Origin: Aspidiotus rigidus
Taxonomy: Eukaryota > Arthropoda > Insecta > Hemiptera > Diaspididae
DNA: 64,000 nucleotides
Reading direction: 5' to 3'
Assembly: GCA_035079385.1 (NCBI GenBank)
Contig: JAVHKY010000028.1
Location: 3,720,001 to 3,784,000 of the forward strand
Part shown: piece after piece, positions 1 through 64,000 of the stretch
Layout: each line of letters begins with the position of its first letter
Position numbering within the stretch: the stretch's first letter is position 1
The notes under the pieces: generated by a model
The model's input: only the letters and a program-made list of their open reading frames with translations
What the model was told of the DNA's origin: nothing
Database searches by the model: none
Program-made: the position numbers and the translations under genes

Positions 1-22
1 TACTCGCGTCAGGACTGGAGGA

Positions 23-205
23 TCAACGACATTCACACCGACCAAGATCTTCATGAATGACAACACAAGCAGGTTTTTGTCCATATGGACACGAAAGTGA
101 TTGACAACCAATAGGATTCGGTGGACGACAATACTCAGCAGTTGTCGATAAGAATAAAAAGCACGAAAGAAATAATGTAAAGAGTATAAGAATACAATTA
201 TTCAT
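23..205 (-). CDS. Secreted six-cysteine peptide, array member 1
   Basis: Sixty-residue peptide: an N-terminal hydrophobic signal segment (about residues 1-23, cleavage likely after Thr-Ala) and a mature part of about 37 residues with six cysteines spaced x7, x4, x7, x9, x1, ending CECR. The start (MNNC) matches the MNN/MN starts of the other array members. It is the most downstream gene on the minus strand that lies whole in the window; its 3' flank is cut by the window edge. A TATAAA-like sequence lies about 35 bp before a conserved TCATT-type initiator candidate just 5' of the ATG. Function is unknown: secreted antimicrobial, symbiont-directed, venom or salivary peptide are all possible, inferred only from signal peptide plus cysteine framework. 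Confidence 0.8.
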   Translation of the reverse strand: MNNCILILFTLFLSCFLFLSTTAEYCRPPNPIGCQSLSCPYGQKPACVVIHEDLGRCECR

Positions 206-2165
206 TTTTTATCAAAGCTAAATGACGACAATTGAACCAAAAAGAAAATAAATTTATAGGAAACGTGTACGTAGAAGACCAGTTTATTGGCCGTTACTAA
301 AATGTGAATGTCGACGCTGGTGAAATAGGAAATCATATAATATTGTTTCATTCGAAAAAAATTAACCGTACTACGCAAATAATGTTTATCGTTGGAGCTT
401 TTTACATATTTTGTATTACTCCGTATATCGAGATAAACCATAACTTGCGATACAAAAAACGATTTCGGCAGTAGTCGGAATTACAATGAGTTCATTTTTT
501 TCTACTTTTTCTTCAAATTTTTAGAATGTCAGCTACAGTAAATTGACGTCAGCTTTAGTTTTAAACGAGATACCGGTACTTCGAAGTTCAGAAAAATTAT
601 TTCCTCGAATATTGCTATCGTTCATGCGTTAAAAATTTCTATAATATTTACAATTTTTCCGAATTTGATCACTCCTGTTGCACGTGATGTACAAGGATTA
701 CAAATTACAAACGAATTCATCCTGACAAATGACTTTAAACTCACAATTTCAACATAAAACAGTTTTGCTTTCACAACGTTTTACATTAACATTAAACCTT
801 AGGTTGTCCCAAGGACCTAATTGACCGTACGGGCTTACAGACAGCTCGACCTTTAAAGTCTACTAGGTTATTTAGTATTTGTAACTCAGAACTTGAACTC
901 TTCAGTAGGTCAAGGACTAATATGCTCGATTTCAGACTAACTAGCCAACGCCCACCCTTTCTTTGTCTAGTATAAGCCTAGTATTTAAATATGATTGAAG
1001 ATGCAAATCGTAGGCACCGTCTTCAATCACTCAAATTAAAAAAGTCAGTAACTTGAAAGGAAGAATCGATTCAAATGTGCCTAGTACGATATATTGCATG
1101 TAAGGTTTTTCACGCTCGTGAGCTCATTCATTCTCCTTCCCCATTCACCCATTCTTAGACTAGTGTAGCAAACTGCTTCATCAGTATTCAAAACAGCTGA
1201 GTGCACTGTATGTTGGGCTAACATTGTACTGCATGCCACAAAAGGACACAAATCTTGGAATTAGGGGTAGAGTTCAGATTTGTCAAAATTTTCTCAGGTC
1301 GTGAGGTCATGGTCGTACGGACTTACAGACATACCAACGTATTAATGGGCTCACCTAGAGCAAAGACAAGAAATGTCAAATTTCTTCAATTTTGCCTCCC
1401 TTCCGCATACTCCCAACATATTAGCATGCAGTGTAAATACTTTTCTAGTTTTGCATTTACTTTCATAAAAATCACGTTTATGTTCTCTTTCCATCCTCTC
1501 TAATAAGTTTTCGTTGCTCTAATGACTCGTCTCGGCAAAATGTTTGAAAAATCGTCTGACTGAATCGAAGAAATAGAGGCCCCGTTTCATGTATACTATA
1601 TTATGCTAGGCCATGCTCATGCCTAAATTGGTCTATTACATAGCCCAAACTTTGGTATGCCCACATATTCAGCATGATGACTGAAATTAGTCTCTAAAGT
1701 AGGTCAAAAACCAGCACACTGTATGTTAATGGCAATTAGCTGACAGGTTCACTCTCTCCATCAGCATTTCTTAGCCCAGTATGGGCCAGCATGTACTTCA
1801 TGTTAGGACTAACTAGCTGAGTATATTTGACTGATGGGTTCCTTTACTCCTTGTTCACCCTTTGGTTTTATAGTGACGAAAAGTCTGCACCAAGCATTTG
1901 TGCCAAACCTCTTTTTAATACCTTGCATGAGTCGATTGTCTTCATGGGTGTATGCTGAGGACGCATAGCTCAAAAAAAACAGTTGAAAAGAAAAAATTTC
2001 TTTATGATATCGACATGATTTCTGTTATATAAATGAAAGGATGAAAAAGCATTTCAACAAAATAAGGAATTAGACATTTTTTTTCTTACATAGTGAACAA
2101 GGTAATTTATCCATCGTCGGGTGACATTCGGCCACACTTGAATGACAACTTCAGGGCTAACGGGA

Positions 2166-2354
2166 TCAATGACATTCGCATTTTCGAAAATCTTCTCCCT
2201 GAATATAACAACCAGGCGAGGTTCCACTAGGACACGGATATGATTGGCAATCAGCAAACGTGTGACACATACGAATTGATTGTGCGGTCATCGACACGAA
2301 TAAATAGCTCGAAAGAAATAATACAAAGAGTAATTTGAAAATATAATTATTCAT
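2166..2354 (-). CDS. Secreted six-cysteine peptide, array member 2
   Basis: Sixty-two residues: signal segment rich in Leu/Phe (about 1-24) then a mature domain with cysteine spacing x5, x4, x7, x9, x1 and the motif CQSYPCPSGTSPGC. It is very close to members 3 and 4, so a recent duplicate. The coding exon is followed 76 nt after the stop by a splice donor (CTAT|GTAAG) and a candidate intron at 1969-2089. Upstream flank (to about 2660) is shared with members 3-5. Function unknown; extracellular disulphide-rich peptide is the safe description. Confidence 0.85.
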   Translation of the reverse strand: MNNYIFKLLFVLFLSSYLFVSMTAQSIRMCHTFADCQSYPCPSGTSPGCYIQGEDFRKCECH

Positions 2355-2659
2355 TTTTGATCGAAGTTAATTCTGAGGACAAGTAAATTTCAAGTACCTT
2401 CACCACAGTATTTGTCACAAATAAAATTTGAATCGTGAGGCCGGTAAAAATGGACGGTATTTTTTATTATTCTTTTATTCGAAAAAATTGACCGGACTAC
2501 GTAAATAATATTTATCGCTGAAACCTTTTACTTGTTTTGTACTCCATTACGAGATAAACCATAATTTGCGGCACAAATAATGAGTTCGATAGTAGTCGAA
2601 ATTGCGATGTTTTCTTTTTTTTTTTTTCGTTTCCTTGAAATATTTTAAATTTCAACTAG

Positions 2660-4172
2660 GTACTTTAGAACCTACCAACGCAGTAAATTGGTTCCAGAAT
2701 TACATGTGAATGAGGGAATTTTCATTTTTTTAATGAGGTCTTTCTGATTTCACTTCTCCATTTGCAGTTAGCTTTAGGAGGAATGTGTCAAAAGTTCAAT
2801 AAGGTCGTTTAATTTCTTCTTTTCTACAAAATCTAGGTGATGTGTACGAAAAGAAGTCCGACAGGCATAGTAAGGCGACATTTACCAAATCATCCCTCAT
2901 CTAATCGATTCCTGTGATGATTCCGAAAAGGATAAAGTTTAATCAAATTTCTCCATACTCTATTTCATGGAAAAACATTGGATCATGTGCTTTTGCAAAA
3001 AATACAATGTGAAGATATTCTATCAGTGTCGACTATATTGATACATCAATTTCGATTATATCGATACCCCAATTTTAAATATTATATTGAAACCTCAATC
3101 TCGATTATATCAACATATTGTTCTTCATTGTATCGAAACAACGATTCTATACTCGGTTGCTATAGCAAGTTTGACCTTCATTATAGGCTTATAAGATAGT
3201 GACCCAGTCAGTACACAATATTTTAGGCTAGCTAGCTTTTGTGCGCTCACTCACTCCGCTCATTCTACCTTCATGGTCTAGTATGAGCCTGATATACAAC
3301 ATTATAAGCTGACTAGCTTTAGGGAGCTTTCTCGCCCTGCTCGTTCACCCCCCCCCCCTCTTTTGTAGTCTAGTATAAGTCTAGTGTAATGAAATCCAAA
3401 CCTACTGCAGAAACCTGGTTTGAGCCTAGTATTATTAGGCCTAGTATAATGAAAGCTAAAGGTAAAAGTTTTTCGACCCTACAGTAGGTCAAGGTCATTG
3501 ATAAAGCCTCGTATGACGCAGATTTCCGACTGACCCCCAGCCCAAAGACTTATACATGTCAAAAAAAGGTAGCGACTGATTATATCGATTGTGTACCAGG
3601 CTGGTACAGATATTATATTTCATGCTGACTAGGTTCCGGGCTCATATGCTCTGCTCATTCGCCTAGAATAAAACTAATGTATTGTATGTTAGGCCCATAT
3701 TGTAATGAAGATTAAGCCTACTGTAGTACAACCTAGTATAATCCTAGTTTACTATATACCTATGTAACGCCAAGTATAATGAACGCCAGACGTTGAAATT
3801 TTAATTAGTCTTTAAAGTAGGTCAAGGTCATTGGTGACGTCATGAACTGTCTCGTGTCTCACAGAAATCCTAGCCCAAATACTCGCACATGTTAAAAAGG
3901 AATGAAAATCGCGGCTCACATCGTGAGCTGCTCGGAATTTTCTTCATTGACCTTGTGAATTGAGGCAAACAGAAAACGTGTTTTATGGGAGTTACCCCAT
4001 TATCATAATACTTACCTATAGCTCGGAGGACAAGGAAAACTTCTTATTGTCATCAAGACTACTGCTTTTGTGCTCGGAAATTACAACTGGACAAAAGTGT
4101 CGTTTTTAATCGACAACCAAATAGAACATACTAAAAACAATGTAACAAAAATTTCCTGGTTGGAGTTTCAAT
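2660..4172. repeat. Cassette spacer A (duplicated at 5000-7500)
   Basis: Non-coding spacer between members 2 and 3, full of short motifs such as GCCTAGTATAATGAA and TAGGTCAAGGTCATTG and TCGATTATATCGATA tracts. The same order of motifs recurs at 5000-5990 plus 6894-7500 between members 3 and 4, so this is a duplicated block. Parts recur at about 1600-1860. No coding sequence seen. Confidence 0.7.
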
Positions 4173-4285
4173 TAAGTAGAAATATTTTCCCCGTAATGAG
4201 TTTTATATTGACGAAAAGTCTGCACCAAGATTCGTGACAAACCTTTTTTCAGTTCCTTGCGTGAGTCGAATGTGCAGACGCATAG

Positions 4286-4410
4286 CTCAAAAGAAACAGT
4301 GTTAAAGAGGAAAAATTTCTTTATGATCTTGACATGATTTCTGGTATACATAAATGAGAGGATAAAAATGCATTTCATGAAAGAAGAAATTTAACTTTTT
4401 TTTTTCTTAC
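4286..4410 (-). other. Candidate 3'-UTR intron of member 3 (conserved in six cassettes)
   Basis: Minus-strand donor CTAT|GTAAGAAA and acceptor TTTCTTTTGAG|CTATG enclose 125 nt. Equivalent introns: 1969-2089 (121 nt), 7593-7718 (126), 8633-8740 (108), 13009-13130 (122), 20396-20512 (117). Length varies while both junctions hold, as expected for a real intron. All lie 76-92 nt after the stop codon. Member 6 keeps a GTGAG donor only. Confidence 0.6.
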
Positions 4411-4498
4411 ATAGTGAAAAAGATAATTTATCCGTCATCGCGTGACATTTGGGCACACTTGAAGGTAAATAATTATATCCACTTCAGGGCTAACGGGA

Positions 4499-4687
4499 TC
4501 AATGACATTCGCAAGTCCAAAAATCTTCTCCCCGAATATAACAACCAGGCTTGGTTCCTTTAGGACACGAATATGATTGACAATCAGAAGGTTTGTGACA
4601 GATCCGAATTGATTCTGCGGCCATTGATATGAATAAATAGCTCGAAAGAAACAATACAAAGAGTAATTTGAAAATACAATTATTCAT
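4499..4687 (-). CDS. Secreted six-cysteine peptide, array member 3
   Basis: Sixty-two residues with signal segment and six cysteines (x5, x4, x7, x9, x1), ending CECH. Nearly the same as members 2 and 4 in the signal segment (MNNCIFKLLFVLFLSSYLF) but with different charged residues in the C4-C5 loop. Start is 2333 bp from that of member 2, giving the basic cassette length. A donor (CTAT|GTAAG) lies 88 nt past the stop and a matching acceptor closes a 125-nt intron at 4286-4410. The 5' flank has the conserved GATA-like block at about 4831-4905. Confidence 0.85.
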   Translation of the reverse strand: MNNCIFKLLFVLFLSSYLFISMAAESIRICHKPSDCQSYSCPKGTKPGCYIRGEDFWTCECH

Positions 4688-4830
4688 TTCTGATCGAAGT
4701 TAATTCTGAGGACAAGTAAATTTCAAGTACCTTCACCACAGTATTTGTCACAAATAAAATTTGAATCGTGAGGCCGGTAAAAATGGACGGTATTTTTTAT
4801 TATTGTTTTATTTGAAAAAATTGACCGGAC

Positions 4831-4905
4831 TACGCAAATAGTGTTTATCGTCGAAACCTTTTGCTTGTTTTGTATTATATCGAGATAAACCGAAATTTGC
4901 GTCAC
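4831..4905 (-). promoter_or_regulatory. Conserved upstream block with paired GATA-like sites (member 3; repeated in all eight cassettes)
   Basis: About 150-200 nt before each start is a conserved block with CGCAAATA, GTTTATCG and, about 35 nt on, GAGATAAAC, i.e. two GATA cores in opposite orientation. Copies: 374-440, 2499-2575, 4831-4905, 8137-8210, 9151-9230 (second site mutated), 11826-11893, 13601-13665, 20928-20995. It stays recognisable in members whose coding parts have diverged, so selection is plausible. GATA factors drive insect fat-body, gut and haemocyte genes (general knowledge); binding here is inference. Confidence 0.5.
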
Positions 4906-5998
4906 AAAAAATGAGTTCGGTAGTAGTCGAAATTGCGATGTGTTCTCTTTTTTTTCTTCATTTCCTTGAAATATTTTAAATTTTCCTTTAGAATCTATCG
5001 ACGCAGTAAATTGACGCCAGCATTACATGTGAACAAGAGAATATTCTTCTTTTTCATGACGTCATTCTGATTTTACTTTTCCATCTGCAGTTAGCTTTAT
5101 AGGTATTCACCTTCATGGAGGAATGTGTCAAAAGGTCGTTAAATTTCTTCTTTCCTACAATCTTTCCTACAAAATCTAGGTAATGTGTACGGAAAGAAGT
5201 GGGATAGGTATATTAAGGCGAAATTTACTAAGTCGTCCCTCATTGATCAATTCTTGTGATGATTCTGAAAATACTCGTAATAAAGTTCAAGTAAATGTCT
5301 TCACGTCATGGAAAAACATGAAATCATGTAAAGGTATACCTTCCGGCGTTTGCGAAGAAATACTCGTACAAAGTAAAGATATATCAATGTCGATTATATC
5401 GGTACGTCAATCTCCATTATATCAATATATTGATCTTCATGGTATCAAAATATCGATTCTATACTGGTCTGCTATAGTAAGTTTGACCTTCATATAGGCT
5501 CATGAAATAACCTAGTCAGTATAAAATATTTCAGGCTAACTACCTTTTGCGGGCTCACTCGCTGCGCTCATTCTCCCCCTTCATGGTCTACTATAAGTCT
5601 GGTATAAAATATTTTAAGCTAACTAGGTTTAAAGAGCTTACTCGCTCCGGTGGCACCGCCCCTCTCTCTTCGTAGTTTAGTATAGGTCTGATATAATGTA
5701 ATTGGGCCTATTATAATGGAGCCAAACCTACTGCAGAAGCCTAGTTTAGGCCTAGTATTATTAGGCCTAGTTAGTATGAGCCTAGTATGCTGTATATCAG
5801 GCGTAGTATAATGAAGGCCAAAGGTAAAAATTCTTCGACCCTAGAGTACGTCAAGGTCATCGATGACATCATAAAGCGTCGTGTGACGGAGATTTCAGAT
5901 TCACCCCCAGCCCAAAGACATATCTAAGTACGTATATCAAACACAAGGTGTAATAGTGATTGATTATATCGATTGTATACTAGACTGGTATATTATAT

Positions 5999-6893
5999 GG
6001 AAGTGATTATACGTAGGTATACTACCTACGGCTAAAACGTTATTCGTAGGTATAGTACAATGACTCACGAATTATCTTGTTGCCCTATATTATCATGTCT
6101 TGTGACAAATATTTCTGTATTGAAGTATGAAGCAGGAATTATCTTGTAGGTAGTAACTTCTCGCAGCGTCTCTGAAGCTCAATGAGCGTGGATGCACATG
6201 CTCTTTCACAAAAGCTTGAAGGCCCTGCAAGAACGCAGGCAGTACATGAGTATTGAAGATGGAGGCGTTCGCGAGATGTACGAAACTGAGGCTTGCACAT
6301 ATGACCGTCGAACCACGCAGTGCACCTATACATTTTCTTGCAACCACCAAGCACCATGCCGACATATCCTGCTGAAGCGGGAACACTACACTGGCTCCCT
6401 TTGTTCTGTGTTTTCCGAGGCTCAATTCCACCCACGGTATTACAAGAGTACTCATGCTTCTACCAGCTAGTCAACACCCTCCATTGATGCTGATGTTGTG
6501 GATGATGTAGTTCTAGATGATGTAGACTCGTGCGCGCCAAGAACCTTGAATACTCACGAGAAGTACCTACAATTTGATCTCACCCGTCATGATGAACATA
6601 GCCACCCTGGTATCGTGTCATGGCACTGAGCAATTCAACTCATACTTGGCAACCATGAAGGAGATGGAGAAGTTGATTAGATCAGGCTCCGATATTCGTC
6701 CAATGCTATTTCAAGTGTTGGTTCTGCGAGAAGTTAGTACAAATAACGTTTTACCTGTAAGGATACTACCTATGAATAACGTTTTAGCCGTAGGTATACA
6801 ACTACTACCTACGGATAACGTTTTTAGCCGTAGGTATGCTACCTACGAATAACGTCTTAGCCGTAGGTACTATACCTACGAATAACGCCAACC
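5999..6893 (+). mobile_element. MULE-type element with 9-bp target duplication
   Basis: Element of 895 bp flanked by a 9-bp direct repeat ATATTATAT (5990-5998 and 6894-6902). The homologous cassette spacer holds the same 9 bp once at about 3610-3618, with matching flanks: a preserved empty site. Both ends carry short palindromic subrepeats of the form TAGGTA-n-TACCTACG followed by TAAAACG (one or two at the left, four at the right, about 6735-6885). Nine-bp duplications and a SWIM-finger transposase remnant inside fit the Mutator-like superfamily. Confidence 0.75.
6160..6760 (+). pseudogene. Transposase C-terminal remnant with SWIM zinc finger
   Basis: The plus frame opening at 6192 encodes CTYTFSCNHQAPCRHILLKR, a SWIM-type zinc finger (C-x-C-xn-C-x-H) with the typical PCRHI core, followed by an FHPRYYKS stretch that corresponds to the RW..Y region of ZSWIM/MULE-derived proteins. 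Frames then shift: a KYLQFDL piece near 6565 and an SCHGTEQFNSYLATMKEMEK piece from about 6610 lie in different frames. The catalytic domain is absent. It is a dead remnant carried by the surrounding element. Confidence 0.6.
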
Positions 6894-7805
6894 ATATTAT
6901 ATTTCATACTGACTAGGTCTCGGGCTCACAAGCTCTGCTCATTCGCCTAGAATAAAACCAATATATTGTATATTAGGCCCATTGTAATGAAGGCTAAGCC
7001 TACTGTAGTACAACCTAGTATAATCCCAGTATACTATACGAGATCTTACACCACGTATAATGAACATGCCATAGGTTGAAATTTTTATGAGTCCCTAAAG
7101 TCGATCAAGATCATTGGTGACGTGATAAAGTTTCTCGCGTCTCACAGATTTTGCACTGAATTTCAGCTCTCTAACATACCCGTGTCAAAAAAGAAATAAA
7201 ACTAACTCGGAACCCACATGGTTAGTTTCTCTGGGTTTCCTTCATTAAACTTGAATTGATGCAAATAGGAAACCTGTTTTATGAGAGTCACCCTCTTATC
7301 ATATACTTATAGCTTGGGGGGCAAGGAAAACTTCTTTTTGTCACCAAGACTACATTTTTGTGCTCGGAAATTACAACTGGATTGAAGTGTCGTTTTTAAT
7401 CGACAACAGAACGTCAATACCAAATAGAATATACTAAGAACAATGTAACAAATAATTAATTTCCCCATAGGATTGCCGATTAAATAGAAATATTTTCCGC
7501 CTAATGCGTTTTATATTGACGAAAAGTCTGCACCAAGTATTCGTGACAAACCTTTTTTAATTTCCTTGCATGAGTCGAATGTGCAGACGCAGCTCAAAAG
7601 AAACAGTGTTAAAAAGAAAAAAATTTCTTTATGATCTCAACATGATTTCTATTACATAAATAAGAGGATAAAAATGCATTTCATCGAAATAAGAAATTTA
7701 ACATTTTTTTTTTCTTACATTGGAAAAGATAATTTATCCATCATCGCGTGACATTTGGCCACACTTGAATGACAATAATTATAATCCGCTTCAGGGCTAA
7801 CAGGA

Positions 7806-7994
7806 TCAATGACATTGGCACTCCCGAAGAGCTTCTCCTCGAAAATAGCAACCAGGCGAGGTTCCATCAGGACACGGATAAGATAGACAATCAGAAGGCT
7901 TGTTACAGACCCGAACTGATTCTGCGGCCACCGACAAGAATAAATAGCTCGAGAGAAATAATACAAAGAGTAATTTAAAAATACAATTATTCAT
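7806..7994 (-). CDS. Secreted six-cysteine peptide, array member 4
   Basis: Sixty-two residues, signal segment then six cysteines (x5, x4, x7, x9, x1), ending CQCH. Its cassette is 3307 bp from member 3; removing the 895-bp MULE-type insertion (5999-6893) and its 9-bp duplication leaves about 2.40 kb, close to the 2.33-kb spacing of members 2 and 3. Donor 87 nt after the stop, intron candidate 7593-7718. Compared with members 2 and 3 the loop before CxC has changed (YFRGEALRE), the kind of variation expected in a diversifying peptide family. Confidence 0.85.
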   Translation of the reverse strand: MNNCIFKLLFVLFLSSYLFLSVAAESVRVCNKPSDCLSYPCPDGTSPGCYFRGEALRECQCH

Positions 7995-8819
7995 TTCTGA
8001 TCGAAGTTAATTCTGAGGACAAGTAAATTTCAAGTACCTTCACCACGGTATTCGCCACAAATAAGATTTGAATCGTGACACTGGTAAAAATGGACGGTAT
8101 TTTTTTTATTATTTTATTCGAAAAAATTGACCGGACTACGCATTACAATGTTTATCGTTGAAACTTTTTACTTGTTATGTATATCGAGATAACCCATCAT
8201 TTGCGGCACAAAAAATGAGTTCGGTAGTGGTCGAAATTGCGATGTATTCTCTTCTTTCTTCTTCGTTTCCTTGAGATATTTTAAATTTCAACTACCTACT
8301 TTAGAACCTACCAACGCAGTAAATTGGCTGTTTTATGGGAGTCATTCTATAGCTCGGAGGGCAAAGAAAACATCTTACTGTCATCAATACTGTTTCTGTG
8401 CTCGGAAGAACGACCGGACAAAAGTGTCGTTTTTGATCGATAACAGAACGCCTATACCAAATAGAATCTACAAAGAAGACTGTGACAAATGGAATTAATT
8501 TCTTGATAGGAGTGCCACTTAGGTGGAAATATTTTCCCCGTAATGAGTTTTATATTGACGAAAAGTCTGCACCAAGATTCGTGACAAACCTTTTCTCAGT
8601 TCATTGAGTGAGTCGAACGTGCAGACGCATAGCTCAAAAGAAACAGTGTTAAGAAGAAAAAATTTCTTTATGATCTTGACATGATTTCTGTTATACATAA
8701 ATGATGGATAAAAATGCATTTAACTTTTTTTTTTTCTTACATAGTGAAGAAGATAATTTATCCATCATCGCGTGACTTTTGGCCAAACTTGACTGACAAT
8801 AATTATATCCACGTCAGGA

Positions 8820-9005
8820 TTAACGGGGTGAACAGTCGCACTGCCTAAAGCCTCGAAGATCACAATAAGGCGTGAAACCACTAGGACACTGATAATATCG
8901 ACAATCAGTAGAATCACGACACGGTGTAGATGATTTCCCGGCCGTCGTCGTGAATAAATAGCTCGAAAGAAATAACACAAAGAGTAATCTGAAAATACAA
9001 TTCAT
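8820..9005 (-). CDS. Secreted six-cysteine peptide, array member 5
   Basis: Sixty-one residues, signal segment (about 1-23) and six cysteines (x5, x4, x7, x7, x1), ending CDCSPR. Signal segment is still close to members 2-4 while the mature part has diverged strongly (CRDSTDCRYYQC). It lies only about 1 kb from member 4, so the long spacer of the 2.3-kb cassettes is missing here. Donor 79 nt after the stop and intron candidate 8633-8740. In the upstream block the second GATA-like site is altered (GATGG). Confidence 0.82.
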   Translation of the reverse strand: MNCIFRLLFVLFLSSYLFTTTAGKSSTPCRDSTDCRYYQCPSGFTPYCDLRGFRQCDCSPR

Positions 9006-10119
9006 TTCTGATAGAAGTTAATTCTGAGGACAAGTAAATTCCAAGTACCTTCACCACGGTATTTGGCACAAATAAAATTTGAATTGCGAATATGGTAAAA
9101 ATGAATGGTATATTTTTTATTATTGTTTTTTTTGGAAAAAATGACCAGACCACGCAAATAATGTTTATCGTTGAAACCTTTTACTTGTTTTGTATTACGA
9201 GTACATCGAGATGGATCATAATTTGTGGCTCAAAAAAATGAGTTCGGTAGTGGTCGAAATTGCGATGTGTTCTCTTTTTTTTCTTCGTTTCGTTCAAATA
9301 TTTTAAATTTCAACTAGGTACTTTAGAACCTATGAAAATTGACGTCAGCACTACATGTGAACAAGATTGCTTCAAATTTCAAAAACATTATTTCTCCGAT
9401 TATTGCTATCGCTCATGAGTTAAAATTTCTATCATAAGTATTTGAATTAAAACTTTTCCAAATTTGATCATTTTTCAAGCAGTATTTCCTGATATACTTA
9501 CGTGGAATACGAGGATTAAAAATTACGAACAAATTCATCTTAACCAAATTTCAAAATAAGACAGATTTGCTCTTATACAACTATCTCATTTTAACATCAC
9601 ACCTTGGTTGCCCTATGGACTTTGTTGGCCTCAGAAAAACTCATGTCCGCCTTGAAAGAAGGTCACAACATGTTGTCCACAGGTCGAAATTGTTACAAGT
9701 CCCGAAAGTAGGTCAAGGTCATAAAGCGTCTCGCGTCTTACATATTTTCCACCAAGACCCTTCCCAAAGACATTAACAAGTGTCAAAAAGAAATAAAACT
9801 CGCAGCCTACTTGGTGTGCTGCTCGGAGTTGCCTTCATTAACCTTGTTAATTGAGGCAAACAGGAAATGTGTTTTATGGAAGTCACTCTCCTATCTTATA
9901 TGGCACGGTGCTCAAAATTTTGTTTTGTCGACCGGTGCCCTTCATTTTTCTTCAAATTACCCCCATCTCCCATAAAACAGGTTCCCTGTTGAAAGACAAA
10001 ACTTGCAGCCTACTTTGTGAGCTGTTTGGAGATGCCTTCAACAACTTAATTGAGGCAAAGAGGAACCTGTTTTATGGGAGTCACTTGACAACATAAAGCT
10101 TGAGAAAATAAAACAATAA

Positions 10120-10374
10120 GGCTTTTCCCGCAGGTAAATTCATTCGACTCCGTCGTTGCCCTTATCAAACGAAACTGCAGAGAAAACAGAAAGAATGACA
10201 AGTTTTGTGAGGGTTTCCCCAAAAATGTATGGTCTTGCTAAGATCCACAAGCCGATTTTATCTCTCCGTTCAGTGATATCATCTATAAATGAGAGGGTGT
10301 GCGCGACGTTGCAAGCCATATTACAAATAATAAGGAAAAATATTATGGACATGCACAATTTTTGTTATGTTTGA
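10120..10374 (+). pseudogene. Penelope-like reverse transcriptase fragment
   Basis: Reads MYGLAKIHKPILSLRSVISS and then an ATLQAILQII helix, matching the early RT motif of Penelope-like elements (YGLPKIHKP..PLRPIVSSI). Only this motif block is left; catalytic and endonuclease regions are missing. Its wording differs from the elements at 22.1 and 40.6 kb, so it is a separate subfamily. Confidence 0.6.
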
Positions 10375-11129
10375 GAAATTACGGATTTAGAACCTGCCGT
10401 ACAGGATGAAGACCTCAAATCCAGAGAATTAATTTTGATGGTTCATATCCTGTACTCCTGCTCCTTGAAATTATTGGACGTATTCCATGTACCTCTAGTA
10501 GTCAGATATGCACATAACTGAGTATTGGTGATATCCGGCCTACCGCTTAATTCTTCATCTGATTCTTCGTCAGACGAATCTAGTCAATAAAATCACTAAA
10601 ATCACGCTCTTCATCCATGATATTATCGAAAAATTGGACGAGAAAAAATAATGAGATAAAAGTATAACGCCGCGCTATTGTACAAGAAGGAAATATAGAT
10701 AGTCGCGATACTTACGCTGAAGTGATTCACTTATCACTCCAAACCAAAACCAGGAATTTCCATGCAAGACTGAAGTGACGATGATTTTTTTCTCGGGAGG
10801 AAGATAATAGTTAGTGTGCGTGTAAGGTAATAATAATTAGTGTGCATAATTTGTAATATATATCGTGCAGTATGCAAATATTGCTTCTTGATCCTGTTCG
10901 GTTGCCTAGTGCTCAAATGTCCTTCTGTAGTATGCTAAATATTTGTTCCCTTATTTATATCATCTACAAATTCACCAACATATCATCTCTCTCAATTCAT
11001 AGCTGATATTTTGAGCTGTATGAGGAATAATGACGTCCTATTCGTTTATCTGATGACCTTCCGCAGATATTATCGTCAATTAAAATAGAATCAGGAGATG
11101 AGCTGGTTTCTTTCAAACCCATAATATAT

Positions 11130-11270
11130 AGCTCGAAAGTCAAAATTTTTTCAAATTTCTCTTCCATCATAATAAATATAGCTTGGATGTCAAAATTTTT
11201 CCAAGGCCCTCTCCTATCGTACACAGCTCAGAGGTGGAAATTTTTCCAAGTCTCTCGTTTTTCCGGGTGG
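11130..11270. repeat. Relic copies of the 45-bp satellite
   Basis: Three degenerate units of the form ATATAGCTCGAAAGTC followed by AAATTTTT-CAAG and CTCTCCTATC match the satellite that forms the large array at 50.9-52.8 kb. They sit just 3' of array member 6 and replace the usual 3' part of its cassette. Confidence 0.6.
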
Positions 11271-11481
11271 CGACCAGCCTCTTTTTGCAAATTACCCTCC
11301 CGCCCCCACAGTGCAATTTCCCTTTTGAGAAATTTCTTTGTGTTCTTGAAACGATTTCTATTAGAAATGAGAGGATGAAAAAACAGTTTGTAGAAAAACA
11401 TTTTTTTTTTTTTTCTCACATAGTTAACAAGATAATTTAACCATCACCGTATGACCTTTGGCCAAACTTAATTGATAATAA

Positions 11482-11679
11482 TTATTTGGGTTTTTGACAC
11501 ATGCACCGCCCAAGATCACCTCCTCCAAAAACGCAAACAGGCCTGAATCCTGTAGAACACGGAAATGATTGACAAGCATTCGTAGAATTCGGATCACAAT
11601 AAACAGGCTTTGATCCTTCGGTCAACGATACGAATAAAAAGCACAAAACAAAGAGTAAATTAAGAATACAAGTATTCAT
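11482..11679 (-). CDS. Secreted six-cysteine peptide, array member 6
   Basis: Sixty-five residues starting MNTC, with signal segment and six cysteines (x7, x4, x7, x9, x1), ending CMCQKPK. The x7 first loop and the AT-rich 5' leader (TAAATTTATTTTC about 35 nt before a TCATT site) group it with member 1 rather than members 2-5. A weak donor (CTAT|GTGAG) is 62 nt past the stop, but the usual downstream acceptor has been displaced by a repeat containing relics of the 45-bp satellite (about 11130-11290). Confidence 0.8.
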   Translation of the reverse strand: MNTCILNLLFVLCFLFVSLTEGSKPVYCDPNSTNACQSFPCSTGFRPVCVFGGGDLGRCMCQKPK

Positions 11680-13222
11680 TTTCGATCAAAGTTAAATGAG
11701 GACAATTAAACCAAAAAGAAAATAAATTTATGCAAAAAGGTACATATGTACAAGACCAAGGTATTAGCCTCTACTAAAATGCGAATCATGACACTACATT
11801 GTTTTATTCGCTGAATTAGCCGCACTACGCAAATGATCTTTATCGTTGAAACTTTTTACATGTTTTGTATATCAAGATAAACCATTATTTGCGGAACAAA
11901 AAATTAGTTCGATAGTAGTCACTTTTTTTTTTCCTTTTCAACTCATAGCTTGATAGCTTCAGAGCAACTAGCTCACAGGTTCACTCTCTCTGCCAATATT
12001 TTTTAGCTCATTATAAGCCTAGTGCGCTCACTATTCCGAGCCTTTGTTTCGCCTCGGGCAAATCAACTTGGTGACGCCTCATGTCAAGGAAAAACTGTTA
12101 ATTTTCTCTTCGTTGCTTCAATTCATAAGTTTCAGGATGCATCTGAAGAAATTTATAAGTTCCCCGCGTAAAATTTTCTGTCCCTTTGCCAGCCCTCGTG
12201 TTCGGCATCCCTGGCCGTCGTCCGGTCTGCCTACTCCTCTCCACAGCCCCGTGTATATGTTAGGACTGACTAACTGCATATGTTTGACTGACGGACTCCT
12301 TCACCCCGCTCGTTCGTCTTCCACCTCCACTCGGATGTAATCGAAATTTTCCAGTCTGAAGATCACGCGAATGCGTAACGCAATTTCAAGCTCAAACCCA
12401 GCACAAAGACATGATTCACATGAAAAAAACTCGGTCAAATAGTTTATTTTATGTTTTAAATATTCGGTCAAATTCAGAACTCGAATACACTCTCTGTTCT
12501 ACCCTTTCAGAAGGAGGTAACAGTTTCCTCAAGTCCGAATTCCTCACTCAAAGGACTACCAAGCCTTCAAAACCAGTTCTGTGTGAATATTACGGTTATA
12601 TTACCTCGTTTATTTAACGAACCTATAACTTCTGTTTGGGATTTAGAGGTATGTACATGATTTTCAACTCGTACCTCTGATTGAACTTTGTTCAAATTTG
12701 AAAAATTTCTGCGCCCGACATTTTTGAAGAGGAGCAAGAAAAACTTCGTACTGTCACTAGAACTATCCTTTTCGAGCTTGGAAATGATTACCGAACGAAA
12801 ATATCATTTTTAATCGCCTACAGTCAATACCAAATAGAATCTGCTACGAAAACTATAGCAAATAATTTACTCATAGCAGGGCTAATTGAGTAGAAAAGTT
12901 TTTCTCGTCTTTGCAGTTTATATCGACGAAAAGTCTGCACCTTGCATCCGTGATTAACCCATTTGAATAAGTCGAATGTATTCATAGTTCTATGCTGCAG
13001 ACACTCAGCTAAAAAGAAACCGTCGAAGAGGAAAAATTTATTTATATTCTCGACATGATTGTTATTATAAAGGAGAGGATGGAAAAGTATTTCATCGAAA
13101 AAATAAATGGAACAAATTTTTTTTTCTTACATAGTTAACAATACTTTAACCATCACCGTAGGACCTTCGGCCAAATTTCACTGACGATAATTAGATCCAC
13201 GTCAGCTTCGGGGCGAGTCGGG

Positions 13223-13426
13223 TCAACGACATGCACACTGACCATAATGTACTCCCTGAACAATAAAAACCGTTCCAACGCAAGTAGGTTTGGTTTCATT
13301 TAAACACACAAGTGGTTGACATTGATCAGAATTCGAACAAAACCGAGTTAATTGTGCGTTCATCGAGATGAATAAAAAGCTCGAAAAAAATAATACAAAG
13401 AGTAAATTATGAATACAATCATTCAT
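13223..13426 (-). CDS. Secreted six-cysteine peptide, array member 7
   Basis: Sixty-seven residues starting MNDC; signal segment then six cysteines spaced x5, x4, x7, x14, x1, ending CACR. The C4-C5 loop is the longest in the array (14 residues, hydrophobic at its start), which would change an exposed loop. Donor (CTAT|GTAAG) 92 nt after the stop; the intron candidate 13009-13130 ends in TTTCTTTTTAG, the best acceptor in the family. Upstream GATA-like block at 13601-13665 is intact. Confidence 0.82.
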   Translation of the reverse strand: MNDCIHNLLFVLFFSSFLFISMNAQLTRFCSNSDQCQPLVCLNETKPTCVGTVFIVQGVHYGQCACR

Positions 13427-14689
13427 TTTTGATCATTCGAAGTTCAATGTGGACAATTAAATCGAAAGAAAAATTGATTCGTGGGAAACGTACTCACAAA
13501 CGAGTCCAAGATATTATAGCCGTTACTAAAATGGGAATCGTGACGCTGGTGAAATAGGAAGGTAATTGTAAGAGTTTTATTCAAAAAAAATTGAACGTAC
13601 TACGCAAATAAAATTTATCGTTGAAACCTTTTACATGTTTTGTATTTAGAGATAAATCATTATTTCCGGCACGAAAAACGAATTCGATAGTGATCTTTTT
13701 TTTTTTTTTTTATCTTTTCCTTCGATTTTTTAAAATGTCAACCAATTTGAAACCTACCTACGCAGTCAATTGAACAAGACTACACAGAAAAATTATTTTC
13801 ACAATTATTGCTATCGTTCATGAGTCAAAAATTTTTAGAATATCTAAAATCGTTTTTTTGTTTTTTTTTCGGATTTGATCATTTTTTAGGTAGTAAACCC
13901 TGATGCACGTGCTGGTATTCGAAGATTAAAAATTAGGAACAAATTCAACCGAACAAACGATGTGACGCTGGACTCACGATTTCAAAGAAAAAGATAAAAA
14001 AAAAAACCTGTTTTGCTTTTACAACGTCTTATATTAACATTACACCTTAGGTTGCTCTAAAGACTTAATTGGCCTCGGAAAAACTCATGGCCACCTTTAA
14101 TGAAGGTCAGAACTTGGGAAGTCAAATTCTGGTAGCTGATAGGCCTTTAGGGTCAAACTGTGGTGTCTTAATAGATCTCTAGCGACAGAAGCTGGCTTGA
14201 TTGAAGTGCACGAGGGTTTGAGTAGTACGTATAGTGTCTCTTGGGACTCGGGAAAGGGCAATTGTTGAGAATTTCCGCGAATTATTTCTCCAAAGTCATA
14301 AAATAGTAATAAACGAATAAAGCTTGGTTTCCATTTGGTTTCAGAATTGATAAGATGATGGCGGTTTACTTCATCGCGATGATTGAGGTCGAAGAAGAAA
14401 ATATTCACCCGGGTTGAGAGGAGATTTATTAACTTTATCGTATTATTTAAATTTCCAGGCGCGGATCCACGGAGGGAAATGGAGGAAATTCTCCCCCCTA
14501 ACCCTCCCAAAAAAACAAAAAGCAAAAAAAAGTCTAGTATCGAAGAAAATGTAAAAAAAAAAAAAAGATCCTTTAGACTTTTAGCGGGATCCTTTTTGTT
14601 GGGCGTACTTTCAGGAAATTTTCTTCCGCAAGCGCGGGTGCGAGGGAGGTTGAGGACGTCACGGAGAAGGAAGGGGGACTTGGAAAAAT

Positions 14690-14830
14690 TCCTACCCCCG
14701 AGCTATATATGATAGGAGGGGAAGTTAGAAAAATTCCTACTTCCGAGCTATATATGATAGTAGGGGGACTTGAAAAAATTCCTACCTCCGAACTATATAT
14801 GATTGGAAGCGGACTTGGAAAACTTCAGCC
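14690..14830. repeat. Relic copies of the 45-bp satellite, inverted
   Basis: Three units read GAGCTATATATGATAG, GGGGACTTGGAAAAATT and CCTACCTCCGAGC, the reverse orientation of the satellite at 50.9 kb with CCTAC in place of CGACT. They lie just outside the left end of the 14904-16089 element. Confidence 0.6.
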
Positions 14831-14903
14831 TCTAGGAGACTCGGGACAGCTGGTTCCCCGCTGCCATTGTAGTCCTGCAATGGCATCTACCCATTTTTTT
14901 TTT

Positions 14904-16089
14904 AGGATGTGTCTATTTGCAGGTACTGTACCTACGCGTAAAACGCTATGTGCAGGTACTGTACCTACGAGTAAAACGCTATTTGCAGGTACTAATTATT
15001 TTATTTAAAAAATTGTATAACATAAAACTTTTGAGACAGTAAGAACGAAATAGACTACAATATTGAAAAAAATACGAAATTAAACATTTGATATCACAAA
15101 ATTAATTTTTCCTTCTGTGGCTTCGCCGAAGAGGTAATGAAGGGGGAGCGCTAACTACATCTTCTGTGGGGCAAAGTTTACGTCTTTTTGGTGGAAGTAT
15201 TGTGGAATCATAGGTGTTCTTGCGTTTTTCTGCTTGTCGGTCGCTCTGGGATTTATTGAAAGTGCATAACTGGCTCGCCACATGCTTTGGCCTCCCCCTA
15301 GCTTTAACTTTCTTCCTGAACTTCAAGATGTCTGAACTTGATTGGGGTTGTTCTTCAGGCATTGCAACATCTCCTGTTGACCCACTTGATGACTCCTTCA
15401 GAGAAGTTTCCGGAGGAGATTTTGCTTTCATTTCCAAGATGGACTGTGAAAAAAAAACTAGCAATGCTCGTACCCGACCTGATGACGCCTTCAATATCTT
15501 TTAATGCCTTAAGGTAGGTCTTGAATGTTCGGTCCCATGGTCAGATGTAAGACTAGCAATGGTCAAAACAGTAGGCAAGACCGTATTATATTTGACTGTT
15601 TTACTCAGAATTTCAACGTCTAAAGGGTCTTCATCCATGAAATCATCTACAACATCGTCGATACACTCATTTTCCATGTCACAGAGGGATGATGTTTCAA
15701 GGTTCTCGTTGTTTCGCTTATGATAACGAGGGTGGAATAGAAGAAGATCAAAAATTGCACCTGGCGATTGGTGACTTTTATGTGAATTTCTGCAGTTCTG
15801 TAACTACTATGGAATAAAACTGAGCAATTCACTGAACAGCATCTTATGAACATGAAGAAGTTTCTAAATGTATTTTTCACGCTGAACACTATGCCGTTAA
15901 CTGTTTTTCGCTATCACATTGGAGTCTTGAGTAATTGGCGTTTGAAAATTCAAAAACTGTCAATCTGTGTTTTTCTAGAGTTCATCAAGAATCGAGCTTA
16001 TAAATATAAGTTCATGATTTGTCAAATGCATTAGTACCTGCAAATAGCGTTTTAGGCGTAGGTACAGTACCTGCAAATAGACACATCCT
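14904..16089 (-). mobile_element. Second MULE-type element with palindromic subterminal repeats
   Basis: Inverted ends start AGGATGTGTCTATTTGCAGG (left) and end with its complement (right). Each end carries a palindromic subrepeat GCAGGTACTGTACCTACG followed by TAAAACGCTATTTG, twice at the left (about 14920-14993) and once at the right (16033-16075). The pattern is the same as in the 5999-6893 element. Both ends abut runs of T (10 and 8), consistent with a poly-T target duplication of 7-9 bp. A transposase tail remnant is inside. Confidence 0.65.
15102..15494 (-). pseudogene. Basic AT-hook tail, likely transposase C-terminus remnant
   Basis: A 130-residue frame rich in Ser, Lys and Arg with a single AT-hook core (KARGRPKH, about residues 65-72) and basic tails (PPKRRKLC and LRRSHRRKN). 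AT-hook ends like this follow the SWIM finger in many MULE transposases. No catalytic or zinc-finger part is present. Its place between the inverted ends of the 14904-16089 element supports the assignment; it could instead be an unrelated captured exon. Confidence 0.4.
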
Positions 16090-16199
16090 TTTTTTTATTA
16101 TTTCCCCTCCCAAAGTGATCGTCTGGATCCGCGCCGGAATCTCACTGCGTAAAGCGAAACCGTCCGATAAGCCAGATCGACCAAATATCTTAGTCAATT

Positions 16200-18020
16200 T
16201 TGAGTAAATATCGACCAAAAATAGACTGAGCGATCGCTCTTGATTAGTGACCAATAAGAGACCAACTTTTTCAATCGATTTACTTCCGTTCCTTTCCACC
16301 ATATTTAGACCAACTTGGACGAAATTTTGACAGAAAAAATTAGTCGATCTGTAGGTGATGTAAGAACTATAAAATGGTGTATCCTCAGTCATTGGTTACA
16401 TTTCCTCAACAATTGACTATATTTCGACCATTTTTGACCCACACTGAGAGAAGAGAATAGTCTTGATGACTAGAAAAAAAGTGTCAACTCGAGACAGCAG
16501 CCTTTTTTTTGTCTATTTGATCATTTTTTCAGTTATTTTAACTGTAAAATCTAGTCATAGTGAATGAAAATAGGTAACATATCTCAAGTTCACACTTTTT
16601 TTTTAGTCACCAACTCCTCTCAGTACAAAAAATATTCGATTTCTGGGGAAACTTGACGACATAAAATGGTCCCTTGTAGTCAATATTCAATCAGTGTCAA
16701 CTAAGCACCATAATTAGATCAATTTTGACGAAAAAGATCGGTCAATTTCTGGGCAATGTTGACAATATAAAATAGCCCATCGTAGTCTATATGCAAGCGA
16801 TATTGACAGAATTCTACAGATAGACCACTTTTGAAAAAAAAAATAGGTCAATTTCTGGGCAATAGAGACGCCATAGAACGATCTCTATTTACATAATATT
16901 AACAGACCACTTTCAACGGGAAAACCCAGTTTATATCTGGGCCTTCCGCGAATGAGAAAAGAAACGAATAAAGTTAGCAATCTCATTAACAGGGTTATAT
17001 TGAGACGAGTGCAATTTTGGTCTGCGAGTTTGCGAACAACATGACAGTTGATTCCCTCCAAATGTCTGACCAGAATCGATTGGAAATGGACCATGATATG
17101 TCCTAGGAGTATCTATGCAGAAATTGACTGAAAATTTTGCTCAAAATTGAGTGACTGTGGTTCGCACAAGAAGAGACCGAGAAAAAGAGTAGTTGGTAGA
17201 TATTGAGGACAAATCGACTGAAAATGTACCAAGATATGTCCCAGGAGTATCTGCCCAGAAATGGACTAGAAATGTTGGTCAAAATTGAGTGCCTGGGTGG
17301 CTCTCACTTTACACCAAAAAAGAGAGTAAAACTATTGGTAGATGCCGAGGACAAATCAACTGGAAATGGACCAAGATATATCTTAGAAATATCTGCTTAC
17401 GAGTAGAAATTGACTGGAGATTTTGATCAAAATTGAGTGACTGTGGTTCGCGTGAGAGTAGGCAAAAAAAAAAAAGAGAAAGTGTTGGTAGATGTTGACG
17501 ACAAATCGACTGAAAATGGACCCAGATATGTCCTCGGCATATCTGCCCAGAAAGACTAGAAATTTTAATCAAAATTGAGTGACTATGCGTCTCGTCCGAT
17601 AATTCTCATCTTAGACCAAAAAAGAGAGTAAAAATATCGATAGACGTGGAGGAAAAATCGACTGAAAATGGACCAAGGTATCTCCCAGAATGATCGACTG
17701 AAAATCTTAGTCAAAATTGAGTAATAAATACAATATCAGACTAGAAAACGAGGAAAAATTCCAGTCTGTATTGACAGTATAACTGCCAAAAATGGACCAA
17801 ATTGTATATTCCGCATAATTATAAAAAATCAACGAAAATTTATAGTCAAAATTTCATAGGAATAGTATCTGACCAACAATCAACTGAAATAAATAGTCAA
17901 AAATTTGGTCGATTTATCTCAGAAATTTAATAAAAATCGACCATTTTCCGATGGGATCATAATATTTAGTCCATTTCCAATCGTACGACAAAAATCCAAC
18001 CAACATTGACCATATAGTGA
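16200..18020. repeat. Field of degenerate tandem repeats, about 142 bp unit
   Basis: From about 17086 to 17720 a unit containing CAAAATTGAGTGACTGTGGT and GGTAGATGTTGACGACAAAT recurs with CAAAATTG at 17142, 17280, 17428, 17570 and 17712 (steps 138-148). More diverged GACCAATTTTGAC-like pieces extend through 16200-18020. All frames are broken; no gene seen. Confidence 0.65.
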
Positions 18021-19660
18021 TGGTCGAATTGGCTTATCAGGGACTACGCAGTGTCAAAATTCTTATTCTCTTATGTGTATTTTTAATTTATTTCTTTCAG
18101 TTTTTTATGAATTTGAAAAGTATTGCGACGTGTATTGGCTTAACAAAGTACGTATTTCGTAGAGTTTGCAGCGGTGTCCCGCATTATTTATTCGACGAAA
18201 GATACAATATAAAACAATAAAAACATATAGTTTGTGTATTACGAAGATACTTTGGCATACACGTATAATTTATTTTGAAGATAAAGTCGATTTTAATCAA
18301 ATTTTTGAAGTTAATAGTAATTAGCTCTGATGATGTATACATTAGTCTTAAAACAAATTGAAACTTGGTCTTTTGAAGGGATATTTTCAGATAAATCGCA
18401 AGGGGAAAGAAATGCTGTAGATTCCTCAGATATTCTGAATCAGTACCTCTTTCCCTGATTACGATGTCGGGACGCCAATAGTCTCCCCCATGTCGTCTTC
18501 ATTACTTCACTGTGAACGCCTCAACTAGGTAATATCCAATTTACCTTGTACACCTACGTATCTATTTTGTAGAGTCTGCTAAAAATCGTAATATTCTGGT
18601 TAATTTTCGTGAGACATTATTGATGAATGGTACATACATGTTTGAAAATTTAGTCTCTACAACATGATGTGTCGGACGAAATTAGCTATACCTACAAAGA
18701 TAGTTTGAAAATACTAGAAATGCCTGCTAGGTATCGGGAGCGTACCTAGTTAATTACTCAATTAATTAATTTGAACGATTTGCCGAGACCTTGATTCGTG
18801 CGCTATTTCAACTTTCGTAGAAATGAAGGACGTAGGCCCACGCACGAAGAAGAGCAAAAACGTGCTGGGAGGGATCATAGAGAGGACGAATTATAGTCTA
18901 CTGTTTACTTAGGATTCGGTCTTGTTTACCTTATGCAATGCTTTGTTGTTTATAGAGTGTCTTTCGACCACCTTTAAAACTGGATGCGTAAGTATTCCGT
19001 TTACACAATCCTTTTCAAAACGGAATTATTTACACGGAGCGTGGAACGCAGATGAGCGCACACTGATTTGTATTATACGGGAGATGATCCGGTGGATAAG
19101 AAGGATTATCGGAAGCGTGCAGTACAGCGAGGCCAGAGAGTTTGTTATACAACGCGAATGTCTGATAATTCGAAATTAACGAACTGATAAATGAATAGTT
19201 GTTAACATTACTGATGCACGAGACGAAGAGAGAGAAGTCAATCATTTCGATTCAATTTTGTATGTAATACTACTTGCCCTTTGCCTCACTTCTTCTACGA
19301 GTATTGTCTCACTCCCGCCAGTAGACAACGCAAACTTTCTTAATTGCGAAAGGAGAAGTTTCGTTAGAGAAGCAGAAGCAGTACTGCATAGTCGTCAAAT
19401 TCGACAATCGACGGTAACTAAAATTTGAGAAACAGAAAAGGAAACGCATCTTTTTCTATCAAAGGTATTCGCATTTATTTGTACAACTGTGTATCTTCAC
19501 AATAATATGAGAAAGATACTAAAAACTTGGATTTATCGGAAAATTTTCTTCTTTCTGTGTCGACGTTATTTTAATTTCACTTTTCCATTTGCACTCAGTT
19601 TTGGAATTTGTCGATAACAAAACGTCGTCCGTTTCAATTGTACTTTCGGTTACGGTGTTG
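18020..19660. other. No gene seen
   Basis: Single-copy-looking AT-rich sequence with only short open frames of random character. No splice-supported exon, RNA gene or clear repeat found. Confidence 0.4.
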
Positions 19661-19781
19661 AATCTGACTCCCTTCAGATCCCGTATTTTTTTCAAAATTA
19701 TCTACGTGAAAAGACGATTTCAAAAATATACTTCACGTAGATTATTTTGAAAAAAATGCGAGATTCAAAGGGAGTCAGATT
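19661..19781. repeat. Foldback element / hairpin
   Basis: AATCTGACTCCCTT at the left and AAGGGAGTCAGATT at the right, with most of the intervening arms also complementary (TTTTTTCAAAA against TTTTGAAAAAA, TCTACGTGAA against TTCACGTAGA). About 121 bp in all; likely a MITE. Confidence 0.7.
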
Positions 19782-19912
19782 ACTTTCATTAAATTAAAAA
19801 TTCTTTGATAGCAGTGCCACAAGTAACGGCTTTGCTTCTTTAGCCTGCATTCATGATGAACCTCTAAAATTCCTCCGAATCTGTCTCGAACATAGGTGGG
19901 TACTACCTCGTG

Positions 19913-20225
19913 TCATTTGACGAAGAATAAAGAATATAGTGTATGAAGGTCCTGAAGACGAAATTCGAGAAGAAGGAAGAAGAGGTTATGCGAAAAAAGT
20001 ATAGAGAAATAGATTGGAAATTCCGGGAATTGAGCTGCCGGAGCGAGGAGATTGCCAGTTACCGTAATTAGGCGGAACTTCCGCTGTTTCAGAGAAAAAA
20101 CTGAAATGAGGGCTCGTAAAAGTCCAGGAGTCATTTTGAGTGATACAGATTGAATGGTGTTCAGTAATTTCAAGGTGGATTTGATTGTTTGGCCATACAT
20201 TGGGGCACTCTAGTCGAGTTGTGAC
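19913..20225 (-). pseudogene. LINE reverse transcriptase C-terminal fragment
   Basis: The minus frame reads PMYGQTIKSTLKLLNTIQSV and then a SLKMTPGLLRAL stretch, matching the thumb region of Jockey/R1-type non-LTR retrotransposons (LDYG..Y....S.LK.LD.IQN..LR..TGA.RTSP). A stop interrupts just upstream and the frame decays after about 60 residues. Family membership beyond Jockey/R1-like is not claimed. Confidence 0.55.
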
Positions 20226-20588
20226 TGGTTATTACTTTCATTTGATTGAAGAAGTAATTTACGGTCACCTTTGACAATATAATGCTGGCGTACAGGAATT
20301 GAGCTTCGCTCATATACCGCAATATTAGGTGAGAATCAGCTACATCTATCTGCGTCAGTCGACTTTCTTTGCAGGCCTATACTCCAGACACTTAGCTCGT
20401 AACAATTTAAAAAATTCCTTGTAATTTCTACATGACTTTTAATACTTGTACGGATGACAGGATGAAAAAAACAGTTAATCGAGAACAGAAATTGAATATT
20501 TTTGTTTCTTACGTAGCCTAGATAACAATAATTCGAATATCGACGTATGGCATTAGGCTAAATTTGGTTGACAATCTTTGTATCCGAG

Positions 20589-20786
20589 TCAGCGCGAATG
20601 TGGTGGCCGACATACACAATGAGCCGCCGAATCGTCTCCCTGATAAACACAAGCAGGCCTCATTCCACTTGGACACGGAAATGATTGACAACCAGCAGCG
20701 CTCTGACAAGATTCTGCGGTCGTCGATGTGAACAAAAAGCACGAAAGGAGTGATACAAAGAGTAATTTAAGAATAAAATTATTCAT
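20589..20786 (-). CDS. Secreted six-cysteine peptide, array member 8 (outlying)
   Basis: Sixty-five residues from the MNNF start, which matches the family; a longer reading frame opens 18 codons upstream but those residues have no counterpart in other members, so the inner Met is chosen. Signal segment then six cysteines (x5, x4, x7, x10, x1), ending CVCRPPHSR. It is 7.4 kb from member 7, separated by repeats. The downstream intron (20396-20512, donor 76 nt past the stop) and the upstream block (20928-20995) are both kept, so the whole cassette is ancestral to the family. Confidence 0.82.
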   Translation of the reverse strand: MNNFILKLLFVSLLSCFLFTSTTAESCQSAAGCQSFPCPSGMRPACVYQGDDSAAHCVCRPPHSR

Positions 20787-21139
20787 TTCTGACCGAAGAT
20801 AACTCAGGACAAGTAAACCAAAAAATAAATTAATTTTCAAGTACCTATAGCACGATATTCACCGCAACTAAAATTAGAATCGTTACACTGGTAAAATAGA
20901 ACGGTGGGTAAACCGACCATAGGTACTTCGCAAATAATGTTTATCATTGAAACTTCGAGTATGTTTTGTATTATTTCGCGATAAGCCATATACGAGTTCG
21001 GTACTTGGCAGTTAAAATTGTGATGTGCCGCCTTTTTTTTCTCAAAATTTCTAAACTCTTTATAATAAACCTGAAGAGACCCGGAAAAGAAAATTCTTCA
21101 GAATATAGAATTCTTTTTTCTTTTCTTTGCAAGTATAGT

Positions 21140-22063
21140 ACTTAGTTTTCTCAAATGCTTGAAGAACTTCTTTTTTAGAAGGACGGGGAAGTGGTCTCTT
21201 CTTCTTCATTATCCTCCATTTCCTCTTCAACCGGCCTATTAGGATATAGCGGTGTGGCTATTTCCTGTACTAGACGCCAGAATATCAGCATGCGTTGGGT
21301 ATTCAGCTGCAACGACATCTTCATCTACTCCTTTGAAATCGTGTGGTGTCATATGATCCTCTAGTACACGCATTCCACGCAGTTCATCCTAGAACTCCTG
21401 AATAGAATTTCGCCCGTCAGTTTCCTCTTCCATCAAGAGTTTTCATAAATCCAGCCTTTAGAAAATAATTTCTAATGGTTAACTCGGACACGTCGCATTG
21501 CCATACTTTGGACAGCTCTGCAATTGCTTCTCTCGAATCAATAACTTTCTCAATAGGTTCATCATTCTCCAATTGTGAAATTATTCTTCTAAGGATTTGC
21601 TTTCCCTGGTCGAGCGGGTTGCAGTTCAGAGGTGGGGTTCGGTAGGAAGAAAACTAACTTCAAATTTTTCATTTTCTCTCCAGCTGCAAGTGGTTGTGCT
21701 GGGAAGTTGTCTACTACGAGAACAATATTCCTTTTCTGTTTGATCGATTTCTTTATCGAAAGAAAATTGCACCGGTTACCCGCGCATTTTTATTCGCTTC
21801 GAATTCAACTTCTAATGACTTCGTCCCCTTAAAGCGTAGCAATTTCTTATTCTTTCCTACAACAAAGAATTTCAATTTCTCTGTTCTAAAAATATTCGTG
21901 CAAAGGGCCACAGTCACGCGCTCCTTACTTTGCTTTCCATCAAAGCAGGTATAGTTCTTGAAAGTCAATATCTCATTAGGGAGAAATTTAAGAAGAAACC
22001 CATCTCATCCATATTTTAAACATTTTGTGGACTGTACTTAGCCAAGATATCTGGTAAAACTTT
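21140..22063 (-). pseudogene. pogo/Tigger-like (DDE) transposase, broken
   Basis: In several minus frames, from upstream to downstream: VLPDILAKYSPQNV, a stop, then MDEMGFFLKFLPN (first catalytic Asp region, NxDExG), KQSKERVTVALCTN, then VLVVDNFPAQPL (second catalytic Asp), FFLPNPTSELQP, LDQGKQILRRI, and the tail AIAELSKVWQCDVSELTIRN followed by an acidic stretch. This is the order found in TIGD/jerky-type transposases of the pogo group. Stops and at least two frameshifts make it a pseudogene. It abuts the Penelope fragment on its upstream side. Confidence 0.7.
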
Positions 22064-22104
22064 CATTTTATCAAAATGGTTAGCAAAAGTCCTTCGATAA
22101 AAAA

Positions 22105-23600
22105 AAACCTAATCTTGTGCCTCCCCTCCTAATGGGTAGCCTAAAGTGCGTAAAGAAGATCCTCCTATGCGGCTAATCGTCTTTTTTGTGACTTCACCCA
22201 CATACTTCCTGGCTAAATTCCTAGGTTGTTGGTTTGAATCACGTGTTGAGTTTGATTCTCCTTACATAAGCTCAAATATGTAAATTTCCATCTTGAATCA
22301 ATTCAATGTTCTTTCAATGTTGTTGGTTTATTCCCTGATATTCCTAAGGCTTCTACTATCCAACGTACGGGTGACCTACTTGTTAAATCCGATACACCTC
22401 ATAAAGAATTCGAGGAATGAAGGAATCCCTGTTAGTTCTCCTCTGGGCTCCCATTTTTCGGAGATTTTCATGTCTAAATTAGGACTTGACCTCTTCTCTT
22501 TGGGCCATGTATTTTTGAATGACGTCCATTATTGGCACAATTACTTTGACGAAGTTTTTTGTGCGTGGAACAGCCTTCTAGATCTCCTCAGTGAGTTCCT
22601 CGCATATTTGAACAAACAATACCTTTCCATAAAATTTATGTTGGAAGTTAGCGGTTCCTCCAAAAACTTTTTGGATTTGATCATCTCGGTTAAAGACGGC
22701 ATTTATGAGTTCTGTATTTATGGAAAAAATACATCGACCGATATCGTGATTCACGGATCGTCGGTCTGTCCTGTTGCCCACGAGACGTTTAATAGTTTTA
22801 ATCCATCGTCTAACTGGTCCATAGGAGGATTAGAAGGAAATGTGTCGCCGTGAATCGCACCACAATCGTAGGTTGCGTCCGATCAGGCTCCCATTTCTGG
22901 GAAAGTTTTCTTCCCAACTGGGTCGCATCCTCCGTTTTTTTGTATTTCGACCAGCGTCTTACAATCCCACCACCGTAAAAGTTAATCTGTTAAATTAGAA
23001 GATTCCAAGAGTGGTGTTTATAGAGCGACATGTAGGGACTGCTCTGAGGTATATATAGGGAGACTGAATGACAATTTAAAATTAGAGTTGCCGAGCAGGA
23101 AAAGTCTTGTCTAGGAGAGTTACTCTTTGCCGATCACTTCATTACTAGAGGTCATTGTTTCGAGGATGTGTCGAAAGTCCTCCTCCATAGGGAGAATTGT
23201 TAGAAGTTGAAGATCCCCGGGAGGGGTTCCCCGTGGGAACCGGGAATGAGTTGACCCTGACGTTGAGGTGCGCAAGAATCTGCCGAGACGAACGTCCCCA
23301 CGTCGAGAGTAATATATTGAAAGAGACCAGCGGACACGCTAAGGTGCGACTCATACAGGCAGGTATGAGCACGACGAACACTGGTGAGTCAGGGACAGCT
23401 CAGAAAGCCGAGGTAGAGGCCACGGTTGGAGATTCGAGAATTCGTCCTGTAGACGGATCGCGCTGGAATACATTGAGATTCTTGGCCATCTGAATGTTAA
23501 AGACGTGAATTGAACTTAAGAGGTTCATTCTTGAAGAGGGGTTGATAGAATTAGTTAACGGTTATGATTCACACATTGATGACTTGCTAGTTCAATCATG
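22105..23600 (+). pseudogene. Degenerate Penelope-like element
   Basis: Clearly homologous to the 40642-42153 element throughout: a PPPNG-PKVRKE start near 22120, IPVSSPLGSHFSEIFMSKLG (motif D region), HYWHNYFDEVFCAW where the intact copy has YVDDV, then the thumb, then a broken GIY-YIG endonuclease part near 23010-23180 (GVYRAT.RDC..VYIG) and the tail near 23560. Changes of both catalytic aspartate context (YFDE) and many frameshifts show it is dead. A 260-bp GC-rich sequence interrupts it at 23205-23465. Confidence 0.75.
23205..23465. other. GC-rich insert inside the dead Penelope element
   Basis: The element's 3' part is continuous with the intact copy before and after this stretch (GGAGAATTGTTAG on the left, AATACATTGAGATTC on the right), but these 260 bases have no counterpart. 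Base composition is far richer in G and C than anything around it. Open on both strands but no domain recognised. Confidence 0.5.
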
Positions 23601-23936
23601 ATTTCTCTGGATGTAATCAACCACGATACCTTTATTCGAGCACCCGGCGTACTATTTGTTATTGGGGAAACTTTTTCGGCACGTTAAAATGTTTAGAAAT
23701 AACGATAAAATGTCAACGATATAGTAATGAGTGTAAGCAGGAAAAAATGTATTTATTGCACGTTACTTGATGCGCGATGGAACAATTTTTTGTGACGTTA
23801 AAATATATAGACATAATGATGATTCGATAAAGATAAAAAAATGAGTGTAAGCACTGCATGAAGGCAATGGACGATAATATTATCAGCGAATTCTTATTAT
23901 TGCAGAGAGGGAGAGAAAATCGAAGTACACAAGTAA

Positions 23937-24851
23937 ATGTTATCTGCTGTACCTGGTGCCATAACGGCTGGTTTCCGAGAAGTGTTTGGAGAACCTGGGA
24001 AAAGGATCTTTTGCTATTTTCATGTCGTGGAAAACTTGGAAAAATATTTAAAGGCACTACCAAAAACAGTGCGCGGAAGCTTGAAAGGAGACGTACGTAC
24101 TCTGCAGTTGTGTAACGATGAAACATCTTTCTTGAAAGCGTCAAATCTTTTCTTGGAAAAATGGAGAGCCGTGAATGATGGTCGCGTTAAAGCATGCATT
24201 GATTATTTCCAGTCGCAGTGGCTGGCAAAAAACAGTGGCTGGTACGAAGGTTACTCAATGGGTTTCCCGTCAACCAATAACGGGATTGAATCCACTAATG
24301 CGGTTATCAAGCAGGAGCACACCATAAGGGAACGTGCTCCAGTCGGTCAGTTTTTAAATAGTCTCCTAGAGCTTGCGATTAAGTGGTCACTAGTAAGGGA
24401 TCCGCTGTGCAATCATTATATTCCGTTTCACAAAACCCCTTCGGTATCCTTATCTCATTGGACTGCAGCGTACCAATGGGCCATGTTAAAAAAGAAAGTC
24501 TTGCAAGATGAACGCTCCGCCTCCTCCGATACCCGCATCTCCGATACTAGGGTTGTCTACGTCTGTTCTACATCAAGGGATGAAACTATCACACCTGATA
24601 TCCTCAACGAACATCTGCAGAACACATGGAACACATTTTCTGATTTCGAGCGCCACCGCCACCGTGTCACAAAATAGTTTTAGATGGGGTTGAGTCTACG
24701 TGTACGTGCCCCTCAATGCAAACACACATTGGGAATGAGGATCCGGCTTCACCTTGTTACAGTTTCTGCCAAAGCGAAGACAGTGCCCCTTGGGCAAAAG
24801 CGGAAGCGAGGGCGCCCTACTTTAGCTAAGAAGGCTCTCATTATCCAATGA
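23937..24851 (+). pseudogene. MULE transposase fragment with broken SWIM finger
   Basis: The frame from 23937 to 24677 encodes GAITAGFREVFGEPG then FCYFHVVENLEKYLKALPK, the second half of a MULE catalytic domain (D..AI...F......CYFHV..N), and NNGIESTNAVIKQEHTIRER further on. After the stop at 24675 the finger is split: TCTCP (24701-24709) is in another frame from CKHTLGM (from 24717), which returns to the main frame and runs to an AT-hook-like QKRKRGRPTLAKKALIIQ tail ending at about 24851. A small deletion inside the finger explains the shift. The N-terminal half is absent. Confidence 0.65.
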
Positions 24852-27800
24852 AGTTATTGTTCTTTTTTTTATTTAATTTTTTCCTCGTGTTTTGTTCATT
24901 GTGCATGTTAAATATTTTGACTATACATTTTATCGTTTATTTGTAATAATTTCATCGTTTTGAACTTACCGCCATTTACATTTTTGGAGGGTCGTATTGA
25001 TTATTTTAACGTGCAATCCATTGTTTAACGTTTAATTTAATTACATTTCTTTTGGCTGAATCCTTTTTCTTAACGTTCATACAATTATTTCATCGGGACT
25101 TCATTTTTTCATAGTTCAACATATTTTTCGCATCGTTCCCTCCATCTATTTTAACGTGCCGATAAATGGCACCCTTTCTTATTATATCTTTCCATGGGTT
25201 TGAATCGTTATAGCTCAGTCCATATGCGCCAGTATTATACCTAGATACACGTGCGTAATGCAAATATTTTACAATATTCGTGGCACTTCGTTCATGACGG
25301 AGATTTTCCTCGCTACATCGGTGGAAAAGATCAGCCTCCCTCTAAAGTGATGAACTTTTGTTCCAATCACAATAATGACTCGAGAGAAATGAAACATTTT
25401 AGCTTTTTCTATGGATACAAAATGCTGAGAATATTTGTACAAAAAATTGAAGACGGATTTACCATTTCTCTGACGACTCTAACAGGAACAAAAAAAAAAA
25501 AAAAAAACTTTCAAAACGGACGATGAAATACTATTGTGTGAAAGAATGAGGAAATTTGTGAGCGACGAAACAAGGAAACTAGGGAGTAAAAAAAAAATAA
25601 TAATAATGATAATAATAATGAAACAAAAACTGCGTACAAAGTAAATGGGGAAACGTACCGGCATAAGTGGTTTAATCAAGAGAAATCACTTTAATCAGAT
25701 AGTTTAGCAGTATTTCTTATTTTTGTGCCCACTGCGAAACAAAATACATATACTCATGCTGCCACGGCTGGTAGCGAAAAACTTTGACGGTAATGCTTTA
25801 TTTCACTTTATTTTTCTTTTCTTTTATGCCCCTTTCCTCGGATTTAACCCCAAATAAATGCACTCCGGTCTATAAAAATAAAGTAAATTACCGAATAAAT
25901 GAAAGGGAGGGAAGTATTCTCCAAGACCTCCTCAAGCAATAACACGCGACAGGAACGATGGATTTCATTTATGAGTTTTCTTACTGGTAGATTTTAATTG
26001 TGTGTGGAACTTTCGTATACGTACCCTGTACATCCTTCGAGCTTCATTCGCACGTGTGGATCTACAACATAACAACTAAACTGCTTTTCGGTGCATCGAC
26101 GAACAAACTATCGTGTCATTTTCGTCGTCTTAGGGTGAAACTTTTTTGGAAGTTCCCTTATACTTCGCCCTGATCATACGCAGTTTCCTGCGGAGGGCTA
26201 TAATATAGGTGATGTTGAATTTGTAATAAATATTTCATTTAATGATGGATAATAACTGTCGACAATATCCTATGAGCAGTTTTGAAGTGCACGATCAATG
26301 AATTCTTGGACGGGTACATGCGTGAAAATATATTTGAGGCGGCGAAAGAAAGCACAGGAGATAGCTTATGTCTTTAGCCAAATCCATCGAGTTTTGGACC
26401 GTATAGACAACCGACCTAAGCTACTTAAGCTGACGAAATTGTGAGTCTTGTGCCACCTTATACGAGGAGCTACCTTTGGTCTGGTCTGTGCGTCCTTATG
26501 AGACAATGTGCTAGGAGAAGCCACAAACTTGGCGAGCAAGCTATCGCGAAGAAATGCGCTCCACTTGATTAAAGGATCAGAAGTTTAGAACTTTGTATGT
26601 ATCAATACCTCAATTTTCCGGTTGCGCTCATGACTGAAAGAGAAGAGCATCTTATGTTTTGAAATATCTTGTCGCAGTTAAATACAGCGTGACTCATTTC
26701 TATAAATTTATACTTCTGATGGTCATTTTGTCTTCTACCAATCCGCACTTACTTTGTGTTGTTGATGCTCCGTCGCATTTACAATTACTTGCTCGCTTAC
26801 TACAGGTACTGAAGTTTTCAAACCTAATGAAATCGGGCCCACATAAAAGTTATTTAAACTCTTCGTAAACTTAATCCGTCGTTACGAGCGCGTAATTCTA
26901 ATTTATGTTGATTCGACTCTAAATGGAAATTAATTCGTTTACACGTTGCGCTACAAACATCTGTCGCTGTAACATATAGTTATTGCTGTAGCGCAGTCTT
27001 TGCAATCTCTTTGGTTTTATCATCGTTCAACTCTTCATTAAATATTTCATTGCAAAGGTACCTTACGTACATGAAACTTATCATTATTTCCTTACCACCA
27101 TCATAGAATCGAGCACTGGTACACGAACGTGTAGATAGATAGTTGAGTTACGCGAGAAATTTTGTGGATTACAAGATGTAGCTTTTGCGCTCATTTCATA
27201 TTATTAAATGTACCGCTCGAATGAAATTCATTCGGTTACGAGTTATAAAATACGAGTCGCACGAAAACAAAAATACCACGCATTGTCGAGAATATTTTAC
27301 ACTATATTTCGCAATCGTCTTATAAGCCACAAGTTATTCACGCGCATTTGAATGTAAATTAGGCAGAAAGATATCCTTCTAATAATACAATAGCTTCTTC
27401 GAAACTCTTAATTGGATCAGATAAATTAACTCTCGAGTAAATATAATTACAACCCCTACGCAGCTCACAGCCCACGCTCCTCCACAGGGCAAGAGATCGA
27501 AATCAAGAGAACAATGATTTTCTCGGTTCGATAGATGTAGAAAATAGCCCACATTTGTGTAATTCTATCATGACTAACAAATAAGAACTTTCTTTAGAGT
27601 TTTACAAAACTTCTCAAATCATCGCATTACTTTTTTTTTTTTCTCCTATTTTTGTTGGAGGTTCTATGAAGGTAAAAAATTCTGGAGATGATGACACAGC
27701 GACGTCATCTTGGGAAATATAGAGTGCTGTATAGGGTGTTCGAAATCGAGAGTAGATTAACAAAAGAAGCTAAGTTCTGCAAAAGTTTTTAATACTCACC

Positions 27801-28540
27801 AACTAAACGAGCCTCTTTCGGTTCGCTAATTATCTTTAAATTTCTATGCCGACGTTATACTGATGGAGATAGCTGAGCATTCAAGTTGATATTAACAGTA
27901 TAAAGCATCGAAGCTTGAAAATATTCAAACTCGACGAAAGGGAAAAAGTTAGGTACTTACTACTGGTTGCGCATCTTTTTCTTTCGCATTCTATTTGATT
28001 CCGTAATTTAGGAAAAGGAGGAAAAAGAGATTTTGAAAGAAGAGAGGCTCTAACCAAGCTTTTCGAAGGGTACAACTTTAATTTTTGATTTTTTTTTTTT
28101 TTTTTGTTTTACGTTCCTCTCAATCCGGCTTTTATTTATTGTTCCATCATTCATCGAGGAGAAAATTAAATGACCTCAAACGTTTTCAACTTAGTCGAGT
28201 GCACTGATCGAGTTCCATCTGAGAAGAAAACGAACACATGAAAAGACATTTTTACTACTACGGAGAGTGTTTTTCTAATGAATAAACTTTGGTTAGTAAG
28301 TATCCTCTATTTTTCTTCTTCTTCTTTTTCTTCAATTTTATCTTCAAAGAATTTCATAATTACATAAACGTACCGGTATTCCAAAGTTTATACCAGGAAG
28401 TTTCCATTTTATCGTTGGAAGTTTCTATTTATTTATAGTAATAATCAGCTTTTATTTTCTGTATTATAAAATTATATTAATATTAATAAGCACTCAATAT
28501 TCGAAGCAGATAGCCAAGACAATGCTGAATTGAAAGAACT
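24852..28540. other. No gene seen
   Basis: AT-rich sequence with a homopolymer tract near 25491-25507 and simple ATA/AAT repeats near 25590-25620. No supported exon, RNA gene or recognisable transposon. Confidence 0.4.
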
Positions 28541-29095
28541 GGAATGAATTTAATTTGATTTCAACTTCTTCGAAAATCATGTTCCCCCTTAATTTTTTTG
28601 TTTTTTAATCGCTTGTGTGTCGCATGTGCAGCACCGCCCGTCCTCCATGATGGAGTAGGTGCGGACTGCGTATGCATTTAATATTGTTTCCTCCAACACC
28701 GGAATCGACCCTTTCGGGTATAACTTCAGTGAAGGAGGAATCTCCTAGGCGAACCCCCTCTTCTACTCGGCAACTGCCAAGTTGCTTTGGCAACCACCAA
28801 GCTACAGTGCCCCCCTGGCACGCACAAAAACATAAGAACACTCACAACAACAAACACCACCACAATACCAATACAGTAGGTCATTGTTGGAGTTTCTTCA
28901 TCTTCTTCTCTCTTCAGGGAAGATCTTGGACCTCTTCTTCCTGCAGATCTAGATGTTGATGGTACACAGGTGTTGAGTAGGCCATAGCATGGTTCTGCAT
29001 TTGCCTATTCCATTCCTGGTCCATCTTCCTCTTCATGATGGTGGAATGAATTTAATTTGATTTCAACTTCTTCGAAAATCATGTTCCCCCTTAAT
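28541..29095 (-). mobile_element. 5'-truncated retroposon between 54-bp direct repeats
   Basis: The 54-bp sequence starting GGAATGAATTTAATTTGATT is present at 28541-28594 and again, identical, at 29042-29095. The 447 bp between them read on the minus strand as a short protein end (QNHAMAYSTPVYHQHLDLQE, stop) then a 3' UTR and an A-rich tail (GCGATTAAAAAACAAAAAAA) abutting the first repeat. That is the structure of a truncated LINE-type insertion with an unusually long target duplication. The perfect repeats suggest it is recent. Confidence 0.65.
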
Positions 29096-29865
29096 ATTCA
29101 GTATGATCTTCATATTGATTGTTTATTTAGGTATAATTGGAATTTTAAGGTTTTTTCTTTTTATTAAAAAAAAAGAATTGGAAAAATAAAATAAAAACGG
29201 TTTATAAAAAGGGCTTTGATTGGAGGTTATTTCGTCCAATCTTCGTAAAAAATATTTACAAAAAAATTCAAGTATTTGTATACAGGGGACTGGAGGAGTG
29301 AACGAACGAAGGGGTAGATAGCAGGAAAGATAGAGTATTAGTATAGAGAAGCAAAAGGACGTTGGATGTTTGAAGAAATAAAAATCAATAGAAGTCTGTC
29401 GTTGCAGTGATGAAAGTTGGGCCATTGAAAGAGAATGTGATTTAGATAAGCTGTGTGGAGTTTTCCTGAGTGAAGGGGGAAAAGAGGAGAGATGTCTTCG
29501 ATACGTTGCCTGAGAGTCTGTTGTCATTGAAGCGAAGTCCACCGGTTATTACAATGAAGTTTCTGTTTATGAATTCAAGCCAACATGTACCATGAGCAGG
29601 GGTGCCGTGAGGCAATTTTTATGAAGATGATTCTCCGTAATCGTTTTAGGGGGGGGGGGGCAGATAATTTCTTTCTTTTTTTCATTTTTTTTTTTTTTTT
29701 TTTTTAGGTATAAGAAATTGAAGTTTGAGGGAGGTGTTTCTTCATTGGACCAGGGGGATCACGGCACTCCTGATGACCGTGGGGGTATGGTGTTTTCTAG
29801 AAGGTAATATTGGGAGGTGTTTTTGACATATTGTGCGTAGAGTAAATTCCATTTTGCTGAATTAT

Positions 29866-30992
29866 CTACCCGGGCAAGTTCTGACTGATAAGTGGAAACT
29901 TCCGGGAAGATTGCGAGAGACAGCCTGCTTGAGCTGCCTTGTCGGCCCTCTCGTTACCTTCAATCCCCTGTGACTTGGGATCCACAAGAAGAAGGTGAGG
30001 ATGTTTCGGATTTGTTGCAAACGTTCTATAGAAGATTACGGAGTAGGGGGTTAGTGGCTTGGCATTGACTGTATGGGGGTTCTGTGACGGAGACGGGTGC
30101 AAAAAGAGAGTCTTGAATTATGAGTAGTTGTCGTTGAATTCGACTGGAATAATTAAATTGATAGACGAAGGTACGGGCCACATTTATGGCCACGACCTTG
30201 CAATCGAAGGATGAGAAGCCTGGACAGACCTGCAAATGTTTTGTGAAATTTGAATAAGTGTCATAGATGAAGGCTACGCCACCATAGGATGCCACTTCGA
30301 ACCGTCTGTGGTCACGAAATTGTAGTGAAATGAGTTCTGAAAATTGTTGGGATATATCAACATTGTGTTCGATAGTAACCACAGTGAGGGACCAGCGGTG
30401 GAAGATTTCAAAAAGAAAGGTATGTGTTGGTAGGATAACCTTCAATGGACGGAAGTGATGTGAAAAGTTTGGAGTTTTTACTTGAAAACATTTCTGTCGG
30501 AGGTTTCTTTCAGAGGATAACGCGCCATTACCGCTGTTAGACTAAGAAGCAATGCGTGTGCAGAATTTTTGAGTGAGGTAAGTTCTTCTAAGTTGGAGTG
30601 AGGGGTATTTTTGCTTCACCTTCCATAGTGGTGATTGGTGTAGTCTTGATGGATCTTAGAATATGGCGAAGGGCTTGCTTGGTTTCAGATTACATCGAGC
30701 TTATAAAGATGAGACTGTGCCGCTGAACCTTACGGAGATTCATAGTCCATTTTGCTATGTATAACGGATTTGTAACGCATGGATACGATTTTGGGGTCCC
30801 CATCCTACCTGCTATTGGACAAAGTTTGTAAGAGGTACATGACTCCGGGGAACCGAGATATGCGGGTTCCAGGTGGTCCAAAAACACTCTGAAGTACTTG
30901 TGAAACGAGTTAATGGGGACTCGTACTCCCTGAATTTTTGTGTTGGTAAGCTGAGGGTTAACCGGTTCAAGTACAAATAGAACGATAAGCAT
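29866..30992 (-). pseudogene. Degenerate LINE (RT tail plus RNase H)
   Basis: Minus frames in order: KIQGVRVPINSFHKYFRVFL and DHLEPAYLG (RT thumb, KYLGV.LD), TPKSYPCVTNPLYIAKW; then GGVAFIYDTYSNF and KVVAINVARTFVYQF with a LLIIQDSLFAP strand (RNase H core), and finally SQGIEGNERADKAAQAG (the RNase H motif SHxGIxGNExADxxA). Domain order fits non-LTR retrotransposons of the Jockey/I/R1 group with RNase H. Several frameshifts; not active. Confidence 0.65.
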
Positions 30993-31640
30993 TTGTGAAT
31001 GGGAAGTAGATTCTGAAGTTCTTCTGTAAGATGAGTGAGAGTTTTCGAAAAGCGGTGAGTGGTAAAGGCAAGTTGCGGCTGAGTTCAGTAGATGACCAGA
31101 TCAGAAGTAGAATGGTAATAGGGTAATGACGCCTAAAATTGAGATGATGTACAAATTGAATAAAACTTATGGATACAATCTACTTAGACAAACTGAAAGT
31201 ACCCAATACCCATTCAAAGATAGTGTTGGGTCCGATCAGGTGATGTCACTTCATGCAGAATCATACATGGTTTGAGTGTACAATACATTTGGATTCGATA
31301 AATAACACCAGAAACAATCTTTCTTGAATTACCAGCCGGAAAAAATTTTGTCATTGCAATGCCATTTTTGCAACAAATGGTACAATATTGCCGTTTTTTG
31401 AGCGTTCTGGTTGGTCAAATTTCAAAAAGTGGGCGTGGTCAGTTGTTCTGTCAAAAATGTGGCAAAATGTCAGCCATATGGCATCAACTTTTCCCGGCGG
31501 GTAAATACCTATACTTGTTTGAAACTAGATTCAGAGAAATGGTGCAAGAGTTGTTCATCCTGAAAATAATGCTTCTCTCCCTCATCAAGAAACGAAAATA
31601 TAATTTTTGTCTTTATTAGACAGAAACTAGTAAATTTATC

Positions 31641-31934
31641 TTACCAACTGTACATCTTACAACAATTTTTGACAACATTGCCAAAATGTTCGAAAAATCC
31701 ATCTGCAAAAACCTGTTTATAATTGTTTCCTTTGTTCACCACTTTACCTTCCGCCTCTTCCTCTTCCAAATAAGTGCTCTCGTTCACGTAAAACTCATAA
31801 AAGTGTTGTTTACGAGTATTTCCTCTTTTAAAACTTTTCATAGCTTCCTCTGTTTTTTCGGAACTCGTCTCTGTTACTTCAAGCAACAAAAAAGAAATGT
31901 CGTCGTCTGATTTGATCTGTCCAAAAACAGTCAT
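31641..31934 (-). CDS. Small acidic open frame, unknown
   Basis: A 97-residue frame from Met to stop with an acidic, helix-prone middle (ETSSEKTEEAMKSF, YLEEEEAEGKVV) and an aromatic end (DGFFEHFGNVVKNC). Composition is more protein-like than most frames here, but the opposite strand is open too, no splice or family support exists, and it sits in repeat-rich DNA. Could be an orphan exon or chance. Confidence 0.2.
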   Translation of the reverse strand: MTVFGQIKSDDDISFLLLEVTETSSEKTEEAMKSFKRGNTRKQHFYEFYVNESTYLEEEEAEGKVVNKGNNYKQVFADGFFEHFGNVVKNCCKMYSW

Positions 31935-31999
31935 TCATTTAGAATGCGTACCTAAGCTCTTCAAACCATCTATTATCTCCGCGGCAATTGATTTTCCTC

Positions 32000-33740
32000 T
32001 CACTCATCAAGAAAATCTATGCGAAAAATTCTCCAATGTCCCTCGGTAATTCTGACACTAATAAAAAAGAAGACTTTCGCAAATTCGTACAAAAAAGTTG
32101 AGCGTGTTGAGAGGTGAATTCTATCTGCACGTGTAGCCTACATATACATACTTACACAATGTACTTAGTTCATCTCTTTCTGAGCGTATATGTATTGTCA
32201 GAGCTGATGGAATTTAAATCCTCAAGATGTCAATCAACCGAGTGAGGGACTTGGATAAGAGTTCGGTTGGCTTTACGTACTGCAGAAAAGAAAATCCGAT
32301 CAGAGACATCGGATGGATTCCCACGAGATAAGAATACTGCATTCGAAAAAGCCCTAATACTTAAGTCTAAAGTCACACCCTTTTTCTCACTGCTTTTCTT
32401 TTATTCCATCATCTTTTTCTTTTTGTTTCATTCCTGAAACACACAACGAGCATGTGTGGTATTAAGAATTCTTTCGCTCTATATAAACAGCACATAAGAA
32501 TTTTAAAACTTTCGCAATGCGCCGTGCGAGGCCATTAAAGTAATAATAACGCGTACAGAAGACTACCACAGATTTTTTCTCATTTCTGTCTACTCTATTT
32601 TTCTCAATTTGTATTCCACAAAGTAAGACTAACAAGATAAATGCTAAGGAGAAAAAGAAAAAACACGATACGTAAAGTTTATATCTCGTATGTTTCCGCT
32701 CTCACTTTAAATTAGGTAAAGTTCTCGAAGGTGATGGCGTGAAAAACAAACGTTGGCTGCAGTAACAACGACAACACTCGAACACATTTTCTTCGTTCTC
32801 GTCGAGTTTTAAAATCAATTACAAGAAACGGACAAAAACGACCCAGTAATATAAATTGAGTCAGTCAGATGTTCAGCAAACGACATGTCTGAAGAAGCGT
32901 AAGAAGAAAACTGTACGTAGGTGAAATTTAGAGTTAACATTAACGAGGAAGAGAAAGAAAAAAAATGTAGGTATAGACAGAGACAGAAAATTATTAGTGT
33001 GTCTTCGAAAATTGTTAATTAAATTTTAGGATGTTGCTGAAATATCGTATGAGTATGTCTAAATGAATTAACAAGAATTTTATTAAAACGTATTTTATTA
33101 ATTCAAAACGACCGGAGGACGTAGGTACCTATAGGTATAATTTGTACAAACGAAAAACGACTACCTACCTAACTTTTATGACTCTATTTCTTCTTTCATT
33201 CAATCGTGATGATGATGATGGTAACAATAAATAAGAATATTTTACTGGTATTACAAATCTTTCATATTTTCGCATAAAATCTGGTGGGGTCCTTTAAAAC
33301 TTTACTAACTTTTATTAAGTAACATTAGGGTCGACCCTCATAAAAAAATAAACGATCCAGGACCAATGACTTGAAAATTGGAATAGAATTGAAATTTTCT
33401 TATACCTATCTTGAGAAAACGGTATTTTTTGGAACCGAAGCATAGGTAAGAAGGCGACAAGATCTCAGATTCAAGCAGGTCTGTTCAGACTAAACATTTA
33501 TCAACGTTTTTATAGTTTTAAAATAACATGATAAAGTATGTCACATCTTCTGAAAAAATATTATTCTTATTTAAGACAGAACAGAACAAACTGTACGCCA
33601 ACAATAACAATAACAACAACAACGATCAAATGCTATTTGCATTCTCACGAGAAAAAAATTACTCAGATTTTAATAAAAATGACCTTACTTGAAAGGAATT
33701 ATAATTTGCTGCAAATCACTTTCTCTTCAACTTTTTGTTA
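32000..33740. other. No gene seen
   Basis: AT-rich intergenic sequence, with a short GATGATGATGATG tract near 33210. Nothing coding or repetitive is supported. Confidence 0.35.
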
Positions 33741-34524
33741 ATCAGCTTCATTTCAAGACCAGAAATCTTGAGCCAAGAGTCGTTGGCTTAACAGCTTGTA
33801 AGCCACAAGCTGATTTGGCTCATGGCTTAAGTAACATTTCTCTTTACCAAAGTGGCTTGATTGGGTCTTGCTGATGGCTTAATCTCTTGTTGTAGGCATG
33901 TCAAATCAATGCCGAAATTCACATGTACAGCGTTTTCCAGCTCATTTTAATAAAGTCACTGATAATGTCAAATTTTGTTTGAAAACAAACGTTGAATTTA
34001 GAAATAGTAGCGTTCACAGAAAAATAATATTGTTCTCAGTAGATTCAGATCCCATACTTGAGCATTCTTCTTTGGCTTTTAAAACTGGCTACATTGATTT
34101 GAGTCAAGGCAAAAAAAATTAGTTCATGACTGACTTATGGCTGGAGGTTTGCATAATTCGTTTGATTGGCTGATAGCATGAGAAGTCTAGAAACCTGAAG
34201 ACCGGAGTATCGGAGTCATTTTCAACGCTTGGTAGGAACGCAACTGTCAGGTCGCCCATAGGTTAGAAGCGCCACAATTGGCAGCGTCGCATTGACTATT
34301 TGCAATATTGGCTGACGGATGGCACTGTAAGTCAACCTTCAAATAAACAAATAAATGAATAAAATTGGAAGCGGGAGCAGGAGCAGGGCAATTTTCCTAT
34401 TTGAAAGTTCAGCCAGTAATCTCAAAATAACATGACACTAGGGGAGAGAGCAATTTAGGAGAAAAATAAAGAGAAGGAAATTTGTAAAACGCAAAATTTT
34501 CTACAAATCATTTTCTCTCATAGA

Positions 34525-34609
34525 AATTGAGGACCTTTCTGTCAAAAGGGCGTCCGCCCCATAAGAAATACATTGAGCGGATGCACTTTTGACAGAAAGA
34601 TCCTCAATT
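34525..34609. repeat. Foldback MITE (85 bp)
   Basis: Arms AATTGAGGACCTTTCTGTCA and TGACAGAAAGATCCTCAATT with one mismatch, around a core that includes CCATAAGAAATACAT. The same core sits inside the 36107-36322 element, so the two are related. Confidence 0.75.
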
Positions 34610-35301
34610 GATTCAGATTGATAAGAGGAAGCCTTCCACCCATCAGTCTTGAAGATATTGATAAACTCTTTTCTATAGAGCATTCTCGCACTAAAAGTTT
34701 CTGGTTTGTTCAAATTTGATTCCATTCTTTCTCAAACCAGCCCAAGAAACATTAATTATTTCATAATTCATTCCCAAGTTATCATTACACTTGATAATTT
34801 GTGAATAAATTATTATTTTTGACTTAATTTGGGTTCTGACAGATTTCCAATAGAGCTAAAAGTGTGAAATTTTTGTGTATTTGGCAGAGCTTAACGCTTA
34901 CAACCGTTATCAAGGATATACAGCGCTAGCGTCTACTACTCTTATCACCTAGCAAAGGCTTCTGACACATAGAGCGAAATTCTGGAATTCAAGCACAAAA
35001 ATAGTAGCAATCGATAGGAAATTTGATTTCTTCCATAGTTTATTCTCTTCAGTTTATCTTATTTCTAATCATCTTTTTAAGCGGGCAAATTGGTTGATGA
35101 TGAAATGCAATGAGTTCACCTTTTGCTTCTTGCTGTAGCGTGATAGAAGCGCGCTCCAACGGATGTACGGCCCAAACTGTAACCTGAATGAATGGCAGCT
35201 TTCAGAGGTGATGAGTGTGTGGGCTTAAACTTTTCATCCGCTTTTTTGTTATTCCCTTGGCTTCTCGGTGATTGGCGTCAGTTACTAAAAAATCTAAAAA
35301 T

Positions 35302-35435
35302 GTGACCCCGTCTACAGAAACCCGGCCTAGTGTTCAATTACAATCAGGAGAAAAGGAATCTTCCTTCCCTTGTAAAAGATTCTTTTCTCCTGATCAATAT
35401 CCAACCCTAAGCCGGGTTTCTGTAGACAGGGTCAC
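35302..35435. repeat. Foldback MITE with GTGACCC ends (134 bp)
   Basis: Outer arms GTGACCCCGTCTACAGAAAC and GTTTCTGTAGACAGGGTCAC, with a second inner inverted pair (AATCAGGAGAAAAGGAATCT against AGATTCTTTTCTCCTGAT). A shorter relative lies at 56619-56696. Confidence 0.85.
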
Positions 35436-35512
35436 AAATATTGACAAAGAGATTAAAAAAATTGAAAGTTGTCAAAAGCAGCTATTACACAATTAGCTCA
35501 CTGACTTAAAAG

Positions 35513-35707
35513 CAGAGGTTGAAAGCCGTAAGGTAAAACTTTAGCTTTTGACTTTAACTTTCAATTTTAACCTGAAAAACTTTTGGCTTTTCGCTTCCCA
35601 ACAAAAAATATTTGTCGACTTTTACTTTCGGCTTTTTCCCGGCAAAATTTTCTGGCTTTTGGCTTAAAACTTTTAATTTTCAGCTACCTTTCAAGTTTCA
35701 ACCTCTG
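35513..35707. mobile_element. hAT-type MITE with 8-bp target duplication
   Basis: Starts CAGAGGTTGAAAG and ends TTTCAACCTCTG, flanked by CTTAAAAG on both sides (35505-35512, 35708-35715). Ends beginning CAGAG with 8-bp duplications are typical of hAT elements. The paralogous site at about 36580 has the target only once. Length 195 bp, no coding. Confidence 0.85.
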
Positions 35708-36106
35708 CTTAAAAGCCAATCAAGAAACGACTACTAGCGTTTTTTTTTAACTTTAGCTGCTTAAACTCATCATCCTTGGCAGCGTTATGTTACCTGTGCC
35801 ATTTCTCACAAATATTCCAGCGTTGAGACGTGATGAGTTGATCTTATTCCTCTCTGTTCACGTGACGTCACTAACTGATAACGGCTAACAGTGAGTGATT
35901 GTGATCAATGGTACGCAATATTCTGCGATAGTATCATGCACATTCATCTACCCCCTTAAGAATGTACAGGGGACAATCCGATCATTTGTCAAAATTCAGA
36001 AGTAAGCAATAAATAAGGAATTCAATGTTGATAGTGAGGATGTGGAAGTACCCAAGTATGGACTGTGTTATTGTGACGTCACAACTATCGATAAAAGATC
36101 GATTTT

Positions 36107-36322
36107 GTCCATTTGACATTTTGCTCCCATAAGAAATACATGTGGAGCAGAGATCACTACAGTACCAATTAAATATAAAAAATGATACGGTCGAGATTTT
36201 TCTTTTCAAATAGCGAGAAGTTGATAAATTTAAAATATAAACTTTTCTGTAAATTTTAATATCTCATATTAAATTCTTTGCTCCGCATGTATTTCTTATG
36301 GGGAGCAAAATGCCAAATGGAC
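36107..36322. repeat. Foldback MITE (216 bp)
   Basis: Ends GTCCATTTGACATTTTGCTC and GAGCAAAATGCCAAATGGAC with further pairing through ATAAGAAATACATG. AT-rich centre, no coding. Confidence 0.8.
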
Positions 36323-37418
36323 ATATTTTCAGCAGAATAGGTACTTCTGCTGAAAACTCAGTTTGGTCTTGACGTCTCTGTAAACAAAGAGGACTGGCTT
36401 TTGACTGGTGACTTCCTTCCGAGTCTTTGACTCTGTTGGCTTAAACATTTCATCCGCTTTTTTGTTATTGCTTTCGCTTCTCTGTGATTGGCTTCAGTTG
36501 TTAAAAAATCGAAAGATAATGAAAAAAAGATTTAAAAATTTGAAAGCAGTCAAAAGCAGCTATTTATCAAGTAGCAGGCTAGCTTAAAATCCAATCAAGA
36601 AACGACTACTAGCTTTTTGATCAGCTGCTGAACTTTATCACCCCTGGCTGCGTTACGTTGTCCAAGCCATAACTCCACAGACTAACATAACTCTAACATT
36701 TAAAACAGTACAATAATTAATCGCAAACGTTATGCCGTGGAGGTAGCTAGCGACATCCCTGCTCGAGGTATTTAAAAAATTAGAGAAAGGAGAATCTGGG
36801 ACAATATTTTTGACATTTTCAGTTGAAATCCCTTTTTCTGAATATTAAATTGTCGCAACATTTTTGAAATTTCTGTGTTAAGTTACTCCATTTCTCAACT
36901 TTCCTGGAAATAGGGATATTTGACATCCCGACTGAACTTTTTGGGGACACAAGGTCAAAAATCAAGAAATTTGGCAACTCTCAAGGTGAGATATCTATAT
37001 CAGAAACAAAATAAACGAATCGAAGTGATGTCTCTAATGGTTTAGCGTACTGCAATTATAATAGTGTATTCAACGATTGGAACTTGCCACACAATACGCG
37101 CGCGAATTCGATTTGAGTGTGTTTGCTTTTCATTATTTAAATAGAAAGCTACGATAGAGAGGGTAGTAACAGAAGTTGTAGGTAGCGGGTGAAGCACGGC
37201 GCGACATGACGAGAGCTTGTATCACGCGTCTTTTTTCATCTCTTCCTCTAACAGCGTTCGGCAAATCTGTAAGCTATTTACTGTTGGTTCATTGTACAGA
37301 AAAGCCCGCGGGCAACTGAAGTGCAATAGCCTACAGTTTGAAATAATGATAAATTCCTCATGTTCCACATCAATACGAATGTTTGTTCAATGAAGGCAAC
37401 GCCTGAATAATTTAGCCA

Positions 37419-37625
37419 TCACCGGTCATACTTCGGCCTCAGCTGGTTTGTTTCCCAAGGGTATTCTGATATCTTGATACAGAGTAGTAATCTACCGTTC
37501 TGTTGAATTTGTACACCAAGCAACATCACATTCTCTCGTTCAAGTTCAAACAATTCGAGGTCCTCGTTGTCAATATAATCTGAGAGTGTTTTTAACCACC
37601 TACCTATATTGTCTGGTCTGGTCAT
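37419..37625 (-). CDS. Open frame of 68 residues, unknown; possible exon or relic
   Basis: Met to stop, with protein-like composition (SDYIDNEDLELFELERENVM, LLGVQIQQNGRLLLCI). Sequence at its end (GGCCGAAG, GGTGATGG, TAAATTAT) resembles the segment just after the stop codon of peptide array members 6 and 7, and AACTTCGACGAAAAAATAG just upstream resembles their leader. It has no signal segment and no cysteine framework. It may be a chance frame on a decayed cassette copy. Confidence 0.25.
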   Translation of the reverse strand: MTRPDNIGRWLKTLSDYIDNEDLELFELERENVMLLGVQIQQNGRLLLCIKISEYPWETNQLRPKYDR

Positions 37626-37920
37626 TATTCCCGTGTATTCCGATCTATTTCTATTTTTTCGTCGAAGTTATTCCATATTTTAGGCCCTAAACTCGATGTG
37701 AGCCTTCATTGAAAACAGTTTAGAACATTGAGCGCCAATATCAAACCAACGCTCAATAACATGGAACAGATTAAACCTAAAGTAGGTATGTATTTCAATA
37801 ATTATTTCATTATTTTGAGGGGAAAATACGTCCATTTCCGATTAGCATATAATATTTTGCCCCAATGAAACAATTGAAATTAGAAAATTACTCAAAAAAA
37901 TCACAAAAAACCGCATGGAG

Positions 37921-37963
37921 AATAAAATAAATAAATAAATGAATAAATAAATAAATAAATGAA

Positions 37964-38018
<55 letters not shown>

Positions 38019-38019
38019 A
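37921..38019. repeat. AAAT microsatellite
   Basis: About 25 copies of AAAT with two GAAT variants. The long Phe-Ile-Tyr-Leu frames across it are repeat artefacts. A run of 22 T follows near 38065-38086. Confidence 0.95.
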
Positions 38020-38099
38020 GACTTTTGTAGTCGAGATGAGGGAGGAGGGTTCATCTTTTCCGTTTTTTTTTTTTTTTTTTTTTTTTGGGAGGGGGTAAT

Positions 38100-39164
38100 G
38101 ATTTTTAGCACGCGATAAAAGTTGATATGCCACGAGAAAAATATTAATTTCAAATAAATTGAACAAGTGCGATTTTTTTCGAAAAAACGCGAAATGAATG
38201 AATCTTTTGAACAGTATAGGTATATTAAAACAGGTACAAACAGGATTTTTTTTCTCCTCAGCTCCTCTCCCCAAGCGATATCACGGCGATAATCGAGTAA
38301 ATCAGAATCATAAGACGACGGTATTACGACTAGTAGACTTAGGTCTAAACATTTATTACCTTGTTCAAAATTCTCAACTTTGCCAGCCGACCCTAAGTGA
38401 GCTCTCCCCTCGATAAAAATCGAAAAATTTATTTTCCAACGTTACTTTCCATTAAACACGGCTAATTTTATGCCGCATCAAATTAATTGCGTAAAAGCTA
38501 AAGAAAATTGAACCCAGAATCGAGGGAAATTAGGTACTTACCATTGGACGCCGGAAACGAGGCACTCTACAAGATTAACAAATCTTTTGAGCTATTATAA
38601 TCTGACGACATGAAAGACCGCGATTTTGTCCGCCCTCTTTTCTTTGCTTTCTCCCTTTTCAAGTACTTGCATCCGTTATTTTAAATCGTGGTTTGAATAA
38701 ACATCTATTAGAAAATTGAATGGATTTGGATGAACAATGTTCCGTGTATACATGCGGAGAGTTTATTGTAGTTTCCTATATAAAATACTTACCTGATTAT
38801 GGAGGAGAAGAGATAAAAGTAATGAGGCGAGAAAAGGAAAAATTAGGAAAACGTAATTTTCTTAATTGAAGCCTTTCATAAATATTAGGTACCTACCTAT
38901 AAAGTTAAATGTTCAACAGCATTGATAGTCATTGAAAAAATATGCGTACCGGTACCTAAAAGGCAGCGTTTAGAATGCAATTTCCTTAATTTGAACTAGA
39001 GCAGGAATCATTGTTACAAATACTTATCGCACGCTTACGTTTGTATAAAATGCGTTCATCTGTTGCATAGGTGGTTCACTGTTTAATCTTCAACTTTCGG
39101 TTAATCGTGCTTGTATAACTTAATTTCATCGATAATACCGGTATAATAAGTTATAAAATGACAG
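38100..39164. other. No gene seen
   Basis: AT-rich intergenic sequence with scattered GGTACCTACCTA motifs. Nothing coding is supported. Confidence 0.35.
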
Positions 39165-39293
39165 CTATACTCTGTTCACATTAAGGAAGGATAGAAATAT
39201 GACCTTGAGAACGGAACGGTAGATTAAAATTACCCGGAGCGTTCCGTTCTCGAGGTCATATTTCTATCCTTCCTTAATGTGAACAGAGTATAG
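39165..39293. repeat. Near-perfect 54-bp hairpin
   Basis: Arms 39165-39218 and 39240-39293 are complementary at 53 of 54 positions, with a 21-nt loop. Arm ends are CTATACTCTGTTCACATTAA and its complement. Either a young MITE or, if transcribed, a source of double-stranded RNA. Confidence 0.9.
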
Positions 39294-39299
39294 ACAAAA

Positions 39300-40535
39300 G
39301 TTTCTGTTGAGGCAACTTGTTAAAATACTTATTGTAAATCTGGAGAGAGTCGGACTGAAAGAGTGTCAAACAGCTCTTCAACAAATTAATAAGTTTGAAC
39401 CTTTCAAGAATAACTTAGATAAGTAACGAACATATCTTTGTACCTAGTATTGGGTACAGTCTACTAAATTTTGAACCTGAAGCCAATTTTGTAGATTATC
39501 TTTAATCAATTCTCTAATAGCAATTAAAAAAAAAAAAAAAAAGGAGATAGGCTATTCCCCACATTTTGAAAATCGTACATCATAATTGTCGTCCAGTCTT
39601 CATTTACTGTTCATCTCAGATAATGTGAAAAAGCACAGTAGAAAGCGACTCTTCAAACTGAAGTTTTTTTAATTATTAATTTTTCAATCGATTATGGATA
39701 TTATGGAAGAATTCCCTACAATAAAGCTTAGATAGGCCTAATAGAAAAAAAAAAAAAAAAAAATTTAACTAGATAACTTCTCTTATATTAAGCATTCCGA
39801 CATTTGAAGGTTCCAAGGATAAATAAATCAAAATTTTACTCGTATATGAGTTGCAAAGATGTAATCACAGTAAATACATATGCCATTCACACCGAGTAAG
39901 TAGCTCACTGTGTACAGTTAAAATGCTCCTAAATGAATAAGAAAAAAAAAAAAAAAAACACTTCATGTAAAAATCGCGATCATTGTTCCTACTTCTCTTC
40001 AAATAATCAAATTGAATTCCAATCCCCTTTGTATGACTACTCAATACCAAGTTCGAATGAATCTCAAAACTGAGAACTAAAACTATGGTTTTATTAGAAA
40101 GAAAAAAAAAACTTCTGTTCAAGACAAAGAAAAAAAAAAATCCAATCTATCTTATTTTGTATTCATTTCATAACAAAAACTGCACCCGTTAAATAGTGTA
40201 ATAAAAATAAATAAAATAAATAATAAGCTAAAAAATAATCGCCATAAAAATGACTCATGATTTAGGCCTATATCGTCCACAAAAAGCTTGAGTAAATGAA
40301 TTATATGGACTTCCGCACAATATTTAGGCAAAACATTCATCTACGTACACTCACGAGCTCAAAAGAAGACAATAATAATATAGGCTACTTTTAAATTAAT
40401 ACAAAATCAGAACAAAGAGGAGGAAATGGGTTTCAAGCTGATCCTAATGACACAAAGGAACGTTGCAGATAATTAAGAAGATTATTTGTTGAGTATCCTA
40501 GATGGCGTGTTGACAATTTTTAATTTGTTATTATA
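39300..40535. other. No gene seen
   Basis: AT-rich intergenic sequence with several A-runs of 15-20 (near 39529, 39746, 39940). No supported gene or element. Confidence 0.4.
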
Positions 40536-42297
40536 ATAAACGAAAAAACGAATACTCTAAAGGGAGAGTAAACAAATGCAAACCGCAGAAAATAAAAACG
40601 AAGGGAGCGCTTTCGGTTAAACAACCATCTTCAGACCTGAAATGAAAGCAACTGACGAACGACCCACACCCCCCCTCCTCTACGGGTTGCCCAAAGTGCA
40701 TAAGAAGAATACCCCGATGCGACCCGTTGTTTCTTTTGTCTCCTCTCCTACCTACCTCCTTGCCAAATTCCTTGACCGTTGGTTCAAAAATCGCATTGAT
40801 TTTGAATCTCCTCATTCGGTCTTGAATTCGGCCTCTTTAACTGATGTCCTCAAGGATGTAAGCCTTCCCCCAGGAACGACCATCTGCTCGTTTGATGTTG
40901 TTGGTTTGTTTCCGAATATTCCTAAGGCTGCTACTATCCAGCGGATGGGTGAGCTACTCATCAGTGCCAACATTCCTCACAATGAGTTTCAGGAATTTTT
41001 TGATCTCCTGAATACTTGCTGGTCCCCTAACTTCTGTAAATTTGAAGGGAAATTTTTCGAGTTCCCTGAGGAAGTAGGGATCCCTATTGGATCACCTCTA
41101 GGCTCTCTTATCTCCGAAATTTTCATGTCTAAGTTTGAATTTGACCTCTTTTCCTCGAACCAGGTGTTACTTAATCATATTCACTACTGGCACAGGTACG
41201 TTGATGACGTTCTATGTACCTGGACTGGTCACCCAGATCTCCTTGGTGAGTTTCTGAGGTATCTCAATTCCTGGTACCCTTCCATCAAATTTACGTTGGA
41301 AATAGGGGTATTTTCCATTAACTTTTTGGATTTATCGATCTCTATTGTAGACGGTATCCACAAGTTTGGAATTTACAGGAAAGATACTACGACCGATGTT
41401 TTAGTCCACGGTGGTTCGTTCGGTCCTGTTGCTCACAAGATGGCTGCTTTTCATAGCCTAGTTCACAGACTGACTCGTATTCCGTTGAGTCAGTCTGCTT
41501 TTAAGAAAGAAGTACTCACAATAAAACACCTGGCTAGAGTGAATGGAGTCAATGTCGACGTCGACGTGATGGTTCGGAGGAAAGTTACGAGGAGCCTTCT
41601 TGATTCCACCACCTCCCTCCCCCGAGACACGATCCGTGATCGCCGTTTGCGTTGGATCAGTCTCCCTTTCCTGGGGAATTTCTCCCAGCAATTGGGTCGG
41701 GCCCTTCGCCCGTTTGGTTTCAGACCCGCGTTTTACAACCATACCACAATTAAGAGGTTGTTTGTGAGACTGAAGGATCCCATACCGGTTGATGAGAGGA
41801 GTGGTGTTTATAAGATGGAATGTGAGGATTGTGGAGGCTTTTATATTGGTGAGACCAGCCGCCAGATGAAAGTTAGAGTAGCTGAGCACCTGAAGTCTTG
41901 GAAGAAGGGACGCTTAGGGGAGTCAGCTTTCGCTGATCATTTGATTAACAGTGGCCACAGTTTCCGCGAGGGATCCGAAAAGCTCCTCCATAAGGAGAAT
42001 TCCTACCGTAAGCGTATCGCCCTCGAGAATATAGAGATAATGCGTCACCTCAACACTGACGGTATCACTATACTCAACTCGTACATTCCGGAAGATGGCT
42101 TGATCGAACAGGTTTATGATTCACACCGTGATTTCTCGTTCGGACGATCTTAATACCTCTTCCTTCTCATTCGTTCGTCAGTTGCTTTCATTTCAGGTCT
42201 GAAGATGGTTGTTTAACCGAAAGCGCTCCCTTCGTTTTTATTTTCTGCGGTTTGCATTTGTTTACTCTCCCTTTAGAGTATTCGTTTTTTCGTTTAT
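40536..42297 (+). mobile_element. Penelope-like element bracketed by 127-bp inverted repeats
   Basis: Left arm 40536-40662 and right arm 42171-42297 are exact inverted copies over 127 bp. The right arm lies just after the stop codon and so is the element's own 3' tail; the left arm is an inverted copy of it joined to a 5'-truncated RT frame. Inverted or direct terminal copies of this kind are known for Penelope-like elements. The perfect arms and intact frame indicate a young insertion. Confidence 0.85.
40642..42153 (+). CDS. Penelope-like reverse transcriptase / GIY-YIG endonuclease, N-terminally truncated
   Basis: Uninterrupted 503-residue frame. Motifs in order: LLYGLPKVHK and MRPVVSF (about 12-32), SFDVVGLFPN with a catalytic Asp (about 83-92), GIPIGSPLG (about 146-154), HRYVDDVLCTW with the YVDD active site (about 184-194), FTLEIGVFSINFLDLSI (thumb entry), then the endonuclease GVYKMECEDCGGFYIGETSR (about 387-406), with GIY-YIG-like GVY and YIG strands, and Arg and EH residues after it. 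Penelope proteins usually run to 700-900 residues, so roughly the first third is missing. The first ten codons are inside the left inverted repeat, so the start is accidental. It could not start a full cycle alone, but both catalytic domains look intact. Confidence 0.88.
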   Translation: MKATDERPTPPLLYGLPKVHKKNTPMRPVVSFVSSPTYLLAKFLDRWFKNRIDFESPHSVLNSASLTDVLKDVSLPPGTTICSFDVVGLFPNIPKAATIQRMGELLISANIPHNEFQEFFDLLNTCWSPNFCKFEGKFFEFPEEVGIPIGSPLGSLISEIFMSKFEFDLFSSNQVLLNHIHYWHRYVDDVLCTWTGHPDLLGEFLRYLNSWYPSIKFTLEIGVFSINFLDLSISIVDGIHKFGIYRKDTTTDVLVHGGSFGPVAHKMAAFHSLVHRLTRIPLSQSAFKKEVLTIKHLARVNGVNVDVDVMVRRKVTRSLLDSTTSLPRDTIRDRRLRWISLPFLGNFSQQLGRALRPFGFRPAFYNHTTIKRLFVRLKDPIPVDERSGVYKMECEDCGGFYIGETSRQMKVRVAEHLKSWKKGRLGESAFADHLINSGHSFREGSEKLLHKENSYRKRIALENIEIMRHLNTDGITILNSYIPEDGLIEQVYDSHRDFSFGRS

Positions 42298-42299
42298 GA

Positions 42300-45200
42300 T
42301 GGATAGCCGTAACCTTAAGGAACGGATTCGTTTAATTGTTATTATAACTCGGAAAGTCGTAAATTAGGATAATTAACTAAAAATTAGAAAGAAAGGGTGA
42401 AAAAAATACATTGTACATGCACGATACCTAAGTACAAACTACAAATTCGCAATTTCATAAAGGTTGTCAAATGATGCTTAAAATCAATCTTTAAAATTAA
42501 TAAATAAGTACGCTCACAACAAACATAACAGTAATAAGTTTAATGATATGAAAGCTACCTTTAATACCTACCTCAGATCTTTGGTGTCGGCCTTAATATT
42601 TCTTAATTAAAATTTTTTATCATACGGGTAAATTAAAGAAATTTTTCACAGAAACGCGAAGATATTAAATTTCTCATTGTGTTTAGAAATGAAAACAAAT
42701 TCTTTTATAAAAGAGCTCATCATTTTCAAATACCGGTAATGTATTTATTCGTTCAATCAATTACTTACCAGTATCTCAAAATAAGACGCTTAAAAAACAA
42801 AGTATTTTTTGAAATGATTCCACTATTTTTTTTTTTTTTTTTTCTAATAAGTACTATTTTTAGAGATTAAAGATTTTTTTTCGTCGGAAAAATATTTTAG
42901 AAAACCGAACCATAAATAAAATATCAGAGACAAGATTACCTTTCGTCATTTTTTATGATAGGATAACAGAAATAATCAGTCTCAATAATCGACAACGCGA
43001 TTCCTCCAGTCCTTTTGGATCTCGAACTCCATTAAAAATATTCATATCCCATCCCAAATAAGTAGAATTTCAGAAATAATTATTTATCGAGACTGTACCT
43101 ATGTAGACTGTACACTTACTCATAAGTTTCTATAATAATGGGTTTCCCCAAATCAGAGAATAATTTCGTTTAATTTCGAGTATTTGTTAGGCTTATGATA
43201 TCATCATCTAAGCAACAGCACATGAGTGAACGATAAAGAGTACTTAAATGTGAATGAAAAATCCTCGATGCAACCTTTGCAAGAAGGGAACTTGTCTTTG
43301 CTGATGATTTTAAGTAGCCTAAGTAAAATTCTTCACCTGCCCACGTTATTTCACGATCTAAACTTGAAGACTGGAATTCAAAAACTGATATTCGACGAAT
43401 ACGAATTATTAATCAAAAAAAGTAGGTAGGTAAGTATTTATCGAAATCATTAATAAAAAAAAAAAAAAAAAGTAGGTAACATAAATAGGTACATAAGTAC
43501 CGTAAGTATCTTCACGCACCGATCACTTAATATTATTCTCATACAGTGAAATATTATTCATCAACCGAATTTCTTTAAAAGTTACCAGAGATATAGAATT
43601 TTTCAACACTCTATTACGACGTCGAAAGTGATTCAAACAGTCAATTAGTCATAGAAATATAAGGGTTGTTGATGCGTCAATAATACTTATCAGAATTAAA
43701 AGCACAAATGTACAGGTAGGTACATTTCAATTGTAGGTATTGATAAATAATCATAGTTCGGTATTCATTCTTGATTACCAGTAGTCAGTCAAAACATACT
43801 CATTCACTTTTATTATGCGAAACTGTACGTGTCGATGAATATTCCGACCGATAAGTATTTGCCGTACGTATCGATAATCGTTTAGTAAAACCTAATTGTT
43901 GACTCACAATGACATCCGGAAGTAGAATAAAATATTATTTGTAGAAGCTTGTATCTATTCTATCCGATGAAAAGGATGTTCGGTCGCGAGAAGTCATTAA
44001 ACCGAGATTTCGAATAAGTAATTGTTTTTTCAAAAATTCTCTTTTGTCTGTTGTTTTTCGTCTCTTATTTTCTACTTCAGCTACCGAACGCAGTTTAACG
44101 AATTATGAACAGCTTTGTTATGAATTGAAAACCGAATTTATTTCGAATAGTAGGTACGTTTGTACTGTTTCGAGTATTATGAAACTATTTAGACAATGAG
44201 CAAAATTTCTATTCAACCTTAGTACCAGAAAAATTCTTTCTTTTCGTTGATGTGCCTTGATTTCAGGAACCCATACACATGTACGAACTGCTAAATGAAC
44301 ATGAACTAGAAGAGACGTGAATTTGAAAGATGAAAAGAAAATGAGAAATATGAGTATCGGTAGAGAAATAACTCTGAGATATAAAAATAATATTAAAAAT
44401 TGCCATAACAAAGAAACAAGAAAACAAATCCTGTACGTCCTAATGGCAAATTGAAATGATACTTTTCGACAGATAAATTTTATCGCTATCGAAACTACAA
44501 CAAATGAAGTTGCTTTTAAATACCTACGATACAGAAAAATTTGAAATTTAATTAATATTTCATGTAAAGACAACACATTGGTCGTAACTTTAATGTTCAT
44601 AATATGATAACACGGACAACTTGGGTAAGCACACAAACATAATATTCGAATTGTTTTTCGAGTACCTAGCTAAATTTGGAGCGTCGTTGATGAAAGACAT
44701 ATTTCAAATATCCAGTTTAATATACCTAGTAAAAGTGATTGTGAGTCATCTGAATATTCGAGAGAAGTTAACATTAGATTTGAGCTTACAAATTTAATCA
44801 TTAAGCAGAGATTTATGAGCGAAAATGATGAATACTGAGGATAAAGTATTAATACTTGTCGTGCACCTATCCGCTAGGAAATTTGATATTTAATTACAGA
44901 GATGTATTCAGAAACTTCTATCACATTTTCACATTATTTCGTATTATCTGTGATAGAAAAAAAAATAAATTTCTTCTTTTTAAACAGTTGATTTTGAGAA
45001 AAAAAGCCTTGAAAAATTATCATATTTCCTAGAAAGTGTATTTTATCAATTGAACGCGTAGGTAGTCATGATAATTGGAAAAACAAAATCATAATATTAT
45101 GAAAAATGTTCCTCACATAAATAAAACTGTACTTTCACTCAGAATTCGCAGAAGAAGAATTTAAAAAATGCAGTTAGGCTACCTCATTATCAATATAAAA

Positions 45201-45970
45201 GTTCCCAGTAAATAAGAAGTAATGCAACATATCCATATTATCACTACTGGCTCTCACCTACAAAAAAAAATCACAAATGATTTCAAAAATATTTATTCTT
45301 GATTTTGCGTTGGATTTCACCTTGAATTTCTCTCACTTTTGGATATGGTACGAAAATACAGAAATTGAAAAAGTAAAAAACGAAAATAGAATTCATCAAA
45401 GTATATCATAAATTATTTTCGGACTCATCCAATAGATAGAATTTCTTATAGAGCAAAAGTACGATTCGTACTCGTCATACATTAAATATAAAAAATAGGA
45501 ATATATTATTTTCAATTTCAGCGCACGTAAAAATATTCCAAGATAATCAATCGATTCCTATGCTTTTTTTTTTTTTTTTTCCTTATAAAGTCACAATGAT
45601 GATAATTTTATAAGAAACATAATGATTCGTACGGCTCAAAACAATTCTTGACTTAATATAAAATTTAGAACTCGGTAGGAAAATCATTCTATTTCTGATA
45701 AGATTAATATTATCAGCCAAAAACTTGATGAGTTATTAAAATACGAATAATAAAATCATAGTTACGAAAATAGAAAAAAAAAAATTAAAAAATTACGAAA
45801 AATCGAAATGTTAGAACTAAATTTATATATTCTGTAATCTCCTTAATCGAAAGGGTACAAAAAGAAGAATAAATAAAAAAAACACATGTTGTGGGGCGGT
45901 CGTCTATCCAAGATAGCATTATAGGTATTTTCTAGAATCTTTGTGTAATTTGAGCAAGTTTTTAGCGCGA
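42300..45970. other. No gene seen
   Basis: Very AT-rich intergenic sequence with homopolymer runs (42826-42844, 43456-43471, 45565-45581). The 172-residue minus frame at 44118-44636 is low-complexity hydrophobic and not believed. No RNA gene found. Confidence 0.4.
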
Positions 45971-45973
45971 ATT

Positions 45974-47483
45974 TTATTTCAAGTAGCAAGGTGATGAAAA
46001 AGTTTTTCCGTTGACTAATTCTTTCAAACCTTCCCCAGCATACGATAATAAAGGGGAAACTTCGCACCTTACATCCGCTGTTTCAAATTTACCCCCATTT
46101 TTTTCAATCCAATTTCGGTGAAGGTTATACAATCCTTGTCTAGCCGTAGATGGACAGTCTTTTCCGACATCATCTGAATTTTTCAGCGCACTAAATTCCT
46201 CCTCTCGATTAACCATCCAAATCGCAAGATTTTCAGCGTATGGACATGAGTCAAAAATAAATTTTTCCAACTTAAACCCGTTCGGCTCTTTCGGCTGCAA
46301 CAATTCACCTTCTTCATCAACTGTCGGAATCTTTTTTAATGCTAAATGTAGTTCCAAATCTGTGAGATGTAATCGCGCAATTTTACTGAGGAAGTCTACG
46401 CTGAATACGTGATTACAAATATTTCCCGCGTTGTAAAGAAGATGACCATCATCAGTACGTTTCTCGGCCAGCTGCGATGAGATCTCACTGTACTCAATTA
46501 CTCTCCATTTATCGTTCACCAAGCATAAAACACCAATCGGTTCCTCTGGTTCAGTTTTTTCAACTATCTTTATGCCAAAGTCTGAATTATGGTGAATACA
46601 ATAACCCAAAAAATAAGGATCGCCTACTTTTACCAATATATTATCGACGCTGTATACATGTACATACTCGATTCCTCGTTCAACTAACTGTTTGAGTACT
46701 TTACGATCTCGGAGCGCTCGGTAAATTCCACCATTACCGTCCGGGGACTTGGCAACTGTGCTTCTATTTGCCAACAAAATTTTTCCTTCAAAGGAGAATG
46801 AGGGCAACATGAACTGTTCAAAGAGTATTACGTTACGTTGACATAGTCCAAAGAACTGATATTGTTTGAAAAACTGAAGAGTCGGCTCCATGGTGCTTGA
46901 ACTAGTCATGACTAGCCAAGTTATACAACCTCTCTGGCCATTACGCTCGAACGCTAGTTCTTCTAAGCGCAGAATACGTTCTGCCTGGATTTGGAATAAA
47001 CTTTTACCTGATTGTAAACCAACGTCGTACATTCCTGAAAGAGGTAATATAAAAAATACCATCAAAGTTAAAAATTAGGAACATTTAAGAGCATAACACA
47101 GGTATGTCTCCTGCCCCACCTTTCGGATAAGATACTCCGAGTCTTGTACCTTGGCCACCGGCTAAAACTAGAACAGCTATTTTCGATTCCGCTATCATAC
47201 GGAAAGTTCGATCTTCGTAACACCGCAATTCTTCCGAAGTCGCTTCATTCACATTTCCTATCTGAGATTTAGGTACTGGTTTTATCTTCTCATCAATCAC
47301 TTTTTTCTTAGAAGATTTCTCTATGGCCTTAAGGAATCCGGCGACCGCAGTTTGAATATCTGTTTCTTTTATGTCACGGCTCAGCTCTCTTTTCTCGTTT
47401 TCGGTTAGTACGTCCCAAAATTGTAACAAATGCGTCTGATTACTCGGGGCTAAATGGATGCGAAGATCTTCAATATCCGTCAT
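45974..47483 (-). CDS. UAP1: UDP-N-acetylglucosamine pyrophosphorylase (two exons: 47483-47120, 47034-45974)
   Basis: Makes UDP-GlcNAc from UTP and GlcNAc-1-phosphate in the cytosol, the donor for chitin, N-glycans and GPI anchors; the fly orthologue is mummy. Exon 1 encodes an N-terminal helical part and the nucleotide-binding loop VLVLAGGQGTRLGVSYPK. The donor AAAG|GTGGGG and acceptor CTTTCAG|GAATG remove an 85-nt intron and restore the conserved PKGMYDVGL. Exon 2 carries VHVYSVDNILVKVGDPYFLG, the NAGNICNH substrate motif, an FDSCPYAENLA region and the conserved end EVSPLLSYAGEGL. Total 474 residues, in the usual range, so complete. The stop codon overlaps an AATAAA signal. Having a single short intron is unusual for an animal UAP gene, but the intron argues against a retrocopy. 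A second, unseen paralogue cannot be excluded. Confidence 0.93.
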
Positions 47484-47867
47484 TGCTACGCGTGGTAGGT
47501 ACCTACCTACCTATTCAGATTTTTTCATTCTCGTCATATTAAAAAAGATATTCATATATGAGTGTGGTCTTTATGATGAACTTCGCACGACAGGAGAGCA
47601 AGAGTTAATTTAAATCAGATTTTGCAGTAATTTTTCGAAAACCATGAAAAACTGTCGAGAGTGATAAGCTAGAAGATAATAATTATGAAAAATATTTGGT
47701 TCCAAAAGTTGGAGTGATTACAATTAGGACGGTTAGTAGTATGAACTCGTTTCCTTATCTCATTTTAAGAATCGAAGTTTATATTTTTCAGGATTTTTAT
47801 AGATCTCACTTAATTATTAAAAATATAAAAAATTCAATTTTTGGGAAAGTTCGTGGAAGATTTGATC

Positions 47868-47925
47868 GCCCTCGTAGCTCAGCGGTTAGAGTGGTCACCC
47901 GGAGAGCGAAAGGTCTTTACCAACA
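47868..47925 (+). repeat. tRNA-like head, probably tRNA pseudogene or SINE start
   Basis: GCCCTCGTAGCTCAGCGGTT resembles the 5' acceptor strand, D arm and internal A box of a tRNA. The anticodon arm does not pair and there is no B box or 3' acceptor strand, so it is not a working tRNA. Confidence 0.5.
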
Positions 47926-47949
47926 ACCCACCCCCCTCTTCTAATATTA

Positions 47950-49165
47950 TCCCCGCTCGTAAGTAATGTGTCTTTGAATAATGGTTTCATTTGCGTTACC
48001 TAACTTATTCTGCGGGACTTGTTTTTGCCCACTAGTTCGTTATTCGGAATTGGATGTAAGGTGTGAGATCGGATATAGTGAGAAGAATTTGGGGGTATGC
48101 GCGGTAGTCCATCGACAGCTTTTTTTTCGCTATCTCTGATTCTGTTGTGGCTAGGGATTTGGATGATGGCTACAAAGTAGGAGATCGATAACTAAGGAGA
48201 GTGGATGAGAGCAAAAAACGTTGGAAATCGTTATTAAGGAGAATGAGAGATCAGAAGCACTAAGAAAAGTGAGTGATAAAGGAGGAGGAGGGAAAGTTAA
48301 GATTAATTCTAGTCATTGAAAGATAGCTGGATCTCCGCTGTTTTAATTGAGATGGAGTTGCGGTGACGGTGAGAGAAAATTTGGTTGTTAATGGAATACC
48401 TATGTAAAACCATCATTGGATTTGCAAAGGGCGATGATGGCTTCGGCATGTGAGTATAGTATATTTACAAAGTGGGTGCGGTGAGTAGGAGTATTGGTCG
48501 ATTTGTTGGATAATTAACATAGTTTGAAAACTATTTTTGGTTGGGGTATAGGCCATGGAAGTAAGGGAGGTAAAATGGGGAGAAGACAGGTGGAACTTGA
48601 TACTTTTGGATAGGGTTAAGGAATAATTAAGTTGATGCCAGTCAAGTTAATAAGGGTTATTTTCTCTCTTTCTTTTTTAGGGATACAGGGTCTTCGGTCA
48701 CGGTGTTCATAGAAGCAAGATCTAGCCCTGTCTAATCAATAAGACTACATTAATTATGAGTTAGGTATAAAAACCGATCTTTGGTCTTTGAGTTTTTAAT
48801 TTTTAGAATATTGTTTACAATACCTACTAAAATAGTAAAGTGGACACCTACTCGACGATATCAATTATTTGTTTAAATACAATAGGTACATGAAGAAATT
48901 TTAACGCTCCAGATTAATTTCATTTAGTAAAGGATAGCTGTAAGTAAGAAGATTATCACGGAAGGAAAAAATTTAAGTAAAATTTTACTGGTTACATAGC
49001 AGCCTAGGTATCCAAAATTTGAATATATGGAGGATCAATTAAGATAGAGCAGCCTTCTACCGTAATACAAAATTAAGTACTTAAGCAATATAGGTGGATG
49101 CCTATATTAATGATGATGTCCAATACAGTAGGTCCATGTTTGATTGAACCAACAGCTACCAATAT
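47950..49165. other. No gene seen
   Basis: Intergenic sequence between the UAP1 and LPCAT genes. It begins with the possible body of the tRNA-derived repeat and is otherwise featureless. Confidence 0.35.
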
Positions 49166-49169
49166 TGAA

Positions 49170-52100
49170 TCAGTCTCCTTTTTTGTCTCTTGAATTGGGG
49201 TTGACCAAATTATTATTTTCTTGAAGCGTGTCCAAATGTAGCCCAGAAGCATCAACGTGGGCCAGGTAAGAATCTTCAGGAAAGAAAATTTAATCAAATT
49301 TAGACGTTTGGATTTCAACTCAAAAATTATGGAATCGAGTTTGATCAATTATGAGTTTATTAAGTATGGTAAAAACCTGGCTATTTGAAAAATAAAGAAC
49401 GCAAGATCGGAGATTTAATCGAAGTTCGACTTTGATGACGTCATCAGGGTTACGATTTTAATCTCTGAAATATTGCCCGCTGAGAAGATCTACAAGGCAC
49501 GGTGCTTTTTGTCGGCGATAGAAAAGAAAGAAAAAAGTGACTACCTATAATTTCTTAATTTTTGAAGCCTCCGTAAGCGTGAAACCCAGAACAACTTACA
49601 CTCTTTGCACCCGCTCCCAGCAGGCCTGCCTACCCCTTATAAGCATATTTTCTTAAATTTCTCCACTGCTTCGAGAAATGTCATTAAGATTTAACTTTTT
49701 ATATCAATCAATCATAGATAACTGTAAATTACAAACAACTACTCATCAACTACAAATCATGTCCCTACTATCCCTTACCTAATTTTAACATGAAAAACAA
49801 CTTACCGTAAGGTATCGTTTTTTTCCCATTGAAAACTACAGCTTCAAAAATGCATTCTGAATCTTCGTTGGATACAGAATAAACGAGCTCCATAATATAT
49901 TGAAATTTGTGCTTGTCGACCGATCCCTTGAAATACTGAGCAAATAAAAGAGATAATTCAAACTCTCTTATTCATTCAAAGAATGTGCGGATGCAAGTTT
50001 TTTTATTTTCTGGCCGAATTTTAATTCGTTTTTTAATGTTAAGGGGCGTTCAAGGAGTCAAGAAAAACACATCTTGATAGGTATCTAAAGTTCTACCTCA
50101 TCCGTTTATAATACTTGAGCTAGGGACGTCTTAATATACACCCATCAAATCTCTCGATTTCTTTCTGTGACCTTGTTTACGTACCTCAAAAGCCAACCGA
50201 ATCATCTCTTCCTTACTCTTACCACGATTCAAGAGATATACAGCAAGTAAGTATTGTTCCCAGTCAAGAACTAAATCACCTTTATCATTCTGAAACAGAG
50301 TTAGAAAATTTAACACGTAATTCTGACTATGTTAGAATATTTTTCTTATTCTTTGAAAAAACCCTGCAAGATTAACCATCTTAATGCAGAAACTACCATG
50401 CTCCTCAATAAGGATTCTAGGATTACCATACTCTTGACATTATTGTTCGGCTTCAACCCTGTAGCAAACGCGTCAATTTATTTATCTTATTAAAAAAGAT
50501 CTGGGAGAGCGTATCCCCGCCCCACCCAAAGAAGTAGTTTGATCTATCTATCTTATTCGTCCTCTTCCACCTTTACATAATTCTATAGCCCTAAGGGGGC
50601 GTCCATAAATTAAGTGAGGCATTTTTTATTTTTTTTTGGGGGTGGGGGAGTCCAGCCAAGTCTCACCAAAACTCACGTGAGGGAGGGGGAGGGGTGCCGA
50701 CAGATCTCACGCAATTTTAACAGGGAACCTGTTTTATGGGGGGCTATTTGAGAAATCTGCCGTCCGCCGTCCGCCGTGCGCCGTCCAGCGAAAAACTTAG
50801 AAAAAATTACGGCTTCCTTAACGAAGTTAAACGAGGAACGCAGGGAACCTGTTTTATGATTCGAATGAGATTTGATATTGAAAATTCAAGGAAGCCTAGA
50901 TCATATATAGCTCGACACTCGAAATTTTTCCAAGTCCCCCTTCTATCATATATAGCTCGAGAGTCGAAATTTTTCTAAGTCCCTCTCCTATCATATATGG
51001 CTCGAGAGTCGAACTTTTTCTAAGTCCCCCTTCTATCATATATAGCTCGAGAGTCGAAATTTTTCTAAGTTCCCCTCCTATCATATATGGCTCGAGAGTC
51101 GAAATTTTTCTAAGTCCCTCTCCTATCATATATGGCTCGAGAGTCGAAATTTTTCTAAGTCCCCCTTCTATCATATATGGCTCGAGAGTCGAAATTTTTC
51201 TAAGTTCCCCTCCTATCATATATGGCTCGAGAGTCGAAATTTTTCTAAGTCCCTCTCCTATCATATATGGCTCGAGAGTCGAAATTTTTCTAAGTCCCCC
51301 TTCTATCATATATAGCTCGAGAGTCGAAATTTTTCTAAGTTCCCCTCCTATCATATATGGCTCGAGAGTCGAAATTTTTCTAAGTCCCCCTCCTATCATA
51401 TATAGCTCGAGAGTCGAAATTTTTCTAAGTTCCCCTTCTATCATATATGGCTCGAGAGTCGAAATTTTTCTAAGTTCCCCTCCTATCATCTATAGCTCGA
51501 GAGTCGAAATTTTTCTAAGTTCCCCTCCTATCATCTATAGCTCGAGAGTCGAAATTTTTCTAAGTCCCTCTCCTATCATATATGGCTCGAGAGTCGAAAT
51601 TTTTCTAAGTCCCCTCCTCTCATATATAGCTCGAGAGTCGAAATTTTTCTAAGTTCCCCTCCTATCATATATGGCTCGAGAGTCGAAATTTTTCTAAGTC
51701 CCTCTCCTATCATATATGGCTCGAGAGTCGAAATTTTTCTAAGTCCCTCTCCTATCATATATGGCTCGAGAGTCGAAATTTTTCTAAGTCCCCCTTCTAT
51801 CATATATAGCTCGAGAGTCGAAATTTTTCTAAGTTCCCCTCCTATCATATATAGCTCGAGAGTCGAAATTTTTCTAAGTCCCTCTCCTATCATATATGGC
51901 TCGAGAGTCGAAATTTTTCTAAGTTCCCCTCCTATCATATATAGCTCGAGAGTCGAAATTTTTCTAAGTCCCCCTTCTATCATATATGGCTCGAGAGTCG
52001 AACTTTTTCTAAGTCCCTCTTCTATCATATATAGCTCGAGAGTCGAAATTTTTCCAAGTCCCTCTCCTATCATATATGGCTCGAGAGTCGAAATTTTTCT

Positions 52101-55100
52101 AAGTCCCCTCCTCTCATATATAGCTCGAGAGTCGAAATTTTTCTAAGTTCCCCTCCTATCATCTATAGCTCGAGATTCGAAATTTTTTCCAAGTCCCTCT
52201 CCTATCATATATGGCTCGAGAGTCGAAATTTTTCTAAGTCCCCCTCCTATCATATATAGCTCGAGAGTCGAAATTTTTCTAAGTTCCCCTTCTATCATAT
52301 ATGGCTCGAGAGTCGAAATTTTTCTAAGTTCCCCTCCTATCATCTATAGCTCGAGAGTCGAAATTTTTCTAAGTTCCCCTCCTATCATCTATAGCTCGAG
52401 AGTCGAAATTTTTCTAAGTCCCTCTCCTATCATATATGGCTCGAGAGTCGAAATTTTTCTAAGTCCCCTCCTCTCATATATAGCTCGAGAGTCGAAATTT
52501 TTCTAAGTTCCCCTCCTATCATCTATAGCTCGAGATTCGAAATTTTTTCCAAGTCCCCCTTCTATCATATATAGCTCGAGAGTCGAAATTTTTCTAAGTC
52601 CCTCTCCTATCATATATGGCTCGAGAGTCGAAATTTTTCTAAGTCCCCTTCTATCATATATGGCTCGAGAGTCGAAATTTTTCTAAGTTCCCCTCCTATC
52701 ATCTATAGCTCGAGAGTCGAAATTTTTCTAAGTCCCCCTCCTATCATATATAGCTCGAGAGTCGAAATTTTTCTAAGTCCCCCTCCTATCATATATGGCT
52801 CGAGGGTCGAAATTTTTCTAAGTTTTTCGCTGGACGGCGCACGGCGCACGGCGGACGGCAGATTTCTCAAATAGCCCCCCATAAAACAGGTTCCCTGTTA
52901 AAATTTCGACTCTCGAGCTATATATGATAGAAGGGGGACTTAGAAAAATTTCGACTCTCGAGCCATATATGATAGGAGAGGGACTTAGAAAAATTTCGAC
53001 TCTCGAGCTATATGATAGGAGGGGGACTTGGAAAAATTTCGACTGTCGAGCTATATATGATCTAGGCTTCCTTGAATTTTCAATATCAAATCTCATTCGA
53101 ATCATAAAACAGGTTCCCTGCGTTCCTCGTTTAACTTCGTTTTTTTCTCACACAAATACATTCTAAAATATTGCTAAACTGGGCTTAAATTTAATAAAAA
53201 CTAGTTCTTTTTGAATAGGTATAAAATGTGATCAAGAAAATTACGTTTTTTTAGTAGATAAACGCGATTGAGCACAGATAAACGTATTTAAAGCAAAAAT
53301 ACACATTTCGGAAAATCTCACGCGAAATAAGAGGGGGAGGGAGGGGGTCAAGGCGAATCTCACGATGTCTCACCAAGGGGGAAGGAGGGGTCGAAAAATC
53401 ACAAAAATCGCCTCACGTAACTTATGGACGCCCCGTAAGATCGAATACCCTCCATGTGAGTTTTTTTTTTAAATTGTAGAAAATTGTTTGTTGGAATAAT
53501 GTACGCCGTCTACCGTCCTTCCAAAAAATTATGATTCTCGAGCGCGGAGTGTGATTTACTATAAAGCCCCGGAAAAATTTTTGAAGGATACCAGGATTTG
53601 AAGATGAAGAAGGCAAAGACGAAGAGAAGAGGGCTAGGAAAAATCCCAAATTTCAAGATGTACATTTGAATGGAGAGGAAAGGGGACTAGAAAATCCAAC
53701 TTATTCTTTAGTCCTGAACCCTCAATCTCACCTACTTGATGTTTGTTAGTTAATACAGTTGATAAAACCAACCTCTTGAACAACAAAACAATTGGAATGC
53801 AAGTTTTTATTCAAGTATCTTAGCATATTCCATACTTTTCCTCTGCTTCCCTTCCTAATTCCAAAACTTGTGCACGTGCGCATATAACCTTGGGTCTTGG
53901 AAATATTTCGATTTCGGCTCGACCCCTTGGCTAATTCCAAAATCTGCTGACAGCGTGTATGCTCATGACCTTGGAACTTGGAGAAATTTTGCGTGTACGT
54001 TCGCGGACAAGTTTGTATTTACATTCACACATGACCTTGGAACGTGAAAACCTCTCATTTTGGCCCGATGAGGAGGGACGAGGGGAACGAGTGAGCCTCA
54101 GGGAGCTAATTAGCCCAAGAAACAGTGTATTAGACTTATACTACGCTGATATGGTGGTGAACGAGCGGAGCGAGCAAAACGAGAGACCCTCATGAAGCTA
54201 GTCTTATATAGTAGGGATAATAGAATTATATTAGGCGAAAAATAGGAGCAAAAGTGCAAAGACCCAACATGCAGTATGTTAAACATGAAACATGATACTC
54301 TACCAGGAAATTTTGTTTTTTATTTTTTCTTCTTGGTTCAGCAATAGTATTGGCACTATTCATAGATAGATAGGCAGGTACTACTCAACTTACTTCTTTG
54401 GAATAAAGCTCAAATAGTTTGTGCAAACACTTCTCGTCTTCTTTTATCTCTAGTAATTTCGCGAACTCTTGTTTTGATACAAATGATGGACTAGAATCGT
54501 TTTTGAAGATGTTCGGATTATTTTCCATACATTTTTCCTCAATTTTTGTTTCTGTCACTCTGTAATAATGTAAATCGCTAGTCAATTTTTGACCCTTAAA
54601 AATTTTTATAATCACATAATCGGTATACCTATTCATTGGCTCTTGAAATAGCACTTGTAGACGTTGAGTAGATTTATACCCTTTAAAACTGCGCCCTTAT
54701 CTCTGTCGCGCACATCCTCAAAGATTCAATCAATCAAAACCAGAAAAAACTACTTTAACAAAATTTTGACTAATCAAACGGGACATTAGCTCGACCTACT
54801 TTAAATTGCACATGATAACCGTTAGACTTAAATATTTTTCTATTTTATAACTTGCTAAAAAAAGTCTAAATATTGTACCTATGACTATTTCGCGCGCTAC
54901 TGATTTTCCTATTTTTGGAAATTAAAATTTTAATTTTATACCATAGTAGGCAAAATTTTACAATCAGATCGATGCCACATACTTATATTCGTATTTAGTA
55001 AACTTTTTCGTTAGGTACTGTAAATCTACGTAGGCTATATTTCACCTTCTCGTTAATCTATTCGAACACCAAATTAAAATTAAACAGCTGACATCACAAT

Positions 55101-57494
55101 CAGCCCATTGCCGAGAATATTTTATCGTCTTTGCACGAATAAAATCCTGACCTTTACGAAGATAATGGTTTTCATTAATATTTATTTATGAAGAACCACA
55201 ATCCCACAATTGAAAAGGCGCCCGGTGGATAATTTTCGGTAATAATCAGAAGATGTGAATACCCAGGTTACATAAGAAACAATTGTTACTGTACCGGCAG
55301 TTTATAATTGCTAAGAAAGTGTACTTGAATATAATAGTTACCCCAGCTGAATCCTGAGTTTTTTAGTTACAATTAGACGAGACGATGGAGGTAGTTTCAA
55401 CTCACAAGCGACCTTTGCTATACTACAGTCATCACAAGAGTATTTCGACATCGGTAATCCAAGAGCTCTGATTTGAACACAATACAATTTTATTCAACAG
55501 GAAAATCACGTAGATACGTATTCAAAATGAACAAAGGTCCCGCATATACTTTGCCATGACACATCGCACGTTTTGGGCATATAATTCTGGATTTTTCTTT
55601 TCTTCATCGTTTGGATTGTACACGGGTAAAAGTTCGATTTCACAATTTGTATAGGGTCTTGTAAAAGTGTACCACAGTATTTTCAACCTGTAAATATTTC
55701 AAAATTGGAAATAATATATTATCAGATAGAGGAATTTCTACAATTACTCGACTGTTGATTGCTCGTACAATGTTGTTGAAATAATTTTCTAGAATTTTAC
55801 GGGCAAAGAGTATCCTAGAAAATTTGAAGGAGCCAGTGGCGTAGTTGAGGGGGATATTGGAGATAGATCATCCTACGCAATTTTGCCTTTTTTTTTGCTG
55901 TTTCTCCAGCCCACTTTTTTGTTCGAATGAAAAAGAAAAAATGATATTCAGAAAAAAATAATCTCCACTCGCTTAGTGAAAATTCGAATCCACGCTATAG
56001 AAAAAAAAATTTTGCTGCAACAGAATCCACCCTCTTCTCCGGCATCACCTCTCTCATCACCACCTCAAAAATTCTTCTTCCCCAACTCATTTACATGCAC
56101 TCAAATACATTTTAACATCACAGCAAACTTTGTTATAGCCTATGTATACCTAGCATTCTCGACGATAAAACCAAAGAATACGAAGTGGACTATCTGGTTT
56201 CTAAAAATGTGATTGAAGACCTCCTCTTTCTCCTTCTGGAAAGCTGTCTAAAATTGATTTCAAGATATAAGTAACCTAGTGCAGGATTTCTAAGTAGACG
56301 GAGGTTGAACAGGAGCATAATTACTTCTTGTCGACTTACATTCCAGGTCCATACCACGTCCAGGTGACTGTATCAAAGCGATTTGGATACCGGAACAGAA
56401 TTGGTTGAACAGGAAGTCCAGGGTAAAAAGCTCCTAACTTAAATGTAATCAGACACGAACGATTTGTACACGTTCCTTCTGGAAAGATTAAAACCTGTAA
56501 AATTATCACATCTACGTAATAAAAAATTTATCACGATTTTCTCTATTTATTTTTCCATTATCTTAAACAAATATTTTACTTGATATTAGATATTGCAGTA
56601 GCGGAGTCGGGCATATTGGACCCTGTCCACAGAAACCCGGTTCAGTGATTTTGCAGGTCTACCACTTGTGCTTAACCGGGTTCTGAAGACAGGGTCATTT
56701 AATACAGTAAATCGGCATGTGCCTGGAGCGATAAATGGAGGAATAGATATTTTGAAAAGAAAAAAAAACTCACGGGCTCTCCAATAGAGTCGAACGAGGG
56801 GTGCAGGGAACCTGTTTTATGGGAAACAGAGAGACTTGGAAAAATTTAGATTCTCAAGCTACACCTGGAATTTAAAATTTGAGGCGCTACGTATGATACG
56901 ACTTGGAGAAATTTCGACTTCCGAGTAGGTATGTATGATGAGATGAACTAGAAAAGTATTGACTTCAAAGCTATGTATCTTTGGAGGAGGACTTGGAAAG
57001 AATTTTGATTCTCAATTATCAAAATTCATTTTAAGTCCCACTCTTATCATGATACAGCCTGAGAGTCGACATTTTTCCAAAGTCTTCGTAGTCTCAAGTT
57101 AGGTTAGGGCACACTTTTCGCGAGATAATCCCCCATACAACAAACTCCCCGGTGGAAAATATAAATAATAAAAAAAAAACACAAGAAAAGAGAAATGGAA
57201 GGGTTTTCAAAAATTGTTACAGCAATGGGGAAGATGCTACATTCAATCCTGGTTATGCATGTTTTTCGCATTTGATAAAATAAAAAACGCAAAATAATTT
57301 TATTAAAATATTAAGTGAAAGCGTAAAAATAATTTGAATCTTTCATCTAGTAACTACTCACAAGAATTTTATAAAATTTACCTGTGGCCAATCATTTGGT
57401 GAGGTTACTCTGTCAAAGACACTTTGAATGCTTCTTTGCCTGGAATTGCGGTCTTTTTTATCAACAAACACAGGCTGTATGGATTTTATTATTT
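49170..57494 (-). CDS. Lysophosphatidylcholine acyltransferase (LPCAT family), 3' eight exons; 5' end not found
   Basis: Reacylates lysophospholipids in the ER membrane. Exons on the minus strand: 57494-57382, 56494-56340, 55687-55550, 55467-55406, 54557-54394, 50289-50185, 49935-49806, 49273-49170; all junctions are GT-AG and phases agree. Exon 1 here encodes IQPVFVDKKDRNSRQRS and ends PNDWPQ; exon 2 the acyltransferase motif FPEGTCTNRS and GLPVQPILFRYPN; exon 3 IELLPVYNPNDEEKKNPELY; exon 4 ALGLPMSKYSCDDC; exons 5-7 the EF-hand-like part (SKQEFAKLLEI, NDKGDLVLDWEQYL, YFKGSVDKHKF). The end is KKGD, a C-terminal dilysine ER-retrieval signal, as in vertebrate LPCAT1/2. The product seen is 322 residues; about 200 N-terminal residues with the HxxxxD motif are missing and were not located between 57.5 and 63.1 kb. 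The exon 4-5 junction uses an ACAGAG acceptor and is the least certain. Which paralogue (LPCAT1, 2 or 4) cannot be told. Confidence 0.88.
50596..53434. mobile_element. Non-autonomous TIR element (2.84 kb) in an LPCAT intron
   Basis: Ends GGGGCGTCCATAAATTAAGT (left) and the inverse of GGGGCGTCCATAAGTTACGT (right), 25-26 bp with two or three differences. Flanks are CTAAG and GTAAG, so a short duplication (TAAG) is possible. G-rich subterminal stretches are followed by two inverted pairs and a satellite array. There is no transposase. It lies between exons 5 and 6 of the LPCAT gene. Confidence 0.75.
50900..52828. repeat. 45-bp satellite array, about 43 units
   Basis: Unit begins TCATATATAGCTCGAGAGTC and continues GAAATTTTTCTAAGT plus a C/T-rich box; ATAG/ATGG and CCCCC/CCTCT/TCCCC variants alternate. 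45 is a multiple of three, so it gives long minus-strand frames of a 15-residue repeat (around KISTLE), which are artefacts. Three more units lie in the opposite orientation at 52907-53060. Confidence 0.95.
56619..56696. repeat. Short MITE with GACCCTGTC ends, in LPCAT intron
   Basis: GACCCTGTCCACAGAAACCC at the left and GGGTTCTGAAGACAGGGTC at the right. It is a 78-bp relative of the element at 35302-35435. Confidence 0.75.
56800..57090. repeat. Relic satellite block in LPCAT intron
   Basis: Begins with GGGAACCTGTTTTATGGG, then degenerate inverted units (GACTTGGAAAAATT, GATTCTCAAGCTA, CGACTTCCGAGTAGG). Same arrangement as the ends of the 50.6-kb array, so a decayed partner. Confidence 0.6.
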
Positions 57495-57879
57495 CTACAA
57501 TTCAGAAAAATGATGATAGTAAGTAGAGAAAGTCGAATTACTATGTAGTCAGATACAACATTTCTCTTTCTGCACAATTAAACGAATTTACTAAAAAAAA
57601 AAAACTGCTTCACTCCCTTCGGTAATTTATAATTGAGCTACCGGACTTGAAAGTTGATTAGTTGTGTTCATAAGAACTTCAGGGAAACTCTACTAAGAAT
57701 AGATAGGATTTAAGAGTTTTGAGCAAGAAAGACATACATAAATTCTTTGACAAGACGACGAGTTTGGAAAAATTTTGAGCCTACATCCGGTGGGGATCAA
57801 CAAAAGAGTTTGATTTAATGATAATTTTATTCGTGCAAGGAATATGTATAAATACTATTGGGGAACAAGGCTTTACCCG

Positions 57880-58560
57880 CACATAAGTAGGATATAAAGT
57901 AAGCTTTGAGGACTTTGGTCCTTCTGCGCACGCCTAAGTCCGGCTTTTGACGGCGATTGATCTTTCTTTCTCTGTCTAAATGACGGCGATCTCTTTCTAA
58001 GAAGGTTTGTCCGGCTATATGTCGTCGCGGCGGCGATCTTTTTTGTACGAAAGGTTGTCCGGTTATTTGACGACGAGGAGCGCGATGATGTCTTTCTGTC
58101 TAAGTTATGACCGTGTCGTATGTAGAAGTATTTGTATAGGTATAAGGAAAAAAAAAAATTAATTTTACATGTCGAGGGTGAATATCACGAACGTTGTTTT
58201 TTTAATTAAGAATAACGTTTTTCGTTGGGGCTTCCTGTTTAATTGGTGCTACGAACGAACGAAAATGAATGAGTCGCCCGTTCAACGACGATCTCTTTCT
58301 ATTCGACGACGTTTTCTTTCTAAAGGGGGATGGTGAAGAAGGAAGGGTTAAGAAGTTTATCGCGTTAGGTATAAGGAAAATCGATATTTACTCAACGGTG
58401 AATGTTTTAATTTTTGGAAAAATAATGAGTTGCTCGTCGGTTTTGGGGGGTTAATGCATTATGTATGATCGTGGTCATCGTCATTTCAACGTGTAGGCGG
58501 TGATACGACGAACGAATTCACCCTACGTATTCGATCATGTAAGAGTAAAGGGTGTACAAG
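57880..58560. repeat. CpG-rich short repeats, unknown
   Basis: GACGGCGATC followed by T/C-rich TCTTTCT recurs, alternating with TTGTCCGGCTATATG and CGACGACG pieces, at 57955, 57980, 58010, 58050 and 58280. Composition is unlike the AT-rich surroundings. No frame is convincing. Could be an untranslated exon region or decayed repeat. Confidence 0.35.
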
Positions 58561-59400
58561 GATCGCTATGAATGAAGGGTGACCATGAATGAGTGTATCA
58601 TATTCGCTCGTAAAAGTAGAGAATAGGTATGTACTATATGTAGGGCTTAGCGTAGTATGAATGAGTGTAACTATACGATCGAATGATGGAATGAATTTGT
58701 TGAAGTCCCTCTTTAATATATTTTCGTTTATTATCTGAATAAGTCTAATTAGAATTTTTAGGGAGTTCTCATAGCATCTACGCGTTGATCTAATGTAAGG
58801 TAAGGTAAGCTACCGCCACGCGATCAAACGCACACCTTTAATTTCGATTGTAAAAATCGATACGCACGCCTCGTTCCGTCCTCGTTGTTTTGGTCCAGCT
58901 GCGATTTGTCGGTTTACCTATTACTTTTTCGCGTATAGATGAAAATGGGGTAAACGCTTGTAAAAAAATATTCACAACTCCTTAAGAATGCGACGATTTT
59001 AATTTATTGATGTATCGGGCTAATTCTCCATATAACAGATACCTACCCCTCGTAAAAATCAACGGGCAAACGCCATTCCTAGGAGTATCATTTCAAATAC
59101 GACTCGAATAAATGGGTATAGTTTTACGACTTAAGCCTAATTTTTTGTATTATTTTGAAAAACATCTGGTCAGTTTCAGTTTTTCCAAAGGTGTGAGAAT
59201 TCTGACCGTACCCTTATTGTTTCGCTGGCCCGCTTTGCCCTGTGATGCGTTAGAAGGATGATTCTTACATTATTTTTCATTGGATCAGATCTCCCTATGA
59301 TTAAATTCAACAAACCAATCAGATGATAGGTGGGAATATCCGTGATCAACATCAACTTATATGTTTTTTTCAAAGTATCATTCTCATTTTAACGTTGACT
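58560..59400. other. No gene seen
   Basis: Intergenic sequence; the missing 5' exons of the LPCAT gene could lie here or further upstream but no HxxxxD-type exon was recognised. Confidence 0.3.
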
Positions 59401-59407
59401 CGGCAAA

Positions 59408-59617
59408 ATGTACGTTAGAAGCTTGGAAGATTTATATCGCGAGAAAATATTCAATGTAAGATGTCTTCATCCAAGGCACATTGCATGCTTCACATATGTA
59501 CCTTTTATGCGTGATATTCTCAAGTTTTATAAAATATCTGGTAGTATCATCGACTTTTTTCAGGAAGAAAGAAAACAAAAAAAACCATATTCACTTAACA
59601 ACTTGAATTCCCAGTAA
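59408..59617 (+). CDS. Small open frame, unknown
   Basis: Sixty-nine residues, Met to stop. The stretch ILKFYKISGSIIDFFQEERK weakly resembles HIQFYKLCTSNVDFFTQQKN in the frame at 60152-60580. No family recognised; could be one end of a decayed gene. Confidence 0.25.
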   Translation: MYVRSLEDLYREKIFNVRCLHPRHIACFTYVPFMRDILKFYKISGSIIDFFQEERKQKKPYSLNNLNSQ

Positions 59618-60045
59618 GGGAGTGGATCACTCGCTTCTCTATTCCCACTTTCCAGTCTTTCCTCCGGAATATCTGCATGAACGTTGATGAGAAATTTTTC
59701 CAGACATATTACGTTGTAAAAGACGTTTAGCGCACGTGAAGAGCAAGAGTTCTTTTTTCTCTTAAAGGTAACGCTGACAAACGCGATGAATATTATTGGG
59801 CGATAATTCTAGGCTTGGAATCGAAGCGTTGGTGGATGGAGATATAATTTTATTTATTATACGAGACAAGTATTATCATTAAAACGGTCCTTTTCAGGAC
59901 CACATAATTCTTTCGATCATAGAAGCGATCGCGAAAAAATAGCAGATGTATCTACTATTTTCAATGATCAAACGGAAGATTCATCCACCAATCAGACGTG
60001 CAGGGTGCAAAGCTCAAAGTTAGACAAACTAACTAACTCCGAAAA

Positions 60046-60070
60046 TATTACTATTATTATTATTATTATC
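60046..60070. repeat. ATT microsatellite
   Basis: TATTACTATTATTATTATTATTATC: a short trinucleotide run. Confidence 0.9.
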
Positions 60071-60151
60071 ATCGTATTATTTCGATCGCAACAAAATGTT
60101 CAGCCTGCGTGTTTTGTGCGTACTTAAGATATTCCTTATAAGATGTCTTAA

Positions 60152-60580
60152 ATGCGACCTTACCCAATACAAGATAGGGCGGTGTGGTCAATGCATACCT
60201 TAGCCATATTTACCCGACGCAAAGATCATATTCAATTTTATAAATTATGCACAAGCAACGTAGATTTTTTCACTCAACAGAAAAACCAAAGTTGTATATT
60301 CAGACACCGTATGCTGATAAATAGAGACTATCATTGCTGTTTTCTCAAGGGCATAATGCAGAATTTTATACGCAATACTTGTTTAAATCTCCATGTCACA
60401 TATTTCAAAACGTTCGCGATTGTAAGAGACTTTTTCTTCCCTCACGACAACAGCATTGAATTTGTAATAGCGCCACGTTTATTGACCGCGAAAGAAATTA
60501 AACATCTCTTCTTTTCCTTATGCAAGGGTGATTCTAGCAAGGAATTGAATCTGGCTGTGGTGCTGCGTATATTCGAATGA
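60152..60580 (+). CDS. Open frame of 142 residues, unknown
   Basis: Rich in Phe, His and Cys, without membrane segment or known motif. It is among the longest frames in the window that are not explained by a repeat or known gene. The shared FYK...DFF pattern with the frame at 59408 hints at a duplicated exon or a broken gene. No splice or family support. Confidence 0.3.
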   Translation: MRPYPIQDRAVWSMHTLAIFTRRKDHIQFYKLCTSNVDFFTQQKNQSCIFRHRMLINRDYHCCFLKGIMQNFIRNTCLNLHVTYFKTFAIVRDFFFPHDNSIEFVIAPRLLTAKEIKHLFFSLCKGDSSKELNLAVVLRIFE

Positions 60581-60599
60581 GATGAAATAATTACGGGCA

Positions 60600-63045
60600 A
60601 AGTCATAGAACACACAACTTTACATACTACAAACATGTCGACACACCTTGTACGATCACTCTGGGGTAGCGGTAGGTCGTGAACTCTTGATTCATATAGA
60701 AGCGGATAGAGTACGACGATGTTCCCTTCCTTATTGGCTTCCGGCCTATAGTTACTTCCAGTGTGGGTAGAGTTAGTGTGCACTCTTAGATGAAGAGGGA
60801 GCTAGTGTAGCACCCGATGACAAAACACACACACTCTCACGCTTGTATCAAATTTAGGATGAGCAGATGAAGCTAGATAAGATTGTATGACAGAACTGAA
60901 AATTTCAATTATCTTTTATTCAAGTCCAAGGAATTTTCTAGCAAAAACGTTACTTCACTGGAATTTTTCAAATAACTAACTGAATGTCTAACCCTGTCAA
61001 GCTTAGAGCTGCGAGGAAGTATGGTCGCTATAGCGCGTCACTGCCGTTTAGAGTACAAATTATAATGGGGTGTTTTGTTCTGGAGGACCCACTTGCTTGA
61101 CTAATGAAATTATAAGTTAAGGTCAATCGTGATCCACTCGGTGCTAATCAACTTGAGTCGTATTGTAGAACATGCCCTAGACAAACGTGAGTGATCAATC
61201 AAAGTAGGTACCTAATATTACTCAACTCATGTAAAGTCAAATCTAAATTGAAGGTTATTACTCTTCTCTCTGTCAAACATTTGCAGACGTTTGGATACTC
61301 TGTCACTTCATCCATGGAACAAGTACATTCTGTACAGTCTTTTTTTCATAAACCGGGACGCTCTGTTTTGCAATCCCATCTAGGTTTAATAACATTCTCA
61401 ATTTCGTTACTATTGAACATTACAAAACACGATTGTAAAAAATCATCACGCTTAACTTTTTTCACGACATTATTTAAAACTATCGTCGAATATAAGGATT
61501 ATTTTCAGCAAAGTATTTGCTTATGACATTGTAAATCACATTAGTCACCAGATCTTTTACACGAGCCTTAAGCCCGAGTCTATTGGTAGCACATTATTCA
61601 ACATCGAGCATTCATACAAATAGTGATTGTTGATCAATTGGAAGGCTTTTTCCGGATTTGAACGAATTTGTTTAATAGCGTTGATGATATTACCCCGCTC
61701 CTTAGTGTTATTAGTTGAACACAACGTAAGTCAACGTACGACTCTGAATTGAAGTTGGTCAAACTTGTGAATGAACCTACACTTGTCCCTCTCCAACCCG
61801 ATTCAAAAAACTTATAAAATCGACCAAATTCAATTATATTTATAATTATCGACCTGAAAGATATTATTTCATGAGAAAACCTAGAGATAGTTGACCACAC
61901 ACATAACAGAGTCGAAAGACTGTTCGCGATCTATATTATTCTCGTTATTATACATTTTGAAGCATATTTTACAAATTCAGGGAGGTGGTAAGTGTTAGAG
62001 AGGGTCGGGTTGACTAACAATACCGACTCACGCTCATCCACCGTTCTCTTCCTCGTAAACTATCACGATAATAATATGAACACAGGAGATAGGTACTTTC
62101 GATGAATACTTTATTGACAATTCTCTTTAATCATTGACTGTGAGTGTCGGTGTGTGTTTATTGTAGGCACATTATTTGAAATATATTCTCGTTCTCCGAG
62201 ACACTCTGGGAGGAGAAAAAAACAAGTCAATAATGTCTAGGAAAGAAAAAATAAAACAAAGTAGGTAAGATAAATTTTACAAACTTATTCTACATAATAT
62301 AAATTTAAAACCACTAGCCAAAGCAAGGGCTAAAGCCTAAACAATAAGAATTATGAATTAAAATAAAATAAATGAATTATATTTAAAAAATGGTCAGAAG
62401 ATAGACAAAAGAGAACTTACAAAATTTACTACTTTTACCATGAAATGTATCTTATCAATATTGCTTCACGCTGTACTAGAAATCGTTTGTTTTAGTTTCG
62501 ATGATATCGTCCCAAATAAATGTTCCTCTAAAACCTATTTGAGGGGCGTTCGCCCTGAAAAAATTGCATGGTATAATTAATTAATTGGTATAACATCACA
62601 TATTCTTCACTGAATGAAAATAAGTCAATATTTTTTTCTTGGGTGAGGGTCTAAACTTCATCTTGCGCGCAATTAGTGTTTTTACTTATGTATGTACACA
62701 CGAAACTTATCTGCAAACTATAGAGGTTGCTAGGTGAAGCAATAGATGTGAACGTAAAACAAACTTTTAAATTAGACATGTTAGCGAGAAATAATCACTA
62801 ATACACTCTGAAAAATCAGAAATAAAAGAATAATCGGACTATTTCACATTAATAATAATAATAAGAAGAAGAAGAAGAAGAACATGGAATGAAAAATTAA
62901 GTTCCAAATCTGACTAGAACGATTCGAATCTCTTGAGTACCAAAGTTCAGAAAGATAAAAAAGATGTGATCTTTTTTATTCCAGATTTTGACGGGTGAAG
63001 AGAAACTGTAGACCGAATTCATGGTCTATTCAAAATATTCCCCAT

Positions 63046-63077
<32 letters not shown>

Positions 63078-63160
63078 GTGATCGAAATTATTTTTAAAAA
63101 TTCGAATAATAAATTTTGAAGATGCAAGAAGCTCGTTTTATCCTCAAACGGGGATAAACG
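60600..63160. other. No gene seen
   Basis: Intergenic or intronic sequence with an AAT/AAG trinucleotide run at 62851-62880 and an A-run at 63047-63072. Open frames at 61191 and 61634 have no support. Confidence 0.35.
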
Positions 63161-63165
63161 TTATA

Positions 63166-63321
63166 TCATTCCCGGTCTTTGCGTCGAAACATTAGCTTGG
63201 GCTCATTATCGCCTCCCCTTATCCGAAGATCTAATTGTTCTTCTGTCGCAAAAACATCCTCAACATTTTCTAGTTCCCGCAAATTCATCTCCTTCTGTTC
63301 CCTCTCCAGTCTCGCTTCCAC
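63166..63321 (-). CDS. Terminal coding exon of an unidentified charged, helical protein
   Basis: After the acceptor TTAATTAG|GTGG, 51 codons run to a TGA: EARLEREQKEMNLRELENVE, then DVFATEEQLDLRIRGGDNEP and a basic end. The strong heptad-like charge pattern suggests a coiled coil then a short basic tail. A donor GGAG|GTAAGG at 63447 marks the exon before it; in the matching phase that exon ends VLQVQTSNKSLE. An alternative Met-start frame (MNHELGEVEE, from 63559) crosses the same donor but in the wrong phase. Gene not recognised; the rest lies beyond 63.5 kb or outside the window. Confidence 0.5.
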   Translation of the reverse strand: MEARLEREQKEMNLRELENVEDVFATEEQLDLRIRGGDNEPKLMFRRKDRE

Positions 63322-64000
63322 CTAATTAAGTTATAATACCTATCTGTTTTGTTTATAAGTGATCTACTCTGTTCTAATATTTATTAAAATACATTATATT
63401 GAATTATATACCCTCATTTTATTTCACACTTGGCATACACCCTTACCTCCAAAGATTTGTTTGAGGTTTGTACTTGTAGAACTCTTTCTGTCACTTGACT
63501 TAAGTACTACCTTTGCTGTTGGCAAACTTGTCGCTTCTTCTACTTCACCCAACTCGTGATTCATTGCAAATAGACTCAAAACACAAAGAGAATAAAGTAG
63601 CGGTAAAAGACAACCTTAATATCAATTTCAAATATTTTGGATATGCGAGCAAATTGTGATTGAAACGCAATTTAAAAAAAAAACAAAAACAAAAAAAAAC
63701 TGATTTCCCATACATTCTATCCTTGTATTGGCGTAGAACAAAACTTTTTTTATCTAGCTAAATTGTTCATATTAGCTACTTGTAGTTTCCTTCTTTAATT
63801 TTTGAATGAAATAAATACACTTTTTGTTTTCCTTATTTAGCGATGTTATAATATTTGTAACTGGGATGGAAACCATTCTCTAGGCGTCATTGGTGCAGGC
63901 TTAAATTATTTTGTTGAGGAAATATAATAGCCTCTGTAAGACTTTTGTCGAAAGGAGGTTAAACGCGATTTGCCGAGAAATGGAAAGCGAGAATTGTTCC

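Follow-up and report, generated by a model that had tools for sequence, protein, structure and literature searches.

The window analyzed here, the whole 64,000-base stretch C28:3720001-3784000 of a genome of 441,100,917 bases in 102 contigs, carries at its left edge eight compact single-exon genes (m1 to m8) for small, putatively secreted peptides with six cysteines. All eight open reading frames (ORFs) run uninterrupted from ATG to stop on the minus strand, encode 60 to 67 amino acids, and have a signal-like segment in common, with a cleavage point placed by eye at about residue 24. The first-pass annotation had described eight same-strand six-cysteine genes, and each was found intact at the coordinates it gave. 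They are listed below with the lengths of the loops between successive cysteines (loops 1 to 5) and, where noted, the bit score against the Pfam model Nodulin_late (PF07127).

23..205, minus strand: m1, gene for a predicted secreted peptide with six cysteines, 60 aa, loops 7-4-7-9-1
2166..2354, minus strand: m2, 62 aa, loops 5-4-7-9-1; Nodulin_late 26.5 bits (cutoff 30.4)
4499..4687, minus strand: m3, 62 aa, loops 5-4-7-9-1; Nodulin_late 25.8 bits; model of mature part, mean pLDDT 87.5
4688..4742, minus strand: block directly upstream of m3, almost without variation in m2 to m5 (alignment -54 to +6, mean pairwise difference 0.038)
7806..7994, minus strand: m4, 62 aa, loops 5-4-7-9-1; Nodulin_late 23.6 bits
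8820..9005, minus strand: m5, 61 aa, loops 5-4-7-7-1; Nodulin_late 24.9 bits
11482..11679, minus strand: m6, 65 aa, loops 7-4-7-9-1; without Pfam match
13223..13426, minus strand: m7, 67 aa, loops 5-4-7-14-1; Nodulin_late 21.3 bits
20589..20786, minus strand: m8, 65 aa, loops 5-4-7-10-1; without Pfam match; model of mature part, mean pLDDT 85.1

The proximal upstream block of m2 to m5 is probably a 5' UTR or promoter. The copies lie in duplicated units whose flanks match as well (approximately 66 to 84% identical, over up to about 1.9 kb); homology is visible in the DNA because these shared flanks extend beyond the ORFs, in keeping with the tandem, duplicating family proposed at first pass. 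No member was found in the 30 kb to the left of the array, which begins at the left edge of the window and does not continue beyond it.

The same window contains, on the minus strand at approximately 45974-47483, a UDP-N-acetylhexosamine pyrophosphorylase gene; its single GT-AG intron (47035-47119) is about 85 bases long. The best named relative of the gene product comes from the mealybug Planococcus citri (65% identity), and another protein is closer (69%). In a tree of 22 chosen rows, the window protein paired with the 69% protein (support 99/97) inside a nine-row clade (100/100) that included P. citri and left aphids, whitefly and psyllid outside, a placement that supports an arthropod source, a hemipteran and most likely a scale insect not close to P. 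citri. The array shows no sign of belonging to a transposon or to a contaminant: the pyrophosphorylase gene, with its GT-AG intron, belongs to the insect chitin pathway, and the window lies inside a 9.3-Mb contig.

Retention of the framework and divergence of the mature part

The mature parts of m1 to m8 follow the framework C-x5/7-C-x4-C-x7-C-x7..14-C-x-C. Loop 1 has 5 residues in six members and 7 in the other two, loops 2, 3 and 5 have 4, 7 and 1 residues in all eight, and loop 4 varies from 7 to 14. Automatic alignment gave twelve invariant columns, five of them cysteine; once m1 was aligned manually by its first cysteine, six mature cysteines proved invariant across the array. When the framework was written as a search pattern (loop 1 of 5-7 residues, loop 4 of 4-16 residues), it matched 8 of the window's 176 ORFs that start with ATG and are 40-120 aa long, namely m1 to m8 and no others. 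Simulation of 30 windows from the trinucleotide counts of the real one yielded 4719 ORFs, of which 0 matched. In simulations of neutral drift starting from m3, with approximate rates chosen manually to follow the divergence of the flanks, ORF and framework survived together in 826 of 20000 runs for close copies and in 16 of 20000 at the divergence of the distant copies. All eight real copies keep both, which argues that drift does not account for the retention of the framework.

Between the cysteines, the mature part has changed quickly, in keeping with the first reading of the array. Among m2 to m5, mean differences were 0.112 in the flanks, 0.121 in signal codons and 0.275 in mature codons; the last value is 2.5 times the flank rate and was reached by 0 of 463 flank windows of equal size. 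For m3 and m5, the corresponding values were 0.102 in the flanks and 0.352 in the mature part. Cysteine codons of m2 to m5 differed by 0.059 and other mature codons by 0.316 (0.42, 0.30 and 0.23 by codon position), and three of the six cysteine positions use TGT in all eight copies. Across the array, pN/pS was 0.60 in signal codons (bootstrap 0.39-0.94), compared with 1.26 (0.99-1.75) in mature codons other than cysteine; codon-model likelihoods did not separate the mature part from an omega of 1, so omega above 1 is not shown. In the distant copies (m1, m6, m7 and m8), the ORF has diverged to about the same degree as the flanks next to it. Synonymous divergence and third positions are also raised in the mature part; some of the excess may accordingly come from homogenisation of the flanks or from more frequent mutation at this place. 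Selection for diversity together with homogenised flanks explains the pattern of divergence, and a locally raised mutation rate may also play a part.

A mature part less conserved than its flanks in m2 to m5, and a codon test that leaves it unseparated from omega 1, is also what might be expected of decaying ORFs carried along by segmental duplication rather than of genes. We consider this very improbable. Besides the framework, kept in eight of eight copies against the few neutral runs above, indel length is divisible by three in 33 of the 44 pairwise cases within the ORF alignment and in 23 of the 118 outside it (pairs that are not independent, with an ORF block that takes in a few columns past the earlier stops); the cysteine codons are nearly frozen; and 12 more intact relatives exist. 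These results confirm the array as a genuine conserved gene set.

Related clusters elsewhere in the genome

With m3 as query, a search of the whole genome returned 13 matches, namely, the eight array members and five weak ones, four of which proved to be full ORFs that share the framework and begin with a signal-like segment. A pattern scan of 90 kb of C12, 40 kb of C13, 40 kb of C15 and the 30 kb left of the array brought the further intact relatives to 12 (seven on C12, four on C15 and one on C13), and an additional 40 kb adjoining the clusters on C12 and C15 had no member. The intact genes thus number at least 20, spread over four places, a lower bound for a genome searched with the m3 query.

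In the scan, loops 1 to 4 could have 3-10, 3-5, 4-14 and 2-18 residues, respectively, whereas the length of loop 5 was fixed. Loop 3 has 7 residues in all 20 genes, a constancy that is informative because the scan left this loop free; loop 5 has 1 residue in all 20, which is uninformative because it was fixed. Loop 2 has 4 residues in 17 of the 20 and 5 in three, and loop 1 has 5 in 15.

The clusters are related to each other. Profiles of the C12 and window members aligned with an hhalign probability of 98.2 (E 5.1e-14, for this single pair), the window profile, run against the limited collection of ORFs retrieved, recovered all 12 relatives at E ≤0.0011, and in its signal-coding DNA the C13 member has kept a likeness to window members (best E 1.6e-8). 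The array, correctly seen at first pass, turns out to be one of several clusters, most likely in a scale insect whose lineage has its own family of 20 or more such genes. In the literature searched, this peptide family was not found reported for scale insects.

Predicted fold and likeness to plant NCR13

Structure prediction of one member had been proposed; models of the mature parts of m3 and m8, at the mean pLDDT listed above, both have the order beta-alpha-beta-beta. Fold searches gave no significant match, and unrelated chains ranked as high as or higher than CS-alpha-beta chains. The CxxxC of CS-alpha-beta defensins and scorpion toxins is absent from all 20 genes, which have x4 or x5 between cysteines 2 and 3 (x4 in 9 and x5 in 3 of the 12 relatives); the initial observation that x4 takes its place thus holds for every window member. 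A mature peptide of about 32-50 residues would be a small beta-alpha-beta-beta unit, held by three putative disulfides. In CS-alpha-beta defensins, the disulfides join cysteines 1-4, 2-5 and 3-6.

Five of the eight window members match Pfam Nodulin_late at 21.3-26.5 bits, all under the cutoff; the other three lack a match to it, and none of the eight passes any Pfam model. Window mature parts submitted alone gave no Nodulin_late match, and a member's own signal joined to a shuffled mature part scored 15.0-17.1 bits in 4 of 10 cases. Among the 10 relatives submitted of the 12, one passed Nodulin_late, six scored below the cutoff and three had no match. The one that passed, C12:179776-179934, scored 35.4 bits against the cutoff of 30.4. 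Its score was 18.7-21.1 bits in four of four shuffles that kept the cysteines in place, full shuffles matched in 0 of 4, and its mature part alone scored 20.4 bits. The same peptide also matches the EB module (E 7e-4). The statement that no family is recognised therefore gives way to matches below cutoff in the window and a relative above it elsewhere in the genome.

In three profile searches, the nearest solved structure was each time the chickpea peptide NCR13, at E 0.43 (A1) and 1.2 (A2) with window profiles and 0.0048 with the C12 profile (A4); with m3 alone as query, it was not found. NCR13 (PDB 8ULM, 7TH8; PMC11637438) has the arrangement C-x5-C-x4-C-x7-C-xn-C-x-C, as in the window family, and its cysteines at 4, 10, 15, 23, 28 and 30 give loops 5-4-7-4-1. 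All five loops are shared by C12:179776-179934, so the framework is known from plants; six of the eight window members agree with NCR13 in loops 1, 2, 3 and 5, and none in loop 4. The framework, called undescribed at first pass, is consequently a known one, since the spacing is that of NCR13 except in loop 4. That near identity was missed at first pass, but the early hunch of a likeness to plant nodule peptides is supported. As described in the NCR13 report, a short helix is followed by a two-stranded sheet, which resembles our predicted models. By the same description, NCR13 has 32 residues, a net charge of +8 and 4 residues in loop 4, whereas window members are near neutral and have 7 to 14. 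It is a plant peptide, and the E values of 0.43 and 1.2 do not establish homology to the window members.

Mature net charge runs from -1 to +3 in the window and from about -2 to +5 across the 20 genes, a mixed repertoire; near-neutral window peptides, set beside the +8 of NCR13, count against action on microbes.

Nodulin_late is a plant family with the signal and six-cysteine layout seen here, whereas the genes here are animal and have no intron between signal and mature part. Plant late nodulins have an intron at that point. Legume NCR peptides are those of nodule-expressed genes in IRLC legumes, and the genome here is that of an insect.

An ancestral scale insect may have taken up a late-nodulin/NCR or defensin-like plant gene, probably intronless, that then radiated. 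C12:179776-179934 fits such a history in passing Nodulin_late, 14-17 bits above its cysteine-keeping shuffles, with all five NCR13 loops, and whitefly is reported to carry plant-derived genes (cited in PMC12510726). We nonetheless regard plant descent as improbable. The Nodulin_late match is short and cysteine-led, in a peptide that also matches the EB module; the other 17 members tested against Pfam (8 window members and 9 relatives) fall below the cutoff or are unmatched; neither the window profile nor m2 retrieved a relative, plant or other, from 5.8 billion proteins; and in a survey of five scale-insect genomes, horizontally transferred genes are described as mostly bacterial (PMC12510726). 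Equally improbable, in our estimate, is its genome-wide extension, a plant-derived NCR-type system in which a captured late-nodulin-like gene lost its intron and radiated to serve in endosymbiont control or as a mimic inside the plant. Given how short the Nodulin_late match is, how far the cysteines lead it and that the EB model takes up part of it, convergence rather than descent is favoured for the NCR13-like spacing. The family is real, conserved and multi-cluster, with a design already known.

Candidate roles of the peptides

The peptides, at least 20 in number, are good candidates for action on microbes or on the host plant. Our leading interpretation, a tentative one, is that they are defensin-like and directed at microbes, symbionts among them, and come from a single-exon, locally duplicating family with NCR13-like spacing that converged on legume NCR peptides. 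The genes would multiply by local duplication, with the mature surface diversified between nearly frozen cysteines; the peptides would be secreted into a symbiont-bearing compartment or the haemolymph, where they may bind or permeabilise microbes or restrain their growth. Such action would parallel that of legume NCR peptides and the supposed role of aphid bacteriocyte cysteine-rich (BCR) peptides. The codon test, the window-profile E values of 0.43 and 1.2 for NCR13 and the outcome of the fold searches count against this interpretation.

Several reports on related insects bear on this interpretation. Aphid BCR genes are described as specific to bacteriocytes and in part clustered (PMC3574423). 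Of six BCR peptides tested in vitro, at least four were reported to be antimicrobial, killing Escherichia coli (PMC6594739). The general resemblance to BCR peptides noted at first pass stands: as described (PMC3574423, PMC9604261, PMC6594739), these are likewise small hemipteran peptides with a signal, six cysteines and partly clustered genes, and they too combine a conserved signal with a divergent mature part. It does not extend to cysteine order, since BCR4, which is reported to have a cysteine order and a fold of its own, has its cysteines at 17, 21, 25, 32, 34 and 48 and thus CxC at cysteines 4-5 (PMC9604261), whereas in all eight window members it lies at 5-6. In these descriptions, from which the likeness is judged, BCR peptides come from aphids only. 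The midgut of the bean bug Riptortus was reported to express 97 genes for cysteine-rich secreted proteins, some tied to symbiosis (PMC3653873); by that description they are hemipteran orphan secreted proteins with at least six cysteines and many genes, as here, with known expression, whereas the window family is known from its genes alone. Soft scales, including the Ericerus pela genome, are reported to lack known families of antimicrobial peptides (AMPs) and BCR peptides (PMC11084805). In light of these BCR, bean-bug and soft-scale reports, a microbe-directed role, with symbiont control first, appears most likely, and a salivary role follows close behind.

Salivary effectors would be injected into the plant to mimic or block defensin-like or signalling peptides, with an arms race driving their diversity. 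We regard this as possible, with a lower probability than action on microbes. These insects belong to a group of sap feeders, the framework is plant-like, and the combination of a conserved signal and a variable secreted part recalls the KQY/KHI salivary cassettes described in aphids (PMC7495047). The example gene described there, KQY1a, is large and many-exoned, unlike the compact single-exon genes of the window, and the description does not mention a cysteine framework.

Inducible humoral peptides against bacteria or fungi, replacing the AMPs reported missing in soft scales, are in our view unlikely. The models show a defensin-like order, and since soft scales are reported without known AMP families (PMC11084805), an unrecognised family could have been overlooked there; that report covers soft scales, and the present insect need not be one. 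A scan of the 350 bases upstream for NF-kB-like sites, in two consensus forms, found none in the 8 window members or the 12 relatives, which speaks weakly against classical induction, as a missing consensus is weak evidence. Other secreted ligands, such as reproductive, developmental or defensive-secretion peptides, are among the least probable of the functional readings. Fast-evolving families of small cysteine-rich secreted peptides exist in such roles, and nothing specific points to them here.

Action on microbes thus remains our preferred reading, and the family provides concrete candidates for how scale insects manage microbes or plants. The sharing of the NCR13 loops by C12:179776-179934, together with its score above the threshold of a plant model, makes this gene a sharp test of two histories for symbiont-control peptides: convergence of plants and animals on a single design or, as the less likely course, transfer between them.

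Chitin-pathway gene and tandem repeats in the window

Tandem repeats, including a 45-base minisatellite, share the window with a two-exon gene of the chitin pathway, whose intron spans ~85 bases and which served for the placement of the source organism.

Window 45974-47483, - strand: UDP-N-acetylhexosamine pyrophosphorylase gene
Window 50900-52823: minisatellite, main block, 42.8 copies
Window 52900-53061 and 14672-14826: 45-base units similar to the main block
Window 17074-17584: tandem repeat of ~142-base units, 3.6 copies

Open reading frame with a reverse-transcriptase match

Window 40621-42153, + strand: long ORF of 510 amino acids with a reverse transcriptase (RVT_1) match
Window 22284-22853, + strand: fragment related to this ORF, identified by eye

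The long ORF additionally gave a GIY-YIG match, below the cutoff, and has the appearance of a Penelope-type element. DNA adjoining two family members on contig C15 resembles the stretch it occupies.

Further clusters on C12 and C15

Two clusters of genes with the six-cysteine framework were found on other contigs of the same genome (G000).

G000:C12:158527-212689, both strands: loci L016-L022
G000:C15:6664731-6684592, both strands: loci L029-L031
G000:C12:162747-162962, + strand: L017 ORF

Both clusters have this framework in common with the window family and carry signals of their own (MKI..., MNS...). Upstream DNA was related among members inside each cluster, and the first two C12 members were 96% identical over 944 bases. 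The L017 ORF, which is adjoined by intact family members, opens with the start of the C12 signal, lacks the cysteine framework, and looks like a frameshifted relic.
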